64,000 bases of DNA, taken from Paragyromitra xinjiangensis (taxonomy: Eukaryota; Ascomycota; Pezizomycetes; Pezizales; Discinaceae). Made by a program: the position numbers and the translations under genes. Under the pieces are notes generated by a model. It was not told the origin of the DNA. It made no database searches and worked only from the letters and a program-made list of their open reading frames with translations. Position 1 is the first letter of the stretch, and every line of letters begins with the position of its first letter. Below, one piece after another: positions 1-64,000 of this stretch. The DNA lies in the NCBI GenBank assembly GCA_038503065.1, contig JBCAMK010000006.1:1302001-1366000 (forward strand). The letters run 5' to 3'.

Positions 1-481
1 AGTATAGCCAAATCAGTCAATGGCAAGGGAAAGAGATGCGGCGTCTAATCCGGATCCTTTTACCCTGCTTAGCAGCCGCACTTCGTCGCCCATCGGACAA
101 ACAGTGTCCGGAGTTTGATAAAGCAATCAGCTGTGTCCGGAATTTGGTGGATTTCGCATTGATGGCTCAGTATAGAAGCCATACTAGGGAGTCCCTTGAT
201 TGGATGGATAAGTACTAGAAGAACTTTCATGCAGACAAAGAGGTATTCCTACCTTTTCGAGGCGGAAAAGGGACGAAATGCGGCAGTTGAGCACTCGCAA
301 CACAGTTGCGGGCTGAATATCAAAAAGAGCTTGCTGCAGAGAAGGGACTTTCTAAAGCTGCACGCCGTCACCAGGAAGCCGAAAATCGTCTTGCTATTCA
401 GGGAGAGGTGGAGCAGTTCTCTAGGGAAAACGCCGACTTCAACTTTCCTAAGATTCACCTGTTAACCCACTTCCAGGCTCA
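1..481 (+). pseudogene. Plavaka-type (KDZ-like) transposase remnant, left part
   Basis: The sequence reads as the late part of a Plavaka-family DNA transposon transposase. A run with GKEMRRLIRILLP and FALMAQYRSHT (about 30-200), then an FHADKEVFLPFR-like stretch, a charged helical segment, and NFPKIHLLTHF just before 480 match the typical motif order of the family. The frame is broken: a TAG follows DKY at 216-218 where the family usually has a leucine codon, and further shifts are needed to connect the pieces. The gene enters from the left edge and is cut at 481 by the ORF1-only LINE H1. The probable continuation is at 2767. Family assignment is from remembered motifs, not a search. The gene is dead. 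Confidence 0.6.
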
Positions 482-790
482 CGTTTATTTATTTATTTAT
501 TGTTCATACTCACATGCATCCGAATCGGATATGGCGTACAATAAGAGAAAACCCAACAGGAATGAAAAAAAAAAAAACAAAAACAAACTAACTAAATCCT
601 CCACCAGTTCCATCTCAGCCTCTCTCAGGCTTGTCGTCAGTTGATATGATAAGGAAAGACAAGTGACTACCCGAAGATCTCAACCTGTTCCTTTTTCCTT
701 CACCATCGCATGTTTTGTGCCTATAGCACTCCTTCCACTGAGTCCTAAGACCCCTGAAGGCTGGTTGAATCATAACAGGTAGGGGAAAAC
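482..790 (-). other. H1 3' UTR with conserved stem-loops and (AATA)n tail
   Basis: On the minus strand this holds a GCTATAGGC-type block, a stem-loop at 617-631 (AGCCT/AGGCT, preceded by CTGACGA at 634-640 and followed by GAGATGG), and a tail-proximal hairpin ATCCG-ATT-CGGAT (517-530). It ends in repeated AATA. The same elements lie in the same order in H2 and, in diverged form, in E. They are candidates for the sites by which the reverse transcriptase of an autonomous partner recognises the RNA. Confidence 0.7.
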
Positions 791-2338
791 TTAAACAACC
801 ATGCGATCCTGACGTTCGCTGGCTCTAAGTCTTGCTTGGGTGAGTGTGAGGCAACCAGAGAAGTTACCACGATGCTGTTCGTTACAGTTCTTGCAACGGA
901 TGATAGTGTGGAGGCAGGGAGCTCCCTTGATGGTGCAAGAGGAGGTTGCGCAAGAGTGAGAGGATGCTGTATGTGGCCCAGCGCAGATGTTGCAGTAAGG
1001 GGTTTTGCTGGTACAGCGTTGTTGTGGGTGGCCAAAGGCCAGGCAGGTAGTGCATTGGGTGTCTGGCCCAAAGCGAAGGTATTTGGTGACTTTGTGACGA
1101 AGTCCAAACATGGAGAGCCCTCTCTCAAGGGCAGTGGTGGCAGGCTGCTTCCCCACAATGGTAAGAACCATGGAGGATGCCTGTTTCCCCTCTCTCTGCT
1201 CAGGTCTAGTGAGCCAGCGGGGGTCGCAGAGTAGGGTGGTGCCTGGGTTAAACTGCTCAACCTCAGACCTGATCTGCTGGAATCCCTCTTTGCCAGAGGG
1301 GATGGAGGTGGGAACGTTGTGCACAACAACTTGGGTCAGGACTGCTTCCTTCTCCATGCTGGTGGCATTGGGAATGGTGGTGCGAACAACTTCCTCAAGC
1401 TTCTGTCTTTGCTTAAGGAGGGAGTCGGAGGTGGTGGAGGTGACAGCAATGAGCTGCACATGATGGGCAGGAGTGAATCGCACTTCTGCAATCAATGGCC
1501 TTTCCAGGGCAGCATTGACTGCATTGCAAATGAGGAGTGGGGTGATGTCATCAGGGATGGGTAGACCATTCCTGGTAATGATGAGGGTTCTGTCGCGTTT
1601 GGGAGGCGCTGTGGGTTGTTTGGGAGGCTTGGAGGCCTTGTTGGCGGGTCTGGAAGCCTTTTTAGAGGCAACCTGAGCCCAGGAGGTGGTGGCTGGTGGG
1701 GGAGCAGATGCTGGAGGTAGGGGGAGGTTGGCAGAAGTCAGAATGGTTGTGAGGGTCCGCTTCTGTTCAAGGTCTGCAACCTTGGAGGTGAGGGTAGCCA
1801 CCTTTTCCACTAGAGCTGGGTCGTTGTGGAAGGTAGGGGCTGGTGGTGGGGTGAGGATGGCTTTTTCAAGCTGTTTGACGTGTTTGGTGAGTGCTTTGAT
1901 GAGCCTGTTCTGCTCATCCATCACTGCAAAGAGGGAAGGGTTGTAGTTTTCCCCAGTGCCAATGGCACCAAGGCGATCTAGATTGCTGTTGCTGTCATCC
2001 ATCTGGATGACTGGAGGTAGGGTGGTGGAGAAGGTGAGGGGTCCCTCAGTGTCCGTCATGTCAGAGTCAGACTCTTCCAGGAGGACAGAGCCACTGTCTG
2101 TAGGCTCTGTGGCGGGCAGGGAGGCATAGTGTGGTAGGGGGACTGCTGGGCAAAGTGGCAGGGCTTGTGTAGGTGTTTGCTCTGGGTCCCCATGGAGCAG
2201 AGGCGAAAATTGGGTGTTTGGGGGTGTTGTAGGGGCGCCAAAGGGCGTTTGGAGCGAGTTTTGAGGTGAGCTAGCCACAGAAGAGGGAGACCTGAAGCCT
2301 CTGCCTCTCCCTCTGCCTCTAGACGAAGAGGAAGACAT
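791..2338 (-). CDS. LINE ORF1 (gag-like RNA-binding protein) of H1
   Basis: A 515-residue intact ORF with ATG at 2336-2338. The N-terminus is an Arg/Gly/Ser-rich stretch (MSSSSSRGRGRGRG). A Pro/Thr/Ser-rich region follows, then a predicted coiled coil (about residues 150-200, with LIKALTKHVKQLEKA), a Lys/Pro linker, a conserved central domain and three C-terminal CCHC-type zinc knuckles: CTTCLAFGHPQQRC, CNICAGPH with following Cys, and CKNCNEQHRG with following Cys. Tad/I-type ORF1 proteins of this plan bind element RNA and help form the retrotransposition particle. An intact frame in an element with no ORF2 suggests that ORF1 is retained for a purpose, or that the copy is very young. Confidence 0.9.
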   Translation of the reverse strand: MSSSSSRGRGRGRGFRSPSSVASSPQNSLQTPFGAPTTPPNTQFSPLLHGDPEQTPTQALPLCPAVPLPHYASLPATEPTDSGSVLLEESDSDMTDTEGPLTFSTTLPPVIQMDDSNSNLDRLGAIGTGENYNPSLFAVMDEQNRLIKALTKHVKQLEKAILTPPPAPTFHNDPALVEKVATLTSKVADLEQKRTLTTILTSANLPLPPASAPPPATTSWAQVASKKASRPANKASKPPKQPTAPPKRDRTLIITRNGLPIPDDITPLLICNAVNAALERPLIAEVRFTPAHHVQLIAVTSTTSDSLLKQRQKLEEVVRTTIPNATSMEKEAVLTQVVVHNVPTSIPSGKEGFQQIRSEVEQFNPGTTLLCDPRWLTRPEQREGKQASSMVLTIVGKQPATTALERGLSMFGLRHKVTKYLRFGPDTQCTTCLAFGHPQQRCTSKTPYCNICAGPHTASSHSCATSSCTIKGAPCLHTIIRCKNCNEQHRGNFSGCLTLTQARLRASERQDRMVV

Positions 2339-2766
2339 GGAGGAGGGTCCTGAACCGACAGGAGGTGGGGGGGGTGGTTGCTGTGCCCTGGGGGGGAGGG
2401 CTGGCGGTTGGGAATGGGAAATCGATCAGAACTTCTGCAGTTCTGGTCGGATCCGAACAAACGAGAGGGCGATCGAACGGGCGCGTCGAGGCGGTTCCAA
2501 AAAGCCCGGGGTCGAGCTAATCGGACGAAAACTGGTGGAGTTATGAGAAAATGCAGAATCTCAAGATTTGGTGAGGTTTTTGTGAAGTGAGGGGTAAATA
2601 AGCGAATTCGACAACAACTTTTGCAAATCCGGAGCAAACCAGACGTACAATAGCAGGATCGAACGGGGGCAGCGAGGCGAGTCCGAATAATCAAAAAGTA
2701 GAGCAATTGGAGTAAAACTGGTGGAGTTGTGACCAAAAAGTCACTTTGGCGTTGTTGTTGTCGGTC
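2339..2766 (-). promoter_or_regulatory. H1 5' UTR of two tandem ~185-bp monomers
   Basis: The 15-mer AACTCCACCAGTTTT (minus strand) occurs twice, at 2713-2727 and 2528-2542, 185 bp apart. After each copy the sequence continues in parallel (ATT.GCTC, CTTTTTG, CGCCTCG, CCCGTTCGATC). The 5' UTR is therefore made of two diverged monomers, as in some mouse L1 promoters. E has related words (CCAGTTCTTGTCCGATT at about 16330) in its own 5' UTR. A promoter role is inferred. H2 keeps only the ORF-proximal monomer. Confidence 0.55.
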
Positions 2767-3207
2767 CTATAGATAGATACTCATCAGCTAGTCCTTGTGA
2801 GGATGCTACGAGCCTTTCCAGGTGGAGGCAGGATTACTGACATCCATGGGATGGTGAGAGTATCTACTAGGCTGGCGGACGATCGATTCGTTGTGGGGAT
2901 AAAGAGTATCATAGGAATAGCACATCTCATTCCCGAGCACCCGGAGCTCCAAGAGAATAATACTACATCAGCAAAACTGATTTTGATCCTGGCTTCCGTT
3001 TCTAGGTCCCGCGTTCTCCAGGAGGTCTGAGTGTTGGTGTGGGAGAGTCCTGAGCGCAACTGGATCAGCCACCCGTCTTCTGGCCTATTTTGGTTGCTAC
3101 AGGACGGAAGGACTGTGCTCCAGTGCATGCTGTGGACCTTGCCTACAAGCCCATGGACTGTCCTGGAGCTTCCTAGAGCAGAGCTGCATGGTCCATGGAG
3201 CTCTCAG
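2767..3207 (+). pseudogene. Plavaka-like transposase remnant, right part
   Basis: From about 2797 one frame reads GMVRVSTRLADDRFVVGIKS and then IIGIAHLIPEHPE. The IAHLIPE motif with its preceding basic stretch resembles the C-terminal end of Plavaka transposases. After about 2955 the likely continuation (YYISKTDFDPGF) lies in another frame, so there is at least one frameshift. The stretch 3030-3207 shows no motif I recognise and may be the transposon's non-coding end. It is cut at 3208 by the LTR of G0. Together with 1-481 this is probably one transposase split by H1. There is a gap between the two parts that I cannot account for. Confidence 0.45.
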
Positions 3208-3940
3208 TGTAACGGGGGTGGTCCTCTAGACAACTGCTAAGGCTAGGTAGGAAAATGGCTTTTGCTTATACTAAAGTAAGGCTGAGATCTTAAAGTATTT
3301 TCGTGCAGTATACTCAATAATCTTAAGGGCGGAACTTGGTAATTCTCGTCACTAGGTCTCTGGTTGAAGATAGAGAAGAGCAACTGGTGGCGGGGCTCGC
3401 CAGTACTTGTAGTACTGCATGCTCGCCGCCTCTACTCAGTTCTACTCAGCTGGGGGATCCAGTTAACCCTGAATCCTGTCAGTGATCATGGGCGGGTCTC
3501 TTCGGAAGTGTTCTCTCACATTCCGCTGGAGTTCTGCACCTCATGTGCAACCGCTCCTCATGCACTGCTCTACCAGTCAGGACTCTATGATCCGCCAGCC
3601 TAGTCCTGCAGGACTACTTGCATGGCGCTGATCAGTCCATAGTTGCGTCAGGTGTCCGCTAGAATAGTTCTCCCAGTTGCGCTGCCTATAAGCCATGGCT
3701 GGTGGGGCATGCACAGGTGGGTTAGGAACTCAACCGCATTTCTATGTGCTTGATGTCATCGGAGATCTGCTACAGGCCCGTCAGCCTTAGCACCTCCGGA
3801 TGTTCCTAACCACCAGGTCAGCGGGGTACTGGTGTTCCCTAGCATGTGGTAGCAACTCCACTCATGCTGGTCCTTGTACCTCTCCGTCTGCCCAGGTCTA
3901 TTCTACCATTCGCATGTAACAGCCTTGTGGGTCTGTTACA
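3208..3940 (-). repeat. 3' LTR of gypsy element G0
   Basis: A 733-bp LTR bounded by TGTAAC and GTTACA inverted ends. Read on the minus strand it starts TGTAACAGACCCACAAGG and closely matches the 733-bp 5' LTR of G2 at 30801-31533 over its whole length, so G0 and G2 belong to one family. It lies immediately downstream (minus strand) of a polypurine tract, which makes it the 3' LTR. It sits inside the Plavaka remnant. Confidence 0.9.
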
Positions 3941-4259
3941 GTACCTCCCTCTCCTAAATCCTGTCTTCGGGATCTTTTACTGCTTGAGTTCTATAGTCTA
4001 GTCTATTCTTCTAAACTTCTAGGTCTACTACTCTAGTACTGTAAAAGGAAATTTTCGTGTACATAGCGGAAATGATTTGAACCAAAGGAAAACAAGAACT
4101 ATAAGGAAATGGGCTACTCTGGCCCCGCAATCCTCCTGTCTCGCGGCTTCTTAGGGTACCTCTTGTGGAAATCTGAAAGGGCCTCTTCGGCACTATTTCT
4201 AAGATGTTCCCATGGTTCCCATGTAGCCTCTTCCTGATCATAACCTTCCCACAGCACCG
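3941..4259 (-). pseudogene. G0 integrase C-terminus with chromodomain, plus polypurine tract
   Basis: On the minus strand, 4117-4259 encodes the end of a chromovirus integrase: VLWEGYDQEEATWEPWEHL is a classic chromodomain core, followed by a short basic tail (HKRYPKKPRDRR) and a stop at about 4114. Between the stop and the LTR lies about 170 bp ending in AGGAGAGGGAGGTAC (3941-3955 on the plus strand), the polypurine tract that primes plus-strand DNA. Chromodomains of this class direct integration to heterochromatin. The rest of pol is missing because LINE L1 begins at 4260. Confidence 0.85.
4251..4259. repeat. Target sequence ACAGCACCG at the 5' end of L1
   Basis: These nine bases belong to the chromodomain codons of G0 (the complement of codons for V-L-W). 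The almost identical ACAACACCG follows the poly(A) tails of L1 (10001-10009) and L2 (15703-15711), directly before the next element. This is what is expected if each LINE entered the same target and duplicated it. The first A can also be counted as poly(A). Confidence 0.6.
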
Positions 4260-4407
4260 TCCCCGCGACTAAAAAGATCCCTGCAAAACACCAAAATCTA
4301 CGTTGCAACGGCGTTACACACACCCAAAAGTCTTTAACTCTTGCGCTTCATTTATCACCACCCTTACCCCGCTTTCACAAAGCACGGGCGCATTGCCCCA
4401 CAACACA
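4260..4407 (+). promoter_or_regulatory. L1 5' UTR with conserved core
   Basis: The 5' UTR contains AAAAAGATCCCTGCAAAAC, then ACGTTGCAACGGCGTTACAC (palindrome CGTTG-CAACG), then AAAAGTCTTTAACTCTT. The same blocks occur in order in all L elements with a preserved 5' end (L1-L7, L9), including the ORF1-only L3 and L5, while the bases between them differ. This points to an internal promoter or an RNA structure. There is no ATG in the ORF1 frame here. Confidence 0.55.
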
Positions 4408-5976
4408 CTGGATTCTCCTCAAACTCCACCAAGGCATTCCAGAACCCCATCCCCATCTCCTGTAAAGCTTGTAGGCCTTGGCCCCAGCTTCACCCTCCCC
4501 ATCATCGGCCGCAAAAGAGAACTCTCAAACCCCTCACCTGCCCCAGCCCGCTCCGGCTCACCCACCAAGATGTCCCTCCCAGGATCCACTGGCCTCTCCA
4601 TGTTTGGGGACCCTGCTACTGCAGGACCAGCCAAGCTCACTACCGATTCTCAATACATCGACGAGGAGCACATGGGAGAAATCCCAATTGACTCTACCCC
4701 CAACTGGCTAAAAGACTTTGACTCTGCTGAAGACTACATGCCCGAACTCTCCTCTGGCGAAGACTGTGGCCAATATCAATCCTGGCTCATGAAAAGTAGT
4801 TTCGCCCGCATCGACGCCAAAATGGTCGAAGACAACCAGTTCCTCCTCCACAAAGTCTCTGAACAGAGGGACAACATTGACGCTCTCAAGAAAGAAACTC
4901 AACACTTGCAACATATGGTTGCCTCTTTGTCCACCGCCATGAATGGCATGTCCTCCCTTCTCCAAAAGATGGACAAGAAACTCAACACCACCCCCCCTCA
5001 CCAAAACACCAACACCAACACAACCCCCCCTCCAGCGCGCAATGTTCCCTTGGTCAATAATGGCAAACCCATCACCTATGCCCAGGCAGCCCAGAAGCCT
5101 GCAGCACCACAAACCAAAAACAATGGCCGCAAAAAGAAAGCCCCAGTGCCAAAGCTCTTTCAACCTCAATTCACAACCATCAACCGTCAAATTGTCGTAG
5201 AAACCTCTGGTGACATTCCTGAAGAACTCACCAATGGTGCGATCCTCACAGCAATAAACAAAGAACTTGCCCCCCGCAACACCTCCCTCCTCATCTGCAC
5301 CAAAACAGCACGACAAAACCTCGTGCTCACCACCAGACCCGATGAATCCGCAGAACAAATCTGCTCCGCCTACTCCAAAGAAATCGAAAAGGCATGCACC
5401 CTCCTCAAGGTACCCATCACCGAAGCCCGTCCCAATTCCCGCTGGTCCAAATTTATCATTCACAATGTCCCCACCACTGTCACCATGCCAGACATCGTCA
5501 CTGCCCTTACAACAGCCATCCCAACAATCATCCTCGCTCAAACCCCAAGATGGCTCACAACTCCAGAAGCAAGGGCCAACAAAACCCATTCTGCCATTGT
5601 CATCTCCCTCCCTCAGAAATTCACCACGGAAACACTTGGTTTCTCACAAATCCCCCTTTTCAATTCCATGTGCCGCATCCAAGAATATTTTTCCGTCACT
5701 CCCACCACCCAATGCCGCAAATGTCAAGCTTACGGCCACCATCAACAAACCTGCAAAAAGGACACTGTCTGCGCAATCTGCGCGGAGCCTCATGAAACCT
5801 CCAAGCATCCATGCAACACTCCCAACTGCCCCACCGGCACCAAATGCTCCCACCCCCCAATCAGGTGCATTAACTGCAACCAATCCCACAAAGCTTTCGA
5901 ACGCAACTCTTGCACACATTATGCAAAAATCATTGCCAACATCCGCTCCACCAATAAAGACACCCCCACCATTTAA
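4408..5976 (+). CDS. L1 ORF1 (gag-like), probable CTG start
   Basis: ORF1 of a Tad1-like LINE, about 522 residues if read from CTG 4408. The first in-frame ATG is 4570, but the protein upstream of it is conserved between L lineages (PPRHSRTPSPSPVKLV, then GRKRELSNPSP) with mostly synonymous differences, so translation very likely starts earlier. CTG 4408 has A at -3 and G at +4. Regions: basic Ser-Pro-rich N-terminus (possible nuclear localisation), acidic segment, coiled coil (DNIDALKKETQHLQHMV), Lys/Pro linker, conserved central domain, and three zinc knuckles near the end (CRKCQAYGHHQQTC, CAICAEPH, CINCNQSH). It overlaps ORF2 by one base (TAATG). Confidence 0.88.
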   Translation: MDSPQTPPRHSRTPSPSPVKLVGLGPSFTLPIIGRKRELSNPSPAPARSGSPTKMSLPGSTGLSMFGDPATAGPAKLTTDSQYIDEEHMGEIPIDSTPNWLKDFDSAEDYMPELSSGEDCGQYQSWLMKSSFARIDAKMVEDNQFLLHKVSEQRDNIDALKKETQHLQHMVASLSTAMNGMSSLLQKMDKKLNTTPPHQNTNTNTTPPPARNVPLVNNGKPITYAQAAQKPAAPQTKNNGRKKKAPVPKLFQPQFTTINRQIVVETSGDIPEELTNGAILTAINKELAPRNTSLLICTKTARQNLVLTTRPDESAEQICSAYSKEIEKACTLLKVPITEARPNSRWSKFIIHNVPTTVTMPDIVTALTTAIPTIILAQTPRWLTTPEARANKTHSAIVISLPQKFTTETLGFSQIPLFNSMCRIQEYFSVTPTTQCRKCQAYGHHQQTCKKDTVCAICAEPHETSKHPCNTPNCPTGTKCSHPPIRCINCNQSHKAFERNSCTHYAKIIANIRSTNKDTPTI

Positions 5977-8900
5977 TGAATCCACAACCAAAAACGAACG
6001 GCAACACCCTGGTACAGCAGTTGAACTGTGCCAAAGGACAGGCCTCCACTCTTTCAGCAATCACTGACGCGAATAACAATTCTTCAATCATTTTTCTCTT
6101 ACTTCAGGAACCATGGCTAGATCACAACAACCTTCCCCCGCTTGCCCGGCAATTCGATGTCTTTTTCCCTTCACATCCAAACCTACCCCCCAAAGTAGCA
6201 ACATACGTTCGCAAACATCGGGGCATCAAAACCATAGTCACCGCTCAACCGAATCCCAACCTCATGATAACTCGTTGCACCCTCAGCCTTACCACTTTGG
6301 ACCTTTGCAACCTCTACTTACAACCAACAAAAGATTTACATCTTCCTATCTTCAAACATCACTTCCACCGTAACACCCTCCTTGTAGGGGACTTCAACCT
6401 CCATCACTCATGGTGGTACGGACCTAATTCTGAAGCCCACCAACATTTGTTCCCTAAATATGGAAGCACCACCCAAACCCTCATTGATTTCTTGGAAGAC
6501 AACCACTTTACTCTCCTCAATAAACCAGGCACCCTAACTCACTTTCCCAGAAATGGCTCCTCTCCCACGGCCATCGATCTTTCCTTTGCGAAAGGACTAG
6601 ATGCCCAGCTGGGTCAATGGGCCGCCATAGCAAACAATCAACACAACTCTGATCATCTCTTAATTCAAAATATTTTAAACTTACAACCACCTTCTTATAT
6701 ATCTCGATTCCTTTTTTCCAAAACGAACTGGCCCGCATTTCACGAAGCCATCCGCAATGCGAATCTCCATTTATCATATTCCACACCCGAAAGCACCTTA
6801 ATATCTTTCCAATCCATAATGCAATGCCTACAAGAGGCGATTCAAATTGCTGTACCAATGTCCAAACCGGCAACTCACACCAAAAACTGGTGGACGCCCA
6901 CACTCACAAACATCAAACGAAAGCTCGCATGGCTTCTAAGGCAAGCACGGAAACCTAATGCCCCCCCTCACTGGAAAGACAAAGCCACCGTCCTCCGCGC
7001 CACTTGGAAACAAGAAGTCAGGCTCGCACAATGGAACCATTGGCACACCTCTCTGAAAAACGCAACAGCCTCCTCTGCCTACAACCTCATCAAGGGCTCA
7101 CAAGCCCGAAACAAACCCTCAATACACAATATTGAAGGAAACACATCCACTTACGACATAGCACAAGCTTTCCATGCTACATTTTTCCCTCAACATACAG
7201 AAGATCCCCCCCCTTTTCCTCAAAATTTCCTTCCCCCCCCAACGAGGGACACATCCAACATTCCCCTCAATGTTTCCGCGCTAGAAATAGAAAAATTCCT
7301 GCAGAAAGCCAATCTCTCCACCGCAGTAGGTCCAGATGGCATCAACTACTTATCACTCAGAGAACTCCATCGAGCGAGACCACAACTCCTCACATCACTA
7401 TTCAGCGCACTCCTCACGCATGGCATTATGCCAAATGAATGGAAACACGCACATTGTGTTCCCATACCCAAAGCCAATAAACCCGATTATACACAAGCCA
7501 AGAGTCATCGACCGGTCTCCCTCCTTTCCTGCCTAGGGAAACTACTCGAAAAACTCATGGCCAAAAGACTCGAATCAATAGCTTCCCAAAACGGAGCACT
7601 CCAATCACATCACACGGGCGCAAGATCAGGCATTTCTGCCTCCGATTCCCTTCTATCCCTTCTCACCAATGCCACAAAACACATTTCAGTACCACAACAA
7701 TTTCAAGTCAAACATGGACAAGTCTTACGTCCCACTTTACTTGCAACAGACATAGAAGGCGCCTTCAACTGCGTCTCTTATCCCAGATTTCTAGACATCC
7801 TGAAGCACTACACCTTTCCTACATGGTGCATTCGATGGCTCACCAGCTTCACTTCCAACCGCACAATTGCCTTTCGCATCAATGGAGAAATAGGCCCCAC
7901 CAACACCCTATCAACGGGCCTTCCCCAAGGCTCTCCAATATCATCAATAGCCTTCACCATATATGCAAGCGCACTAGATTCTCCAACTGCCTTACAAACA
8001 AATACAGAGCTTTCAACCATCTACATCGACGATGACACCATGCTTCAAAATGCACGCACCCGCCCCTTTGCCGTCAAAAGACTGGAAGAGCGCTTCAAGT
8101 GTAAGCTCGATAGGGCCTTACATCTCAATATCACGTTCTCCCCCCCAAAAACTGAACTCATGCACATTATCCCAACCCAAGCCAAGCTTTCACAAGCAGG
8201 CATGGACACCCCAATCAACATCCTAGGGAGCAGCATAACTCCCTCCACGCACATCAAAACCCTAGGCATCATCGTTGATCAACGATTACTTTTTCACAAA
8301 CATGCCTTTAAAGCGGCTTCTAGTCTCCGTTCCACCACCGAATTAATCCGAAAATTGGTTCGAAACAAAGGCCCAACCCCCAACCTCCTTCATCAACTGT
8401 CAAATTCTATCGCCCTTCCCGGAGCCCTATACGGGGCCGAAGTCTGGTGGACAGGAAGTCAATCAATTCTTGACCGCCTCAATCCCGCTTACCACAAATT
8501 GGCTCGCCTAATTACAGGTCTCCCCCGGTGGACCCCAATCAACAAACTCCTCCCCGAATCAGGCCTACCTCCACTTCACCTTTTGTTGGACATGCACTCC
8601 CAACGTTATGGCATCCGACTCTTGAGGAATGCACAACACCCCCTACACCAATCCCTCCTCACATACCTGCACCCTTCCAACAAACAAGGGACAGGCCTGC
8701 AACGCATTGGCTCCCTCATAACAAGATTTCTCGATGGCCCCCCACTAGAAACTCTTACCCCCCCCACTTCTCCCTACCTCGCAAACGCCAACATTCACAT
8801 ATCAGGCACGAAACAATCCGCCTCCCTCACTCACCTCGATTGGCTCCAAACTCTGCATGGCGCATGGGTATTATATTCTGATGGTTCCAAACAAGAAAAT

Positions 8901-9719
8901 GGCATCACCTCGGCAGGATGGAACATCCTTCGGTACCAGAATGGCACCCCCATATCCTCCTACACAGATTCCTGCTGCCTTGGCCCTCACTGCGAAAATG
9001 AGGACGCCGAAATACATGGCATACAAGAAGCCCTCTCATATCTGCTGAAAAACCTTATTGACTTTCCTCTTCCGGTTTACCTCTGCGTTGATAACCAAAA
9101 TGCACTTTTGGCCCTAGCAGGCAATCCCACCTCCAACAGACAATTTCTGTCAGCCGCACTCAATCACATCCAAACACTCCACAACTTACAATGCGACGTC
9201 AATGCAATCTGGACCCCATCTCATATGGGCATTCCAGGCAATGAAACCGCCGACACACAAGCAAAAAAGGGAGCAAACTCCCCCCCCTGCAAGCACACCG
9301 TTACCACCTTAGGATGGCTCACACTTCAACCAAAACTTCATCTCCTACACGAATGGCAATTGCAAAGCGCCCTTCTAGTATCCTTGCATCCTCCACAAAC
9401 CACCCGCTTCCTAAGACGTTCACAAGCGAGAGCCATTTCCCTCCTGCGCACTGAACTCACCAACGCAGATCCAAATCCCCTCCGCCCAGCAACAACATGC
9501 AACTGCGGCGCTCTTTTATCCTCTCGGCATTTGGCATTACACTGCCCTCTCAATGCAATAACACGGCCCAACTTTTCTCAAGACTGGACTCAATCCATCC
9601 TATATAATTCTGATGTTACTGCTTTGTTGGCTTTCATTCGAGACAATAATCTGGCAACTCTTTCTTCAAATCTCTATTATGATCGCGTATCAGATCTAAA
9701 TTTGCTTGATTACATGTAA
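5976..9719 (+). CDS. L1 ORF2: endonuclease, reverse transcriptase, RNase H
   Basis: An intact 1247-residue LINE polyprotein. The N-terminal apurinic-type endonuclease has QEPWLDH (~45), GDFNLHHSWW (~138) and NSDH (~225). The reverse transcriptase has AVGPDGINY (~452), PIPKANKPDY, ATDIEGAFNCVSYP (~591), GLPQGSPISS and YIDDDT (~682). The RNase H has YSDGSKQENG (~968), EDAEIHG, CVDNQNAL and TPSHMGIPGNE (~1080). A cysteine/histidine motif (CNCGALLSSRHLALHC) lies near the C-terminus. The enzyme would nick the target and copy the RNA in place. The ATG lies inside the ORF1 stop (TAATG), so translation is probably by termination-reinitiation. Confidence 0.95.
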   Translation: MNPQPKTNGNTLVQQLNCAKGQASTLSAITDANNNSSIIFLLLQEPWLDHNNLPPLARQFDVFFPSHPNLPPKVATYVRKHRGIKTIVTAQPNPNLMITRCTLSLTTLDLCNLYLQPTKDLHLPIFKHHFHRNTLLVGDFNLHHSWWYGPNSEAHQHLFPKYGSTTQTLIDFLEDNHFTLLNKPGTLTHFPRNGSSPTAIDLSFAKGLDAQLGQWAAIANNQHNSDHLLIQNILNLQPPSYISRFLFSKTNWPAFHEAIRNANLHLSYSTPESTLISFQSIMQCLQEAIQIAVPMSKPATHTKNWWTPTLTNIKRKLAWLLRQARKPNAPPHWKDKATVLRATWKQEVRLAQWNHWHTSLKNATASSAYNLIKGSQARNKPSIHNIEGNTSTYDIAQAFHATFFPQHTEDPPPFPQNFLPPPTRDTSNIPLNVSALEIEKFLQKANLSTAVGPDGINYLSLRELHRARPQLLTSLFSALLTHGIMPNEWKHAHCVPIPKANKPDYTQAKSHRPVSLLSCLGKLLEKLMAKRLESIASQNGALQSHHTGARSGISASDSLLSLLTNATKHISVPQQFQVKHGQVLRPTLLATDIEGAFNCVSYPRFLDILKHYTFPTWCIRWLTSFTSNRTIAFRINGEIGPTNTLSTGLPQGSPISSIAFTIYASALDSPTALQTNTELSTIYIDDDTMLQNARTRPFAVKRLEERFKCKLDRALHLNITFSPPKTELMHIIPTQAKLSQAGMDTPINILGSSITPSTHIKTLGIIVDQRLLFHKHAFKAASSLRSTTELIRKLVRNKGPTPNLLHQLSNSIALPGALYGAEVWWTGSQSILDRLNPAYHKLARLITGLPRWTPINKLLPESGLPPLHLLLDMHSQRYGIRLLRNAQHPLHQSLLTYLHPSNKQGTGLQRIGSLITRFLDGPPLETLTPPTSPYLANANIHISGTKQSASLTHLDWLQTLHGAWVLYSDGSKQENGITSAGWNILRYQNGTPISSYTDSCCLGPHCENEDAEIHGIQEALSYLLKNLIDFPLPVYLCVDNQNALLALAGNPTSNRQFLSAALNHIQTLHNLQCDVNAIWTPSHMGIPGNETADTQAKKGANSPPCKHTVTTLGWLTLQPKLHLLHEWQLQSALLVSLHPPQTTRFLRRSQARAISLLRTELTNADPNPLRPATTCNCGALLSSRHLALHCPLNAITRPNFSQDWTQSILYNSDVTALLAFIRDNNLATLSSNLYYDRVSDLNLLDYM

Positions 9720-10001
9720 CTGGTTATCCGGGCGGGGGAAGTTTTTCCTTTGTATCCGGAAAGGTTTCAAACATCGGTTATGGATTGCTTTATTTTTTTG
9801 TTTTCTTTTTTTTTTGTTAATTATTGGTTATTTTTATATTATGTTTGTGTTTTGTATTTGCTTTTATGTTATGGATTTTATGGGGATGTTATGAGGTTGG
9901 TGGTGGATGAGGCCATGTATTTTTGTATACCGTGCCATTTTTGTTAGCTAGTAGGTAGATAGCAAATCTAAATCGATTCAAAAAAAAAAAAAAAAAAAAA
10001 A
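9720..10001 (+). other. L1 3' UTR with conserved hairpin and poly(A)
   Basis: A conserved block ATCCGGGCGGGGGAAGTTTT follows the ORF2 stop, then a T-rich stretch. A hairpin at 9911-9936 pairs GGC with GCC and GTAT with ATAC, with CAT/CGT as internal loop. The tail is about 20 A. The hairpin recurs with a paired base change in L4-L8. Confidence 0.65.
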
Positions 10002-10009
10002 CAACACCG
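10001..10009. repeat. Regenerated target ACAACACCG between L1 and L2
   Basis: It lies exactly between the poly(A) of L1 and the first bases of L2 and differs by one base from the target at 4251-4259. The first A cannot be separated from the tail. Confidence 0.55.
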
Positions 10010-10157
10010 TCCCCGCGACTAAAAAGATCCCTGCAAAACACCAAAATCTACGTTGCAACGGCGTTACACACACACAAAAGTCTTTAACTCTTGCGCTTCA
10101 TTCATCACCACCCTTACCCCGCTTTCTTAAAGCACGGGCGCATTGCCCCACAACACA

Positions 10158-11726
10158 CTGGATCCCCCTCAAACTCCACCGAGGCATTCCAGAACCCCAT
10201 CCCCATCTCCTGTGAAACTTGTAGGCCTTGGCCCCAGCTTCACCCTCCCCATCATCGGTCGGAAAAGAGAACTTTCCAACCCCTCACCTGCCCCAGCTCG
10301 CTCCGGTTCACCTACCAAGATGTCCCTTCCAGGATCTACTGGCCTCTCCATGTTTGCTGACCCTGCCACCGCAGGCCCAGCTGCCCTCACCACTGACTCC
10401 CAATACATCGATAAGGAGCACATGGGAGAAGTCCCAGGTGATTCCACCCCCAACTGGCTCAAAGACTTCGACTCCTCCGAAGACTACATGCCTGAACTTC
10501 CATCAGGAGAAGACTGTGGCCAATACCAGTCCTGGCTCATGAAAAGCAGCTTCGCTCGCATTGACGCAAAAATGGTTGAAGACAACCAATTCCTCCTCCA
10601 AAAAGTCTCTGATCAAAGGGACAACATCGACGAACTCAGAAAAGAGACCCAACACCTTCAGAAAATGGTTGCTTCTCTATCTATTGCGATGAATGGCATG
10701 TCCTCTCTCCTACACAAAATGGACAAAAGACTCGGAACCGCCCCCTCTCCCCAAACTCCCAACACCCACACCAATCCCCCCCCAGCACGCGACGTCCCTC
10801 TTGTCAACAACGGCAAGCCCATCACCTATGCCCAAGCAGCCCAGAAGCCCGCGGCACCACAGACCAAAGGCAATGGACGCAAGAAGAAAACACCCGCCCC
10901 CAAACTCTTCCAACCCCAATTCACCACCATCAATCGCCAGATTATTGTAGAAACTTCTGGGGACATCCCTGAAACCCTCACTAACGGTGCAATCCTCACT
11001 GCAATCAACAAGGAACTCGCCCCTCGCAACACCTCCCTCCTCATTTGCACGAAGACAGCAAGACAAAACCTTGTCCTCACCACCAGACCTGACGAATCCG
11101 CAGAGCAAATCTGCTCTGCCTTCTCCAAGGAAATCGAGGCAGCCTGCAACCTCCTCAAAGTACCTGTTACCGAAGCACGCCCCAACTCCCGCTGGTCAAA
11201 ATTTATCATTCACAACATCCCCACCACTGTAACCATGGAGAACGTCACCGAGGCTCTCACCACAGCAATCCCGACCATCGTTCTTGCCCAGGTCCCCAGA
11301 TGGCTAACCACCCCGGAAGCCAGGACCAAGAAAACCCACTCCGCAATCGTCATCGCTCTCCCACAGAAATTCACCTCCGAAACCCTTGGTTTCTCCCAAG
11401 TTCCCCTCTTCAACGCAATGTGCCGAATTCAAGAATATTTCTCGGTCACTCCCACCACCCAATGTCGCAAATGTCAGGCCTATGGACATCATCAACAAAC
11501 CTGCAAAAAGGACTCTGTCTGTGCCATTTGTGCTGAACCTCACGAAACCTCCAAACACCCATGCAGCACCCCTAACTGCCCCATGGGCACAAAATGTTCT
11601 CACCCCCCAATCCGTTGTGTCAACTGCAACCAATCCCACAAGGCATTCGAGCGCAATTCCTGCACTCACTATGCAAAAATTATTGCCAACATCCGCTCCA
11701 TCAATAAAGAAACCCCCACCGTTTAA
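10158..11726 (+). CDS. L2 ORF1 (gag-like), probable CTG start
   Basis: 522 residues from CTG 10158, the same length as in L1. The context is ACACTGG. The N-terminus again has TPSPSPVKLV and GRKRELSNPSP upstream of the first ATG (~10320). The C-terminus has three zinc knuckles (CRKCQAYGHHQQTC, CAICAEPH, CVNCNQSH). The stop overlaps the ORF2 start by one base (TAATG at 11724-11728). No disabling change is seen. Confidence 0.88.
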   Translation: MDPPQTPPRHSRTPSPSPVKLVGLGPSFTLPIIGRKRELSNPSPAPARSGSPTKMSLPGSTGLSMFADPATAGPAALTTDSQYIDKEHMGEVPGDSTPNWLKDFDSSEDYMPELPSGEDCGQYQSWLMKSSFARIDAKMVEDNQFLLQKVSDQRDNIDELRKETQHLQKMVASLSIAMNGMSSLLHKMDKRLGTAPSPQTPNTHTNPPPARDVPLVNNGKPITYAQAAQKPAAPQTKGNGRKKKTPAPKLFQPQFTTINRQIIVETSGDIPETLTNGAILTAINKELAPRNTSLLICTKTARQNLVLTTRPDESAEQICSAFSKEIEAACNLLKVPVTEARPNSRWSKFIIHNIPTTVTMENVTEALTTAIPTIVLAQVPRWLTTPEARTKKTHSAIVIALPQKFTSETLGFSQVPLFNAMCRIQEYFSVTPTTQCRKCQAYGHHQQTCKKDSVCAICAEPHETSKHPCSTPNCPMGTKCSHPPIRCVNCNQSHKAFERNSCTHYAKIIANIRSINKETPTV

Positions 11727-14700
11727 TGAATCCACAACCAAACGCACCCGGCGTAACCCTGGCACAGCAACTGAACTGCGCCAAAGGGCAAGCCTCCACC
11801 CTTTCAGCAATCTTAGACGCGAATAACAATTCTTCTATAATTTTCCTACTGTTACAAGAACCTTGGCTAGACCACAACAATCTTCCTCCGCTTGCACATC
11901 AGTTTGATGCTTTCTTTCCCTCGAACATGAATTTTCCTCCCAAAGTAGTAACCTACGTTCGCAAACACTTGGGCATCAAAACCTTAGTCACCATGCAACC
12001 AAATCCGAACCTCATCACAACTCGCTGCACCCTTGATTTCACAACCATAGATCTATGCAATCTCTACCTGCAGCCCACAAAAGATCTACACCTTCCAATT
12101 TTCACTCATTCATTCCATCGCAGCGCCATCCTCACAGGAGATTTTAACCTTCATCACCCCTGGTGGTATGGATCTAAAGCAGACTCATATCAGCACCTTT
12201 TTTCTAAATACAACAACGTAACCACACGTCTTATTGACTTCCTTGAAGACAATCATTTTTCCCTTCTTAACAAGCCAGGAACTCTGACCCACTTCCCCAG
12301 AAATGGCTCTTCTCCCACAGCAATAGATCTCACCTTTGCCAGGGGGCTAGACGCCCACCTAGGGCACTGGGCGGCTCTAGCAAACAACCAACATAATTCT
12401 GATCACCTCCTCACCCAGACCATCATTAACCTACAACCTCCTTCATACATATCACGACCTCTTTTTTCCAAAACAGACTGGCCTGCCTTCCACAAATCCG
12501 TCCAAGACGCTATCATACCTCTTCACTTTGGCACACCCGAAACCACGCTGTCATCACTTAATTCAATCACAAAATGCCTTCAACAAGCCATTCACACCGC
12601 AGTCCCCATGTCCCAGCCAAAAACCCACACCAAGAACTGGTGGACACCCACCCTCACCAACATCAAACGCAAATTAGCATGGCTACTCAGACAATCAAGG
12701 AAGCCCAACGCTCCCTCGCATTGGAGAAGCCGAGCCAACTCCCTTCGTTCCCTGTGGAAACAGGAAATCAAACTTGCACAATGGAACCATTGGCACATTT
12801 CCCTCCAAAACACAACTGCAAGTTCAGCCTACAACCTTGTTAAAGGCTCCCAAGCAAGGAACAAACCCACCCTACACAACATCGAAGGTCAAACCACCAC
12901 CACCGGCATTGCCCAAATTTTTCATTCCACCTTTTTCCCACCTAAAACATCCGACCCTCCTTCTTTTCCACCAAACTTCCTACCCCCTCCCAAAACAAAT
13001 ACCCATGACGTCCCGTTAGACATCTCGGCAAACGAGATTGAGAAGCTACTGCAAAAAGCCAACCTCTCGACTGCAGTAGGACCGGATGGAATAAATTACC
13101 TCTCACTCAGAGAACTCCACCAAGCCAGACCAGAACTTCTCACCCTTCTTTTCACAGCGCTTCTCACCCATGGCATCATGCCAGAGGAATGGAAACTAGC
13201 CCACTGCGTCCCCATACCCAAAGCCAACAAACCCAATTACACCCAGGCCAAAAGCTACCGGCCGGTATCCCTCCTATCATGCCTGGGAAAACTCCTTGAA
13301 AAGCTCATGGCGAAACGACTTGAACGAATAGCCTCCTTAAATGGAGCCCTTCAGAACCATCACACAGGAGCTAGATCAGGTATTTCCGCCTCTGATTCTC
13401 TCCTGTTACTATTATCCAACGCACGCAACCAGCTCGCAATTCCACATAGATTTCAAGTCAAACATGGCCAACCCCTTCGTCCTACCTTACTCGCCACGGA
13501 CATAGAAGGTGCCTTCAACTGTGTTTCCTATCCCAGATTTCTGGACATTCTCAAACATTATACCTTTCCAAATTGGTGTATACATTGGTTCACTTCTTTC
13601 ACCTCTAACCGTTCCATCGCTTTTCGAATTAATGGCGAAATGGGCCCTATCAACACCTTAGCAACAGGCCTCCCACAAGGCTCTCCCATATCCTCCATAG
13701 CCTTCACAATATATGCAGGCGCCTTGGATTCCCCTCTTTCGCAACAAAGTGATACTGAACTTTCCACTATTTACATCGATGACGACACAATGCTGCAAAA
13801 CGCACGCACTCGTCCTTTCGCAATTAAAAGACTAGAGGAGAGGTTCACAATCAAAACGAACAGGGCCACCCACCTCAACATCACTTTTTCTCCTCCCAAA
13901 ACCGAACTCATGCATATAATTCCGATTCAGGCCAAATTGCAACAAGCGGGACTAAACACCCCCATCAACATCCAAGGAAACCTTGTACATCCAACAACAC
14001 ACATCAAAACCCTGGGCATAATCGTTGATCAACGCCTACTCTTCCACCAACATGCAGCTAAAGCAGCAACTTCCCTCCGTCACACCACTGAATTAATCCG
14101 AAAATTAGTTCGAAACAAGGGCCCAACTCCCAACCTTATCCATCAATTGGCAAATTCAATTTCCCTTCCTGGCGCTCTTTATGGAGCCGAAGTCTGGTGG
14201 ACTGGCAGCCAGACGATCTTAGATCGCCTCAATCCCGCTTATCATCGACTTGCACGCCTAATTACAGGCCTTCCCCGCTGGACTCCAATAAACAAACTCC
14301 TCCCCGAAGCGGGCCTTCTCCCATTACATCTTCTTCTTAACCTTCGCTCCCAACAATACGGCATCCGGGTGCTGAGGAACCCACAGAATCCCCTACACAC
14401 CCTCCTCCTAGCAAATTTACACCCTTCAACAACGCAAGGCACAGGCATCCAACGCATTGGTTCCCTCATTGCGAACCTTATTCCTGATTCTCCACTGGAA
14501 GACCTAAAGTTACCCAATTCACCCTTCCTGTCAATCAAAAACATCCACATTTCAGGCACAAAACAATCTGCCTCCCTCACCCATTTAGACTGGCTCCAAT
14601 CCTTACAAGGAGCATGGTTATTATATTCCGATGGTTCAAAACAGGAAAATGGCATCACTGCCGCAGGATGGAACATCCTTCACTACCAAAATGGCATCCC

Positions 14701-15469
14701 CATTTCTTCCTACACAGGCTCTTGCTGCCTCGGCCCACATTGTGAAAATGAGGACGCCGAGATACATGGCATACAAGAAGCCTTATTCTTCCTTCTGCAG
14801 AAACTCGTTACCCTACCCCTTCCAATTTATCTATGTGTCGACAATCAGAACGCACTTCTAGCACTTTCAGGTCATTCCACTTCGAATAGACAATTTCTTT
14901 CCGCTGCGCTGAATCACATCCAAACGCTTCACAATCTCCAATGCGACGTCTATGGACTCTGGACCCCATCTCACATGGGGATTCCAGGCAACGAGATGGC
15001 AGACATTCAAGCAAAGATGGGCGCAAACCTTCCTCCCTGCCGCCACACAGTCACCACCCTAGGCTGGCTCACCCTCCAACCCAAACGCAACGCCCTAGAC
15101 GAATGGCAATTACAAACCGCCTCGCTAGTTTCTCTACACCCGCCACAAACCACCCGCTTCCTAAGGAGATCCCAAGCAAGAGCTATATCCCTCCTGCGCA
15201 CAGAACTCACCAATGCAGATCCAAACCCTCTTCGACCTGCAGCAATTTGCAACTGCGGCACTCTCTTATCGTCACGACATTTAGCACTGTCTTGTCCGTT
15301 AAACATCACAACGCGTCAAAATTTTTCCCAAGATTGGTCTCAAGCCATTTTACATAATTCCGACGTCACAGCTTTGCTCGCCTTTATTCGAGACAACAAC
15401 CTGGCAACTCTTACTTCCAAAAATTTTTTTGATCGACTTACGAATTTAAATTTGCTTGATTATATGTAA
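11726..15469 (+). CDS. L2 ORF2: endonuclease, reverse transcriptase, RNase H
   Basis: An intact 1247-residue polyprotein equal in length to that of L1. Visible motifs: QEPWLDH, GDFNLHHPWWYG and NSDH (endonuclease); AVGPDGINY, ATDIEGAFNCV, GLPQGSPISS and YIDDDT (RT); YSDGSKQENG, ENEDAEIHG, CVDNQNAL and TPSHMGIPGNE (RNase H); CNCGTLLSSRHLALSC at the C-terminus. All catalytic acidic residues I can identify are present. Translation is probably coupled to ORF1. Confidence 0.95.
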   Translation: MNPQPNAPGVTLAQQLNCAKGQASTLSAILDANNNSSIIFLLLQEPWLDHNNLPPLAHQFDAFFPSNMNFPPKVVTYVRKHLGIKTLVTMQPNPNLITTRCTLDFTTIDLCNLYLQPTKDLHLPIFTHSFHRSAILTGDFNLHHPWWYGSKADSYQHLFSKYNNVTTRLIDFLEDNHFSLLNKPGTLTHFPRNGSSPTAIDLTFARGLDAHLGHWAALANNQHNSDHLLTQTIINLQPPSYISRPLFSKTDWPAFHKSVQDAIIPLHFGTPETTLSSLNSITKCLQQAIHTAVPMSQPKTHTKNWWTPTLTNIKRKLAWLLRQSRKPNAPSHWRSRANSLRSLWKQEIKLAQWNHWHISLQNTTASSAYNLVKGSQARNKPTLHNIEGQTTTTGIAQIFHSTFFPPKTSDPPSFPPNFLPPPKTNTHDVPLDISANEIEKLLQKANLSTAVGPDGINYLSLRELHQARPELLTLLFTALLTHGIMPEEWKLAHCVPIPKANKPNYTQAKSYRPVSLLSCLGKLLEKLMAKRLERIASLNGALQNHHTGARSGISASDSLLLLLSNARNQLAIPHRFQVKHGQPLRPTLLATDIEGAFNCVSYPRFLDILKHYTFPNWCIHWFTSFTSNRSIAFRINGEMGPINTLATGLPQGSPISSIAFTIYAGALDSPLSQQSDTELSTIYIDDDTMLQNARTRPFAIKRLEERFTIKTNRATHLNITFSPPKTELMHIIPIQAKLQQAGLNTPINIQGNLVHPTTHIKTLGIIVDQRLLFHQHAAKAATSLRHTTELIRKLVRNKGPTPNLIHQLANSISLPGALYGAEVWWTGSQTILDRLNPAYHRLARLITGLPRWTPINKLLPEAGLLPLHLLLNLRSQQYGIRVLRNPQNPLHTLLLANLHPSTTQGTGIQRIGSLIANLIPDSPLEDLKLPNSPFLSIKNIHISGTKQSASLTHLDWLQSLQGAWLLYSDGSKQENGITAAGWNILHYQNGIPISSYTGSCCLGPHCENEDAEIHGIQEALFFLLQKLVTLPLPIYLCVDNQNALLALSGHSTSNRQFLSAALNHIQTLHNLQCDVYGLWTPSHMGIPGNEMADIQAKMGANLPPCRHTVTTLGWLTLQPKRNALDEWQLQTASLVSLHPPQTTRFLRRSQARAISLLRTELTNADPNPLRPAAICNCGTLLSSRHLALSCPLNITTRQNFSQDWSQAILHNSDVTALLAFIRDNNLATLTSKNFFDRLTNLNLLDYM

Positions 15470-15702
15470 CTGGTTATCCGGGTGGGGGAAGTTTTTCCTT
15501 TGTATCCGGAATTGGTTTCTAATTAAAATTGTTTGATTTGGTTTTCTATTAAGGGTTTTGTATTTTCATTTATGTTTATTATGTTTATTGGGGATTTTAC
15601 GAGGTTGGTGGTCGATGAGGCCATGTATTTTTGTATACCGTGCCATTTTGTTTAACTAGTAGGTAGTTAGTCAATCTAAATCGATTCAAAAAAAAAAAAA
15701 AA
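15470..15702 (+). other. L2 3' UTR with hairpin and poly(A)
   Basis: It contains the ATCCGGGTGGGGGAAG block and a tail-proximal hairpin at 15619-15644 (GGC/GCC outer pairs, GTAT/ATAC inner pairs), as in L1. It ends in about 15 A. Confidence 0.65.
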
Positions 15703-15711
15703 ACAACACCG
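15703..15711. repeat. Regenerated target ACAACACCG between L2 and L3
   Basis: Identical to 10001-10009 and directly followed by the 5' end of L3, which is a different, ORF1-only family. The site is therefore shared between families. Confidence 0.55.
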
Positions 15712-15861
15712 TCCTCGCGACTGGAAAAGATCCCTGCAAAACACCAGAAACTCCGTTGCAACGGCGTTACACGCACCCAAAAGTCTTTAACTCTTTGGCT
15801 TCGTTTATCACCACCCTTACCCCGCTTTCAGTTTTCACGGTCGCAACCCGTGGAAATCACA

Positions 15862-16089
15862 CTGGATCCTCCACAAACACCTCCCAGACGTTCAGCTTCA
15901 CCCTCCCCATCACCTGTTAAGTTGGTGGACGTGCGCCTGCCACCTATCTTTGGGAAAGGTAACGGTCGCAAGAAGGCCGATCCTTCCAGGAAGCGTCAGC
16001 TTTCCAACCCCTCACCTCAACCAGCCAGAATACCATCTCCCTCAAAAGACATGGCTCTCTTTGGCTCCACTGCACTGTCTGCTTTTGCA
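15862..16089 (+). pseudogene. L3 ORF1, N-terminal fragment
   Basis: It encodes LDPPQTPPRRSASPSPSPVK and a following basic stretch up to SAF, aligned with L5 ORF1. The probable start is CTG 15862 (context ACACTGG). The first ATG is just before ALFGST. The frame is cut at 16089 by the insertion of E; a frame that runs on to 16434 is a chimera with the 5' UTR of E. Without E the gene would continue in frame at 22678. Confidence 0.8.
16076..16089 (+). repeat. Target-site duplication of E, left copy
   Basis: TGTCTGCTTTTGCA, 14 bp, repeated exactly at 22664-22677. The uninterrupted equivalent in L5 lies at about 42610-42625. Confidence 0.92.
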
Positions 16090-16632
16090 AATAAGCGACA
16101 ACCATTCTACCAGGACGAATTTTCGAAAATAACTCCACAACCAACAGAGATATCATCAAACCGACTTCATATTCGGAATCAGCGCCCCCTTTTACCCCCT
16201 TCTACACCTCCTGGGAAATCCATCTCTTCTATTGCAGAAGTTGTTGTGATTTTCCCCTTCATTTCCCCTCTTTGGGGCTCACCCCACCAAAAAACCCGCC
16301 GAGCCCCCCCTCAAAATCGTCGCCAGTCAACCAGTTCTTGTCCGATTGACTTGAAACTTGCACATCCACGCCGCCTACATACTACGGCCCAGGATTTTAG
16401 TTTCAGCCAAATCGGCCCACAGGCGCCCGAGTAGTACTCATTTTATCGCCGAAAATCGCCAGAAATCTCGGAATATTGCAATTCTGACTGACAGCACATC
16501 ACCTGCTACCTTCTGGAACATTCCATCGGTGGAACCCAATCAGCCTCCGGTCTTCAACGTCCAATCAACTTTTGTCTCGGCAATTTATTTTTAGTATCCG
16601 TTACACGAAAATTTCCGAAAATTTCCGGAACC
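16090..16632 (+). promoter_or_regulatory. E 5' UTR
   Basis: 543 bp without an ORF1-frame start. It has ATAACTCCACAACC near its beginning and CCAGTTCTTGTCCGATT near 16330, words related to the two H1 5' UTR monomers. This suggests that E and H descend from a common 5' region. ORF1 begins at its end in a good context (ACCATGT). No TATA-like element stands out. Confidence 0.5.
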
Positions 16633-18237
16633 ATGTCTGCCCACGGGGATGAAATGCAAGACGACACGGAACTTCCTGTCGTACCTCCATCTTCACCTCC
16701 CTCCAGCCCTACCATGACGGCCACCAACCGATTCTTGAACGTCAGCCAGCATGCTCCAGACATCATGAGCAGCGACCCTATTTCCTCCACCACCAAACCT
16801 CTCCCGGCACCATTTGCTCGCAAGATCACACTCCCTCCACCATTCTTCTCCTCAGCTGGCAACTCCCCCACACATCCTCTATCATTTAGGAACACTTTGG
16901 GAGGAATTGACCTCACCTACGAGCCAGAACCAATGACCAGGACCAGATCCGCAGCTGGCCCGTCTAAGAGAACCTTTGGCAACCAACAGCAATCTGCTCC
17001 CCCTCCCAAACGCACTCCCAGCTACTTTGCACTCCCAATGAGTCAAAACGATGTCAACCAGCACCTCATGGCACAGAATGAACACCTGAACAAGGAAATC
17101 GCTGAGCTCAAGATGATGGTTAGCAACCTCACCACCCAAATCTCAACCTCCCTGGGCTCCATGAGCCACACTGTGATCGGGAAAGTGGATTCAATCCACC
17201 GCACCCTGAAAGCAACCCCTGTCATACCAGCAATCACAGCAACAACAATCCCCACCGCTCCCCAACAACCCAAGAAGAACAAGGGAAAGGGAAAGGCAAC
17301 TGAAAACGCGCCAGCACCTCCTCCTCCTCCTCCACCTCCTGCACCAAAGACTTGGGCCACTGTGGCGAAAGATGGAAAGCCTGCGAAGGCCAACACTGAC
17401 ACCCCCACAACCCCAACCCCAGAACTCACCAAGAACATGATTGTCCAACGAAGTGGTGATCAGAAAGAAGAAAGCCTCAATCTCCTTGTCCTGCGCAACA
17501 CCATCAACAAAGAACTCCTGACTGCCAAAGCACCAGAAAGCCTCCAGATCTCAGGAATCTCCTGGAACCTGAAAGCAAATCTCCTGCTCTACACTCGCAA
17601 TGGATTCACCAGCACTGACTTTGACCTGCACAAGGCCACCATTGAGAAAGTTGTGAAGGAAAGCGATGAGAAAGCTCTCTTTCTCTCCAAACAGGAATCC
17701 TGGCACAAGGTTGCCATCCACGGAGTCCCAATCATGGAATACCCTGACAATCGTACCGGCATGAGCGACCTGCAAAATGAACTGGAATACCAAAACAGTG
17801 ATCTCAAACTGGCAGCACCTCCTCACTACATGACCCACCCCGACAAGAGAAACGGAAAGTCCCACAGCTCGGTGATGATTGCCATCACCAGCAAAAGCAT
17901 GTACAACAAACTGATCAAAAACGGAATCCTCATCTTCGGCCAAAGACACAGGACCGGAGCCTACTTGACTGCGCGCCCTGGGGACCAATATTCTAACTGT
18001 CAAAAGTTTGGACACAAGTTCCAGAGATGCCCCTCCACCAAGCCAGCCTGTGCCTACTGTGGACACGACCATGCTACCAACAAGCACTTCTGTGGGACTT
18101 GCAGAGCCACTGACTCCTGCGCCCACATGCCTCCCAAATGCATCAACTGTGGTGGCACACATAAAGCCACTGACAGATCCTGTGTTGCATGCCCAGACCT
18201 CTCCCGAACTGAAAAAGACATCATGGTGGAACAATGA
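16633..18237 (+). CDS. E ORF1 (gag-like)
   Basis: 534 residues from ATG 16633. Layout: acidic N-terminus (MSAHGDEMQDDTEL), Pro/Ser/Thr-rich region, coiled coil (about 135-180, HLNKEIAELKMMV), a Lys-rich and polyproline linker (about 215-240), a central domain, and C-terminal zinc knuckles. The first knuckle reads YSNCQKFGHKFQRC where the family has a cysteine at the first position, so its first zinc ligand is Tyr (TGT to TAT is one transition). The second (CAYCGHDH) and third (CINCGGTH) look complete. The stop overlaps an ORF2 ATG as ATGA (18234-18237). Confidence 0.9.
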   Translation: MSAHGDEMQDDTELPVVPPSSPPSSPTMTATNRFLNVSQHAPDIMSSDPISSTTKPLPAPFARKITLPPPFFSSAGNSPTHPLSFRNTLGGIDLTYEPEPMTRTRSAAGPSKRTFGNQQQSAPPPKRTPSYFALPMSQNDVNQHLMAQNEHLNKEIAELKMMVSNLTTQISTSLGSMSHTVIGKVDSIHRTLKATPVIPAITATTIPTAPQQPKKNKGKGKATENAPAPPPPPPPPAPKTWATVAKDGKPAKANTDTPTTPTPELTKNMIVQRSGDQKEESLNLLVLRNTINKELLTAKAPESLQISGISWNLKANLLLYTRNGFTSTDFDLHKATIEKVVKESDEKALFLSKQESWHKVAIHGVPIMEYPDNRTGMSDLQNELEYQNSDLKLAAPPHYMTHPDKRNGKSHSSVMIAITSKSMYNKLIKNGILIFGQRHRTGAYLTARPGDQYSNCQKFGHKFQRCPSTKPACAYCGHDHATNKHFCGTCRATDSCAHMPPKCINCGGTHKATDRSCVACPDLSRTEKDIMVEQ

Positions 18238-21200
18238 TTGTGCAACCAAACCCACACAAGATTCGCCTGATGCAACACAACTGACGAAGAAACCAAAATG
18301 TTATGTTATCCCTCCTCGACTCAGCCTCAGAAACGGCTGATATAGTTATTATTCAAGAACCCTTTGTTATGCCCGATACTTCCCCTGACGCACCACCAAA
18401 CTCCTGGACATCAATATCTCATGGGTCATTCGCAAGAATGATTCCAAGCTGTATTAACCGCCCTCGAACCATGACCTTTATATCAAAATCCAACCTCTTC
18501 CTGAAATATCAGCCAAGGCCCGACATCATCAATAACGAAGATGTACAGGCCATAGAGCTGTCAACCCCCTCCATTCCTTCCTTTACCCTCCTCAACATCT
18601 ACAATGAACAACCTGCAGCATCACAACGATCTCCTGACAGCCACCCGCAATACACAGTTGAACGTGTACTTGTGGGACTAAAGCTACCAGAACGCTGTAT
18701 CATGGCAGGTGACTTCAATGCCCACCATCCTCTCTGGGACTCACGAGTCCGTTCACCAAAACGACATGAAGCTCTTCTAGCTATACTAGAAGAATTCAAT
18801 TACACCCTCATTAACGAGCCTGACATTTATACCTACAACTACCCAACAGGCACTGGCAGATCCGTTTTGGATCTTGCCTTCTCCTCCTCACCGATGACAG
18901 ACTTGATTATGAACTGGGCAGTCATGGAAGACCTTGCAACAGGATCCGACCATGAAGTTGTTCAGTTTGAAATTGCTTCCGACTCTTTGGAATGTGCCCC
19001 CCCACCATCAACGGAACAATTTAATTGGGCCAAGGTGGACTGGGACGGCTTCCAACAAACTTTCACCCTTTCCTCCATCACTACTAAAGACACCTGGGAG
19101 TTCCTACACTCCCACCCAACCCATTCAAACCTAGACGAGGCAGCTCAACACCTACGAGATTCAATCATAGCAGCTGCTAACATCCATGTGCCCAAACGAA
19201 AACCATCGCCCTTCGCCAAACCTTGGTGGAATGAAGACATCAAAGAAGGACGCAGACATATGAAGACAGCCCTCAGGGACTGGAGAACAGATCAGACTCC
19301 AGCCATGTGGCGAAGATTCAAAAACCTGCAAACATCCTACTTCAGACGAATCAGAACAGCAAAAAGTGAACACTGGAATACATTCCTAGAAGAAGCTCAC
19401 GGAAAAGATGTCTTCACAGCAATGAGGTACACCAAGCCTCGCAGATGTGAACGCACCCCCACCCTACACAATCCCACCACCCTCCAAGAGTCCAAAACCT
19501 TTGAAGAGAAAGCCAATCTCTTCCGAGCAACTCTATTCCCTCCCCCTCCCTCAGTGGAACTTGATGAACCTGTTCCAGCAGGAAAACACAAGATCCCATG
19601 GAAAGACCTCACCAACGATGAGATCCGGAAAGCAATCATGACCTCAGCACCAAAGAAAGCCCCTGGACCTGACGGAATTGGCTTCCTATGCATTCAAAAA
19701 GCATACCAAGTCGACCCAACGCAGTTCAATTCCTTCTACAAAGCCACCATGAAAGCAGGATACCACCCAACCATATGGCGTGAAGCTACAATTACAATCA
19801 TCAGAAAGGCCAATAAACCTGACTATACGATAGCAAAAGCCTACAGACCAGTATCACTCCTCAACTGCCTTGGCAAAGTCTCAGAAAAGATCATAGCAAC
19901 CCGATTAGCATTTATGGCAGAAAGATATCACCTTCTCCATAGATGGCAAATTGGAGGTCGACCAAAAAGATCAGCTGTAGATGCTTGCATGCTTATCAGC
20001 ACGCTTGCCGATGCAGCCAAAAAGAAAGGCCTAACACTCTCTGCACTTTGTATGGACGTGAAAGGTGCATATGATTTTGTATTCAAACGACGACTGATCA
20101 AGACCATGATAGAACTGGACCTCCCACTTCCCATCTGCCGATGGGTGGACTCCTTCCTCAGCAATCGAACAGCCTGCATGGCATTCGACGGTGAAATTGA
20201 AGCCATGGCACCCATTCAAACTGGCATCCCACAAGGATCCCCCACCTCCCCTATCCTCTTCCTCCTCTACCTGGCTCCGTTGTTCAATGAGCTAGAAGAA
20301 AAATATCCTGATTCCACCTGCCCCAGCTATGTTGATGATGTGGGCCTTCTGGTTACAGGAAAGTCTGAAGCAGAAAACTCTCGAACACTGGAAGCAATGG
20401 CACTCACCTCCTCCGAATGGGGTGAGAAAAATGCCTTGTACTTTGACAATCCAAAGACAGAACTCACTCACTTCCACTCCAGACGAACAACTGACACCTC
20501 TGATGAAGCCAAAGTTACAATGCCTGATGGCAACGTGATTGAGGCTGCAGATGTCCAGCGATGGCTGGGTGTCTGGTTTGACCGCAAACTCACATTCAAG
20601 CATCATGTGAAGACCAAAGCTGCCTCCGCACTTCGAGCCTTCATGGCTATCTCCCGTCTCGCAAGCACAGAAAAAGGACTGAGTTACAAAGCACTCCGCC
20701 AACTCTACCAAACCTGTGTAGCCACCATCAGTGACTTCGGAGCTGAAGTATGGTGGAACGGGCAGATTGGACTCAGCAACACCATCCAGAAAGTCCAAAA
20801 TCAAGCAATGCGCAAGATTGCTGGAGCCTTCAGAACCTCACCTGTCCATGCCCTGGAAGCAGAGACAGGACTCCTCCCTACCCCAATCAGATTGGACGAG
20901 TTGCAAAGGAAATATGCACTCCAAGTCCTTTCCCTACCCAACACCCATCCCATCACCTCCCTCTGCCCTGACTCCTGGCCTTCAACCCAGGAAAACGACA
21001 ACCCAGATAGCTCCAACAACACTCCATGGCACCAAACCACCACCTCCCCCAAATACGAAACAAGACTACATAGGATATTGGCATCTACCAACAAATGGGT
21101 CCAGCCACAATCAGAGATTGAATGCGTAGACAATCTGGCATGTCCACCATGGCACCAAAACACCATAGACATCTACATTGACCCTGCAGACAAAGACGCA

Positions 21201-22238
21201 GCAGCAGAAAACCATCGGAACCAGACAGCTGGAGACAGTACTAGGACTGATCGCCTAGTATTCTACACTGATGGCTCCCTCCTGGAAGGCAAAACAGGAG
21301 CTGGAGTTGCTGGTTTCCGCAGAGGTCACGCTGTGATCAACAAATCCTACCACCTCGGCAAAGAAAATGAAGTCTTCGACGCAGAACTTTATGGTATTGC
21401 AAAAGCCACTAAGCATGCAATCCTACAAGTACAGCGATCACCTCACCTGACAAACGATGTCTACATCTACTGTGATAACCAAGCAGCAGTACAACGAATG
21501 ACAACACCCCTCCCTATGCCAGGCCAACACCTGGTCATTGAAGCCCGCAACAACTTGCTTCAACTCGAAGACAGTGGCATCAAAACCCATGTTTATTGGG
21601 TACCAGGACATGTCAACGTTGCCGGCAACGAGCTAGCTGATAAGCTCGCCAAGATAGGAGCCCAAGGAACCAGGATAGAATCAGATGTCCTCACCTCCAT
21701 CACATACCTCAAGAGAAACATCAAGGAACACTCCCTGACGACATGGAAAGCCAAATGGAAGCAGGCAAAGAAAGGCCGCAGCTACTACGGACAACCAGCA
21801 CTGAAACCAAGTGCCCCGCTGAGGGGAAACATCCCCAGAAGAACAGCCTCCACCATCACTCAAATGAGAACCGGACATGGATACACCAAATCCTACCTCG
21901 CCAGAATCCCTACCAACAACATTGAAGACACCAAATGCAAGTGTGGCTTCAATAACCAAACACCACAACACCTACTGCTAGAGTGTGGCCAGGAACCACT
22001 TCCTACCCATCGCAAAGCACTCAAAGCAGCCCTTAAACCAATGCCACTCACATGGAGCACTGCGATGCATACCAATGCTGGCCTGGCTGCCACCATTGAA
22101 ACATTCCTCACACCAACCCAAATCGCTACCAGAAATTGGACCCTGGAACGACAAGAAGACAACAGGTACTCCCACCAAGGAATATACCTCTACAACAACA
22201 AAGAGGAAGAGAGCGAAGGAGAAAGAGAGAACGGCTAG
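18234..22238 (+). CDS. E ORF2: endonuclease, RT, RNase H, with a TGA at codon 17
   Basis: The frame starts at ATG 18234 inside the ORF1 stop (ATGA). The first residues end in KIRLMQHN, followed by TGA at 18282-18284, then RRNQNVM and 1311 further open codons from ATG 18303. The stop splits the first endonuclease strand (MQHN) and is most simply a CGA-to-TGA change. Motifs: IQEPF, GDFNAHHPLW and GSDH (endonuclease); APGPDGIGF, CMDVKGAYDFV, GIPQGSPTSP and YVDD at ~698 (RT); YTDGSLLEG, DAELYG, CDNQAAV and VPGHVNVAGNE (RNase H); CKCGFNNQTPQHLLLEC at the C-terminus. Readthrough or reinitiation could still make a protein lacking the first strand, but I treat this copy as probably inactive. Confidence 0.88.
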
Positions 22239-22663
22239 TAAGAACGGGCTATAGGCCCAAAGCATGCGATGGTGAAGGACGATATAAAACTGATGAATAC
22301 CCTGAAAGTGGGGTGAGATGGAACATGACCGTGTGGAGGATTTCTGATTATAAAAACTGTTTGAGTATTTCCCTATGATTTTACCCTGTCGATTGATATT
22401 CCGTTCGTTTCTACTGTTCGGTAGAACTTTGAGATAAAAATTGTTATTTCCTCTTTTGTTATTTTCCTTTTGTTATTTTGTTTTGATTATGTTTCTTCTG
22501 TTTTTCGTAAAGGGATATCTGATGTGGATATCTACTAATTAGTTGGTTCATGTTCGCGGAGGATTTTCCTTTGTTAGTTATTGTGCGGTCATGGGGTTTC
22601 CTTTCACTGTATGCCATATCCGTTACGGATTTATGCAATATGAGCAATAAATAAATAAATAAA
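22239..22663 (+). other. E 3' UTR with two conserved stem-loops and (AATA)n tail
   Basis: Three blocks are shared with H1/H2: GCTATAGGC.CAAA.CATGCG followed by GTGAAGGA near 22250-22280; CTGATGA plus a stem ACCCT/GGGGT at 22299-22314 followed by GAGATGGAAC; and GCCATATCCG-TTA-CGGAT near 22613-22630 directly before the AATA tail (22647-22663). The second stem has compensating base changes relative to H. These are candidate recognition sites for the ORF2 protein. Confidence 0.75.
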
Positions 22664-22677
22664 TGTCTGCTTTTGCA
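22664..22677 (+). repeat. Target-site duplication of E, right copy
   Basis: TGTCTGCTTTTGCA, identical to 16076-16089, directly after the AATA tail of E. Confidence 0.92.
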
Positions 22678-23952
22678 GAAGATCTTGACATGGGGGAATC
22701 CTCCTCCTCGGCCCTCCCACCCCAGCAAAGCAATGCCCCCCCATCCCACCTTCCATTTTCCCCTGACCAGGACTACGCTCCCGAAGTCCCAGCAGAGGAG
22801 GATGGCAAAGATGTCCAGCAATACATGCTCTGGACCATCCAGAACAGCTTTGCAGCCTTAACGGAGCAAATGCAGCTCAACCAGCAAGCACTCATCAACA
22901 AACTGGATCACCAGGCATCCGACATTCTTACCCTCACCTCCCGCATCAACGAGCTCTCAAGAGCCAACAATGCCCTCTCCTCCCTGGTTAGAGATATCTC
23001 TACCAAACCCAATACCCCTCTTGTCCCGCACCCAGCTCCCGCCCCCCCAGAGGCCCCTGGCCCAAAACTCACCACATATGCACAAGCTGCTGCTGCTCCC
23101 GTCAACACGAACAAGACCAAGAAGCCTAAGGTCACCCCCCTCTACAACCCCGAGTACACAAAGATCAATCGCGAGATCATTGTAGAAACCTCCACCTCCT
23201 CCCATGAAATCACCAGTGATGCCCTCTTAAAGGCTGTCAACATCACTCTCGCCCCTCGCAACTCCTCCATCCTCATGTGCACCAGAACAGAGAGATACAA
23301 CTTTGTCCTTCTCACCCGACCTACAGAATCCGGCGAACAGGTCTGCTCTCTCTATCAAAGAGAGATTGAAGATGCCTGCAATCTCCTTCACCTTCCCATT
23401 TCTGATGTGCGGCCCAACTCTAGATGGTCCAAGTTCATCATCCACGGCGTTCCCACAACCACCACCATGAAAGAGGCACAGGAGGCTATTGCCACTGCTG
23501 CTCCTTCCCTTACTCTTGCCCAAATCCCACGCTGGCTTACAACTGAAGCCCAGAGAGCTGGGAAAGCAGCTTCAGCCATTGTTATCGCCCTTCCCAAAAA
23601 ATACACCATGGCAACCCTTGGGCTGACCTACATTCCCATGTTCAACAAATCCTGCCGCGTCCAGGAATATTTTTCCATTTCTCCCACCACACAATGTCGG
23701 AACTGTCAGCAATATGGCCACCATCAGCAGACCTGTCCCAATACCACCGCCTGTGCCATCTGCGCTGAGCCCCATCCAACGGCCCAACACCCATGCAGTA
23801 CCAAAGGATGCCAAAAAGGAGCCAAGTGCACCCATCCTCCCATCAGATGTGTTAACTGCAAGCAGGGACACCGCGCCTTTGAGCGTTCCTCTTGTACTCA
23901 CTTCGCCAAGCTCACCCTGGCGAAACGCACCCCTCGACCGGCGAATGCCTGA
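22678..23952 (+). pseudogene. L3 ORF1, C-terminal part
   Basis: It continues the ORF1 begun at 15862, starting in EDLDMG and running open to a stop at 23950-23952. It contains the coiled coil (QASDILTLTSRINELSRANN), the linker, the conserved central domain (RPNSRWSKFIIHGVPTT) and three zinc knuckles (CRNCQQYGHHQQTC, CAICAEPH, CVNCKQGH). Apart from the insertion of E the gene looks undamaged and closely matches L5 ORF1. No ORF2 follows. Confidence 0.88.
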
Positions 23953-24261
23953 TCTGCTCACCTCGCCTACCTCCTCTCACCAACAACAATGAATTCCTGC
24001 CCGTAAGAAGGATGTGCGGTTGGTAAGAGACCATACTTACTGTTTTCTTGTTGCATTGTTTCTTATTTCTATTTGGCAAGTTTCGTTTACTTTGATCAAG
24101 TTCTCTTTTAGCCTATCTTTTGTCTTATTTTCTTACTCGTTAAGCTTGAATCTCCCCTTGTGGTGTTCTTGTACGCTTCTTTTTGTGCTTCCTTGTGGCC
24201 TGTCCTGTGACGGAATGTGCGGTTGGTCATGTACCATAATGACTGTAACTCGGGAGTGTAG
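23953..24261 (+). other. L3 3' UTR, cut by G1
   Basis: About 310 bp after the ORF1 stop with no coding capacity. It matches 43906-44215 of L5, including GATGTGCGGTTGGTAAGAG and the later GTGCGGTTGGTC..GTACCATA repeat. It stops at ..GGGAGTGTAG, where the LTR of G1 begins. In L5 the sequence goes on into the tail shared with L4/L6, so the 3' end of L3 should lie beyond G1, outside the window. Confidence 0.8.
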
Positions 24262-24962
24262 TGTAACGGGTACACCGTTACTGCCTCTAGCATGTGTAGT
24301 AGAATAGGGCCGGACTGATGGGACAGTAGGAGCCTGCATCGGTGGGGTTGCTCCCACATGCAGAGAGCTACCGCGTCCCACTGATCTGGTTGATACAGAG
24401 GAACCGCATGTGCATAAGCTGACGAGCTGACGGCACATAGACGGCTGCATCTACCACTCCGAGGAAGTGGTAGAGTTCTGAATCAACCTGTGCAGTATGC
24501 ATCAGCGGAAGCTGATAGGCAACGCACTGGCAGCGCTATCTACAAATAATACACATGCGGATTAGACTGAACTGTGCCGCGCATGTAGAACTGCAGTGTG
24601 CAGGACTATGCCGGTGGTTCATAGAGTCTAGAGTGGTCAGATTGCTAATGGAGGTGCGGCAGCTCTTGGAGCATAGCCCCCGGAAGTACGGAAGGTCTTC
24701 CGGAGTAGAACACCAGTCCATTTGGCAATGGGACTCCGGGTCAAACCCAGTCCCCACTAGAGCACGGCAGAGCGAGGACTGCGGAACGCAGGTGTTAAAT
24801 ACATCGCGAATGCTCCACCCTGCTGCTCCATTCTTCAGCGATAGTAGAGCCCTTAAGATTCTTGAGTAGTTTGCATGAAAGAATCGGATTCTGAACCTGA
24901 TCTATATCCATTTCGCAACGGCCGTACACCTAGCCTATCTACCTAGGCCTACCCCCGTTACA
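24262..24962 (+). repeat. 5' LTR of G1
   Basis: 701 bp from TGTAACGGGTACACC to CCCCCGTTACA, with 6-bp inverted ends. The sequence after it starts GTAGAATCTTA, and G2 has GTATAATCTTA at the same place, so this is the likely primer-binding region. I do not recognise a tRNA match in it. The copy at the other end of the element is outside the window, so LTR identity and age cannot be assessed. Confidence 0.85.
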
Positions 24963-25198
24963 GTAGAATCTTATCTCTCTACTTCACCTTCAGAATCACT
25001 TCCTGTAGCCCACCGGTACATGAGTTGGCTTTCGATCCTCTTCAGCTGTTTGAAGAGGAAACCTTCGATTCCTGACCACATCCATTGGCAGGAGAACTAC
25101 CCTGAGTGGCTAGACGAACAGTATCTGCGAGATCACTGTTCCAGCACCAGTACAATCGAACTACCACAGCGAGCACTCCTATACCCCAAGCTACAGCA
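24963..25198 (+). other. G1 leader between LTR and gag ATG
   Basis: 236 bp starting with GTAGAATCTTA. The gag frame is open upstream of its first ATG back to about 25106 but has no ATG there. No strong hairpin or ribozyme core was noticed in this stretch. Confidence 0.5.
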
Positions 25199-27413
25199 AT
25201 GGCATCACGTTCTGGACGATCCTCCAGCCGCAACACCCCAGCGTTAGGAGCACCCGCTCCTCCCCTTCAGATTCAATGGGAGAAGAAGACGCTGGCGGTT
25301 GGAGACGGAGAAGATGCACAGCTAGTCAAAGCCCCAAAGACAACCCTTGAGAAGTACATCCCAGGTGTCCAGACTAACTGGACAGATCGGTCCAAGGTCA
25401 CCATTGCTGAGTTCTTTGAGCACTACCAAGAGCATATGAAGAGCTACATCAACAGCACGGTTGCCCAGGCAGGACATGCCTTACGGATGCTAGAGGAACG
25501 GCAGTCAGCTGAGCAGACCCTCATGAAGGATGCCATGAATTACCTGAATGATCAGGCCCAACACTTACAGCAGCGAGTGCAACACCTGCTGCTGTCAAGG
25601 GACGAACTAAGCGGAACGGAACCTATGGACCTAGATCTACCGGAGCAGGCTGCTCCACTGGACTACCTAACCATTGTGCAGGAAGCTATCCGGAGTGGAC
25701 AGCTACACATCAAGGCTCCAGAAGAAAGGATAGGAAGGCCAAGGTCTAACACTACGTTCCCTTTAGAGTCATTTCCCCTACCACTCGCACCCCCACCTCC
25801 AGCACCACAACCACGACGAAGAGCACGTTCCCAGGCTCCTATAGATGAGTCCTGGATGCCCCTCGGCCTCTCTGGCAGATCCAGAACACCCCTACCCCCT
25901 TCACGCGGCTACGGTTCGAGTACCTGGGGACTTGGAGGATCTCAGCACTCTGGTGGTGGTGGTTTGCCTCCTGTAACCCCTCAGGGTACATCAGGACGGG
26001 CACCACAGAGAACACCACCTGCTAATTCACCTCCGCCCCCCTTCGACCGGCCGGCAACACCAAGGGAGGAGAATAGAGGAGAAGGAGAAGCAGCGGGCAA
26101 CGGAGGAGATAATGGTGGACAAGGAGGAGGTGGAGGAGGAGGCAGAAGGGTAGGAGGAGGTGGTGGTAGGGACCCGGATTCCAGTGATAGTGACTCTGAA
26201 CCTGAGGGTGCAGATCCTAAAGCCTGGAAGAGGTACTACCATCGCAAGATGAGAAAGCAGGAGAAGAGAATGATGAAGATGATGGCCACGATGATGGGAG
26301 CAGGCGGCGGCATGTCTAACGCTGCCAGCAGGACCCGAGAACCCAAGGCACCACAGCCTGCTAAGTTCAAAGGAGAAGCCCATGATGTCAACCGTTTCCT
26401 ACGCCAGTGTGAGAACGTCTTCTCGATAGAAGCATCCTCCTTCCAACAGGATGTCATGAAGATCCGTTACACTGGCAATCTCCTGGAAGGCAACGCAGTG
26501 CTCAACTGGTATGAGGCCTACTACAACCTCATCGACCAAGGAGCAGCTGATAGGGCCGCAGGGCGTCCAGTAGTCCTGGATGCTCACTGGTTCTCTTGGG
26601 CCACCTTCACGCTTTCATTTCGGTCTTCGTTTGGGGATAGAGTCACCAGGGAAGAAGCGGTAGCTAAGTGGGATAAGCTCTCACAGACCGCCGGTATCGA
26701 TGCCTTCTTGGACCAGATAGTGCAGTTGATGTGGAAAACAGGCTATAGCGGCGAGGTAGTGGATGATAAAATATCCCAAGGCCTCAACGCAGAATTAGCC
26801 CTCAATTGGGCTAAGGTAGCTGTTAAACCTGCCTCTCTTCATGAGAGGATTCAACTAGTCCGGCACATGGGTCATGTTCTTGAGAGATACAAGAAGACAA
26901 GGCCCCCAGAACGGAAGGAAGAAAAGAAGGGTGGTGGCGAGAATAGTGGAAAGAAGAGGGGTGAGCAGAAGGGTCAGAGTACCACTGCTACCTCTGATAA
27001 AAAGGCCGCTGGTGAGAATAAGACTCCGCCAGTGAAGAAGGATAAAGCTGTGGAGCTAAAAGGTATGTCTAAGTACTACCTTCCTTTAAGACAAGTACCT
27101 GACTGACCCGTCCGCATTCACAGGAATACCAGAGAGTATCCTGGCAGAGAGGCGCAAGGCCGAAGTCTGTTTAAAGTGCGGAAAGAAGGGGCATTCATGG
27201 GGAAAGTGTTGGACTCAGGTTCCTGTGGTAGCTAGAGTAGCAGCCACGAGGAAGAGGAAGAGAGCAGAAGAGCAAGAAGCCTCTGCTGTTCCACCAGAGT
27301 CTAAGAAGGGAAAAGCAGCCGCAGTAGCGGCAGTCCATAGTCCTGTTCCTCTCAAGGCAGAACCTGAGAGATTGTTTGTAGTAGATGAGGATAGTGATCC
27401 TGAGATCTACTAG
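25199..27413 (+). CDS. G1 gag, two exons: capsid then CCHC nucleocapsid
   Basis: Predicted as 25199-27062 joined to 27124-27413, 717 residues. Start is ATG 25199 (MASRSGRSS), which aligns with the G2 start. Exon 1 holds an N-terminal domain (PPLQIQWEKK), a coiled coil (LRMLEERQSAEQTLMKDAM), a Pro-, Gly- and Asp/Ser-rich low-complexity middle, and the gag capsid region (AKFKGEAHDVNRFLRQCENV, WYEAYYNLIDQ, SFGDRVTREEAVAKWDKLSQ). Exon 2 carries one zinc knuckle CLKCGKKGHSWGKC and a Lys-rich tail. Unspliced RNA would end in the intron and give a Gag without the knuckle. Gag packages the genomic RNA. Confidence 0.88.
27063..27123 (+). other. Spliceosomal intron in G1 gag
   Basis: 61 nt with donor GTATGT, branch-like CTGAC (about 27100) and acceptor TTCACAG. 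Removing it joins frame 2 of the capsid ORF to frame 0 of the zinc-knuckle ORF exactly inside a glycine codon (LKG|IPES). It contains an in-frame TGA. G2 has an intron at the identical position (33411-33468) with different internal sequence. Confidence 0.85.
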
Positions 27414-27612
27414 ATAGCCGTTCATTAGTCTTAATATCATCTCGTTCATACAACAGTTGTACTGAGGAGGCCTGATAGGCCGAAATCGCTGGATCGATAT
27501 GCAACTTCTCCTAGTTAATACCCAGCTCAGAACCATAATCGATACCTGCACAGAAACCTGCTCAACGATCATTGACATCGTTGGTTGCGCTAGTATCACA
27601 GTACAAACAGTC
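27414..27612 (+). other. G1 gag-pol spacer
   Basis: About 200 nt between the gag stop and the conserved pol ATG. It contains the hammerhead at 27456-27505. After the predicted cleavage point no ATG occurs before the pol start at 27613. A 7-bp hairpin (CAACGAT 27563-27569 with ATCGTTG 27577-27583) lies further down. The word CGATCATTGA is shared with G2. Confidence 0.65.
27456..27505 (+). ncRNA. Hammerhead ribozyme (type I) of G1
   Basis: All parts of a hammerhead are present on the sense strand. Stem I 5' arm GUUGUA (27456-27461); core CUGAGGA (27462-27468); stem II GGCCU/AGGCC with loop GAU (27469-27481); GAA (27482-27484) plus A27485; stem III AUCG/CGAU (27485-27488 with 27495-27498) with loop CUGGAU; cleavage-site base A27499; stem I 3' arm UGCAAC (27500-27505, one G-U pair). 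Cleavage is predicted between 27499 and 27500, inside an AUG. Stem I is the open stem. The G2 copy has different stem sequences that still pair. Long peripheral loops are not obvious, so speed is uncertain. Confidence 0.88.
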
Positions 27613-30600
27613 ATGTCCACAGGCTACACCCCATACAATGACGGCATGCATAAGACCTTGTCCGAGAGACAAAAGGCAAAGCGTCAGCGAAGCCATAGCC
27701 CTAGTGGAAACCCACCATCGAAGAGAAGACTAGAAGAACCGCCAGCACAGCCAGTACATGGTCAGAGGCCTATACTGAAGGCTGAGTTGAACTGGAAGGT
27801 GCGGAAGCATATCAACAGGTGCCATGGTAAGTTCCTGTTCGATACTGGCTGCACCGGACCTATCCTCAGCGAGGAGTTTGTGAGGAAGGAAGGGATACCA
27901 ACAGAGAAGCGTGAGGTTCCCATCCAGATGCTTGATGCCCAGGGTGACCTGATGATGGGAGCTGGCGAGTATTTTACTGCCCCCCTAGACATGGTCATGG
28001 GCAAGCATGAGGAACTGATCCGTTGGGAGGTTGGACCTCTAGAGGGAGGCATCTCCGGGTATCTGCCTATCTCATGGGCACAGAAGCACAACCCAGACAT
28101 TGATTGGCATACCGGCCGCATCCATTGGCGTTCCGATTACTGCCACAAGAACTGCATCCCCACTGACGTCCACATAGAGGTGTGCGAAGACTGGGAGATG
28201 ATGGCAGAAGACCGGACCAATGTGCATCAGATTGGAGCTGCGGTTTGGCATGATGATAGCGGAGGAGATGTGAGCCTGAGGCTACCAGCGGGGTACAGGG
28301 AATGGGCGGATGTCTTCAGCAATGAGAAGAGCTCAAAGCTGCCGGAGCATGGTGCTTTCGATCACCATATCAACCTACAACCAGGAACGAAGCCACCGTT
28401 TGGGCCCTTGTATGCTTGCTCTGAATCCGAGCTCAAGGCCCTCCGGGAGTTCCTGAACAAGGCCCTGCCATCCGGAAAGATATCAAGGTCCAATTCCCCC
28501 GCCGCTGCGCCTATCCTGTTCGTTCCTAAGCCTAATGGTACTCTCCGCATCTGCGTTGACTACCGGGGCCTTAACAGGATCACAGTAAAGGATAAATACC
28601 CGCTACCGCTGATGTCTGAGTTGAGGGACAGGCTGAGAACCGCCAAGGTCTTTACCAAGATTGACCTGAAGGATGGGTTCAACCTGTTAAGGATAGCCAA
28701 AGGGGACGAGTGGAAGACGGCGTTCAGGACCCGGTATGGCTTGTATGAGTACAATGTCATGCCCTTCGGCCTCTGCAATGCCCCGTCATCGTTCCAGGCT
28801 ATGATCAATGAGGTGTTGCATGACCTATTGGATCTGGGAGTGATAGTATACTTAGATGATATACTTATCTACACAGAGACAATTGGGGAGCATCAACGCC
28901 TCGTTCAGAAGGTGCTGCAGAGGCTTCGAGAGGCAAGTCTGCATGCACACATAGACAAGACCTTCTTCCACTTGAAGGAGGTTGAGTACTTGGGATACCA
29001 GATCTCCGAGCGTGGCATCTCTATGTCTAAAGAGAAGGTCAACGCTGTGAAGGACTGGCCAGTCCCTAGGAACGTGAAGGATGTGCAAGCCTTTTTAGGC
29101 TTTGCCAACTTCTACCGCAGGTTCATCGCCGGGTTTAGCAAGGTGTGCAAACCATTGACTGACCTGCTGAGGAAAGAAGGGAAGTGGCACTGGACCGCTG
29201 CCTGTGACAGGGCTTTCGAGGAACTCAAGCAGCTGTTCACCAGCGAGCCTATCTTGGTCCACTTCCACCCACAGAGACGCACAGTTGTAGAGACTGATGC
29301 TTCGGACTTTGCGAAGGGAGCTGTGATGTCCCAGTATGGCGAGGATGGCAAGCTGCATCCTGTTGCTTTCTATAGCAAGAAGCACTCGCCAGCTGAGATC
29401 AACTATGACATCCATGATAAGGAAATGGGTGCCATAGTAGCTGCGTTCCGGGAATGGGAGCACCTTCTTAAGTCCGTTGAGGGAGAGGTTGTGGTCTTCA
29501 CTGATCATAAGAACCTAGAGTACTTCAACAGTACTAAGGTTTTGACCCGCCGGCAGGCCAGATGGGCTGAGGACCTGGCGGGGTTTGATTTCAAGGTCAT
29601 TTACAGACCCGGTGAACGGAATGGCAAGCCTGATGTCCTATCTAGACGTTGGGATCACCGTCTGGGAGAGGGAGGTGAACCTGCTGCCCCACAGCCGCAG
29701 TTGTTTTTCCGTCCTGGACAGCTTGTCATGAACTCAGCCAGACTTAGTGCTGTGAGAGTTCACCAGCTGCAATCGCCGTTCCTGCAGAAGCTGAGAGATG
29801 TGTCGTTGGGAGATGAGCAGTGGCAAGGGATCCGTAAGGCTTTGGAGGAGAAGAAGACTGGACTTGACCAGGCGTTGTCCCTTTCTGAGGGACTGGTGTT
29901 CTTCAAGAACCGCTGGTATGTCCCGGAAGGCAGAGACCTCCGGCAAGAGATCTTCTCTGAGAACCATGATAGCAGGATCGCCGGGCACTTTGGGCAGTAC
30001 AAGACCGCTGAGAGGATCAAGGCGAACTTCTACTGGCCCAATATGGACAAGGACATAGAGGAATACGTCCGCAGCTGTGATAGCTGTCAGAGGAACATGA
30101 CAGCTCGCCACAAGAAGTATGGAGAGCTGCTTCCCTTGGAGATTCCCTATCGCCCTTGGGCCTCAATTTCTATGGACTTCATTGTGGGACTACCTGAGTC
30201 CAACGGGTACACCAAGGTGTGGGTCATAGTTGACCGCTTCTCCAAGATGGCTCACTTTATTCCGCTGCCAACACTGAATAAAACTGAGGACATGGCGAAG
30301 CTCTTCCTTACTGAGGTATGGAAGCACCACAGGCTCCCTGAGGACATAGTCTCGGACAGAGACAGCAAGTTCCTTTCCCATTTCTGGCAATCATTGATGG
30401 ACCTCCTCTCAGTTAAGCTGAACCTATCGACGGCATTCCACCCACAGACAGATGGCCAAACGGAACGGGTTAACCAGACACTGGAGCAGTACATGCGTAC
30501 GTACTGCTCCTATCAACAGGACGACTGGGCAGAGTCACTACCTCTTGCGGAGTATGCCTATAACTCTGCCATCTCGGAGGCTACTAAGTACTCGCCGTTC

Positions 30601-30800
30601 TGCGCCAACTATGGGTTTGAACCTAGAACCAACTGGCCCAAACCAAAGCCGTCTACTGAGTGGAGCAATCCAGCGAGCGAGGTGATCATTTCACAGTGGG
30701 AGACTATCTGGGGACACATGAACGCAAACCTGGCAAAGGCAAGACTCCGGATGGCCTGGTGGTATGATAAACACCACATGAAGGCGCCAGAGGTAAAGCC
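27613..30800 (+). CDS. G1 pol: protease, RT, RNase H, integrase (C-terminus lost)
   Basis: Open frame from ATG 27613 (MSTGYTP, shared with G2) through 1062 codons to the G2 insertion. Protease LFDTGCTGPILS (~76). RT: CVDYRGLN, YGLYEYNVMPFGLCNAPSSF and YLDDILIY (~412). RNase H: VETDASDFAKGAV (~561) and TDHKNLEYF. Integrase: HHCC finger (H..H..CDSCQ, ~785-825), then catalytic D in SMDFIVGLP (~855), D in VSDRDSKF (~912) and E in DGQTERVNQ (~951). The chromodomain expected after this is missing because G2 starts in the codons after EVKP. The same frame is open up to 27499. Pol is not in frame with gag and no slippery site is evident. Confidence 0.93.
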
Positions 30801-31533
30801 TGTAACGGACCCACAAGGCTGTTACATGCGAAAGGTAGAATAGACCCGGGCAGACGGAGAGGTACAAGGACCAGCATGAGTGGAGTAGCTACCACATGCT
30901 AGGGAACACCAGTACCCCGCTGACCTGGTGGTTAGGAACATCCGGAGGTGCTAAGGCTGACGGGCCTGTAGCAGATCTCCGATGACATCAAGCACATAGA
31001 AATGCGGTTGAGTTCCTAATCCACCTGTGCATGCCCCACCAGCTATGGCTGATAGGCGGCGCAACTGGGAGAACTATTCTAGCGGACACCTGACGCAACT
31101 ATGGACTGATCAGCGCCATGCAAGTAGTCCTGCAGGACTAGGCTGGTGGATCATAGAGTCCTGACTGGTAGGGCAGTGCATAAGGAGCGGTTGCACATGA
31201 GGTGCAGAACCCCAGCGGAATGTGAGAGAACACTTCCGAAGGGAACCGCCCATGATCACTGACAGGATTCAGGGTTAACCGGATCCCCCAGCTGAGTAGA
31301 ACTGAGTAGAGGCAGCGAGCATGCAGTACTACAAGTACTGGCAAGCCCCGCCACCAGTTGCTCTTCTCCATCTTCAACCAGAGACCTAGTGACGAGAATT
31401 ACCGAATTCCGCCCTTAAGATTATTGAGTATACTGCAGGAAAATACTTTAAGATCTCAGCCTGACTTTAGTATAAGCAACGGCCGTTTTCCTACCTAGCC
31501 TTAGTAGTTGTCTAGAGGACCACCCCCGTTACA
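30801..31533 (+). repeat. 5' LTR of G2
   Basis: 733 bp from TGTAACGGACCCACAAGG to CCCCCGTTACA, same length and family as 3208-3940 (minus). It is followed by GTATAATCTTA, the likely primer-binding region shared in form with G1. It contains a CATGCAGTACTACAAGTACT palindromic stretch near 31320. Confidence 0.9.
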
Positions 31534-31573
31534 GTATAATCTTAAGGACTCAGTCACCTTGAGATCACCCATC

Positions 31574-33758
31574 ATGAGACCCTCCCGCAGATCCGAAACC
31601 CCGGCGATCAATGCCCCGGTGCTTCCCCTTCAGATTACATGGGAGAAGAAGGAACTAGCAGTAGGAGAGACGGACATGACCCAACTAGTCCACCGCCCGA
31701 AATCCACCATCCAAAGACATATCCCAGGCATCTCCACTCCATGGACAGACACATCAAAAGTCACCATAGCCGATTTCTTCGACGCATTTCAAGACCATCT
31801 CATGTCCCAGATCAACCTATCGGTTGGGGATACCACACAGACCATGAGAATGCTACAGGAACGGCAAGAAGTGGAGAATACCTTGTTGCGGGAGGCTGCC
31901 GAGTATTTGGACCGGAAAGTCCTCAATCTCCAGCAGCATCTACAACAGTTGCTGACGGACAAAGATGACCTCGCAACTGATCCCATGGATATAGACCCCC
32001 CCGAAGCAGTTGGAATTCCTGACTACATCGGAGCACTACAGCAAGCCATTACAGAAGGCCGCCTACACATCACCGCACCCCCCAAACCAGTGGCAGGAAG
32101 AGAAAGATCAAGTAGTGTCTTTCTCTCAGATACCTTCCCAATTACCACACCTACCAATAAAGCAGACCCCCCATCGTTACCTCCCGCAGTTCAAAAACCA
32201 GCAGTTAGTTTTGCGCCCTCAGGCTCATCCTCTACTCCAATACCTCCGCAGACACCTAGAGGTCCCTTTTCTTATGGACCTTGGTCCCTTGCAGGCGGCA
32301 GTGGTTATACACCACCACCCCTCGATAGTGGTAGCTCATGGCTACCAAGAGGAACATACCCAAGGCCCTCGGAAGAAAGGAAGGAAGAAGGAGAAAGTAG
32401 TGGAGGAAGAACAGGAAGAGAAACTAGTGAACAGCAAGGGCAGGGAAACGAGAACCAGGGAGGAGGAGCAGGAGGAGGTGATGGAAATATAGGAGTAGGA
32501 GGAGGAGGAGACCCCGGTGATAGTAGCAGCAGCAGTAGTGAAGGAGGTGAAGAGAGGGATCCGAAGGAGTGGAAGAAGTATTTCCGCAAGAAGCAGCGGA
32601 AAGCAGAGAAGAAGATGTTGGAGATGATGGCTACAGTTTTCAGCAGTGGCACCGGTCCCACCTCTACTAGGAGCCTCAGGGGACGAGAACCCAAGGCACC
32701 TCAACCCAGCAAGTTCAAGGGAGAAGCTACTGATGTGGACCGATTCCTCCGGCAATGCGAAAATGTCTTCACCATTGAAGCTTCCAGTTTCCAGCAGGAA
32801 TCAATCAAGATCCGCTACACTGGCAACCTTCTCGAAGGACATGCAGCAGTCAACTGGTATGAGGCCTACCATAACCTCATAGACCAAGGTGCTGCCGATA
32901 GAGCTGCAGGACGACCTGTACAGCTTGACCCTCACTGGAACCATTGGGTCACCTTTTCCAATTCCTTCCGATCATCTTTTGGTGACAGGGTCACCAGAGA
33001 AGAGGCGGTAGCTAAGTGGGATAAACTCTCCCAGACCGCCGGAATCGATGCTTTCCTGGACCAGATAGTCCAACTCATGTGGAAAACCGGTTATGCTGGC
33101 GAGGTTGTGGATGATAAAATATCCCAAGGCCTCACTGCTGAACTGGCTCTGGACTGGGCTAAGGTTGCAGTCAAACCTCAGTCCCTCCATGAGAGGATAC
33201 AGATGATCCGCCACATGGGGCATGTCCTGGAAAGACATAGGAAGGTTAGAGCCCCGGAGTCCAGGGCAACAGGAGAAGGAGGTGAGAAGAAGAAGAGATC
33301 CAGAGGTAGAGGCAAAGGTCAGAGTACCGCCACCTCCCCTGAGAACAAGTCCACTCCCGGGGGTAGTAACCCACCGCAGGAGAAGAAAGATAAAGCTGTG
33401 GAGCTAAAAGGTATGGCAGAGTCCAACCTCCCTTGATAAGACACCACATGCTAACCACCCCTTGATAGGAATACCCGAGGGTATCCTTTCCGACAGAAAA
33501 AAGGCAGATAAGTGCCTGAAATGCGGAAAGGGTGGACATGCATGGTTTAAGTGTTGGACTGCTGATCCGGTAACTGTTAGAGTTGCGGCAGTAAGAAAGA
33601 GGAAGAGAGGAACTGAGCTAGAGGCCAGTGATCCTCCGGAATCTAAGAAGGGAAAAGTTGCCACTGTATCTAGATCAGGACAGAGTTCCGGCAGTCTCAA
33701 ACAGGAGACTGGTGTATTTACGGTAGTAGATAATGACAGTGGACCTGAAATCATCTAG
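31574..33758 (+). CDS. G2 gag, two exons: capsid then CCHC nucleocapsid
   Basis: Predicted as 31574-33410 joined to 33469-33758, 708 residues from ATG 31574 (MRPSRRSETPA). Same plan as G1: PLQITWEKK near the N-terminus, coiled coil (MRMLQERQEVENTLLREAAE), low-complexity Gly/Ser/Glu-rich middle, capsid region (SKFKGEATDVDRFLRQCENV, WYEAYHNLIDQ, SFGDRVTREEAVAKWDKLSQ), then after the intron the knuckle CLKCGKGGHAWFKC and a Lys-rich acidic-ended tail. Middle regions differ strongly from G1 while the capsid is well conserved, as expected of two functional lineages. Confidence 0.88.
33411..33468 (+). other. Spliceosomal intron in G2 gag
   Basis: 58 nt with donor GTATGG, branch point CTAAC (about 33450) and acceptor TTGATAG. 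It joins the capsid frame to the zinc-knuckle frame at the same glycine codon as in G1 (LKG|IPEG). Inside it the gag frame ends within about ten codons. Confidence 0.85.
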
Positions 33759-33946
33759 CCTAGTCATTCTTTAGAAATATATTTCGTTGGGCAGGACCCT
33801 ATTGCTCCTACTGGTACTGAGGAGGGATAATATCCCGAAATTTGCTGGTCAAATATGCCAGTTCACCCAAGCTATACCCAGATACAGATATAGCCATCGC
33901 TAGCGATCATTGATACCCTGCGATCGAAAAGAAAACCTCAACCACT
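33759..33946 (+). other. G2 gag-pol spacer
   Basis: 188 nt between the gag stop and the pol ATG. It contains the hammerhead at 33811-33861. Downstream of the predicted cleavage point the first ATG is that of pol (33947). Confidence 0.65.
33811..33861 (+). ncRNA. Hammerhead ribozyme (type I) of G2
   Basis: Stem I 5' arm CUGGUA (33811-33816); core CUGAGGA (33817-33823); stem II GGGAU/AUCCC with loop AAU (33824-33836); GAA (33837-33839) plus A33840; stem III AUUUG/CAAAU (33840-33844 with 33850-33854) with loop CUGGU; cleavage-site base A33855; stem I 3' arm UGCCAG (33856-33861). Compared with G1 every stem has paired base changes, while the core, the GAAA, the CUGG start of loop III, the cleavage A and the U-G pair of stem I are kept. 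Cleavage is predicted between 33855 and 33856. Confidence 0.88.
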
Positions 33947-36499
33947 ATGTCTACAGGCTACACTCCATTTCAAGGCGGCATAAGTAAGACCAGACCCGAG
34001 AGGTCAGTGGCAAAGCGCCAGAGAAGTCCCAGTCATGAAGACCACCCACCAACGAAGAGAAGAATGGAAGAACCCCCGCCAGAACCCGTCCATGGGCAGA
34101 GACCCATCCTGAAGGCTGAGTTGAACTGGAAGGTGCGGAACCACATCAGCAGGTGCCATGGAAGGTTCCTGTTTGACACTGGATGCACTGGGCCTATCCT
34201 CAGCGAAGAGTTTGTGAAGAAGGAGAAGATACCTGTGGAGCGCCGAGATTCTCCTATTCAGATGTTTGATGCCCAAGGTGACCTCATGATGGGAGCTGGC
34301 GAGTATTTTACTGCCACCCTCGACATGGTCATGGGCAAACATGAGGAGTTGATCCGGTGGGAGGTGGGACCTTTAGAAGAAGGCATCTCCGGATATCTTC
34401 CCATCTCATGGGCTCAGAAGCACAACCCAGACTTTGATTGGCATACTGGCCGCGTCAGGTGGAGGAGTGACTATTGCAAGAAGCATTGCATTCCCGCCGA
34501 TGTCATGATTGAAGTATGTGAAGACTGGGAGATGTTGGCCGAAGATAGGGCCAATGTACATCAGATTGGATCAGCAGTGTGGCATGATGAGCAGGGCACA
34601 GATGTGGGATTGAGGTTACCGCCGGAGTACCGGGAATGGGCAGATGTGTTCAGCAATGAGAAGAGCTCAAAGCTACCGGAGCATAGTGCATTTGACCACC
34701 ATATCAGATTGCAGCCCGGAACGAAACCACCTTTTGGGCCTCTCTATCCATGCTCTGAGAGTGAGCTGAAGGCCCTCCGGGAGTTTCTGAACAAAGCACT
34801 ACCCTCCGGAAAGATCTCCAGGTCCAATTCCCCCGCCGCCGCTCCTATCCTGTTTGTGCCCAAGCCTAATGGTACCCTCCGCATTTGTGTGGATTACCGG
34901 GGCTTGAACAAGATCACAATCAAGGACAAGTACCCACTTCCGCTGATGTCAGAACTGAGAGACAGGTTGACCACCGCCAGGGTCTTTACCAAGATAGACC
35001 TGAAGGATGGGTTCAACCTGCTAAGGATCGCCAAAGGGGATGAGTGGAAGACAGCTTTCCGGACCAGATATGGCTTGTATGAGTACAATGTCATGCCATT
35101 TGGTCTGTGCAATGCGCCCTCCTCATTCCAGGCTATGATCAATGAGGTTCTACATGACCTCCTAGACCTCGGAGTTATAGTATACTTAGATGATATACTT
35201 ATATACTCTGAGAACATGGAAGGACACCAGTTCCTCGTCAAGAAGGTGTTAGGAAGGTTGAGAGAAGCCAACCTCCATGCCCACATTGACAAGTCCTTCT
35301 TTCATTTGAAAGAAGTGGAATATTTGGGGTACAACATCTCCGAGCATGGCATCTCTATGTCCAAAGAGAAAGTCAATGCTGTCAGGGAGTGGCCGGTACC
35401 TAGAACTGTGAAGGATGTGCAGGCCTTCTTAGGCTTCGCCAACTTCTACAGGAGATTCATAGCAGGTTTCAGTCGGGTTTGCAAGCCCTTGACGGATCTG
35501 CTGATGAAAGACAAGAAGTGGTTCTGGACTGCCGCTTGTGACAGAGCTTTCGAGGAACTCAAGCAGCTGTTCACAAGCGAGCCGGTCCTAGTTCATTTTC
35601 ACCCCAGTAGGCGCACAGTTGTAGAAACTGATGCAAGTGACTTTGCGAAAGGTGCAGTGTTATCTCAGTATGGCGAGGATATGAAGCTACACCCTATGGC
35701 CTTCTACTCCAAGAAGTTTTCCCCCACCGAGATAAACTATGACATCCATGACAAGGAAATGGGCGCCATAGTGGCTGCTTTCCAAGAATGGGAGCACCTT
35801 TTGAAGTCAGTAGAGGGAGAAGTCACTGTGTTCACGGACCATAAGAACCTCGAGTACTTCAACAGTACCAAGGTCTTAACCCGCCGGCAGGCCAGATGGT
35901 CTGAAGACCTGGCGGGTTATAACTTTAAGGTGGTCTACAGATCTGGTGACAAGAATGGGAAGCCAGATGTCCTATCCAGACGGTGGGATCACCGCCTAGG
36001 AGAGGGAGGTGAACCTGCAGTTGCAAAACCACAGTTGTTTTTCCGTCCTGGGCAATTGGTATTGAACCCTGCTAGGCTAGCGGCCATCAGAGTTCACCAA
36101 CTCCAGTCTACATTCTTGCAGAGGCTTGAAGCTGCGGCAGCTCAAGATATCCAGTGGCAAGGCATCCGCCAGGCACTACAGGAGAAGAAAGAAGGATTAG
36201 ACCCGTCACTGTCCTTCAAGGATGGTTTAGTGTTCTATAAGAACCGATGGTATGTCCCGGAAGGCAGAGACCTCCATCAGGAAATCTTCACTGAGTGTCA
36301 TGATAGCAAGATGGCCGGTCATTTCGGGCAGTTCAAGACAGTTGAGAAGATCAAGTCCAACTTCTACTGGCCCAACATGAATAAGGACATTGAAGAGTAT
36401 GTCCGGAGCTGTGACAGCTGCCAGAGGAACAAAACCGCCCGCCACAAGAAGTATGGTGAGCTATTACCTCTGGAAGTGCCCTACCGACCCTGGACCTCA
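33947..36499 (+). CDS. G2 pol: protease, RT, RNase H, integrase finger (truncated by L4)
   Basis: Open from ATG 33947 (MSTGYTPF) for about 851 codons. Protease LFDTGCTGPILS; RT with CVDYRGLN, MPFGLCNAPSSF and YLDDILIY; RNase H with VETDASDFAKGAV and TDHKNLEYF; integrase finger ending in CDSCQRNKTARHKKYG. It ends at YRPWTS, exactly where G1 has YRPWASISMDFIVG, so the LINE array L4-L9 separates the zinc finger from the catalytic core. Codons beyond 36499 belong to L4. Confidence 0.92.
36491..36499. repeat. Target sequence TGGACCTCA at the 5' end of L4
   Basis: These nine bases are integrase codons of G2 (W-T-S); G1 has TGGGCCTCA at 30157-30165. The same 9-mer sits at every visible junction of array 2: 42238-42246, 44328-44336, 50069-50077 and 60985-60993. 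Confidence 0.75.
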
Positions 36500-36648
36500 T
36501 CCTGCACGAGCAAAAAGATCCCTGCAAAACTCCAATTCTACGTTGCAACGGCGTTACACACTGCAAAAAGTCTTTAACTCTTCGGCTTCATTTCTCACCA
36601 CTTCTCCGCTCTCGCACCTTTCCATCGGGCGCTCTGCCCCAAATCATC

Positions 36649-38229
36649 CTGGATCCGCCCCAAACTCCTCCCAGGAGATCCCGCACACCCTCCCCATCTC
36701 CTGTGAAGCTGGTGACCTTTGGCACCAACTTCACCCTCCCCCTCATCGGAAAGAAAAGAACCCTTTCAAACCCCTCACCAGCCCCCGCCCGCTCAGGATC
36801 ACCCACTAAGATGGCTCAACCTGGACCCTCCACTGCACAGTCCCTCTTCGACACTGGCCCTCAGGGCCTTTCCACAGACTCACAATACATCGACGAAGCT
36901 CTAATGCAGGAGCTCCCTGATGATTCCACTCCCAACTGGCTCCGTGAATTTTCAATCGCTGAAGACTACATGCCGGAAATCCCTAATGAAGGCAACACCG
37001 AGCAATATACAGCCTGGCTACTGAAATCCAGTTTCGCACGCCTCAACACGCAAACCGAGGAAAATAACACCCACCTCCTCGCCAAAGTAGCCATGCAGGA
37101 GAAGGACATCCTCAGGCTCACGGATCAAACAAAGATCCTTCAAGAAATGGTTGGAAAGCTATCCACCACCCTCAACAACATGGCTAGGTCTCTGCAAACC
37201 ATCGACAAGAACACCAGCCAACCCACTCGTACTCCTGCTCCTGTCAACAACCAACAACAGAAGCCGCCCCAAACAGCCCAGAAACCTCAGGTCCCCCTGC
37301 TAAATAATGGCAAACCCATGACCTACGCCCAAGCAGCCAACGCCCCTGCGGACCCATTTACCAAAGTTAACAAGGGCAACAAGAAGAAGAAGGCCCTCCC
37401 CCCTAAATTATTCCAACCACAATTCACGGCCATAAACCGTCAAATCATCTTGGAAACCTCAGGCGACCTCCCCCCAGCCCTCACTAACAATTCCTTACTC
37501 GCTGCCATAAATAAGGAACTTGCCCCACGCAACACTTCAATCCTTATCTGCACTAAGACTGCAAGACAAAATTTCGTGCTCACCACACGCCCCGACGAGT
37601 CCGCCGAGCAAATATGCTCAGCCTACTCCAAAGAGATCGAAACAGCCTGCACCCTGCTACAAATCCCTCTCTCCGAAGCCCGACCTAACTCTAAGTGGTC
37701 CAAATTCATTATTCATGGCATTCCCACCAAAGCAACAATGACGGAGGTAGCAGAACAAATGACCATTTCTGTCCCCACTTTCACCCTCGCCCAAGTCCCC
37801 AGATGGCTCACCACTCCAGAAGCAAGAGCCAGCAAGACCCACTCTGCCATTGTCATTGCCCTCCCCCAAAAATTCACCATGGAAACCCTTGGTCTCCACC
37901 AGATCCCACTCTTCAATTCATTCTGCCGCATACAAGAGTATATCGCCGTTTCTCCTACCACCCAGTGCCGTAAATGCCAGGAATTTGGACATCACCAACA
38001 AACCTGCAAAAAGGACTTCAAATGCGCAATCTGCGCAGAAGCCCATGAAACCATCAAGCACCCTTGCGCCACAGCAGGCTGCCCAACTGGCACCAAATGC
38101 ACCCACCCACCCATCCGCTGCGCTAACTGCAATCAAGGCCATAAAGCCTACGAACGCAAGGTCTGCATCGCATACACTAAGCTCACTGAGAGCCTCAAAT
38201 CCTCCCGAATTAACAATACCAACGCTTAA
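36649..38229 (+). CDS. L4 ORF1 (gag-like), probable CTG start
   Basis: 526 residues from CTG 36649 (context ATCCTGG). The first ATG (36811) lies after the conserved TPSPSPVKLV and KKRTLSNPSP stretches. Regions: Ser-Pro-rich basic N-terminus, acidic part, coiled coil (DILRLTDQTKILQEMVGKL), Pro/Gln linker, central domain (RPNSKWSKFIIHGIPT), three knuckles (CRKCQEFGHHQQTC, CAICAEAH, CANCNQGH). TAATG overlap with ORF2 at 38227-38231. Confidence 0.88.
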   Translation: MDPPQTPPRRSRTPSPSPVKLVTFGTNFTLPLIGKKRTLSNPSPAPARSGSPTKMAQPGPSTAQSLFDTGPQGLSTDSQYIDEALMQELPDDSTPNWLREFSIAEDYMPEIPNEGNTEQYTAWLLKSSFARLNTQTEENNTHLLAKVAMQEKDILRLTDQTKILQEMVGKLSTTLNNMARSLQTIDKNTSQPTRTPAPVNNQQQKPPQTAQKPQVPLLNNGKPMTYAQAANAPADPFTKVNKGNKKKKALPPKLFQPQFTAINRQIILETSGDLPPALTNNSLLAAINKELAPRNTSILICTKTARQNFVLTTRPDESAEQICSAYSKEIETACTLLQIPLSEARPNSKWSKFIIHGIPTKATMTEVAEQMTISVPTFTLAQVPRWLTTPEARASKTHSAIVIALPQKFTMETLGLHQIPLFNSFCRIQEYIAVSPTTQCRKCQEFGHHQQTCKKDFKCAICAEAHETIKHPCATAGCPTGTKCTHPPIRCANCNQGHKAYERKVCIAYTKLTESLKSSRINNTNA

Positions 38230-41200
38230 TGGAGACACAACCCCTCACAACAGGCATAGCCATGGTGCAGCAGCTGAACTGCGCCAAAGGACAGGCCTCC
38301 ACCCTTTCAGCTATTTCACACTTTGACCATTCTCAACACATCCTCATTCTCATGCTCCAGGAACCATGGCTCGACCACAACACATTCCCACCCAATTCCA
38401 AAACTGCCGACGCATATTACCCTTCCCCGTCACCTAAAGTCATTATTTATATTAAGAAAAATCTAAAAAACACAAAAATAATCACCACACTTTCACCCAA
38501 TCCTAATATAATCTCCATCCTTATTAAAATTCCTCATCTCACATTCGAGATCTGCAACATTTACATACAACCTCGCAGTAGCGCCAACAATCATCACCTT
38601 CCGCTTCTTTCTCACCACTTTCATCAAAATTCAATCCTAGCAGGGGACTTCAACCTACACCACCCTTGTTGGTATGGTCCCATCTCCGAAAGTTATCAAC
38701 ATTTATTTTCCCACCGCATTACATTAACAGAACAAATCACAAATTGGCTCGATACCAACAATTTCCGCCTCCTCAACAAACCAGGAACATTCACACACTT
38801 CCCCAGAAATGGACAAAGACCCAGTATCGTTGACCTCACCATGGTAAGAGGCCTCACTGACACCTGCGGACCTTGGTCAGCCCCCCCCAATTGTCCACAC
38901 AACTCCGACCACGTTTCCCTACATACCACACTTTACATCCATCCTCCAGAATACTCCAGTTGACGGCTATATTCCAAAACAAACTGGCCTCTTTTCCACA
39001 ACATCATCCAGGAAGCAGCCATTCCCTTCAATTATTCCAACGAAGAGAAAGCCAATTCCACCCTCACGCTATTCACAAATACCATTAACCTGGCCATAGA
39101 GTCAACGGTACCCCTGTCCAAACCTCGACCATACTCCAAATCCTGGTGGACACCCAATCTCAAATCCCTAAAAAGAAAACTTTCATGGGCCGAAAGACAA
39201 GCACGAAAACCCAATGCCCTTCCTCACTGGCGAATTCTCGCCAATTCCACAAGGAAAGAATACAAAACCGAAATCATGCTAGCCAAATGGGATCATTGGC
39301 ACCGCACCCTCAAAGACATAACTCCTAGTTCCGCCTGGAACCTCATGAACAGGAGCACTGCACGCAATAAGCCCAACATCCCCCCAATTGAAAAGCAAGA
39401 AAGCAACGAAGAAATTGGCAAAGCCTTTCGTCGCACCTTCTTTCCCCCACAACCCATTCCACCCGACTTCCCTCCAAATTTCTTACCTCCTCCTTCCACC
39501 AGCACCGAACTCCTCCCTTTCCTAGTCACAGAAAAGGAAATTGAATCTCTTCTCCAAAAATCCAACATCCGCACCGCAGTCGGCCCGGAAGGGATCAATT
39601 ACATCACACTCAGGGAGGCACACCGTGCCCGCCCTTCCATCCTTACCTCTCTCTTCAACAATCTTCTACGCTTAGGGATCATGCCAACATCTTGGAAAAT
39701 AACCCATTGTGTTCCTATTCCCAAATCAAACAAAGCGGATTATTCATCGCCTAAGAGCTACCGTCCTGTTTCACTTCTTTCTTGCTTTGGCAAACTCCTG
39801 GAGAAAATTGTCGCCAGAAAACTCGAAACTTGTGCAACAATAAATGGCGCAATTCAACCACACCACACAGGAGCAAGAACCGGCGTCTCCGCCACTGACT
39901 CCCTCCATCTCATCCTTACACCGGCACAAAGGCAATTGCTGATACCTATCCCACACAACGACAAAAGAGCCATAAAACGTCCCTCCCGTCCCTCTATTCT
40001 AGCGACGGACATTGATGGTGCATTCAACTGCGTCTCCCACCCCCACCTCATAAGAATCTTGGAACACTACACCTTTCCCCAATGGTGCATCAAATGGATG
40101 CAAAGTTTCACTTCCAACCGCACACTCGCCTTCCGGATCAATAACGAACTGGAAGCACCTCAACCCCTAACAGTGGGCCTTCCCCAAGGCTCCCCCCTCT
40201 CATCTATTGCCTTTGTCATTTATGCTGCCGCATTGGACCCCCTCAATCCACATCCTTCCGAAATTTCCACCATTTACATAGATGATGATACTGCCCTACA
40301 AATGAGCAAGAAACCCGCCTTTGCCACCATACGCCTCGCAGAGAGACACAAGGCGAAGGAAACACGAGCTTCTCATCTTAACATCAAATTCTCCGAGCCC
40401 AAAACGGAATTAATTCACTTAATCACTCCCTTCACTAGTAACCCACCAATTCAAACAATATCGTTATTCAACAAAGAAATTCTTCCCTCCCCTCACATTA
40501 AGGTCTTAGGTATCTTACTCGACCAAAGACTTAACTTCCATTCACACTGCCAACAAGCTGCCTCACGCCTGCGAACCTCCCTCTACCTGGTAAACAACCT
40601 AGTCAGAGATAAGGGACCCACGCCCAACCTATTACACCAACTCACCCTGACCATTATTCTCCCAGCAGCCCTATACGGTTCCGAAGTATGGTGGACTGGC
40701 TCACAAAGTATTCTGGACAGGCTCTCACCATCATACCACCGCGCCGCAAGGCTAATTTCTGGCTTACCAAAATTTACTCCTATAAACAAATTATTACCTG
40801 AAGCTGGATTAGCTCCACTCAACCTACTACTCGACATGCGCACCCAGCTTTATGGCCTACGCATTCTTCGTAATCCTAAACACTGCCTACACAAGACACT
40901 GTTACAACATCTCCATCCCGCTGAATTCAAAGGAACAGGACTCCAACGAGTTGGCTCTCTAATCGCCAGATTGTTAACTGGCGCGCCACTCGAAGACCTG
41001 GCCTTACCCATTCATCCCTTCCTAGCCTTATCCCATATACACATTCAAGGCACCAAACAATCTGCTGCCTTAACTCACATGGATTGGCTCCACAGCCTAA
41101 CTGACGCCTGGATTTTATATTCGGATGGCTCTCGCGCTGATAACGGCATTACCGCCTCCGGTTGGAACATTCAACAAATACAATATGGCATTACCACTTC

Positions 41201-41963
41201 CTCACACCAGGGCAATTGCAACCTGGGCCACCAATGCAAAAACGAAGATGCAGAAATACATGGCATTCAAGAAGCCTTACATTTCCTGATTCACAATCTA
41301 CCCGCTGACAATTCCACCATTCACCTTTGCATCGACAATCAAAACGCCCTATTGTCACTTGCGGGCCACAGCACTTCCAACCGCCAGTACCTAAAAGACA
41401 CCCTGGCGCACATTTCCACACTAAACAACCTCAATTCTGAGGTCTTTGGTCGCTGGACCCCATCGCATACAAACATCCCCGGAAACGAAATAGCAGATCA
41501 AATGGCCAAACAAGGCCTGCATCTCGCACCATGCAAACACACCTGCACCACACTGGGATGGCTTCGCCTCCAGCCCAAACTCAACCTCCTCAAATTATGG
41601 CAACTCACAACTGAAACTCCTGTTGCCCTTCATCCTCCTCAAGTCGTACGCTTCCTCCGCCGAAATCAGGCAAAAGCAATTTCCACCCTTCGTACCCAAC
41701 AAACCAAGGCGGATCCAAATCCCCTCACACCTCCTTTCGCATGCCAATGTGGGGCTATCAGTTCCTCTCCCCATCTTGCCCTCGCCTGCCCACTTAACGA
41801 TACCACTCGCCCAAATTGGGGCAACGATTGGCATTCAGCTATCATCCTTAATACGAACCACATTGATCTTTTGCATTTCATTTGCGAAAACAACATGGCT
41901 ATTATTTCAACAAACAAATATCTCTATGGCGTATCAAATACGAACTTGCTAGATATAAATTGA
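38229..41963 (+). pseudogene. L4 ORF2 with a single TGA
   Basis: The 1244-codon frame is in phase throughout but has TGA at 38961-38963 at the end of the endonuclease domain (YSS*RLYSKTNW). Intact L6 has CCGA where L4 has TTGA, so two adjacent C-to-T changes account for it. RT (GLPQGSPLSS, YIDDDT) and RNase H (YSDGSRADNG, CIDNQNALL, TPSHTNIPGNE) motifs are complete. One RT residue also differs: AVGPEGINY in place of AVGPDGINY. The two together suggest an inactive copy that could still be copied in trans. Confidence 0.9.
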
Positions 41964-42237
41964 TCATAAGGCAATCCGGGCGGGGGAAGTTTTTCTTTTG
42001 TATCCGGTTGATTTAAGTTCGGTTATGATATTTTCTTATATTATATTTTATTTTTCTTTTAGTTGGTTTGGTTAGTTTGAGTATGTTTATGTTTTGTATT
42101 TTCTTTATGTTATATTGTGTTTACGGGGTAGCTGAGGTTGGCGGTGGATGAGACCATGTATTTCATATACGCGTGTCATTCAGTAGCTAGTTAGGTTAGC
42201 GACTGTCTAAAATTAAATGAAATTGGAAATTGGAAAT
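41964..42237 (+). other. L4 3' UTR with conserved hairpin and (GAAATTG)n tail
   Basis: ATCCGGGCGGGGGAAGTTTT follows the stop as in L1. The hairpin at 42152-42177 pairs GAC with GTC and GTAT with ATAC. In L1 the outer pairs are GGC/GCC, a compensated change. The last bases TTGG of the tail unit match the start of the target TGGACC. Confidence 0.65.
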
Positions 42238-42246
42238 TGGACCTCA
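42238..42246. repeat. Target copy TGGACCTCA between L4 and L5
   Basis: Identical to 36491-36499. It overlaps the end of the L4 tail by TGG. Confidence 0.7.
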
Positions 42247-42396
42247 TCCTGCACGTGGAAAAAGATCCCTGCAAAACTCCAAAAGCTACGTTGCAACGGC
42301 GTTACACACAGCAAAAAGTCTTTAATTCTTTGGCTTCATTTCTCACCACCTTTACCCCGCTCTCAGTTTTCACGGTCGCAACCCGTGGAAATCACA

Positions 42397-43905
42397 CTGG
42401 ATCCTCCACAAACACCTCCTAGACGTTCAGCTTCACCCTCCCCATCACCTGTCAAGTTGGTGGACGTGCGCCTGCCACCCATCTTCACCAAAGGGAACGG
42501 CCGCAAGAAAGACCCCATCCCCAGGAAGCGCCAGCTCTCTGACCCTTCACCCCAACCAGCCAGAACCCCATCTCCCTCAAAAGAGATGGCTCTCTTTGGC
42601 TCCACTGCATTGTCTGCCTTCGCAGAAGATCTCGACATGGGGGAACCTTCCTCCTCAGCCCTCCCACCCCAGCAAACCAGCGCCCCCCCTTCCCACCTCC
42701 CTTTCTCCCCTGAACAAGACTACGCTCCCGAAGTCCCAGCAGAAGAGGATGGCAAAGACGTCCAGCAATATATGCTCTGGACCATCCAGAACAGCTTTGC
42801 AGCCTTAACGGAGCAAATGCAACTCAACCAGCAAGCACTCATCAACAAACTGGAGCACCAGGCATCCGACATTCTCACCCTCACCTCCCGCATCAACGAG
42901 CTCTCTAGAGCCAACAATGCCCTCTCCTCCCTGGTTAGAGACATCTCTACCAAACCCAGCACCCCTCTCGTCCCACACCCAGCTCCTGTTTCCCCACAGG
43001 CTCCTGGTCCAAAAGCCACCACATATGCGCAAGCCGCCGCTGCTCCCGCCACCACTACCACGAACAAGACCAAGAAGTCTAAGGTCACCCCCCTCTACAA
43101 CCCCGAGTACACAAAGATCAATCGCGAGATCATTGTGGAAACCTCAACCTCCTCCCACGAAATCACTAGTGATGCCCTTTTGAAGGCCATCAACATCACT
43201 CTCTCCCCTCGCAATTCCTCCATCCTTATGTGCACCAGAACAGAAAGATACAATTTTGTTCTCCTCACCCAACCCACAGAATCCGGCGAACAGGTCTGCT
43301 CTCTTTATCAGAGAGAGATTGAGGAAGCCTGCAACCTCCTCCACCTACCCATCTCCGATGTGCGACCCAATTCCAGATGGTCTAAGTTCATCATCCACGG
43401 CGTTCCCACCACCACCACCATGAAAGAGGCACAGGAGGCCATTGCCACTGCCGCACCTTCCCTCACTCTTGCCCAAATCCCACGCTGGCTCACAACTGAA
43501 GCCCAGAGAGCTGGGAAAGCAGCCTCAGCTATTGTCATCGCCCTTCCCAAAAAATATACCATGGCAACCCTTGGATTAACTTATATCCCCATGTTCAACA
43601 AATCCTGCCGCGTCCAGGAATACTTTTCAATTTCTCCCACCACACAATGTCGGAAATGTCAGCAATATGGTCATCACCAGCAGACTTGCCACAACACTAT
43701 TGCCTGTGCCATCTGCGCTGAGCCCCATCCAACGGCCCAACACCCATGCAGTACCAAAGGATGCCAAAAAGGAGCCAAGTGCACCCATCCCCCCATCAGA
43801 TGTGTCAACTGTAAACAGAGACACCGCGCCTTTGAGCGTTCCTCCTGCACTCACTTTGCCAAACTTAATCTGGCAAAACGCACCCCTCATCCGGCAAACG
43901 CCTGA
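42397..43905 (+). CDS. L5 ORF1 (gag-like), probable CTG start
   Basis: 502 residues from CTG 42397 (ACACTGG). The first ATG lies before ALFGSTALSAF, after conserved upstream protein sequence (PPRRSASPSPSPVKLVDV). Coiled coil (QASDILTLTSRINELSRANN), alanine/proline linker, central domain (RPNSRWSKFIIHGVPTT) and three knuckles (CRKCQQYGHHQQTC, CAICAEPH, CVNCKQRH). The protein is about as conserved towards L1 and L4 ORF1 in the central domain as those are to each other. No defect is seen. Confidence 0.88.
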   Translation: MDPPQTPPRRSASPSPSPVKLVDVRLPPIFTKGNGRKKDPIPRKRQLSDPSPQPARTPSPSKEMALFGSTALSAFAEDLDMGEPSSSALPPQQTSAPPSHLPFSPEQDYAPEVPAEEDGKDVQQYMLWTIQNSFAALTEQMQLNQQALINKLEHQASDILTLTSRINELSRANNALSSLVRDISTKPSTPLVPHPAPVSPQAPGPKATTYAQAAAAPATTTTNKTKKSKVTPLYNPEYTKINREIIVETSTSSHEITSDALLKAINITLSPRNSSILMCTRTERYNFVLLTQPTESGEQVCSLYQREIEEACNLLHLPISDVRPNSRWSKFIIHGVPTTTTMKEAQEAIATAAPSLTLAQIPRWLTTEAQRAGKAASAIVIALPKKYTMATLGLTYIPMFNKSCRVQEYFSISPTTQCRKCQQYGHHQQTCHNTIACAICAEPHPTAQHPCSTKGCQKGAKCTHPPIRCVNCKQRHRAFERSSCTHFAKLNLAKRTPHPANA

Positions 43906-44327
43906 TCTGCTTACTTTGCCTACCTCTCATACCAACAACAACGATTTCCTGCCTGTAAAAAGGATGTGCGGTTGGTAAGAGACCATACTTACTGATTTCT
44001 TGTTGCATTGTTTTATATTTTCATTTGGCAAGTTTCGTTTACTTTGATCAAGTTTTCTTTTAGCCTACCTGTTGTTTTTATTTTCTTATCCGCTAAGCTT
44101 GAATTTCCCCTTGTGGTATTCTTGTACGTTTTCTTTTGTGCTTCCTAGTGGCCTGTCCTGTAACGGAACGTGCGGTTGGTCTCGTACCATAGAGACTGTA
44201 ACTTGGGAGTGTAGGGGTCGTGAGGTTGGCGGTGGATGAGGCCATGAATTTTTATACGCGTGCCATTCAGTAGCTAGTTAGGTTAGCGACTGTCTAAAAT
44301 AAATTGAAAATTGGAAAATTGGAAAAT
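43906..44327 (+). other. L5 3' region with shared tail hairpin
   Basis: A family-specific part (43906-44215) with two copies of a TGCGGTTGGT motif, then the part shared with L4/L6 (44216-44327). The hairpin at 44240-44264 has GGC/GCC outer pairs as in L1/L2. No reading frame of note. Confidence 0.7.
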
Positions 44328-44336
44328 TGGACCTCA
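44328..44336. repeat. Target copy TGGACCTCA between L5 and L6
   Basis: Same 9-mer as 36491-36499, here between an ORF1-only and an autonomous element. Confidence 0.7.
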
Positions 44337-44485
44337 TCCTGCACGAGCAAAAAGATCCCTGCAAAACTCCAATTCTACGTTGCAACGGCGTTACACACTG
44401 CAAAAAGTCTTTAACTCTTCGGCTTCATTTCTCACCACTTCCCCGCTCTCGCACCCTTTCATCGGGCGCTCTGCCCCAAATCATC

Positions 44486-46066
44486 CTGGATCCGCCCCAA
44501 ACTCCTCCCAGGAGATCCCGCACACCCTCCCCATCCCCTGTGAAACTGGTGACCTTTGGCACCAACTTCACCCTCCCCCTCATCGGCAAGAAAAGAACCC
44601 TCTCCAACCCCTCACCAGCTCCCGCTCGCTCAGGATCACCCACCAAGATGGCTCAACCTGGACCCTCCACTGCACAGTCCCTCTTTGACACCGGCCCTCA
44701 AGGCCTCACCACCGACTCACAGTATCAAGACGAAGCTCTGATGCACGAACTCCCCGACGACTCCACCCCAAACTGGCTTCGCGACTTCTCAGCCACGGAG
44801 GACTACATGCCTGAAATCCCTGATGAAGGCAACACTGAGCAATTCACAGCCTGGCTCCTGAAATCCAGCTTTGCTCGCCTCAATTCCCAAACGGAGGAAA
44901 ATAACACCCTCCTTCTCGCTAAAGTAGCCATGCAGGAAAACGACATCCTCAGGCTCACGGATCAAACCAAGATCCTTCAAGAAATGGTCGGAAAACTTTC
45001 CACCACCCTCAACAACATGGCCAGATCACTTCAAACCATTGACAAAAACACCTCCCAACCTGCCCGCACCGCCGCACCTGCCAGCAATCAACAGCAGAAG
45101 CCACCGCAAACAGCCCAAAAACCCCACGTCCCCCTGCTAAACAATGGCAAACCCATGACCTATGCTCAAGCAGCCAACGCTCCCGCAGACCCATTCACCA
45201 AAGTCAACAAGGGCAACAAGAAAAAGAAGGCCCTCCCCCCCAAATTATTCCAACCACAATTCACGGCCATAAACCGTCAAATCATCTTGGAAACCTCAGG
45301 CGACCTCCCCCCAGCCCTCACCAACAACTCCTTACTCGCCGCCATAAACAAGGAACTCGCCCCACGCAACACCTCAATCCTCATCTGCACCAAGACTGCA
45401 AGACACAACTTCGTGCTCACCACACGCCCCGACGAGTCCGCTGAACAAATATGCTCAGCCTACTCCAAAGAGATCGAAACAGCCTGCACCCTGCTACAAA
45501 TCCCTCTCTCCGAAGCTCGACCCAATTCTAAATGGTCCAAATTCATCATTCATGGCATCCCTACCAAAGCAACCATGACGGAGGTAGCAGAACAAATGGC
45601 CATTTCAGTCCCCACTTTCACCCTCGCCCAAGTCCCCAGATGGCTCACCACCCCAGAAGCAAGAGCTAGCAAGACCCACTCCGCCATCGTCATTGCCCTC
45701 CCCCAAAAATTCACCATGGAGACCCTTGGTCTCCACCAGATCCCACTCTTCAACTCGTTCTGCCGCATACAGGAGTACATTGCCGTCTCTCCCACCACCC
45801 AATGCCGTAAATGCCAGGAATTCGGACATCACCAACAAACCTGCAAAAAAGACTTCAAATGCGCAATTTGCGCAGAAGCCCACGAAACCATCAAGCACCC
45901 TTGCGCTACAGCAGGCTGCCAAACTGGCACAAAATGCACACACCCACCCATCCGCTGCGCCAACTGCAATCAAGGCCATAAAGCCTACGAACGCAAAGTC
46001 TGCATCGCATACACTAAGCTCACTGAGAGCCTTAAATCCTCCCGAACTAACAACACCAACGCTTAA
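44486..46066 (+). CDS. L6 ORF1 (gag-like), probable CTG start
   Basis: 526 residues from CTG 44486 (ATCCTGG), the same length as in L4 and L7. First ATG at about 44648. Ser-Pro-rich N-terminus, coiled coil, central domain (NSKWSKFIIHGIPT), knuckles CRKCQEFGHHQQTC, CAICAEAH and CANCNQGH. One-base overlap with ORF2 (TAATG). Confidence 0.88.
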   Translation: MDPPQTPPRRSRTPSPSPVKLVTFGTNFTLPLIGKKRTLSNPSPAPARSGSPTKMAQPGPSTAQSLFDTGPQGLTTDSQYQDEALMHELPDDSTPNWLRDFSATEDYMPEIPDEGNTEQFTAWLLKSSFARLNSQTEENNTLLLAKVAMQENDILRLTDQTKILQEMVGKLSTTLNNMARSLQTIDKNTSQPARTAAPASNQQQKPPQTAQKPHVPLLNNGKPMTYAQAANAPADPFTKVNKGNKKKKALPPKLFQPQFTAINRQIILETSGDLPPALTNNSLLAAINKELAPRNTSILICTKTARHNFVLTTRPDESAEQICSAYSKEIETACTLLQIPLSEARPNSKWSKFIIHGIPTKATMTEVAEQMAISVPTFTLAQVPRWLTTPEARASKTHSAIVIALPQKFTMETLGLHQIPLFNSFCRIQEYIAVSPTTQCRKCQEFGHHQQTCKKDFKCAICAEAHETIKHPCATAGCQTGTKCTHPPIRCANCNQGHKAYERKVCIAYTKLTESLKSSRTNNTNA

Positions 46067-49000
46067 TGGAGACACAACCTCTCACAACAGGCATAGCCAT
46101 GGTGCAGCAGCTGAACTGCGCCAAAGGACAGGCCTCCACTCTTTCAGCCATTTCACATTTTGACCATTCTCAACACATCCTCATCCTCATGCTACAGGAA
46201 CCATGGCTCGACCATAACTCATTCCCACCCAATTCCAGAACTGCGGACGCATATTATCCTTCCCCGTCACCCAAAGTTATTGTATATATCAAGAAAAATC
46301 TAAAAAACACAAAAATAATCACCACACTTTCACCCAATCCCAATATAATTTCCATTCTCATCAAGATTCCTCATTTCACATTCGAGATCTGCAACATCTA
46401 CATACAACCTCGCAGTAGCGCCAACGATCACCATCTTCCGCTCCTTTCTCATCACTTTCATCAAAACACTATTCTAGCAGGGGACTTTAACCTACATCAC
46501 CCTTGGTGGTACGGTCCCATTTCCGAAAATTATCAACACCTATTCTCGCACCGCATTGCACTAACGGAACAAATCATAAATTGGCTCGATACCAACAATT
46601 TCCGCCTCCTCAACAAACCAGGAATCCTCACCCACTTCCCCAGAAATGGACAAAGACCCAGCATCGTCGACCTCACCATGGTAAGAGGCTTCACTGACAC
46701 CTGTGGACCTTGGTCAGCCCCCCCCAATTGTCCACACAACTCCGACCACGTTTCCCTACACACCACATTATACATCCATCCTCCAGAATACTCCAGCCGA
46801 CGGCTATATTCCAAAACAAACTGGCCTCTTTTCCACAACATCATCCAGGAAGCAGCTATTCCCTTCAACTATTCCAACGAAGAGAAAGCCAATTCCACCC
46901 TCACGCTCATCACAAACACCATCAACCTGGCCATAGAGTCAACAGTACCCCTGTCCAAACCTCGACCATATTCCAAATCCTGGTGGACACCCAATCTCAA
47001 ATCCCTAAAAAGAAAACTCTCATGGGCCGAAACACAAGCACGGAAACCCAATGCCCTTCCTCACTGGCGAATTCTCGCCAACTCCACAAGGAGAGAATAC
47101 AAAACCGAAATCATGCTAGCCAAATGGGACCATTGGCACCGCACCCTTAAAGACATAACCCCCAGCTCCGCCTGGAATCTCATGAACAGGAGCACTGCAC
47201 ACAATAAGCCCAACATCCCTCCAATTGAAAAGCAAGAAAGTAACGAAGAAATTGGCAAAGCCTTTCGTCGCACCTTCTTTCCCCCACAACCCACCCCACC
47301 TGATTTCCCTCCAAATTTCTTACCTCCTCCCTCCACCAATACTGAATTCCTCCCTTTTCTAGTCACAGAAAAGGAAATTGAATCCCTTCTTCAAAAATCC
47401 AACATACGCACCGCAGTCGGCCCGGATGGGATCAATTACATCACACTCAGGGAGGTACATCGTGCCCGACCCTCCATCCTCACTTCTCTCTTCAACAATC
47501 TCCTGCGCTTAGGGATCATGCCAACATCTTGGAAAATAACCCATTGTGTTCCTATTCCCAAATCGAACAAAGCGGATTATTCATCCCCCAAAAGCTACCG
47601 TCCCGTTTCACTTCTCTCTTGCTTTGGCAAACTTTTGGAGAAAATTATCGCCAGAAAACTCGAAACTTGTGCAATAATAAATGGCGCAATCCAACCACAC
47701 CATACAGGAGCAAGAACCGGCGTCTCCGCCACTGATTCCCTCCACCTCATCCTCACACCGGCACAAAGGCAACTGCTAATACCTGTCCCACACAACGATA
47801 AAAGAGCCATAAAACGTCCCTCCCGCCCCTCCATTTTAGCGACGGACATTGATGGTGCATTCAATTGCGTTTCACATTCCCACCTCATAAGAATTCTGGA
47901 ACACTACACTTTTCCCCAATGGTGCATCAAATGGATACAAAGTTTCACTTCCAACCGCACACTCGCCTTCCGGATCAATAACGAACTGGAAGCACCTCAA
48001 CCCCTAACAGTGGGCCTTCCCCAAGGCTCCCCTCTTTCATCTATTGCTTTCGTCATATATGCTGCAGCATTGGACCCCCTCAACCCACATCCTTCCGAAA
48101 TTTCCACCATCTATATAGATGACGACACTGCCCTACAAATGAGCAAGAAACCTGCCTTCGCCACCATACGCCTCGCAGAGAGACACAAGGCGAAGGAAAA
48201 ACGAGCTTCCCATTTAAACATCAAATTCTCCGAACCAAAAACGGAACTAATTCACCTAATCACTCCCTTCACCAGTAACCCACCAACCCAAACTATATCG
48301 TTATTCAACAAAGAAATTCCTCCCCTTCCTCACATCAAGGTCTTAGGCATACTGCTTGACCAAAGACTCAACTTCCATTCACACTGCCAACAAGCCGCTT
48401 CACGCTTACGAACCTCCCTCTACCTGGTGAACAACCTAGTCAAAGACAAGGGTCCCACGCCCAACCTACTGCACCAACTCACCCTCACCATCATTCTCCC
48501 AGCAGCCCTATATGGCTCCGAGGTATGGTGGACTGGTTCACAAAGTATTCTGGACAGACTTTCACCATCTTACCACCGCGCCGCAAGGCTAATATCTGGC
48601 CTACCAAAATTCACTCCCATAAACAAATTATTACCTGAAGCTGGATTAGCCCCACTCAATTTATTACTCGACATGCGTACCCAACTTTATGGACTACGCA
48701 TTCTCCGCAATCCTAAACACTGCCTACATAAGACACTGTTACAGCACCTTCATCCAACCGAATTCAAAGGAACAGGACTCCAACGAGTTGGCTCTCTAAT
48801 CGCCAGATTGCTACCTGGCGCGCCACTCGAAGACCTGTCCCTACCCACCCACCCCTTTCTAGCTTCATCCCACATACACATTCAAGGCACCAAACAATCT
48901 GCCTCCTTAACTCACATGGATTGGCTCCACAGCTTAGCCGACGCCTGGATCTTATATTCGGATGGCTCTCGCGCTGAAAACGGCATCACTGCCTCCGGTT

Positions 49001-49800
49001 GGAACATCCAACACATACAATATGGCATCACTACCTCCTCACACCAGGGCAACTGCAACCTGGGCCACCAATGCGAAAACGAAGACGCAGAAATACATGG
49101 CATTCAAGAAGCCTTATATTTCCTAATTCACAATTTACCCGCTGACAATTCCACCATCCATCTTTGTATTGACAATCAAAACGCCTTATTATCACTTGCG
49201 GGTCACAGCACCTCCAATCGCCAATACCTAAAAGATACCCTCGCGCACATTTCCACACTAAACAACCTCAATTCTGAGGTCTTTGGCCGCTGGACCCCAT
49301 CACACACAAACATCCCCGGAAACGAAATAGCAGATCAAATGGCCAAACAAGGCCTTTATCTCGCACCATGCAAACATACTTGCACCACACTGGGATGGCT
49401 TCACCTCCAGCCCAAACTCAACCTCCTCAAACTATGGCAACTTACAACTGAAACTCCTGTTGCCCTTCATCCTCCTCAAGTCGTACGCTTCCTCCGCCGA
49501 AATCAGGCAAAAGCCATTTCCATCCTTCGCACTCAACAAACCAAGGTGGATCCAAACCCCCTCACACCCCCCTTTTCATGTCAATGCGGGGCTATTAGCT
49601 CCTCTCCACATCTCGCCCTCGCTTGCCCACTCAACAACACCACTCGCCCAGATTGGGGCAACGATTGGTATTCAGCTATCATTCTCAACACGAACCACAT
49701 TGACCTTTTGCATTTCATTCGCGAAAACAATATGGCTACTATTTCAACAAATAAATATCTTTATGGCGTATCAAATATGAATCTGCTAGATACAAATTGA
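46066..49800 (+). CDS. L6 ORF2: endonuclease, reverse transcriptase, RNase H
   Basis: Intact 1244-residue polyprotein. Endonuclease: QEPWLDH, GDFNLHHPWWYG, NSDH. RT: AVGPDGINY, PIPKSNKADY, ATDIDGAFNCVSH, GLPQGSPLSS, YIDDDT. RNase H: YSDGSRAENG, NEDAEIHG, CIDNQNALL, TPSHTNIPGNE. C-terminal CQCGAISSSPHLALAC. The endonuclease is the natural candidate for recognising the TGGACCTCA site if the array arose by repeated insertion. Confidence 0.95.
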   Translation: METQPLTTGIAMVQQLNCAKGQASTLSAISHFDHSQHILILMLQEPWLDHNSFPPNSRTADAYYPSPSPKVIVYIKKNLKNTKIITTLSPNPNIISILIKIPHFTFEICNIYIQPRSSANDHHLPLLSHHFHQNTILAGDFNLHHPWWYGPISENYQHLFSHRIALTEQIINWLDTNNFRLLNKPGILTHFPRNGQRPSIVDLTMVRGFTDTCGPWSAPPNCPHNSDHVSLHTTLYIHPPEYSSRRLYSKTNWPLFHNIIQEAAIPFNYSNEEKANSTLTLITNTINLAIESTVPLSKPRPYSKSWWTPNLKSLKRKLSWAETQARKPNALPHWRILANSTRREYKTEIMLAKWDHWHRTLKDITPSSAWNLMNRSTAHNKPNIPPIEKQESNEEIGKAFRRTFFPPQPTPPDFPPNFLPPPSTNTEFLPFLVTEKEIESLLQKSNIRTAVGPDGINYITLREVHRARPSILTSLFNNLLRLGIMPTSWKITHCVPIPKSNKADYSSPKSYRPVSLLSCFGKLLEKIIARKLETCAIINGAIQPHHTGARTGVSATDSLHLILTPAQRQLLIPVPHNDKRAIKRPSRPSILATDIDGAFNCVSHSHLIRILEHYTFPQWCIKWIQSFTSNRTLAFRINNELEAPQPLTVGLPQGSPLSSIAFVIYAAALDPLNPHPSEISTIYIDDDTALQMSKKPAFATIRLAERHKAKEKRASHLNIKFSEPKTELIHLITPFTSNPPTQTISLFNKEIPPLPHIKVLGILLDQRLNFHSHCQQAASRLRTSLYLVNNLVKDKGPTPNLLHQLTLTIILPAALYGSEVWWTGSQSILDRLSPSYHRAARLISGLPKFTPINKLLPEAGLAPLNLLLDMRTQLYGLRILRNPKHCLHKTLLQHLHPTEFKGTGLQRVGSLIARLLPGAPLEDLSLPTHPFLASSHIHIQGTKQSASLTHMDWLHSLADAWILYSDGSRAENGITASGWNIQHIQYGITTSSHQGNCNLGHQCENEDAEIHGIQEALYFLIHNLPADNSTIHLCIDNQNALLSLAGHSTSNRQYLKDTLAHISTLNNLNSEVFGRWTPSHTNIPGNEIADQMAKQGLYLAPCKHTCTTLGWLHLQPKLNLLKLWQLTTETPVALHPPQVVRFLRRNQAKAISILRTQQTKVDPNPLTPPFSCQCGAISSSPHLALACPLNNTTRPDWGNDWYSAIILNTNHIDLLHFIRENNMATISTNKYLYGVSNMNLLDTN

Positions 49801-50068
49801 TCATAAGGCAATCCGGGCGGGGGAAGTTTTTCTTTTGTATCCGGTTGGTTTAAGTTCGGTTGTGATATTTCTTTATATTTTATTTTGTTTTAGTTGGTTT
49901 GGTTGGTTCAGTTATGATTATGTTTTGTATTTTCTTTATGTTATAGTGTGTTTATGGGGTAGTTGAGGTTGGCGGTGGATGAGACCATGTATTTCATATA
50001 CGCGTGTCATTCAGTAGCTAGTTAGGTTAGCGACTGTCTAAAATTAAATGAAATTGGAAATTGGAAAT
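49801..50068 (+). other. L6 3' UTR with hairpin and tail
   Basis: Same plan as L4. Hairpin at 49983-50008 with GAC/GTC outer pairs. Confidence 0.65.
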
Positions 50069-50077
50069 TGGACCTCA
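50069..50077. repeat. Target copy TGGACCTCA between L6 and L7
   Basis: Same 9-mer as at 36491. Confidence 0.7.
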
Positions 50078-50226
50078 TCCTGCACGAGCAAAAAGATCCC
50101 TGCAAAACTCCAATTCTACGTTGCAACGGCGTTACACACTGCAAAAAGTCTTTAACTCTTCGGCTTTATTTCTCACCACTTCCCCGCACTCACACCTTTT
50201 CATCGGGCGCTCCGCCCCAAATCATC

Positions 50227-51807
50227 CTGGATTCGCCCCAAACTCCTCCCAGGAGATCCTGCACACCCTCCCCATCTCCTGTGAAGCTGGTGACCTTTGG
50301 CACCAACTTCACCCTCCCCCTCATCGGCAAGAAAAGAACCCTCTCCAACCCCTCACCAGCTCCCGCTCGCTCAGGATCACCCACCAAGATGGCTCAACCT
50401 GGACCCTCCACTGCACAGTCCCTCTTTGACACCGGCCCCCAAGGCCTCACCACCGACTCACAGTATCAAGACGAAGCTCTGATGCACGAACTCCCCGACG
50501 ATTCCACCCCCAACTGGCTCCGCGACTTCTCGGCCACGGAAGACTACATGCCTGAAATCCCTGACGAAGGCAACACTGAGCAATTCACAGCCTGGCTCCT
50601 GAAATCCAGCTTTGCTCGCCTCAACACACAAACGGAGGAAAACAATACCCTCCTCCTCGCAAAAGTAGCCATGCAGGAAAATGACATCCTCAGGCTCACG
50701 GATCAGACTAAGATCCTTCAGGAAATGGTCGGAAAACTTTCCACCACCCTCAACAACATGGCCAGATCACTTCAAACCATCGACAAGAACACTTCACAAC
50801 CTGCCCGCACCTCCGCACCTGCTAGCAATCAACAGCAAAAACCACCCCAAACAGCCCAAAAACCTCTGGTCCCACTGCTTAACGAAGGTAAACCCATGAC
50901 CTATGCTCAAGCAGCCAACGCCCCCGCAGACCCATTCACCAAAGTCAACAAGGGCAACAAGAAGAAGAAGGCCCTTCCCCCCAAGCTCTTCCAACCCCAA
51001 TTCACGGCAATCAATCGCCAAATCATATTGGAAACCTCTGCTGACCTTCCCCCAGCCCTTACCAACAATTCCCTCCACACCGCTATCAATAAGGAACTCG
51101 CCCCTCGAAACACGTCAATCCTTATCTGCACCAAAACTGCAAGACATAACTTTGTCCTCACCACTCGCCCTGACGAATCTGCCGAACAAATCTGCTCGGC
51201 CTATAACAAGGAAATTGAGACAGCCTGCACCCTACTTAACATCCCCCTTTCTGAAGCTCGACCGAATTCCAAATGGTCCAAGTTCATCATCCATGGTATC
51301 CCCACCAAAAACACCATGGCCGAAGTGGCAGATCAAATGTCCATTTCAGTCCCCACTTTCACCCTCGCCCAAGTCCCCAGATGGCTCACCACACCGGAAG
51401 CAAGAGCCAACAAAACTCATTCAGCCATCGTCATCGCCCTTCCCCAGAAATTCACCATGGAAACCCTAGGTCTCCATCAAATCCCCCTCTTTAATTCATT
51501 TTGTCGCATTCAGGAATACATTGCTGTCTCCCCCACTACCCAATGTCGAAAGTGTCAAGAATTTGGCCACCATCAACAAACCTGCAAAAAGGACTTCAAA
51601 TGTGTGATTTGCGCAGAAGCCCACAAAACCATCAAACACCCTTGCACTTCAATAGGATGCCCGGCTGGAACCAAATGCATCCATCCACCCATTCGCTGCG
51701 CCTACTGCAACCAAGGCCATAAAGCCTATGAACGTAAGGTCTGCATTGCATACACCAAGCTCACTGAGAGCCTTAAATCCTCCCGAATTAACACTACCAA
51801 CGCTTAA
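50227..51807 (+). CDS. L7 ORF1 (gag-like), probable CTG start
   Basis: 526 residues from CTG 50227 (ATCCTGG), open to the TAATG overlap at 51805-51809. First ATG at about 50389. Knuckles: CRKCQEFGHHQQTC, CVICAEAH, CAYCNQGH. No disabling change is seen although the linked ORF2 is broken. Confidence 0.85.
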   Translation: MDSPQTPPRRSCTPSPSPVKLVTFGTNFTLPLIGKKRTLSNPSPAPARSGSPTKMAQPGPSTAQSLFDTGPQGLTTDSQYQDEALMHELPDDSTPNWLRDFSATEDYMPEIPDEGNTEQFTAWLLKSSFARLNTQTEENNTLLLAKVAMQENDILRLTDQTKILQEMVGKLSTTLNNMARSLQTIDKNTSQPARTSAPASNQQQKPPQTAQKPLVPLLNEGKPMTYAQAANAPADPFTKVNKGNKKKKALPPKLFQPQFTAINRQIILETSADLPPALTNNSLHTAINKELAPRNTSILICTKTARHNFVLTTRPDESAEQICSAYNKEIETACTLLNIPLSEARPNSKWSKFIIHGIPTKNTMAEVADQMSISVPTFTLAQVPRWLTTPEARANKTHSAIVIALPQKFTMETLGLHQIPLFNSFCRIQEYIAVSPTTQCRKCQEFGHHQQTCKKDFKCVICAEAHKTIKHPCTSIGCPAGTKCIHPPIRCAYCNQGHKAYERKVCIAYTKLTESLKSSRINTTNA

Positions 51808-52669
51808 TGGAGGCACAACCTCCTACAACAGGCATAGCCATGGTACAGCAGCTGAACTGCACCAAAGGACAGGCCTCTACTCTTTCAGTTATCTCTTCTT
51901 TTGATTATTCTCAACACATCCTTATCCTTATGCTACAGGAACCATGGCTCGACCATAATTTACTTCCACCTACTTCTAGAACAGCGGATGCATATTATCC
52001 CTCTTCTTCACCCAAGGTCATCATTTATATCAAGAAAAATCTAAAAAACACAAAAATAATCACCACACTTTCGCCCAATCCTAATATAATTTCAATTCTT
52101 ATAAAAATTCCTCATCTTACTCTTGAGATCTGCAACATATACATCCAACCACGCAGCAGCTCCAATGATTACCACCTTCCACTTCTTTCACATCATTTTC
52201 ATCAGAATACAATTCTCGCAGGGGACTTCAATCTCCACCATCCGTGGTGGTACGGCCCCATCACTGAAAATTATCAACATCTCTTCTCGCACTACATTGC
52301 GTTAACAGAACAAATCACAAACTGGCTGGAAACTAACAACTTCCGCCTCCTCAACAAACCAGGCATCCTAACCCACTTCCCTTGAAATGGACAAAGACCC
52401 TCCATTGTCGATCTCACCATGATAAGAGGTCTCACTGATATCTGTGGACCTTGGTCAGCCCCCTCAATTGCCCACATAATTCTGATCACGTTTCCCTAAA
52501 TATTACACTCTACATTCATCCTCCGGAATATTCCAGCCGACGTTTATTTTCCAAAACAAACTGGCCCTTATTCCACAACATCATCCAAGAAGCAGCTATT
52601 CCTTTCAATTATTCCAATGAGGAGAAAGCTAACCTCACCCTCACCCACATCACGAACACAATCAATTTA
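51807..52669 (+). pseudogene. L7 ORF2, endonuclease part, broken
   Basis: The frame starts at ATG 51807 and carries QEPWLDH and GDFNLHHPWWYG. It stops at TGA 52383-52385 (HFP*NGQ), where other copies have AGA. A one-base shortening of a C run near 52460 (GCCCCCTCAATTG against GCCCCCCCTAATTG in L8) shifts the frame. D1 interrupts it at 52670. Confidence 0.88.
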
Positions 52670-54829
52670 CATCAGCAAAAAAAAAATGTCGCCCCGACAC
52701 TTTCTTGTCTTCCGGAAGGCCATATCCCGCCCGCTGCGTTAGTGGCCTTCCCTACAACCCAGGCGACCTGGCTCGAGCGCTGGCCTGTGTGGGCGCAGCT
52801 GCACAACGCTCCGGCCTCCTGGCGCTCGGCTGCGACCACCCGCGCCCGGATGTGGCACTTAGCGAAATCCAGCAGGCTCCACCCATCGAATTTTTCTAAG
52901 TCCCTGGAAACTCGGGACTTAGCAAAATTCACCTCGCCTCCTCCCAGGCACTTAGCGATTTTCAAAAATCTCCAGGTCGCTTAGTCATCGCTTAGTAGTC
53001 GCCATGCCGTCCCCAAAGCAACGCCTAATAAGACACCAATCTCCACCTCTCCCGTCCTTCCTACTATTGCTTCCCCCTATTCTCTCCCACCCATCCCCTA
53101 TTCCTCCGCCCATCCCCTATTCCCTCCCACCCATTCTCAACCTCGCTGTACCATAGGACTTTGCTAACATCGTGACTTTTAGGCTCGAAGTACTAAGCTC
53201 TGTTTGCAAAGAAACTCCTAGGTAACGTCTTGCTTCCGCTTATATGACTCCCGCTGATATGCCTCCTAGACTTGCTTTGATCCGCTGCTTCAGCTTCCTC
53301 CGCTGCTTCCGCCTAAGCGAGCTCAGGAGGCAGCTCAATTGGCTGATCGATCCGCTGCCTGAGCTTCCTCCGCTTCCGCCATATGGTCGATTCGCTTCCT
53401 GAGCTTCCGCCGCCTCCTGGAGGTCGTCGATCTGCTGCCTGAGCTTCCTCCGCCTCCGCTATATGGTCGATTCGCTTCCTGAGCTTCCGCTGCCTGCGCC
53501 ATATGGTCAATTCGCTGCCTGAGCTTCCGCCGCCTCAGTCAATTGATCGATTTGCTGCTGAAGCCTCCGCTGCCTTCGCCATATGGTCGATTCGCTGCCT
53601 GAGCTTCCGCCGCCTCCGCCATATGGTCAATTCGCTGCCTCCGCCATATGGTCGATTCGCTGCAGCAGCCTCCGCTGCCTGCGCCATATGGTCGATCCGC
53701 TGACTGAGCTTCCGCCGCCTCAGTCAATTGATCGATTTGCTGCAGCAGCCTCCGCTGCCTGAGCTTCCGCCGCCGCCGCCTCCGCCACAGCTGCAGCAGC
53801 TTTTGCTGCCTGCGCCATATGGTCGATCTGCTGTCTGAGCTTCCGCCGCCTCCGCCACCTCCGCCACAGCTGCAGCAGCTTCCGCTGCCTGCGCCATATG
53901 GTCAATTCGCTGCCTGAGCTTCCTCCGCCTCCGCCAATTGGTCAATTCGCTGCTGCAGCTTCCGCTGCCTGCGCCATATGGTCGATTCGCTGCCTGAGCT
54001 TCCGCCGCCTCAGTCAATTGATCGATTTGCTGCTGCAGCTTCCGCTGCCTGCGCCATATGGTCGATCTGCTGTCTGAGCTTCCGCCGCCTCCGCCACCTC
54101 CGCCACAGCTGCAGCAGCTTCCGCTGCCTGCGCCATATGGTCAATTCGCTGCCTGAGCTTCCGCCGCCTCCTGGAGGTCGTCAATTCGCTGCCTGAGCTT
54201 CCTCCGCCTCCGCCAATTGGTCAATTCGCTGCTGCAGCCTCCGCTGCCTGCGCCATATGATCGATTCGCTGCCTGAGCTTCCGCCGCCTCAGTCAATTGA
54301 TTGATTTGCTGCAGCAGCCTCCGCTGCCTGCGCCACATGGTCAATTCGCTGCCTGAGCTTCCGCCGCCTCAGTCAATTGATCGATTTGCTGCTGCAGCTT
54401 CCGCTGCCTGCGCCATATGGTCAATTCGCTGCTGCAGCTTCCGCTGCAGAAGCCTCCGCTCCCCCCTACCCCTAGGATACGAAGAACAGATACATGTACA
54501 TATAGAGCTATATAGAAATAATAGAACGATTGTAAACAAGAATATGGGTGAAAGCATTCAAACTAGACCACAGGGTGACCTGCTGAAAATGTGTTTCTGT
54601 GGGCGCACTGCTCCCCTCCCGCTGTCCTCCAGACGCTCGTCAACCCTCCGTGGTCGCCCAGAGAATAGCCTCCTGAACCTAGGGCGCCCCCATGCCGACC
54701 TCTAGTAAGCTGTCGCCCAGACGTGAAGGGCAGAATTTACAGCCTGAGGGAGGGCTATATTCCGCCCAGACCGCCTGGGGCGCCTGATGCATTGGGCGGA
54801 CCGGGCGACAATCCGTTTTTTTGCTGATG
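52670..54829. mobile_element. D1: 2.16-kb TIR element with TA duplication, non-coding
   Basis: It starts CATCAGCAAAAAAAAAA followed by TGTCGCCC and ends in the inverted form (GGGCGACA..TTTTTTTGCTGATG), giving an imperfect terminal inverted repeat of about 25 bp. It is flanked by TA (52668-52669 and 54830-54831); L8 shows the empty site. The interior holds a GC-rich minisatellite (53270-54460) and no transposase. The TA duplication would fit Tc1/mariner-type transposition, but the ends do not match a family I know. An alternative reading is element ends ACATCAGC/GCTGATGT with no duplication. Confidence 0.75.
53270..54460. repeat. GC-rich minisatellite inside D1
   Basis: About 1.2 kb of imperfect units of roughly 35-40 bp, built from words such as GCTGCCTGAGCTTCCGCCGCC, CGCCATATGGTCGATTCG and CAGTCAATTGATCGATTTGC in varying order. 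Only short open frames arise on either strand, with repeated peptides, and I do not consider them genes. Confidence 0.85.
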
Positions 54830-54831
54830 TA

Positions 54832-55296
54832 GCTATAGATTCAACGGTACCCCTCTCTAAACCTCGATCATATTCCAAATCCTGGTGGACACCCAACCTC
54901 AAAGCCCTGAAAAGGAAACTTTCATGGGCAGAATCACAAGCACGAAAATCCAACGCCCCTCCTCACTGGCGAATTCTCGCCAATTCCACAAGAAAAGAAT
55001 ATAAAACGGAAATCATGCTAGCCAAATGGGATCATTGGCACCGCAACCTCAAAGACATCACCCCCAGCTCTGCCTGGAATCTCATGAACAGAAGCACCGC
55101 ACGCAACAAGCCCAATATCCCTCCTATTGAAAAACAAGTAACCAACGAGGAAATCAGTAAAGCCTTCCGCCATACTTTCTTCCCTCCTCAGACTATTCCA
55201 CCTGATTTTCCCCCAAACTTTTTGCCCCCCCCCTCCGCCAACACCGAATCCACTTCCTTCCTGGTCACGGAAGAGGAAATTGATTCCCTCCTCCAA
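54832..55296 (+). pseudogene. L7 ORF2 continuation (linker to start of RT)
   Basis: After the right TA of D1 the LINE resumes with STVPLSKPRSYSKSWWTPNL and runs to EEEIDSLLQ, just before the first RT motif, where D2 begins. The rest of L7 ORF2 and its 3' UTR are absent. Confidence 0.85.
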
Positions 55297-55545
55297 CATC
55301 AGCAAAAAAAGATATTTGTCTTCAGGACCTTCAGGTGCAATATGGCCTTCTGGAAGACCCTGAAGACCCTGAAGACAAAATCTCACTGGAAGACAAAAAA
55401 TATGTTCCCGGATTTGGCTGAATGATAACATATCAAAAGTGAAAAATTGTCTTCCAGTCCTTCAGATGCAATATGGCCTTCTGGAAGACACTGAAGGCCC
55501 TGAAGACATAATCTCACTGGAAGACAATTACTTTTTTTGCTGATG
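55297..55545. mobile_element. D2: 249-bp MITE-like element with D1-type ends
   Basis: Ends CATCAGCAAAAAAAG and its inverse CTTTTTTTGCTGATG, with TTGTC shared with D1 after a 4-nt variable gap. Inside are two direct copies of an about 80-bp unit (around 55318-55395 and 55449-55525), each with TGCAATATGGCCTTCTGGAA and ATCTCACTGGAAGACA. It has no TA duplication: its left flank is L7 RT and its right flank is L8 ORF1. Confidence 0.75.
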
Positions 55546-55574
55546 CTCCCGCTCGCTCAGGATCACCCACTAAA

Positions 55575-56993
55575 ATGGCACAACCTGGACCCTCCACCGC
55601 GCAATCCCTCTTCGAAACTGGCCCTCAAGGCCTCACCACTGACTCACAATATCAGGATGAAGCCCTGATGCATGAACTCCCTGACGACTCCACCCCCAAT
55701 TGGCTCCGCGATTTCTCGACCACAGAGGACTACATGCCTGAAATTCCGGATGAAGGCAACACCAAACAATATACCGCCTGGCTTCTGAAATCCAGCTTTG
55801 CCTGCATCAACACGCAAACCGAGGAAAACAATACCCACCTCCTCGCCAAGGTAGCCATGCAAGAGAATGACATTCTCAGGCTCACGGATCAGACTAAGAT
55901 CCTTCAAGAAATGGTCGGAAAACTTTCCACCACCCTCAACAACATGGCCAGATCACTTCAAACCATCGATAAGAACACCTCCCAACCTGCCCGCACTCCC
56001 GCACCTGCCAGCAACCAACAGCAAAAGCCACCCCAAATAGCCAAAAAACCTCAGGTCCCACTGCTAAACAATGGTAAACCTATGACCTATGCTCAGGCAG
56101 CCAACGCCCCCGCAGACCCATTCACCAAAGTCAACAAGGGCAACAAGAAGAAGAAGGCCCTTCCCCCCAAGCTCTTCCAACCCCAGTTTACGGCAATCAA
56201 TCGCCAAATCATATTGGAAACCTCCGGCGACCTTCCCCCAGCCCTTACCAATAATTCCCTCCTCGCCGCTATCAACAAGGAACTCGCCCCACGAAACACA
56301 TCAATCCTTATCTGCACCAAAACCGCAAGACATAACTTTGTTCTTACCACTCACCCTGACGAATCCGCCGAACAAATCTGCTCGGCCTACAACAAGGTAA
56401 TTGAGACAGCCTGCACCCTACTCAACATCCCCCTTTCTGAAGCTCGCCCGAATTCCAAATGGTCTAAGTTTATCATTCATGGTATCCCCACCAAAAACAC
56501 CATGGCCGAAGTGGCAGAGCAAATGTCTATTTCAGTCCCTACTTTCACCCTCGCCCAAGTCCCCAGATGGCTCACCACACCGGAAGCAAGAGCCAACAAA
56601 ACTCATTCAGCCATCGTCATCGCCCTTCCCCAGAAATTCACCATGGAAACCCTAGGTCTCCATCAAATCCCCCTCTTCAATTCATTTTGTCGCATTCAGG
56701 AATACATTGCTGTTTCCCCCACTACCCAATGCCGAAAGTGCCAAGAATTTGGCCACCATCAACAAACTTGCAAAAAGGACTTCAAATGTGCGATTTGCGT
56801 AGAAGCCCATGAAACCATTAAACACCCCTGCACTTCAACAGGATGCCCAGCAGGAACCAAATGCATCCATCCACCCATCCGCTGCGCCAACTGCAACCAA
56901 GGCCATAAAGCCTATGAACGCAAGGTCTGCATCGCATACACTAAGCTCACTGATAGCCTTAAATCCTCCCGAATTAACACTACCAACGTTTAA
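55575..56993 (+). pseudogene. L8 ORF1, N-terminus lost
   Basis: Open from ATG 55575 (MAQPGPST), equal to the first ATG in the other copies, to the TAATG overlap (472 residues). The conserved Ser-Pro basic N-terminus is missing because of the D2 junction. Coiled coil, central domain and knuckles (CRKCQEFGHHQQTC, CAICVEAH, CANCNQGH) are kept. Confidence 0.85.
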
Positions 56994-59900
56994 TGGAGGC
57001 ACAACCTCCCACAACAGGCATAGCCATGGTACAGCAGCTGAACTGCACCAAAGGACAGGCCTCTACTCTTTCAGTCATCTCCTCCTTTGATCATTCTCAA
57101 CACATCCTTATCCTTATGTTACAGGAACCATGGCTCGACCATAATTTACTTCCACCTAATTCTAAAACGGCGGATGCATATTATCCTTCTTCTTCACCAA
57201 AGGTTATCATTTACATTAAGAAAAATCTAAGAAACACAAAAATAATCACCACACTTTCGCCCAATCCTAATATAATTTCAATCCTCATAAAAATTCCTCA
57301 TCTTACTCTTGAGATCTGCAACATATACATCCAACCACGCAGCAGCTCCAATGACCACCACCTCCCACTTCTTTCACATCATTTTCATCAGAATACAATT
57401 CTCGCAGGGGACTTCAATCTCCACCATCCGTGGTGGTACGGCCCCATTACTGAAAACTACCAACATCTCTTTTCGCACCGCATTGCGTTAACAGAACAAA
57501 TCACAAACTGGCTGGAAACTAACAACTTCCGCCTCCTCAACAAACCAGGCATTTTAACCCACTTCCCTAGAAATGGACAATGACCCTCCATTGTCGATCT
57601 CACCATGATAAGAGGTCTCACTGATATCTGTGGACCCTGGTCAGCCCCCCCTAATTGCCCACACAATTCTGATCATGTTTCCCTAAATACTACACTCTAC
57701 ATTCACCCTCCGGAATACTCCAGCCGACGTTTATTTTCTAAGACAAACTGGCCCCTATTCCACAACATCATCCAAGAAGCAGCTATCCCCTTCAATTATT
57801 CCAACGAGGAGAGAGCTAACCTCACCCTCACCCACATCACGAAAACAATCAATCTAGCTATAGATTCAACAGTACCCCTCTCTAAACCTCGATCATATTC
57901 AAAATCCTGGTGGACACCCAACCTCAAAGCCCTAAAAAGGAAACTCTCATGGGCAGAATCACAAGCACGGAAATCCAACGCCCTTCTTCACTGGCGAATC
58001 CTCGCCAACTCCACAAGAAAAGAATATAAAACTGAAATCATGCTAGCCAAATGGGATAATTGGCACCGCACCCTCAAAGACATAACTCCCAGCTCTGCCT
58101 GGAATCTCATGAACAGAAGCACCGCACGCAACAAACCCAACATCCCTCCTATTGAAAAACAAGAAACCAACGAGGAAATCAGTAAAGCCTTCCGCCATAC
58201 TTTCTTCCCTCCTCAGATTATTCCACCTGATTTCCCCCCAAACTTCTTACCCCCCCCCTCCGCCAACACCGAATCCATTTCCTTCCTGGTCACAGAAGAG
58301 GAAGTTGATTCCCTCCTCCAAAAATCAAATATGCGCACTGCAGTTGGCCCAGATGGGATCAACTACATCACACTCAGAGAAGTTCACCGCACCCGCCCTT
58401 CCATTCTCACCTCTCTTTTCAACAATCTCCTTCGCTTGGGTATCATGCCAGCTTCCTGGAAGATAACCCACTGTGTCCCTATCCCCAAATCAAACAAGGC
58501 GGACTACTCATCCCCCAAGAGCTACCGCCCCGTTTCACTTCTTTCCTGCTTCGGCAAACTACTTGAGAAAATAGTTGCCCCAAAACTCGAAACATGCGCA
58601 ACAGCAAATGGCGCCATCCAATCACATCACACAGGAGCCAGGACAGGCATTTCTGCCACTGATTCCCTTCACCTCATCCTTACCCCCGCACAAAGACAAT
58701 TGTTGATACCCGTCCCACACAATGATAAAAGGGCAATAAAACGCCCCTCTCGCCCTTCCATATTGGCAACGGACATCGACGGAGCATTCAACTGCGTATC
58801 CCACCCCCACCTAATAAAAATCTTGGAACACTATACTTTCCCCTCATGGTGCATTAAATGGATGCAAAGCTTCACTTCCAACCGCACACTCGCCTTCCGA
58901 ATCAATAACGAACTGGAAGCACCCCAACCACTCACGGTCGGTCTACCACAAGGCTCACCACTTTCATCCATTGCATTTGTCATTTATGCCGCAGCACTTG
59001 ACCCACCCACCCCACATCCCTCCGAAATTTCTACCATTTATATAGATGATGACACCACTCTACAAATGAGCAAGAAACCCGCCTTCGCCACCATACGTCT
59101 AGCAGAAAGACACACGGCAAAGGAAAAACGGGCCTCCTATCTCAATATTAAATTTTCCGAGTCCAAGACGGAGCTAATTCATCTCATTACTCCTTTTACT
59201 AGCCAACCACCAACCCAGGCCGTAACACTAAACAACAAAGAATTTCTCCCTTCACTTCACATCAAAGTCTTAGGTGTTATTTTAGATCAAAGACTTAATT
59301 TTCACGCACATTGTCAACAAGCTTCCTCTCGCTTACGCACCTCCCTTTACCTGGTAAATAACCTAGTCAAGGATAAGGGACCTACTCCCAACCTTCTCCA
59401 CCAACTCACCCTCACCATCATTCTCCCAGCGGCCTTATATGGCTCCGAGGTATGGTGGACCGGATCACAAAGCATCCTAGACAGACTCTCGCCAGCATAT
59501 CATCGTGCCGCAAGGCTAATATCTGGCCTTTCTAAATTCACTCCCATACACAAGCTACTACCTGAAGCCGGGCTAGCTCCACTCCACCTCTTACTCGACA
59601 TGCGCACCCAACACTATGGACTTCGCATTCTCCACAACCCCAAAAACCCCCTATATCACACACTACTACAATACCTTCATCCCACCGATTTCAAAGGCAC
59701 TGGTCTTCAACGGGTCGGCTCCCTAATTGCTAGGCTGCTAACCGGTGCCCCACTCAAAGATCTTTCCCTACCCACACATCCATTCCTACATCCATCCCAT
59801 ATACACATCCAAGGCTCCAAACAATCTGCTTCCCTAACCCATATGGATTGGCTACACAGCCTAGTGGACGCCTGGATCCTATATTCCGACAGTTCCCGAG

Positions 59901-60727
59901 CCAAAAGCGGCATCACCGCTTCAGGCTGGAACATTCAGCACATCCAATACGGGATTACCACCTCCTCTCACCAGGGCAATTGCAACCTGGGACATCAGTG
60001 CGAAAACGAGGACGCGGAGATACATGGCATTCAAGAAGCCTTATACTTCCTAATTCAAAAGTTACCTGCAGACAATTCCACCATTTACCTATGCGTGGAC
60101 AACCAAAACGCCCTTTTATCCCTTTCGGGTAGCAGCACTTCCAACCGCCAATACTTAAAAGACACACTGGCACACATATCTACACTGAATAACTTAAATT
60201 TGGAAGTTTTTGGCCGATGGACCCCATCCCACACAAATATTCCTGGTAACGAAATCACTGATCAAATGGCCAAACAAGGCCTCTCCCTCCCGCCATGTAA
60301 ACACACCTGCACCACACTAGGCTGGTTCCGCCTTCAACCCAAACTTAATCTCCTCAAGCTATGGCAGCTCACAACCGAAACCCCTGTGGCCCTCCATCCC
60401 CCTCCAGTCGTACGATTCCTTCGCCGAAACCAGGCGAAAGCAATATCCACACTTCGTACTCAGCAAACCAAGGCGGACCCAAACCCCCTTAGTCCTCCTT
60501 CCACATGCCAATGTGGAGCTATCAATTCTTCTCCACACTTAGCCCTCGCTTGCCTACTCAATAGCATCACTCGACCGAATTGGGGCCAAGATTGGTACTC
60601 TGCCATCCTCCTCAACAACAACCACATTGACCTCTTGCATTTTATCCGCGAGAACAATCTGGCCACGATTTCAACCAACAAATATCTTTATGGCGTATCA
60701 AATACGAATTTGCTAAATATAAATTGA
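56993..60727 (+). pseudogene. L8 ORF2 with a single TGA
   Basis: In-phase 1244-codon frame with TGA at 57581-57583 (GQ*PSIVDL), where L4 and L6 have AGA, inside the endonuclease. RT motifs AVGPDGINY, ATDIDGAFNCV, GLPQGSPLSS and YIDDDT, and RNase H motifs CVDNQNALL and TPSHTNIPGNE, are present. The first RNase H motif reads YSDSSRAKSG instead of YSDGSRAENG. Confidence 0.9.
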
Positions 60728-60984
60728 TCACAAGGCAATCCGGGCGGGGGAAGTTTTTCTTTTGTATCCGGTTGGTTTGAGTTTGGTTATAAAATTTCTT
60801 TTGGATTATGATTTAGTTGGTTCAGTTATGTTTTATGTTTTGTATTTTCTTTATGTTATGTTATATTTACGGGGATGTTGAGGATGGCGGCGGATGAGAC
60901 CATGTATCTTTTTATACGCGTGTCATTCAGTAGCTAGTTAGGTTAGCGACTGTCTAAAATTAAATGAAATTGGAAATTGGAAAT
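60728..60984 (+). other. L8 3' UTR with hairpin and tail
   Basis: Hairpin at 60898-60924 with GAC/GTC outer pairs and GTAT/ATAC inner pairs. Tail of three 7-nt units. Confidence 0.65.
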
Positions 60985-60993
60985 TGGACCTCA
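60985..60993. repeat. Target copy TGGACCTCA between L8 and L9
   Basis: Same 9-mer as at 36491. Confidence 0.7.
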
Positions 60994-61634
60994 TCCTGCA
61001 CGAGCAAAAAGATCCCTGCAAAACTCCAATACTACGTTGCAACGGCGTTACACACTGCAAAAAGTCTTTAACTCTTCGGCTTCATTTCTCACCACTTCCC
61101 CGCACTCGCACCTTTTCATCGGGTGCTCTGCCCCAAATCATCCTGGATCCGCCCCAAACTCCTCCCAGGAGATCCCGCACACCCTCCCCATCTCCTGTGA
61201 AGCTGGTGACCTTTGGCACCAACTTCACCCTCCCTCTCATCGGCAAGAAAAGAACTCTTTCCAACCCTTCACCAGCTCCCACCCGCTCAGGATCACCCAC
61301 CAAGATGGCTCAACCTGGACCCTCCACCGCACAATCCCTCTTCGATACTGGCCCCCAAGGCCTCACCACAGACTCACAATATCAGGACGAAGCCCTGATG
61401 CATGAACTCCCTGACGATTCCACCCCCAACTGGCTTCGTGACTTTTCTGCTACAGAGGATTACATGCCTGAAATCCCCGACGACGGCAATACTGAGCAAT
61501 TCACAACTTGGCTCTTAAAGTCCAGCTTTGCTCGCCTCAACTCACAGACTGAGGAAAACAACACCCACCTCCTCGCAAAAGTAGCCATGCAGGAAAACGA
61601 CATCCTTAGGCTCACGGATCAAACTAAGATCCTT
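60994..61634 (+). mobile_element. L9: LINE, 5' part
   Basis: Complete 5' UTR and the first 164 codons of ORF1 from CTG 61143 (ATCCTGG), with DILRLTDQTKIL at the end. It is cut at 61635 by H2. The 3' end of an L element follows H2 at 63736, so most of L9 is missing. Confidence 0.88.
61143..61634 (+). pseudogene. L9 ORF1, N-terminal fragment
   Basis: It encodes the Ser-Pro-rich N-terminus, the acidic segment and the start of the coiled coil, and is then interrupted by H2. No internal stop before the junction. Confidence 0.85.
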
Positions 61635-61891
61635 ACTTCCAAAAACCTCACCAAATCTTGAGATTCTGCATCTTCTCATAACTCCACCAGTTTTCGTCCG
61701 ATTAGCTCGACCCCGGGCTTTTTGGAACCGCCTCAGCGCGCCCGTTCGATCGCCCCCTCGTTCGTTCGGATCCGACCAGAACTGCAGAAGTTCTGCTCGA
61801 TTTCCCACCCCCCTCCGCCAGGGACCCCCTCCAGGGCCCAGCAACCCCCCAACACACTCTACCTCCTCCTGTCGGTTCAGGACCCTTCTCT

Positions 61892-63439
61892 ATGTCTTCC
61901 TCTTCGTCTAGAGGCAGAGGGAGAGGCAGAGGCTTCAGGTCTCCCTCTTCTGTGACTAGCTCACCCCAAAACTCACTCCAAACGCCGTTTGGCGCCCCTA
62001 CAACACCCCCAAACACCCGTTTTTCGCCTCTGCTCCATGGAGACCCAGAGCAAACACCTACCCAAGCCCTGCCACTTCGCCCAGCAGTCCCCCTACCTCA
62101 CTATGCCTCCCTGCCCGCCACAGAGCCCACAGAGAGTGGCTCTGTCCTCCTGGAAGAGTCTGACTCTGACATGAGGGACACTGAGGGACCCCTCACCTTC
62201 TCTACCACCCTACCTCCAGTCATCCAGATGGATGATTCTAACAGCAATTTGGATCGCCTTGGTGCCATTGGTACTGGGGAGAACTACAACCCCTCCCTCT
62301 TCGCAGTGATGGATGAGCAGAACAGGCTCATCAAGGCACTCACCAAACGCGTCAAGCAGCTTGAAAAAGCTATCCTCACACCCCCACCAGCCCCTACCTT
62401 CCACAACGACCCAGCTCTAGTGGAAAAGGTGGCCACCCTCACCTCCAAGGTTGCAGACTTGGAACAGAAACGGACACTCACAACGATTCTGACCTCTGCT
62501 AACCTCCCCCTACCTCCAGCACCTGCTCCTCCACCAGCTACCACCTCCTGGGCTCAGGTTGCCTCCAAAAAGGCTTCCAGACCCGCCAACAAGGCCCCAA
62601 AGCCTTCCAAACAACCTACAGCGCCTCCAAAACGTGACAGAACCCTCATCATTACCAGGAATGGTCTACCCATCCCTGATGCCATCACCCCACTCCTCAT
62701 TTGCAATGCAGTCAATGCTGCCCTGGAAAGGCCATTGATTGCAGAAGTGCGATTCACTCCTGCCCATCATGTGCAGCTCATTGCTGTCACCTCCACCACC
62801 TCCGACTCCCTCCTTAAGCAAAGACAGAAGCTTGAGGAAGTTGTTCGCACCACCATTCCCAATGCCACCAGCATGGAGAAGGAAGCAGTCCTGACCCAAG
62901 TTGTTGTGCACAACGTTCCCACCTCCATCCCCTCTGGCAAAGAGGGATTCCAGCAGATCAGGTCTGAGGTTGAGCAGTTTAACCCAGGCACCACCCTACT
63001 CTGCGACCCCCGCTGGCTCACTAGACCTGAGCAGAGAGAGGGGAAACAGGCATCCTCCATGGTTCTTACCATTGTGGGGAAGCAGCCTGCCACCACTGCC
63101 CTTGAGAGAGGGCTCTCCATGTTTGGACTTCGTCACAAAGTCACCAAATACCTTCGCTTTGGGCCAGACACCCAATGCACTACCTGCCTGGCCTTTGGCC
63201 ACCCACAACAACGCTGTACCAGCAAAACCCCTTACTGCAACATCTGCGCTGGGCCACATACAGCATCCTCTCACTCTTGCGCAACCTCCTCTTGCACCAT
63301 CAAGGGAGCTCCCTGCCTCCACACTATCATCCGTTGCAAGAACTGTAACGAACAGCATCGTGGTAACTTCTCTGGTTGCCTCACACTCACCCAAGCAAGA
63401 CTTAGAGCCAGCGAACGTCAGGATCGCATGGTTGTTTAA
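61892..63439 (+). CDS. LINE ORF1 (gag-like) of H2
   Basis: 515 residues from ATG 61892, the same length as H1 ORF1 with only a handful of amino-acid differences. RG-rich N-terminus (SSRGRGRGRGFRSP), coiled coil (LIKALTKRVKQLEKA), basic linker and three knuckles (CTTCLAFGHPQQRC, CNICAGPH, CKNCNEQH). Two open, near-identical copies at distant positions indicate recent mobility of an element with no enzymes of its own. Confidence 0.92.
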   Translation: MSSSSSRGRGRGRGFRSPSSVTSSPQNSLQTPFGAPTTPPNTRFSPLLHGDPEQTPTQALPLRPAVPLPHYASLPATEPTESGSVLLEESDSDMRDTEGPLTFSTTLPPVIQMDDSNSNLDRLGAIGTGENYNPSLFAVMDEQNRLIKALTKRVKQLEKAILTPPPAPTFHNDPALVEKVATLTSKVADLEQKRTLTTILTSANLPLPPAPAPPPATTSWAQVASKKASRPANKAPKPSKQPTAPPKRDRTLIITRNGLPIPDAITPLLICNAVNAALERPLIAEVRFTPAHHVQLIAVTSTTSDSLLKQRQKLEEVVRTTIPNATSMEKEAVLTQVVVHNVPTSIPSGKEGFQQIRSEVEQFNPGTTLLCDPRWLTRPEQREGKQASSMVLTIVGKQPATTALERGLSMFGLRHKVTKYLRFGPDTQCTTCLAFGHPQQRCTSKTPYCNICAGPHTASSHSCATSSCTIKGAPCLHTIIRCKNCNEQHRGNFSGCLTLTQARLRASERQDRMVV

Positions 63440-63735
63440 GTTTTCCCCTACCTGTTATGATTCAACCAGCCTTCAGGGGTCTTAGGACTCAGTGGAAGGA
63501 GTGCTATAGGCACAAAACATGCGATGGTGAAGGAAAAAGGAACAGGTTGAGATCTTCGGGTAGTCACTTGTCTTTCCTTATCATATCAACTGACGACAAG
63601 CCTGAGAGAGGCTGAGATGGAACTGGTGGAGGATTTAGTTAGTTTGTTTTTGTTTTCTTTTTGTTCCTGTTGGGTTTTCTCTTATTGTACGCCATATCCG
63701 ATTCGGATGCGTGCGAGTATGAACAATAAATAAAT
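63440..63735 (+). other. H2 3' UTR with two stem-loops and AATA tail
   Basis: Stem-loop AGCCT/AGGCT at 63599-63613 between CTGACGA (63590-63596) and GAGATGG. Tail-proximal hairpin ATCCG-ATT-CGGAT (63696-63708) with outer arms ACGC (63689-63692) and GCGT (63709-63712). Both align with E. Confidence 0.7.
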
Positions 63736-63970
63736 CAACAGCAACCACATTGACCTCTTGCACTTTATTCGCGAGAACAATCTGGCTACAATTTCAACCA
63801 ACAAGTATCTCTATGGCATATCTAATACAAATCTGCTAAATATAAATTGATCATAAGGCAATCCGGGCGGGGGAAGTTTTTCTTTTGTATCCGGATGGTT
63901 TAAGTTCGATTATAAAATTTCCTTGATATAGTTTGTTGTATTCGTTATGTGTTATATGTTTTGTATTTTC
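63736..63970 (+). pseudogene. L-type ORF2 C-terminal end and 3' UTR
   Basis: It resumes an L element with NHIDLLHFIRENNLATIST to the ORF2 stop near 63850, then TGATCATAAGGCAATCCGGG as in L4-L8 and part of the T-rich 3' UTR. It is probably the remaining 3' end of L9, but it could be from another copy. It is interrupted near 63970 by the tail of a minus-strand LINE. Confidence 0.85.
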
Positions 63971-64000
63971 TTTATTTATTTATTTATTGCTCATATTGCA
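63971..64000 (-). mobile_element. 3' tail of another E-family LINE (runs off the window)
   Basis: Read on the minus strand it starts TGCAATATGAGCAATAAATA, identical to the last bases of E (22633-22652) and different from H (GTATGAACAATAAATA). A further E-type copy therefore begins at the right edge. Confidence 0.8.

Follow-up and report, generated by a model that had tools for sequence, protein, structure and literature searches.

A type I hammerhead motif between gag and pol of Ty3/gypsy elements in a Pezizomycete fungus

Why so many eukaryotic mobile elements bear hammerhead ribozymes is an unsolved question, and the locus described here raises it in a particular form. The window, which is the whole 64-kb stretch of Paragyromitra xinjiangensis DNA that was analysed, carries two Ty3/gypsy elements (G1 and G2). 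In each, a hammerhead motif lies in the space between gag and pol, and the balance of output from these two genes is of general importance to LTR elements. The question is whether this motif is real, and what a self-cutting RNA would do at such a place. The elements and their parts are on the plus strand of the window.

Anatomy of the two elements and their gag-pol gaps

G1 begins with a 5' LTR at 24262..24962 (TGTAAC...GTTACA, ends read by eye), followed by gag at 25199..27413 and pol at 27613..30800. The gag gene consists of exon 1 (25199-27062) and an exon 2 that carries the CCHC knuckle and the stop codon TAG at 27411-27413. The pol gene encodes RT, RNase H and integrase, with integrase last, which is the Ty3/gypsy order. 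The 3' end of pol is truncated by another LTR at 30801..31533, which is the 5' LTR of G2. This LTR is only some 65% like G1's own LTR, and a 96% identical copy of it is found at 3208-3941 on the minus strand. The gag of G2 is located at 31574..33758 (stop TAG at 33756-33758), and its pol at 33947..36499 is cut off where LINE sequence starts, at about 36491, with the zinc-binding part alone of the integrase retained. Both 5' LTRs have TG...CA ends. G1 is without a 3' LTR of its own subfamily, the 3' end of G2 is missing, and neither element is complete. The first-pass annotation described G1 as autonomous; its pol runs into the other LTR at about 30800, and the term may suit the family but not G1 itself.

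Both gag genes have a proposed intron, at 27063-27123 in G1 (61 nt) and at 33411-33468 in G2 (58 nt), with the signals GTATG, a branch site CTGAC or CTAAC, and AG. Once the intron is removed, the capsid part and the CCHC knuckle are joined in one frame, in G1 and in G2 alike. The same capsid/CCHC junction was found in all four Morchella sextelata gag models compared (P0125, P0126, P0137 and P0139), as a protein-level match to genes that may be intronless. Three metagenome gag proteins stop inside the proposed intron, as the unspliced frame would, and unspliced RNA would yield Gag without nucleocapsid. A +1 frameshift in place of the intron was also considered. It is disfavoured, because the frame overlaps differ in position between the two copies and also because the four Morchella models show the junction expected from splicing.

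In both elements, the sequence directly following the LTR is complementary to a segment that lies 108-120 nt ahead of the end of the LTR (24965-24973 with 24854-24862 in G1, 31536-31547 with 31413-31424 in G2). The complementarity covers 12 exact bases in G2, a length reached by 0 of 1000 shuffles, and 9 bases in G1, reached by 42 of 1000. It suggests self-priming, for which Tf1 is the comparison.

The two gypsy elements are lodged among LINE copies. Related LINE copies, together with LINE fragments, form a series at 4250-24260 and 36491-61650 on the plus strand; RT was detected in six of six long LINE ORFs scanned, and endonuclease in four. The LINE/gypsy series is possibly a subtelomeric or otherwise targeted array. 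In addition, an inverted repeat of 2.1 kb with 96% identity lies close to both ends of the window (488-2592 and 61631-63738), and there is a tandem repeat array with units of about 40 nt (53347-54444).

The gap between gag and pol is 199 nt in G1 (27414..27612) and 188 nt in G2 (33759..33946), and both gaps have stops in all three frames. The homologous start codons of pol are the ATGs at 27613 and 33947; in G1 the start is most likely 27613 and not the ATG at 27499. The frame of pol relative to gag is not the same in G1 and G2. With stops in every frame and a frame relation that differs, a Gag-Pol protein by -1 frameshifting or by readthrough of a single stop is impossible. As the reading frames of Gag and Pol are separate, with about 190-200 nt between them, frameshifting is not the way in which Pol is made. 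Inspection of the G1/G2 alignment by eye showed no conserved splice that would link gag with pol over the hammerhead.

Each gap contains a single AUG, at 27499 in G1 and at 33855 in G2, and the A of this AUG is the cleavage base of the hammerhead. In uncut RNA the gap AUG shares the frame of pol in G1; in G2, where it lies 92 nt before pol, it is in another frame. The predicted cut is 86 nt past the gag stop in G1 and 97 nt in G2, and the leader that follows it (113 nt and 91 nt, respectively) is AUG-free up to pol.

The hammerhead motif and its conservation

The motif of G1 (27455..27506) is of type I, and its core and stems were identified by descriptor and pair matching. The first-pass annotation gave the core as CUGAGGA, GAA, an A15.1-U16.1 pair and A as cleavage base, all of which were found as stated, the base being A27499. 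Of the three stems it listed, stem II (5 bp, three-base loop) and stem III (4 bp, the 15.1-16.1 pair counted in) stood, but the open stem I has 7 bp (27455-27461 with 27500-27506), one more than had been claimed. The known hammerhead mechanism fixes the position of the cut, which is predicted at 27499..27500, after A27499, between GAUA and UGCAAC. A second hammerhead is present at the homologous place of G2 (33810..33862; predicted cut after A33855) and was recognised by descriptor, alignment and covariance model. Both motifs have what a hammerhead core requires, CUGANGA, GAA, the 15.1-16.1 pair and a cleavage base H, and in the comparison of these two copies the three helices round the core have been kept by evolution.

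When the helices were aligned by hand from the core outwards, G1 and G2 shared 16 pairs, of which 10 were unchanged, six were altered on both sides yet still paired, and none was broken; compensated changes were present in all three stems. Stem III of G2 has one pair more than that of G1 (5 bp against 4 bp). The MAFFT alignment kept 15 of 15 pairs with five double changes, a count that omits one stem III pair as the stem length differs, and when the partners were slid by 1-3 columns in this alignment, 23-43% of the cells paired. Thirteen of 500 shuffles of the two sequences matched the observed pairing, in a test that is weak by nature with two copies only. The core was identical in 13 of 13 aligned columns, with one gap column beside, and the flanks in 23/38 (5') and 40/84 (3') columns, gap columns set aside.

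The age of the split can be read from the genes. Over 851 codons of pol (27613-30165 vs 33947-36499), dS was 1.17 and dN/dS 0.087. For gag, dN/dS was 0.17 in exon 1, where dS was saturated at 2.1, and 0.29 in exon 2. No stops were found in any compared stretch of gag or pol in either copy. A pol dS of about 1.2 with low dN/dS means that the lineages of G1 and G2 have long been separated and were selected for most of that time, and such an old split together with the compensated changes argues that the ribozyme structure was long kept by selection. The second copy, with its compensated changes in all three stems, supports the earlier claim that a fungal Ty3/gypsy element has a hammerhead between gag and pol. 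Judged from these sequences, the motif is almost certainly real and under selection, and it is probably self-cleaving.

The type I descriptor, run on both strands of the 64-kb window, matched two places, 27455-27506 and 33810-33862, and the type III descriptor gave one further match in the same window, at 33775-33843, which is a permutation using the G2 core. A background of 60 random first-order Markov sequences, 64 kb each and read on both strands, yielded a single minimal match overall, and nothing that equalled the G1 and G2 motifs in strength. The two-copy covariance model, used with E up to 10 on the window plus 19 relatives, returned only these two motifs.

The first-pass annotation had proposed a check with the Rfam covariance models and had named a missing hit as grounds for refuting the claim, a condition that, taken strictly for Rfam, does apply. 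At the gathering threshold there was no match in the whole window, and a permissive scan of the whole window (E up to 5) gave seven matches, all below the family thresholds and none of them a hammerhead. Against 161 bases only, RF00008 scored 20.9 bits (threshold 48.5, E 0.022) with several positions unpaired, and RF03152 scored 12.8 bits (threshold 56.3). The gathering score is a cut-off curated for detection and no requirement of the structure, and we consider this result to be outweighed by the conserved second copy. The folding energy of the isolated motif was also ordinary: 37 of 200 shuffles were as good for G1 (z -0.89) and 34 of 200 for G2 (z -0.97). Low Rfam score and ordinary energy are what a chance resemblance would give, but the random expectation is near zero, and the covarying motif at the corresponding site of G2 strongly disfavours chance, which is hardly credible here.

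For the isolated motif, the probability of all hammerhead pairs was 0.47 and 0.28 in the two copies. With 15-60 nt of native flank on each side it was below 0.01 in both copies, and in G2 as little as 5 nt of native flank already lowered it to this level. Shuffled flanks disfavour the hammerhead fold likewise, so the effect of the native flanks does not discriminate. The instability of the predicted fold in its native flanks, as well as the conservation of a structure ahead of an independent pol start, would also agree with a translation or packaging signal that has the shape of a hammerhead and no meaningful cleavage in the cell. This is unlikely, since a simple three-stem signal would not need exact conservation of all catalytic core nucleotides.

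Two further structures were considered. An attenuator fold, in which the 5' flank pairs with the core, is not claimed, as 52 to 245 of 300 flank shuffles reached the observed value over ten flank settings. The other was a loop II contact, of the loop-loop kind that makes natural hammerheads fast. If the last pair of stem II is opened, loop II reads UGAUA in one copy and UAAUA in the other, and a 5-mer complementary to it occurs upstream in both; among shuffled 25-nt flanks, 22% and 6% contain such a 5-mer. Loop II could thus form a pseudoknot with the 5' flank in either copy, at a level that chance would also give.

Relatives and other ribozyme-bearing elements

In protein comparison, the nearer relatives in pol are 83-71% identical, Morchella among them. 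A gag search with E up to 1e-5 found 22 relatives, 18 from Morchella sextelata and four from metagenomes. In Morchella, three gag models stop at the corresponding site and are proteins distinct from pol. The protein similarities point to a Pezizomycete host related to Morchella, and we take the type I hammerhead to belong to a Ty3/gypsy lineage of Pezizomycete fungi.

More distant are 19 fungal-type relatives (L001-L019), 35-48% identical in pol and taken from bacterial records. These Ty3/gypsy contigs stand in bacterial and cyanobacterial records (Trichormus, Bradyrhizobium, Erythrobacter and others) and are most likely eukaryotic contamination. Their gag-pol junction, read from open frames, was readable in 12 of the 19. 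Eight (L001, L003, L005, L006, L009, L011, L012 and L019) have a -1 frame overlap with pol, and in four of these (L003, L011, L012 and L019) the upstream frame is recognisable as gag by its CCHC motif. A single in-frame stop lies between gag and pol in L008 and L016, and L013 and L015 have one continuous gag-pol frame. The junction was unreadable in seven (L002, L004, L007, L010, L014, L017 and L018), some of these contigs starting inside pol. No hammerhead was found in any of these 19 distant relatives with the type I descriptor and the two-copy covariance model, and Rfam at the gathering threshold gave nothing in 18 of them (all but L014). Three scans of viral contigs, with pol, a pol alignment and the hammerhead pattern, confirmed no relatives.

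Self-cutting RNA upstream of a retroelement gene is also seen in R2 and other LINEs. Their HDV-like ribozymes differ in belonging to another ribozyme class, and they lie at the 5' end of the element, which they free from upstream RNA. Promotion of translation initiation has been proposed for them, according to an excerpt of PMC7761336. The following comparisons likewise refer to excerpts of the papers cited. Plant retrozymes resemble our elements in that the hammerhead is found in an LTR retroelement linked to Ty3/gypsy; they are non-coding, with two LTRs of about 350 bp round 600-1000 bp (Cervera et al. 2016, PMC4918200), and their hammerheads are of type III, one per LTR (PMC7761336). In contrast, the motif of G1 and G2 is of type I, and each of these coding elements has it a single time, between gag and pol; no type I hammerhead was found in the LTRs, and gag and pol are present, which sets the two elements apart from retrozymes.

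Penelope-like elements and Terminons share with G1 and G2 a type I hammerhead in a protein-coding retroelement (PMC7761336, PMC6431247). Their hammerheads occupy terminal pseudo-LTRs or stretches elsewhere, most of stem III usually being absent, whereas G1 and G2 have a stem III of 4-5 bp, an RT of the Ty3/gypsy type and a motif that lies between two genes. With a Ty3-type pol and an internal hammerhead, G1 and G2 are not Penelope-like. The hammerheads of prophages (PMC3088659) are similarly sited beside genes in long transcripts, but these are bacterial. The first fungal hammerheads were described in interspersed repeats of Yarrowia lipolytica (PMC3088659), a likeness that extends to type I, the type searched for in PMC4870747. 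This fungal repeat is a possible precedent; in the excerpts of both accounts the element is not named and no gag-pol position is given. Among the matches listed from the open-licence full-text literature, as excerpted, none described an LTR element with a hammerhead between its gag and pol. The ribozyme class is known, and its position and job are apparently new.

Possible role of the ribozyme

The reading that we prefer, to which we give nearly an even chance, is that partial self-cutting between gag and pol sets the amount of Pol against that of Gag and genome. Full-length RNA would be transcribed from the LTR, and the ribozyme would cut part of the transcripts 86-97 nt past the gag stop. 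The products would be a gag-bearing RNA and a pol-bearing RNA whose leader, 113 or 91 nt long, has no AUG. The pol-bearing RNA would have to be translated independently of a cap, and uncut transcripts would serve as genome. The cut would in this way set the amount of Pol relative to Gag and genome, and it would destroy the gap AUG. Because cutting destroys the genome, it would have to be partial or timed, and no proven loop-loop contact was found, which would fit slow cutting.

Slow partial cutting would equally fit an active hammerhead that destroys or limits. The uncapped 5'-OH pol RNA might be degraded instead of translated, as 5'-OH RNA halves decay in yeasts, and no known entry-site family was found with Rfam in the window. 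The halves would then be unstable, Pol and genomic RNA would be kept low, and Pol would come from uncut RNA by reinitiation or internal entry. We find this doubtful: a self-damaging motif should vanish over a dS of about 1.2, yet the motif was kept with compensated changes, and the AUG-free leader past the cut resembles a leader in use.

G1 and G2 stand head to tail about 6.35 kb apart with one hammerhead each, and a ribozyme so placed could trim or circularise multimeric transcripts from tandem copies or one-LTR circles. Retrozymes use such processing, as an excerpt of PMC4918200 describes, and the units here would be pol-LTR-gag, with the gag-pol site as unit border. However, the pair looks nested and truncated, unlike a regular array, and the hammerhead is outside the LTR, and we regard this explanation as quite improbable.

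Taking up again the preferred reading, partial cutting that sets Pol against Gag and genome, we suggest tentatively that a lineage of self-sufficient Ty3/gypsy elements may have dropped frameshifting and come to use a self-cutting RNA as a switch between genome, gag and pol, which would also erase a competing AUG. The function is testable, because the site lies between gag and pol in a lineage several of whose distant relatives have overlapping frames. LTR elements are known to set the ratio of Gag to Pol by frameshifting, readthrough and splicing. If our reading is true, self-cleavage would join these ways.
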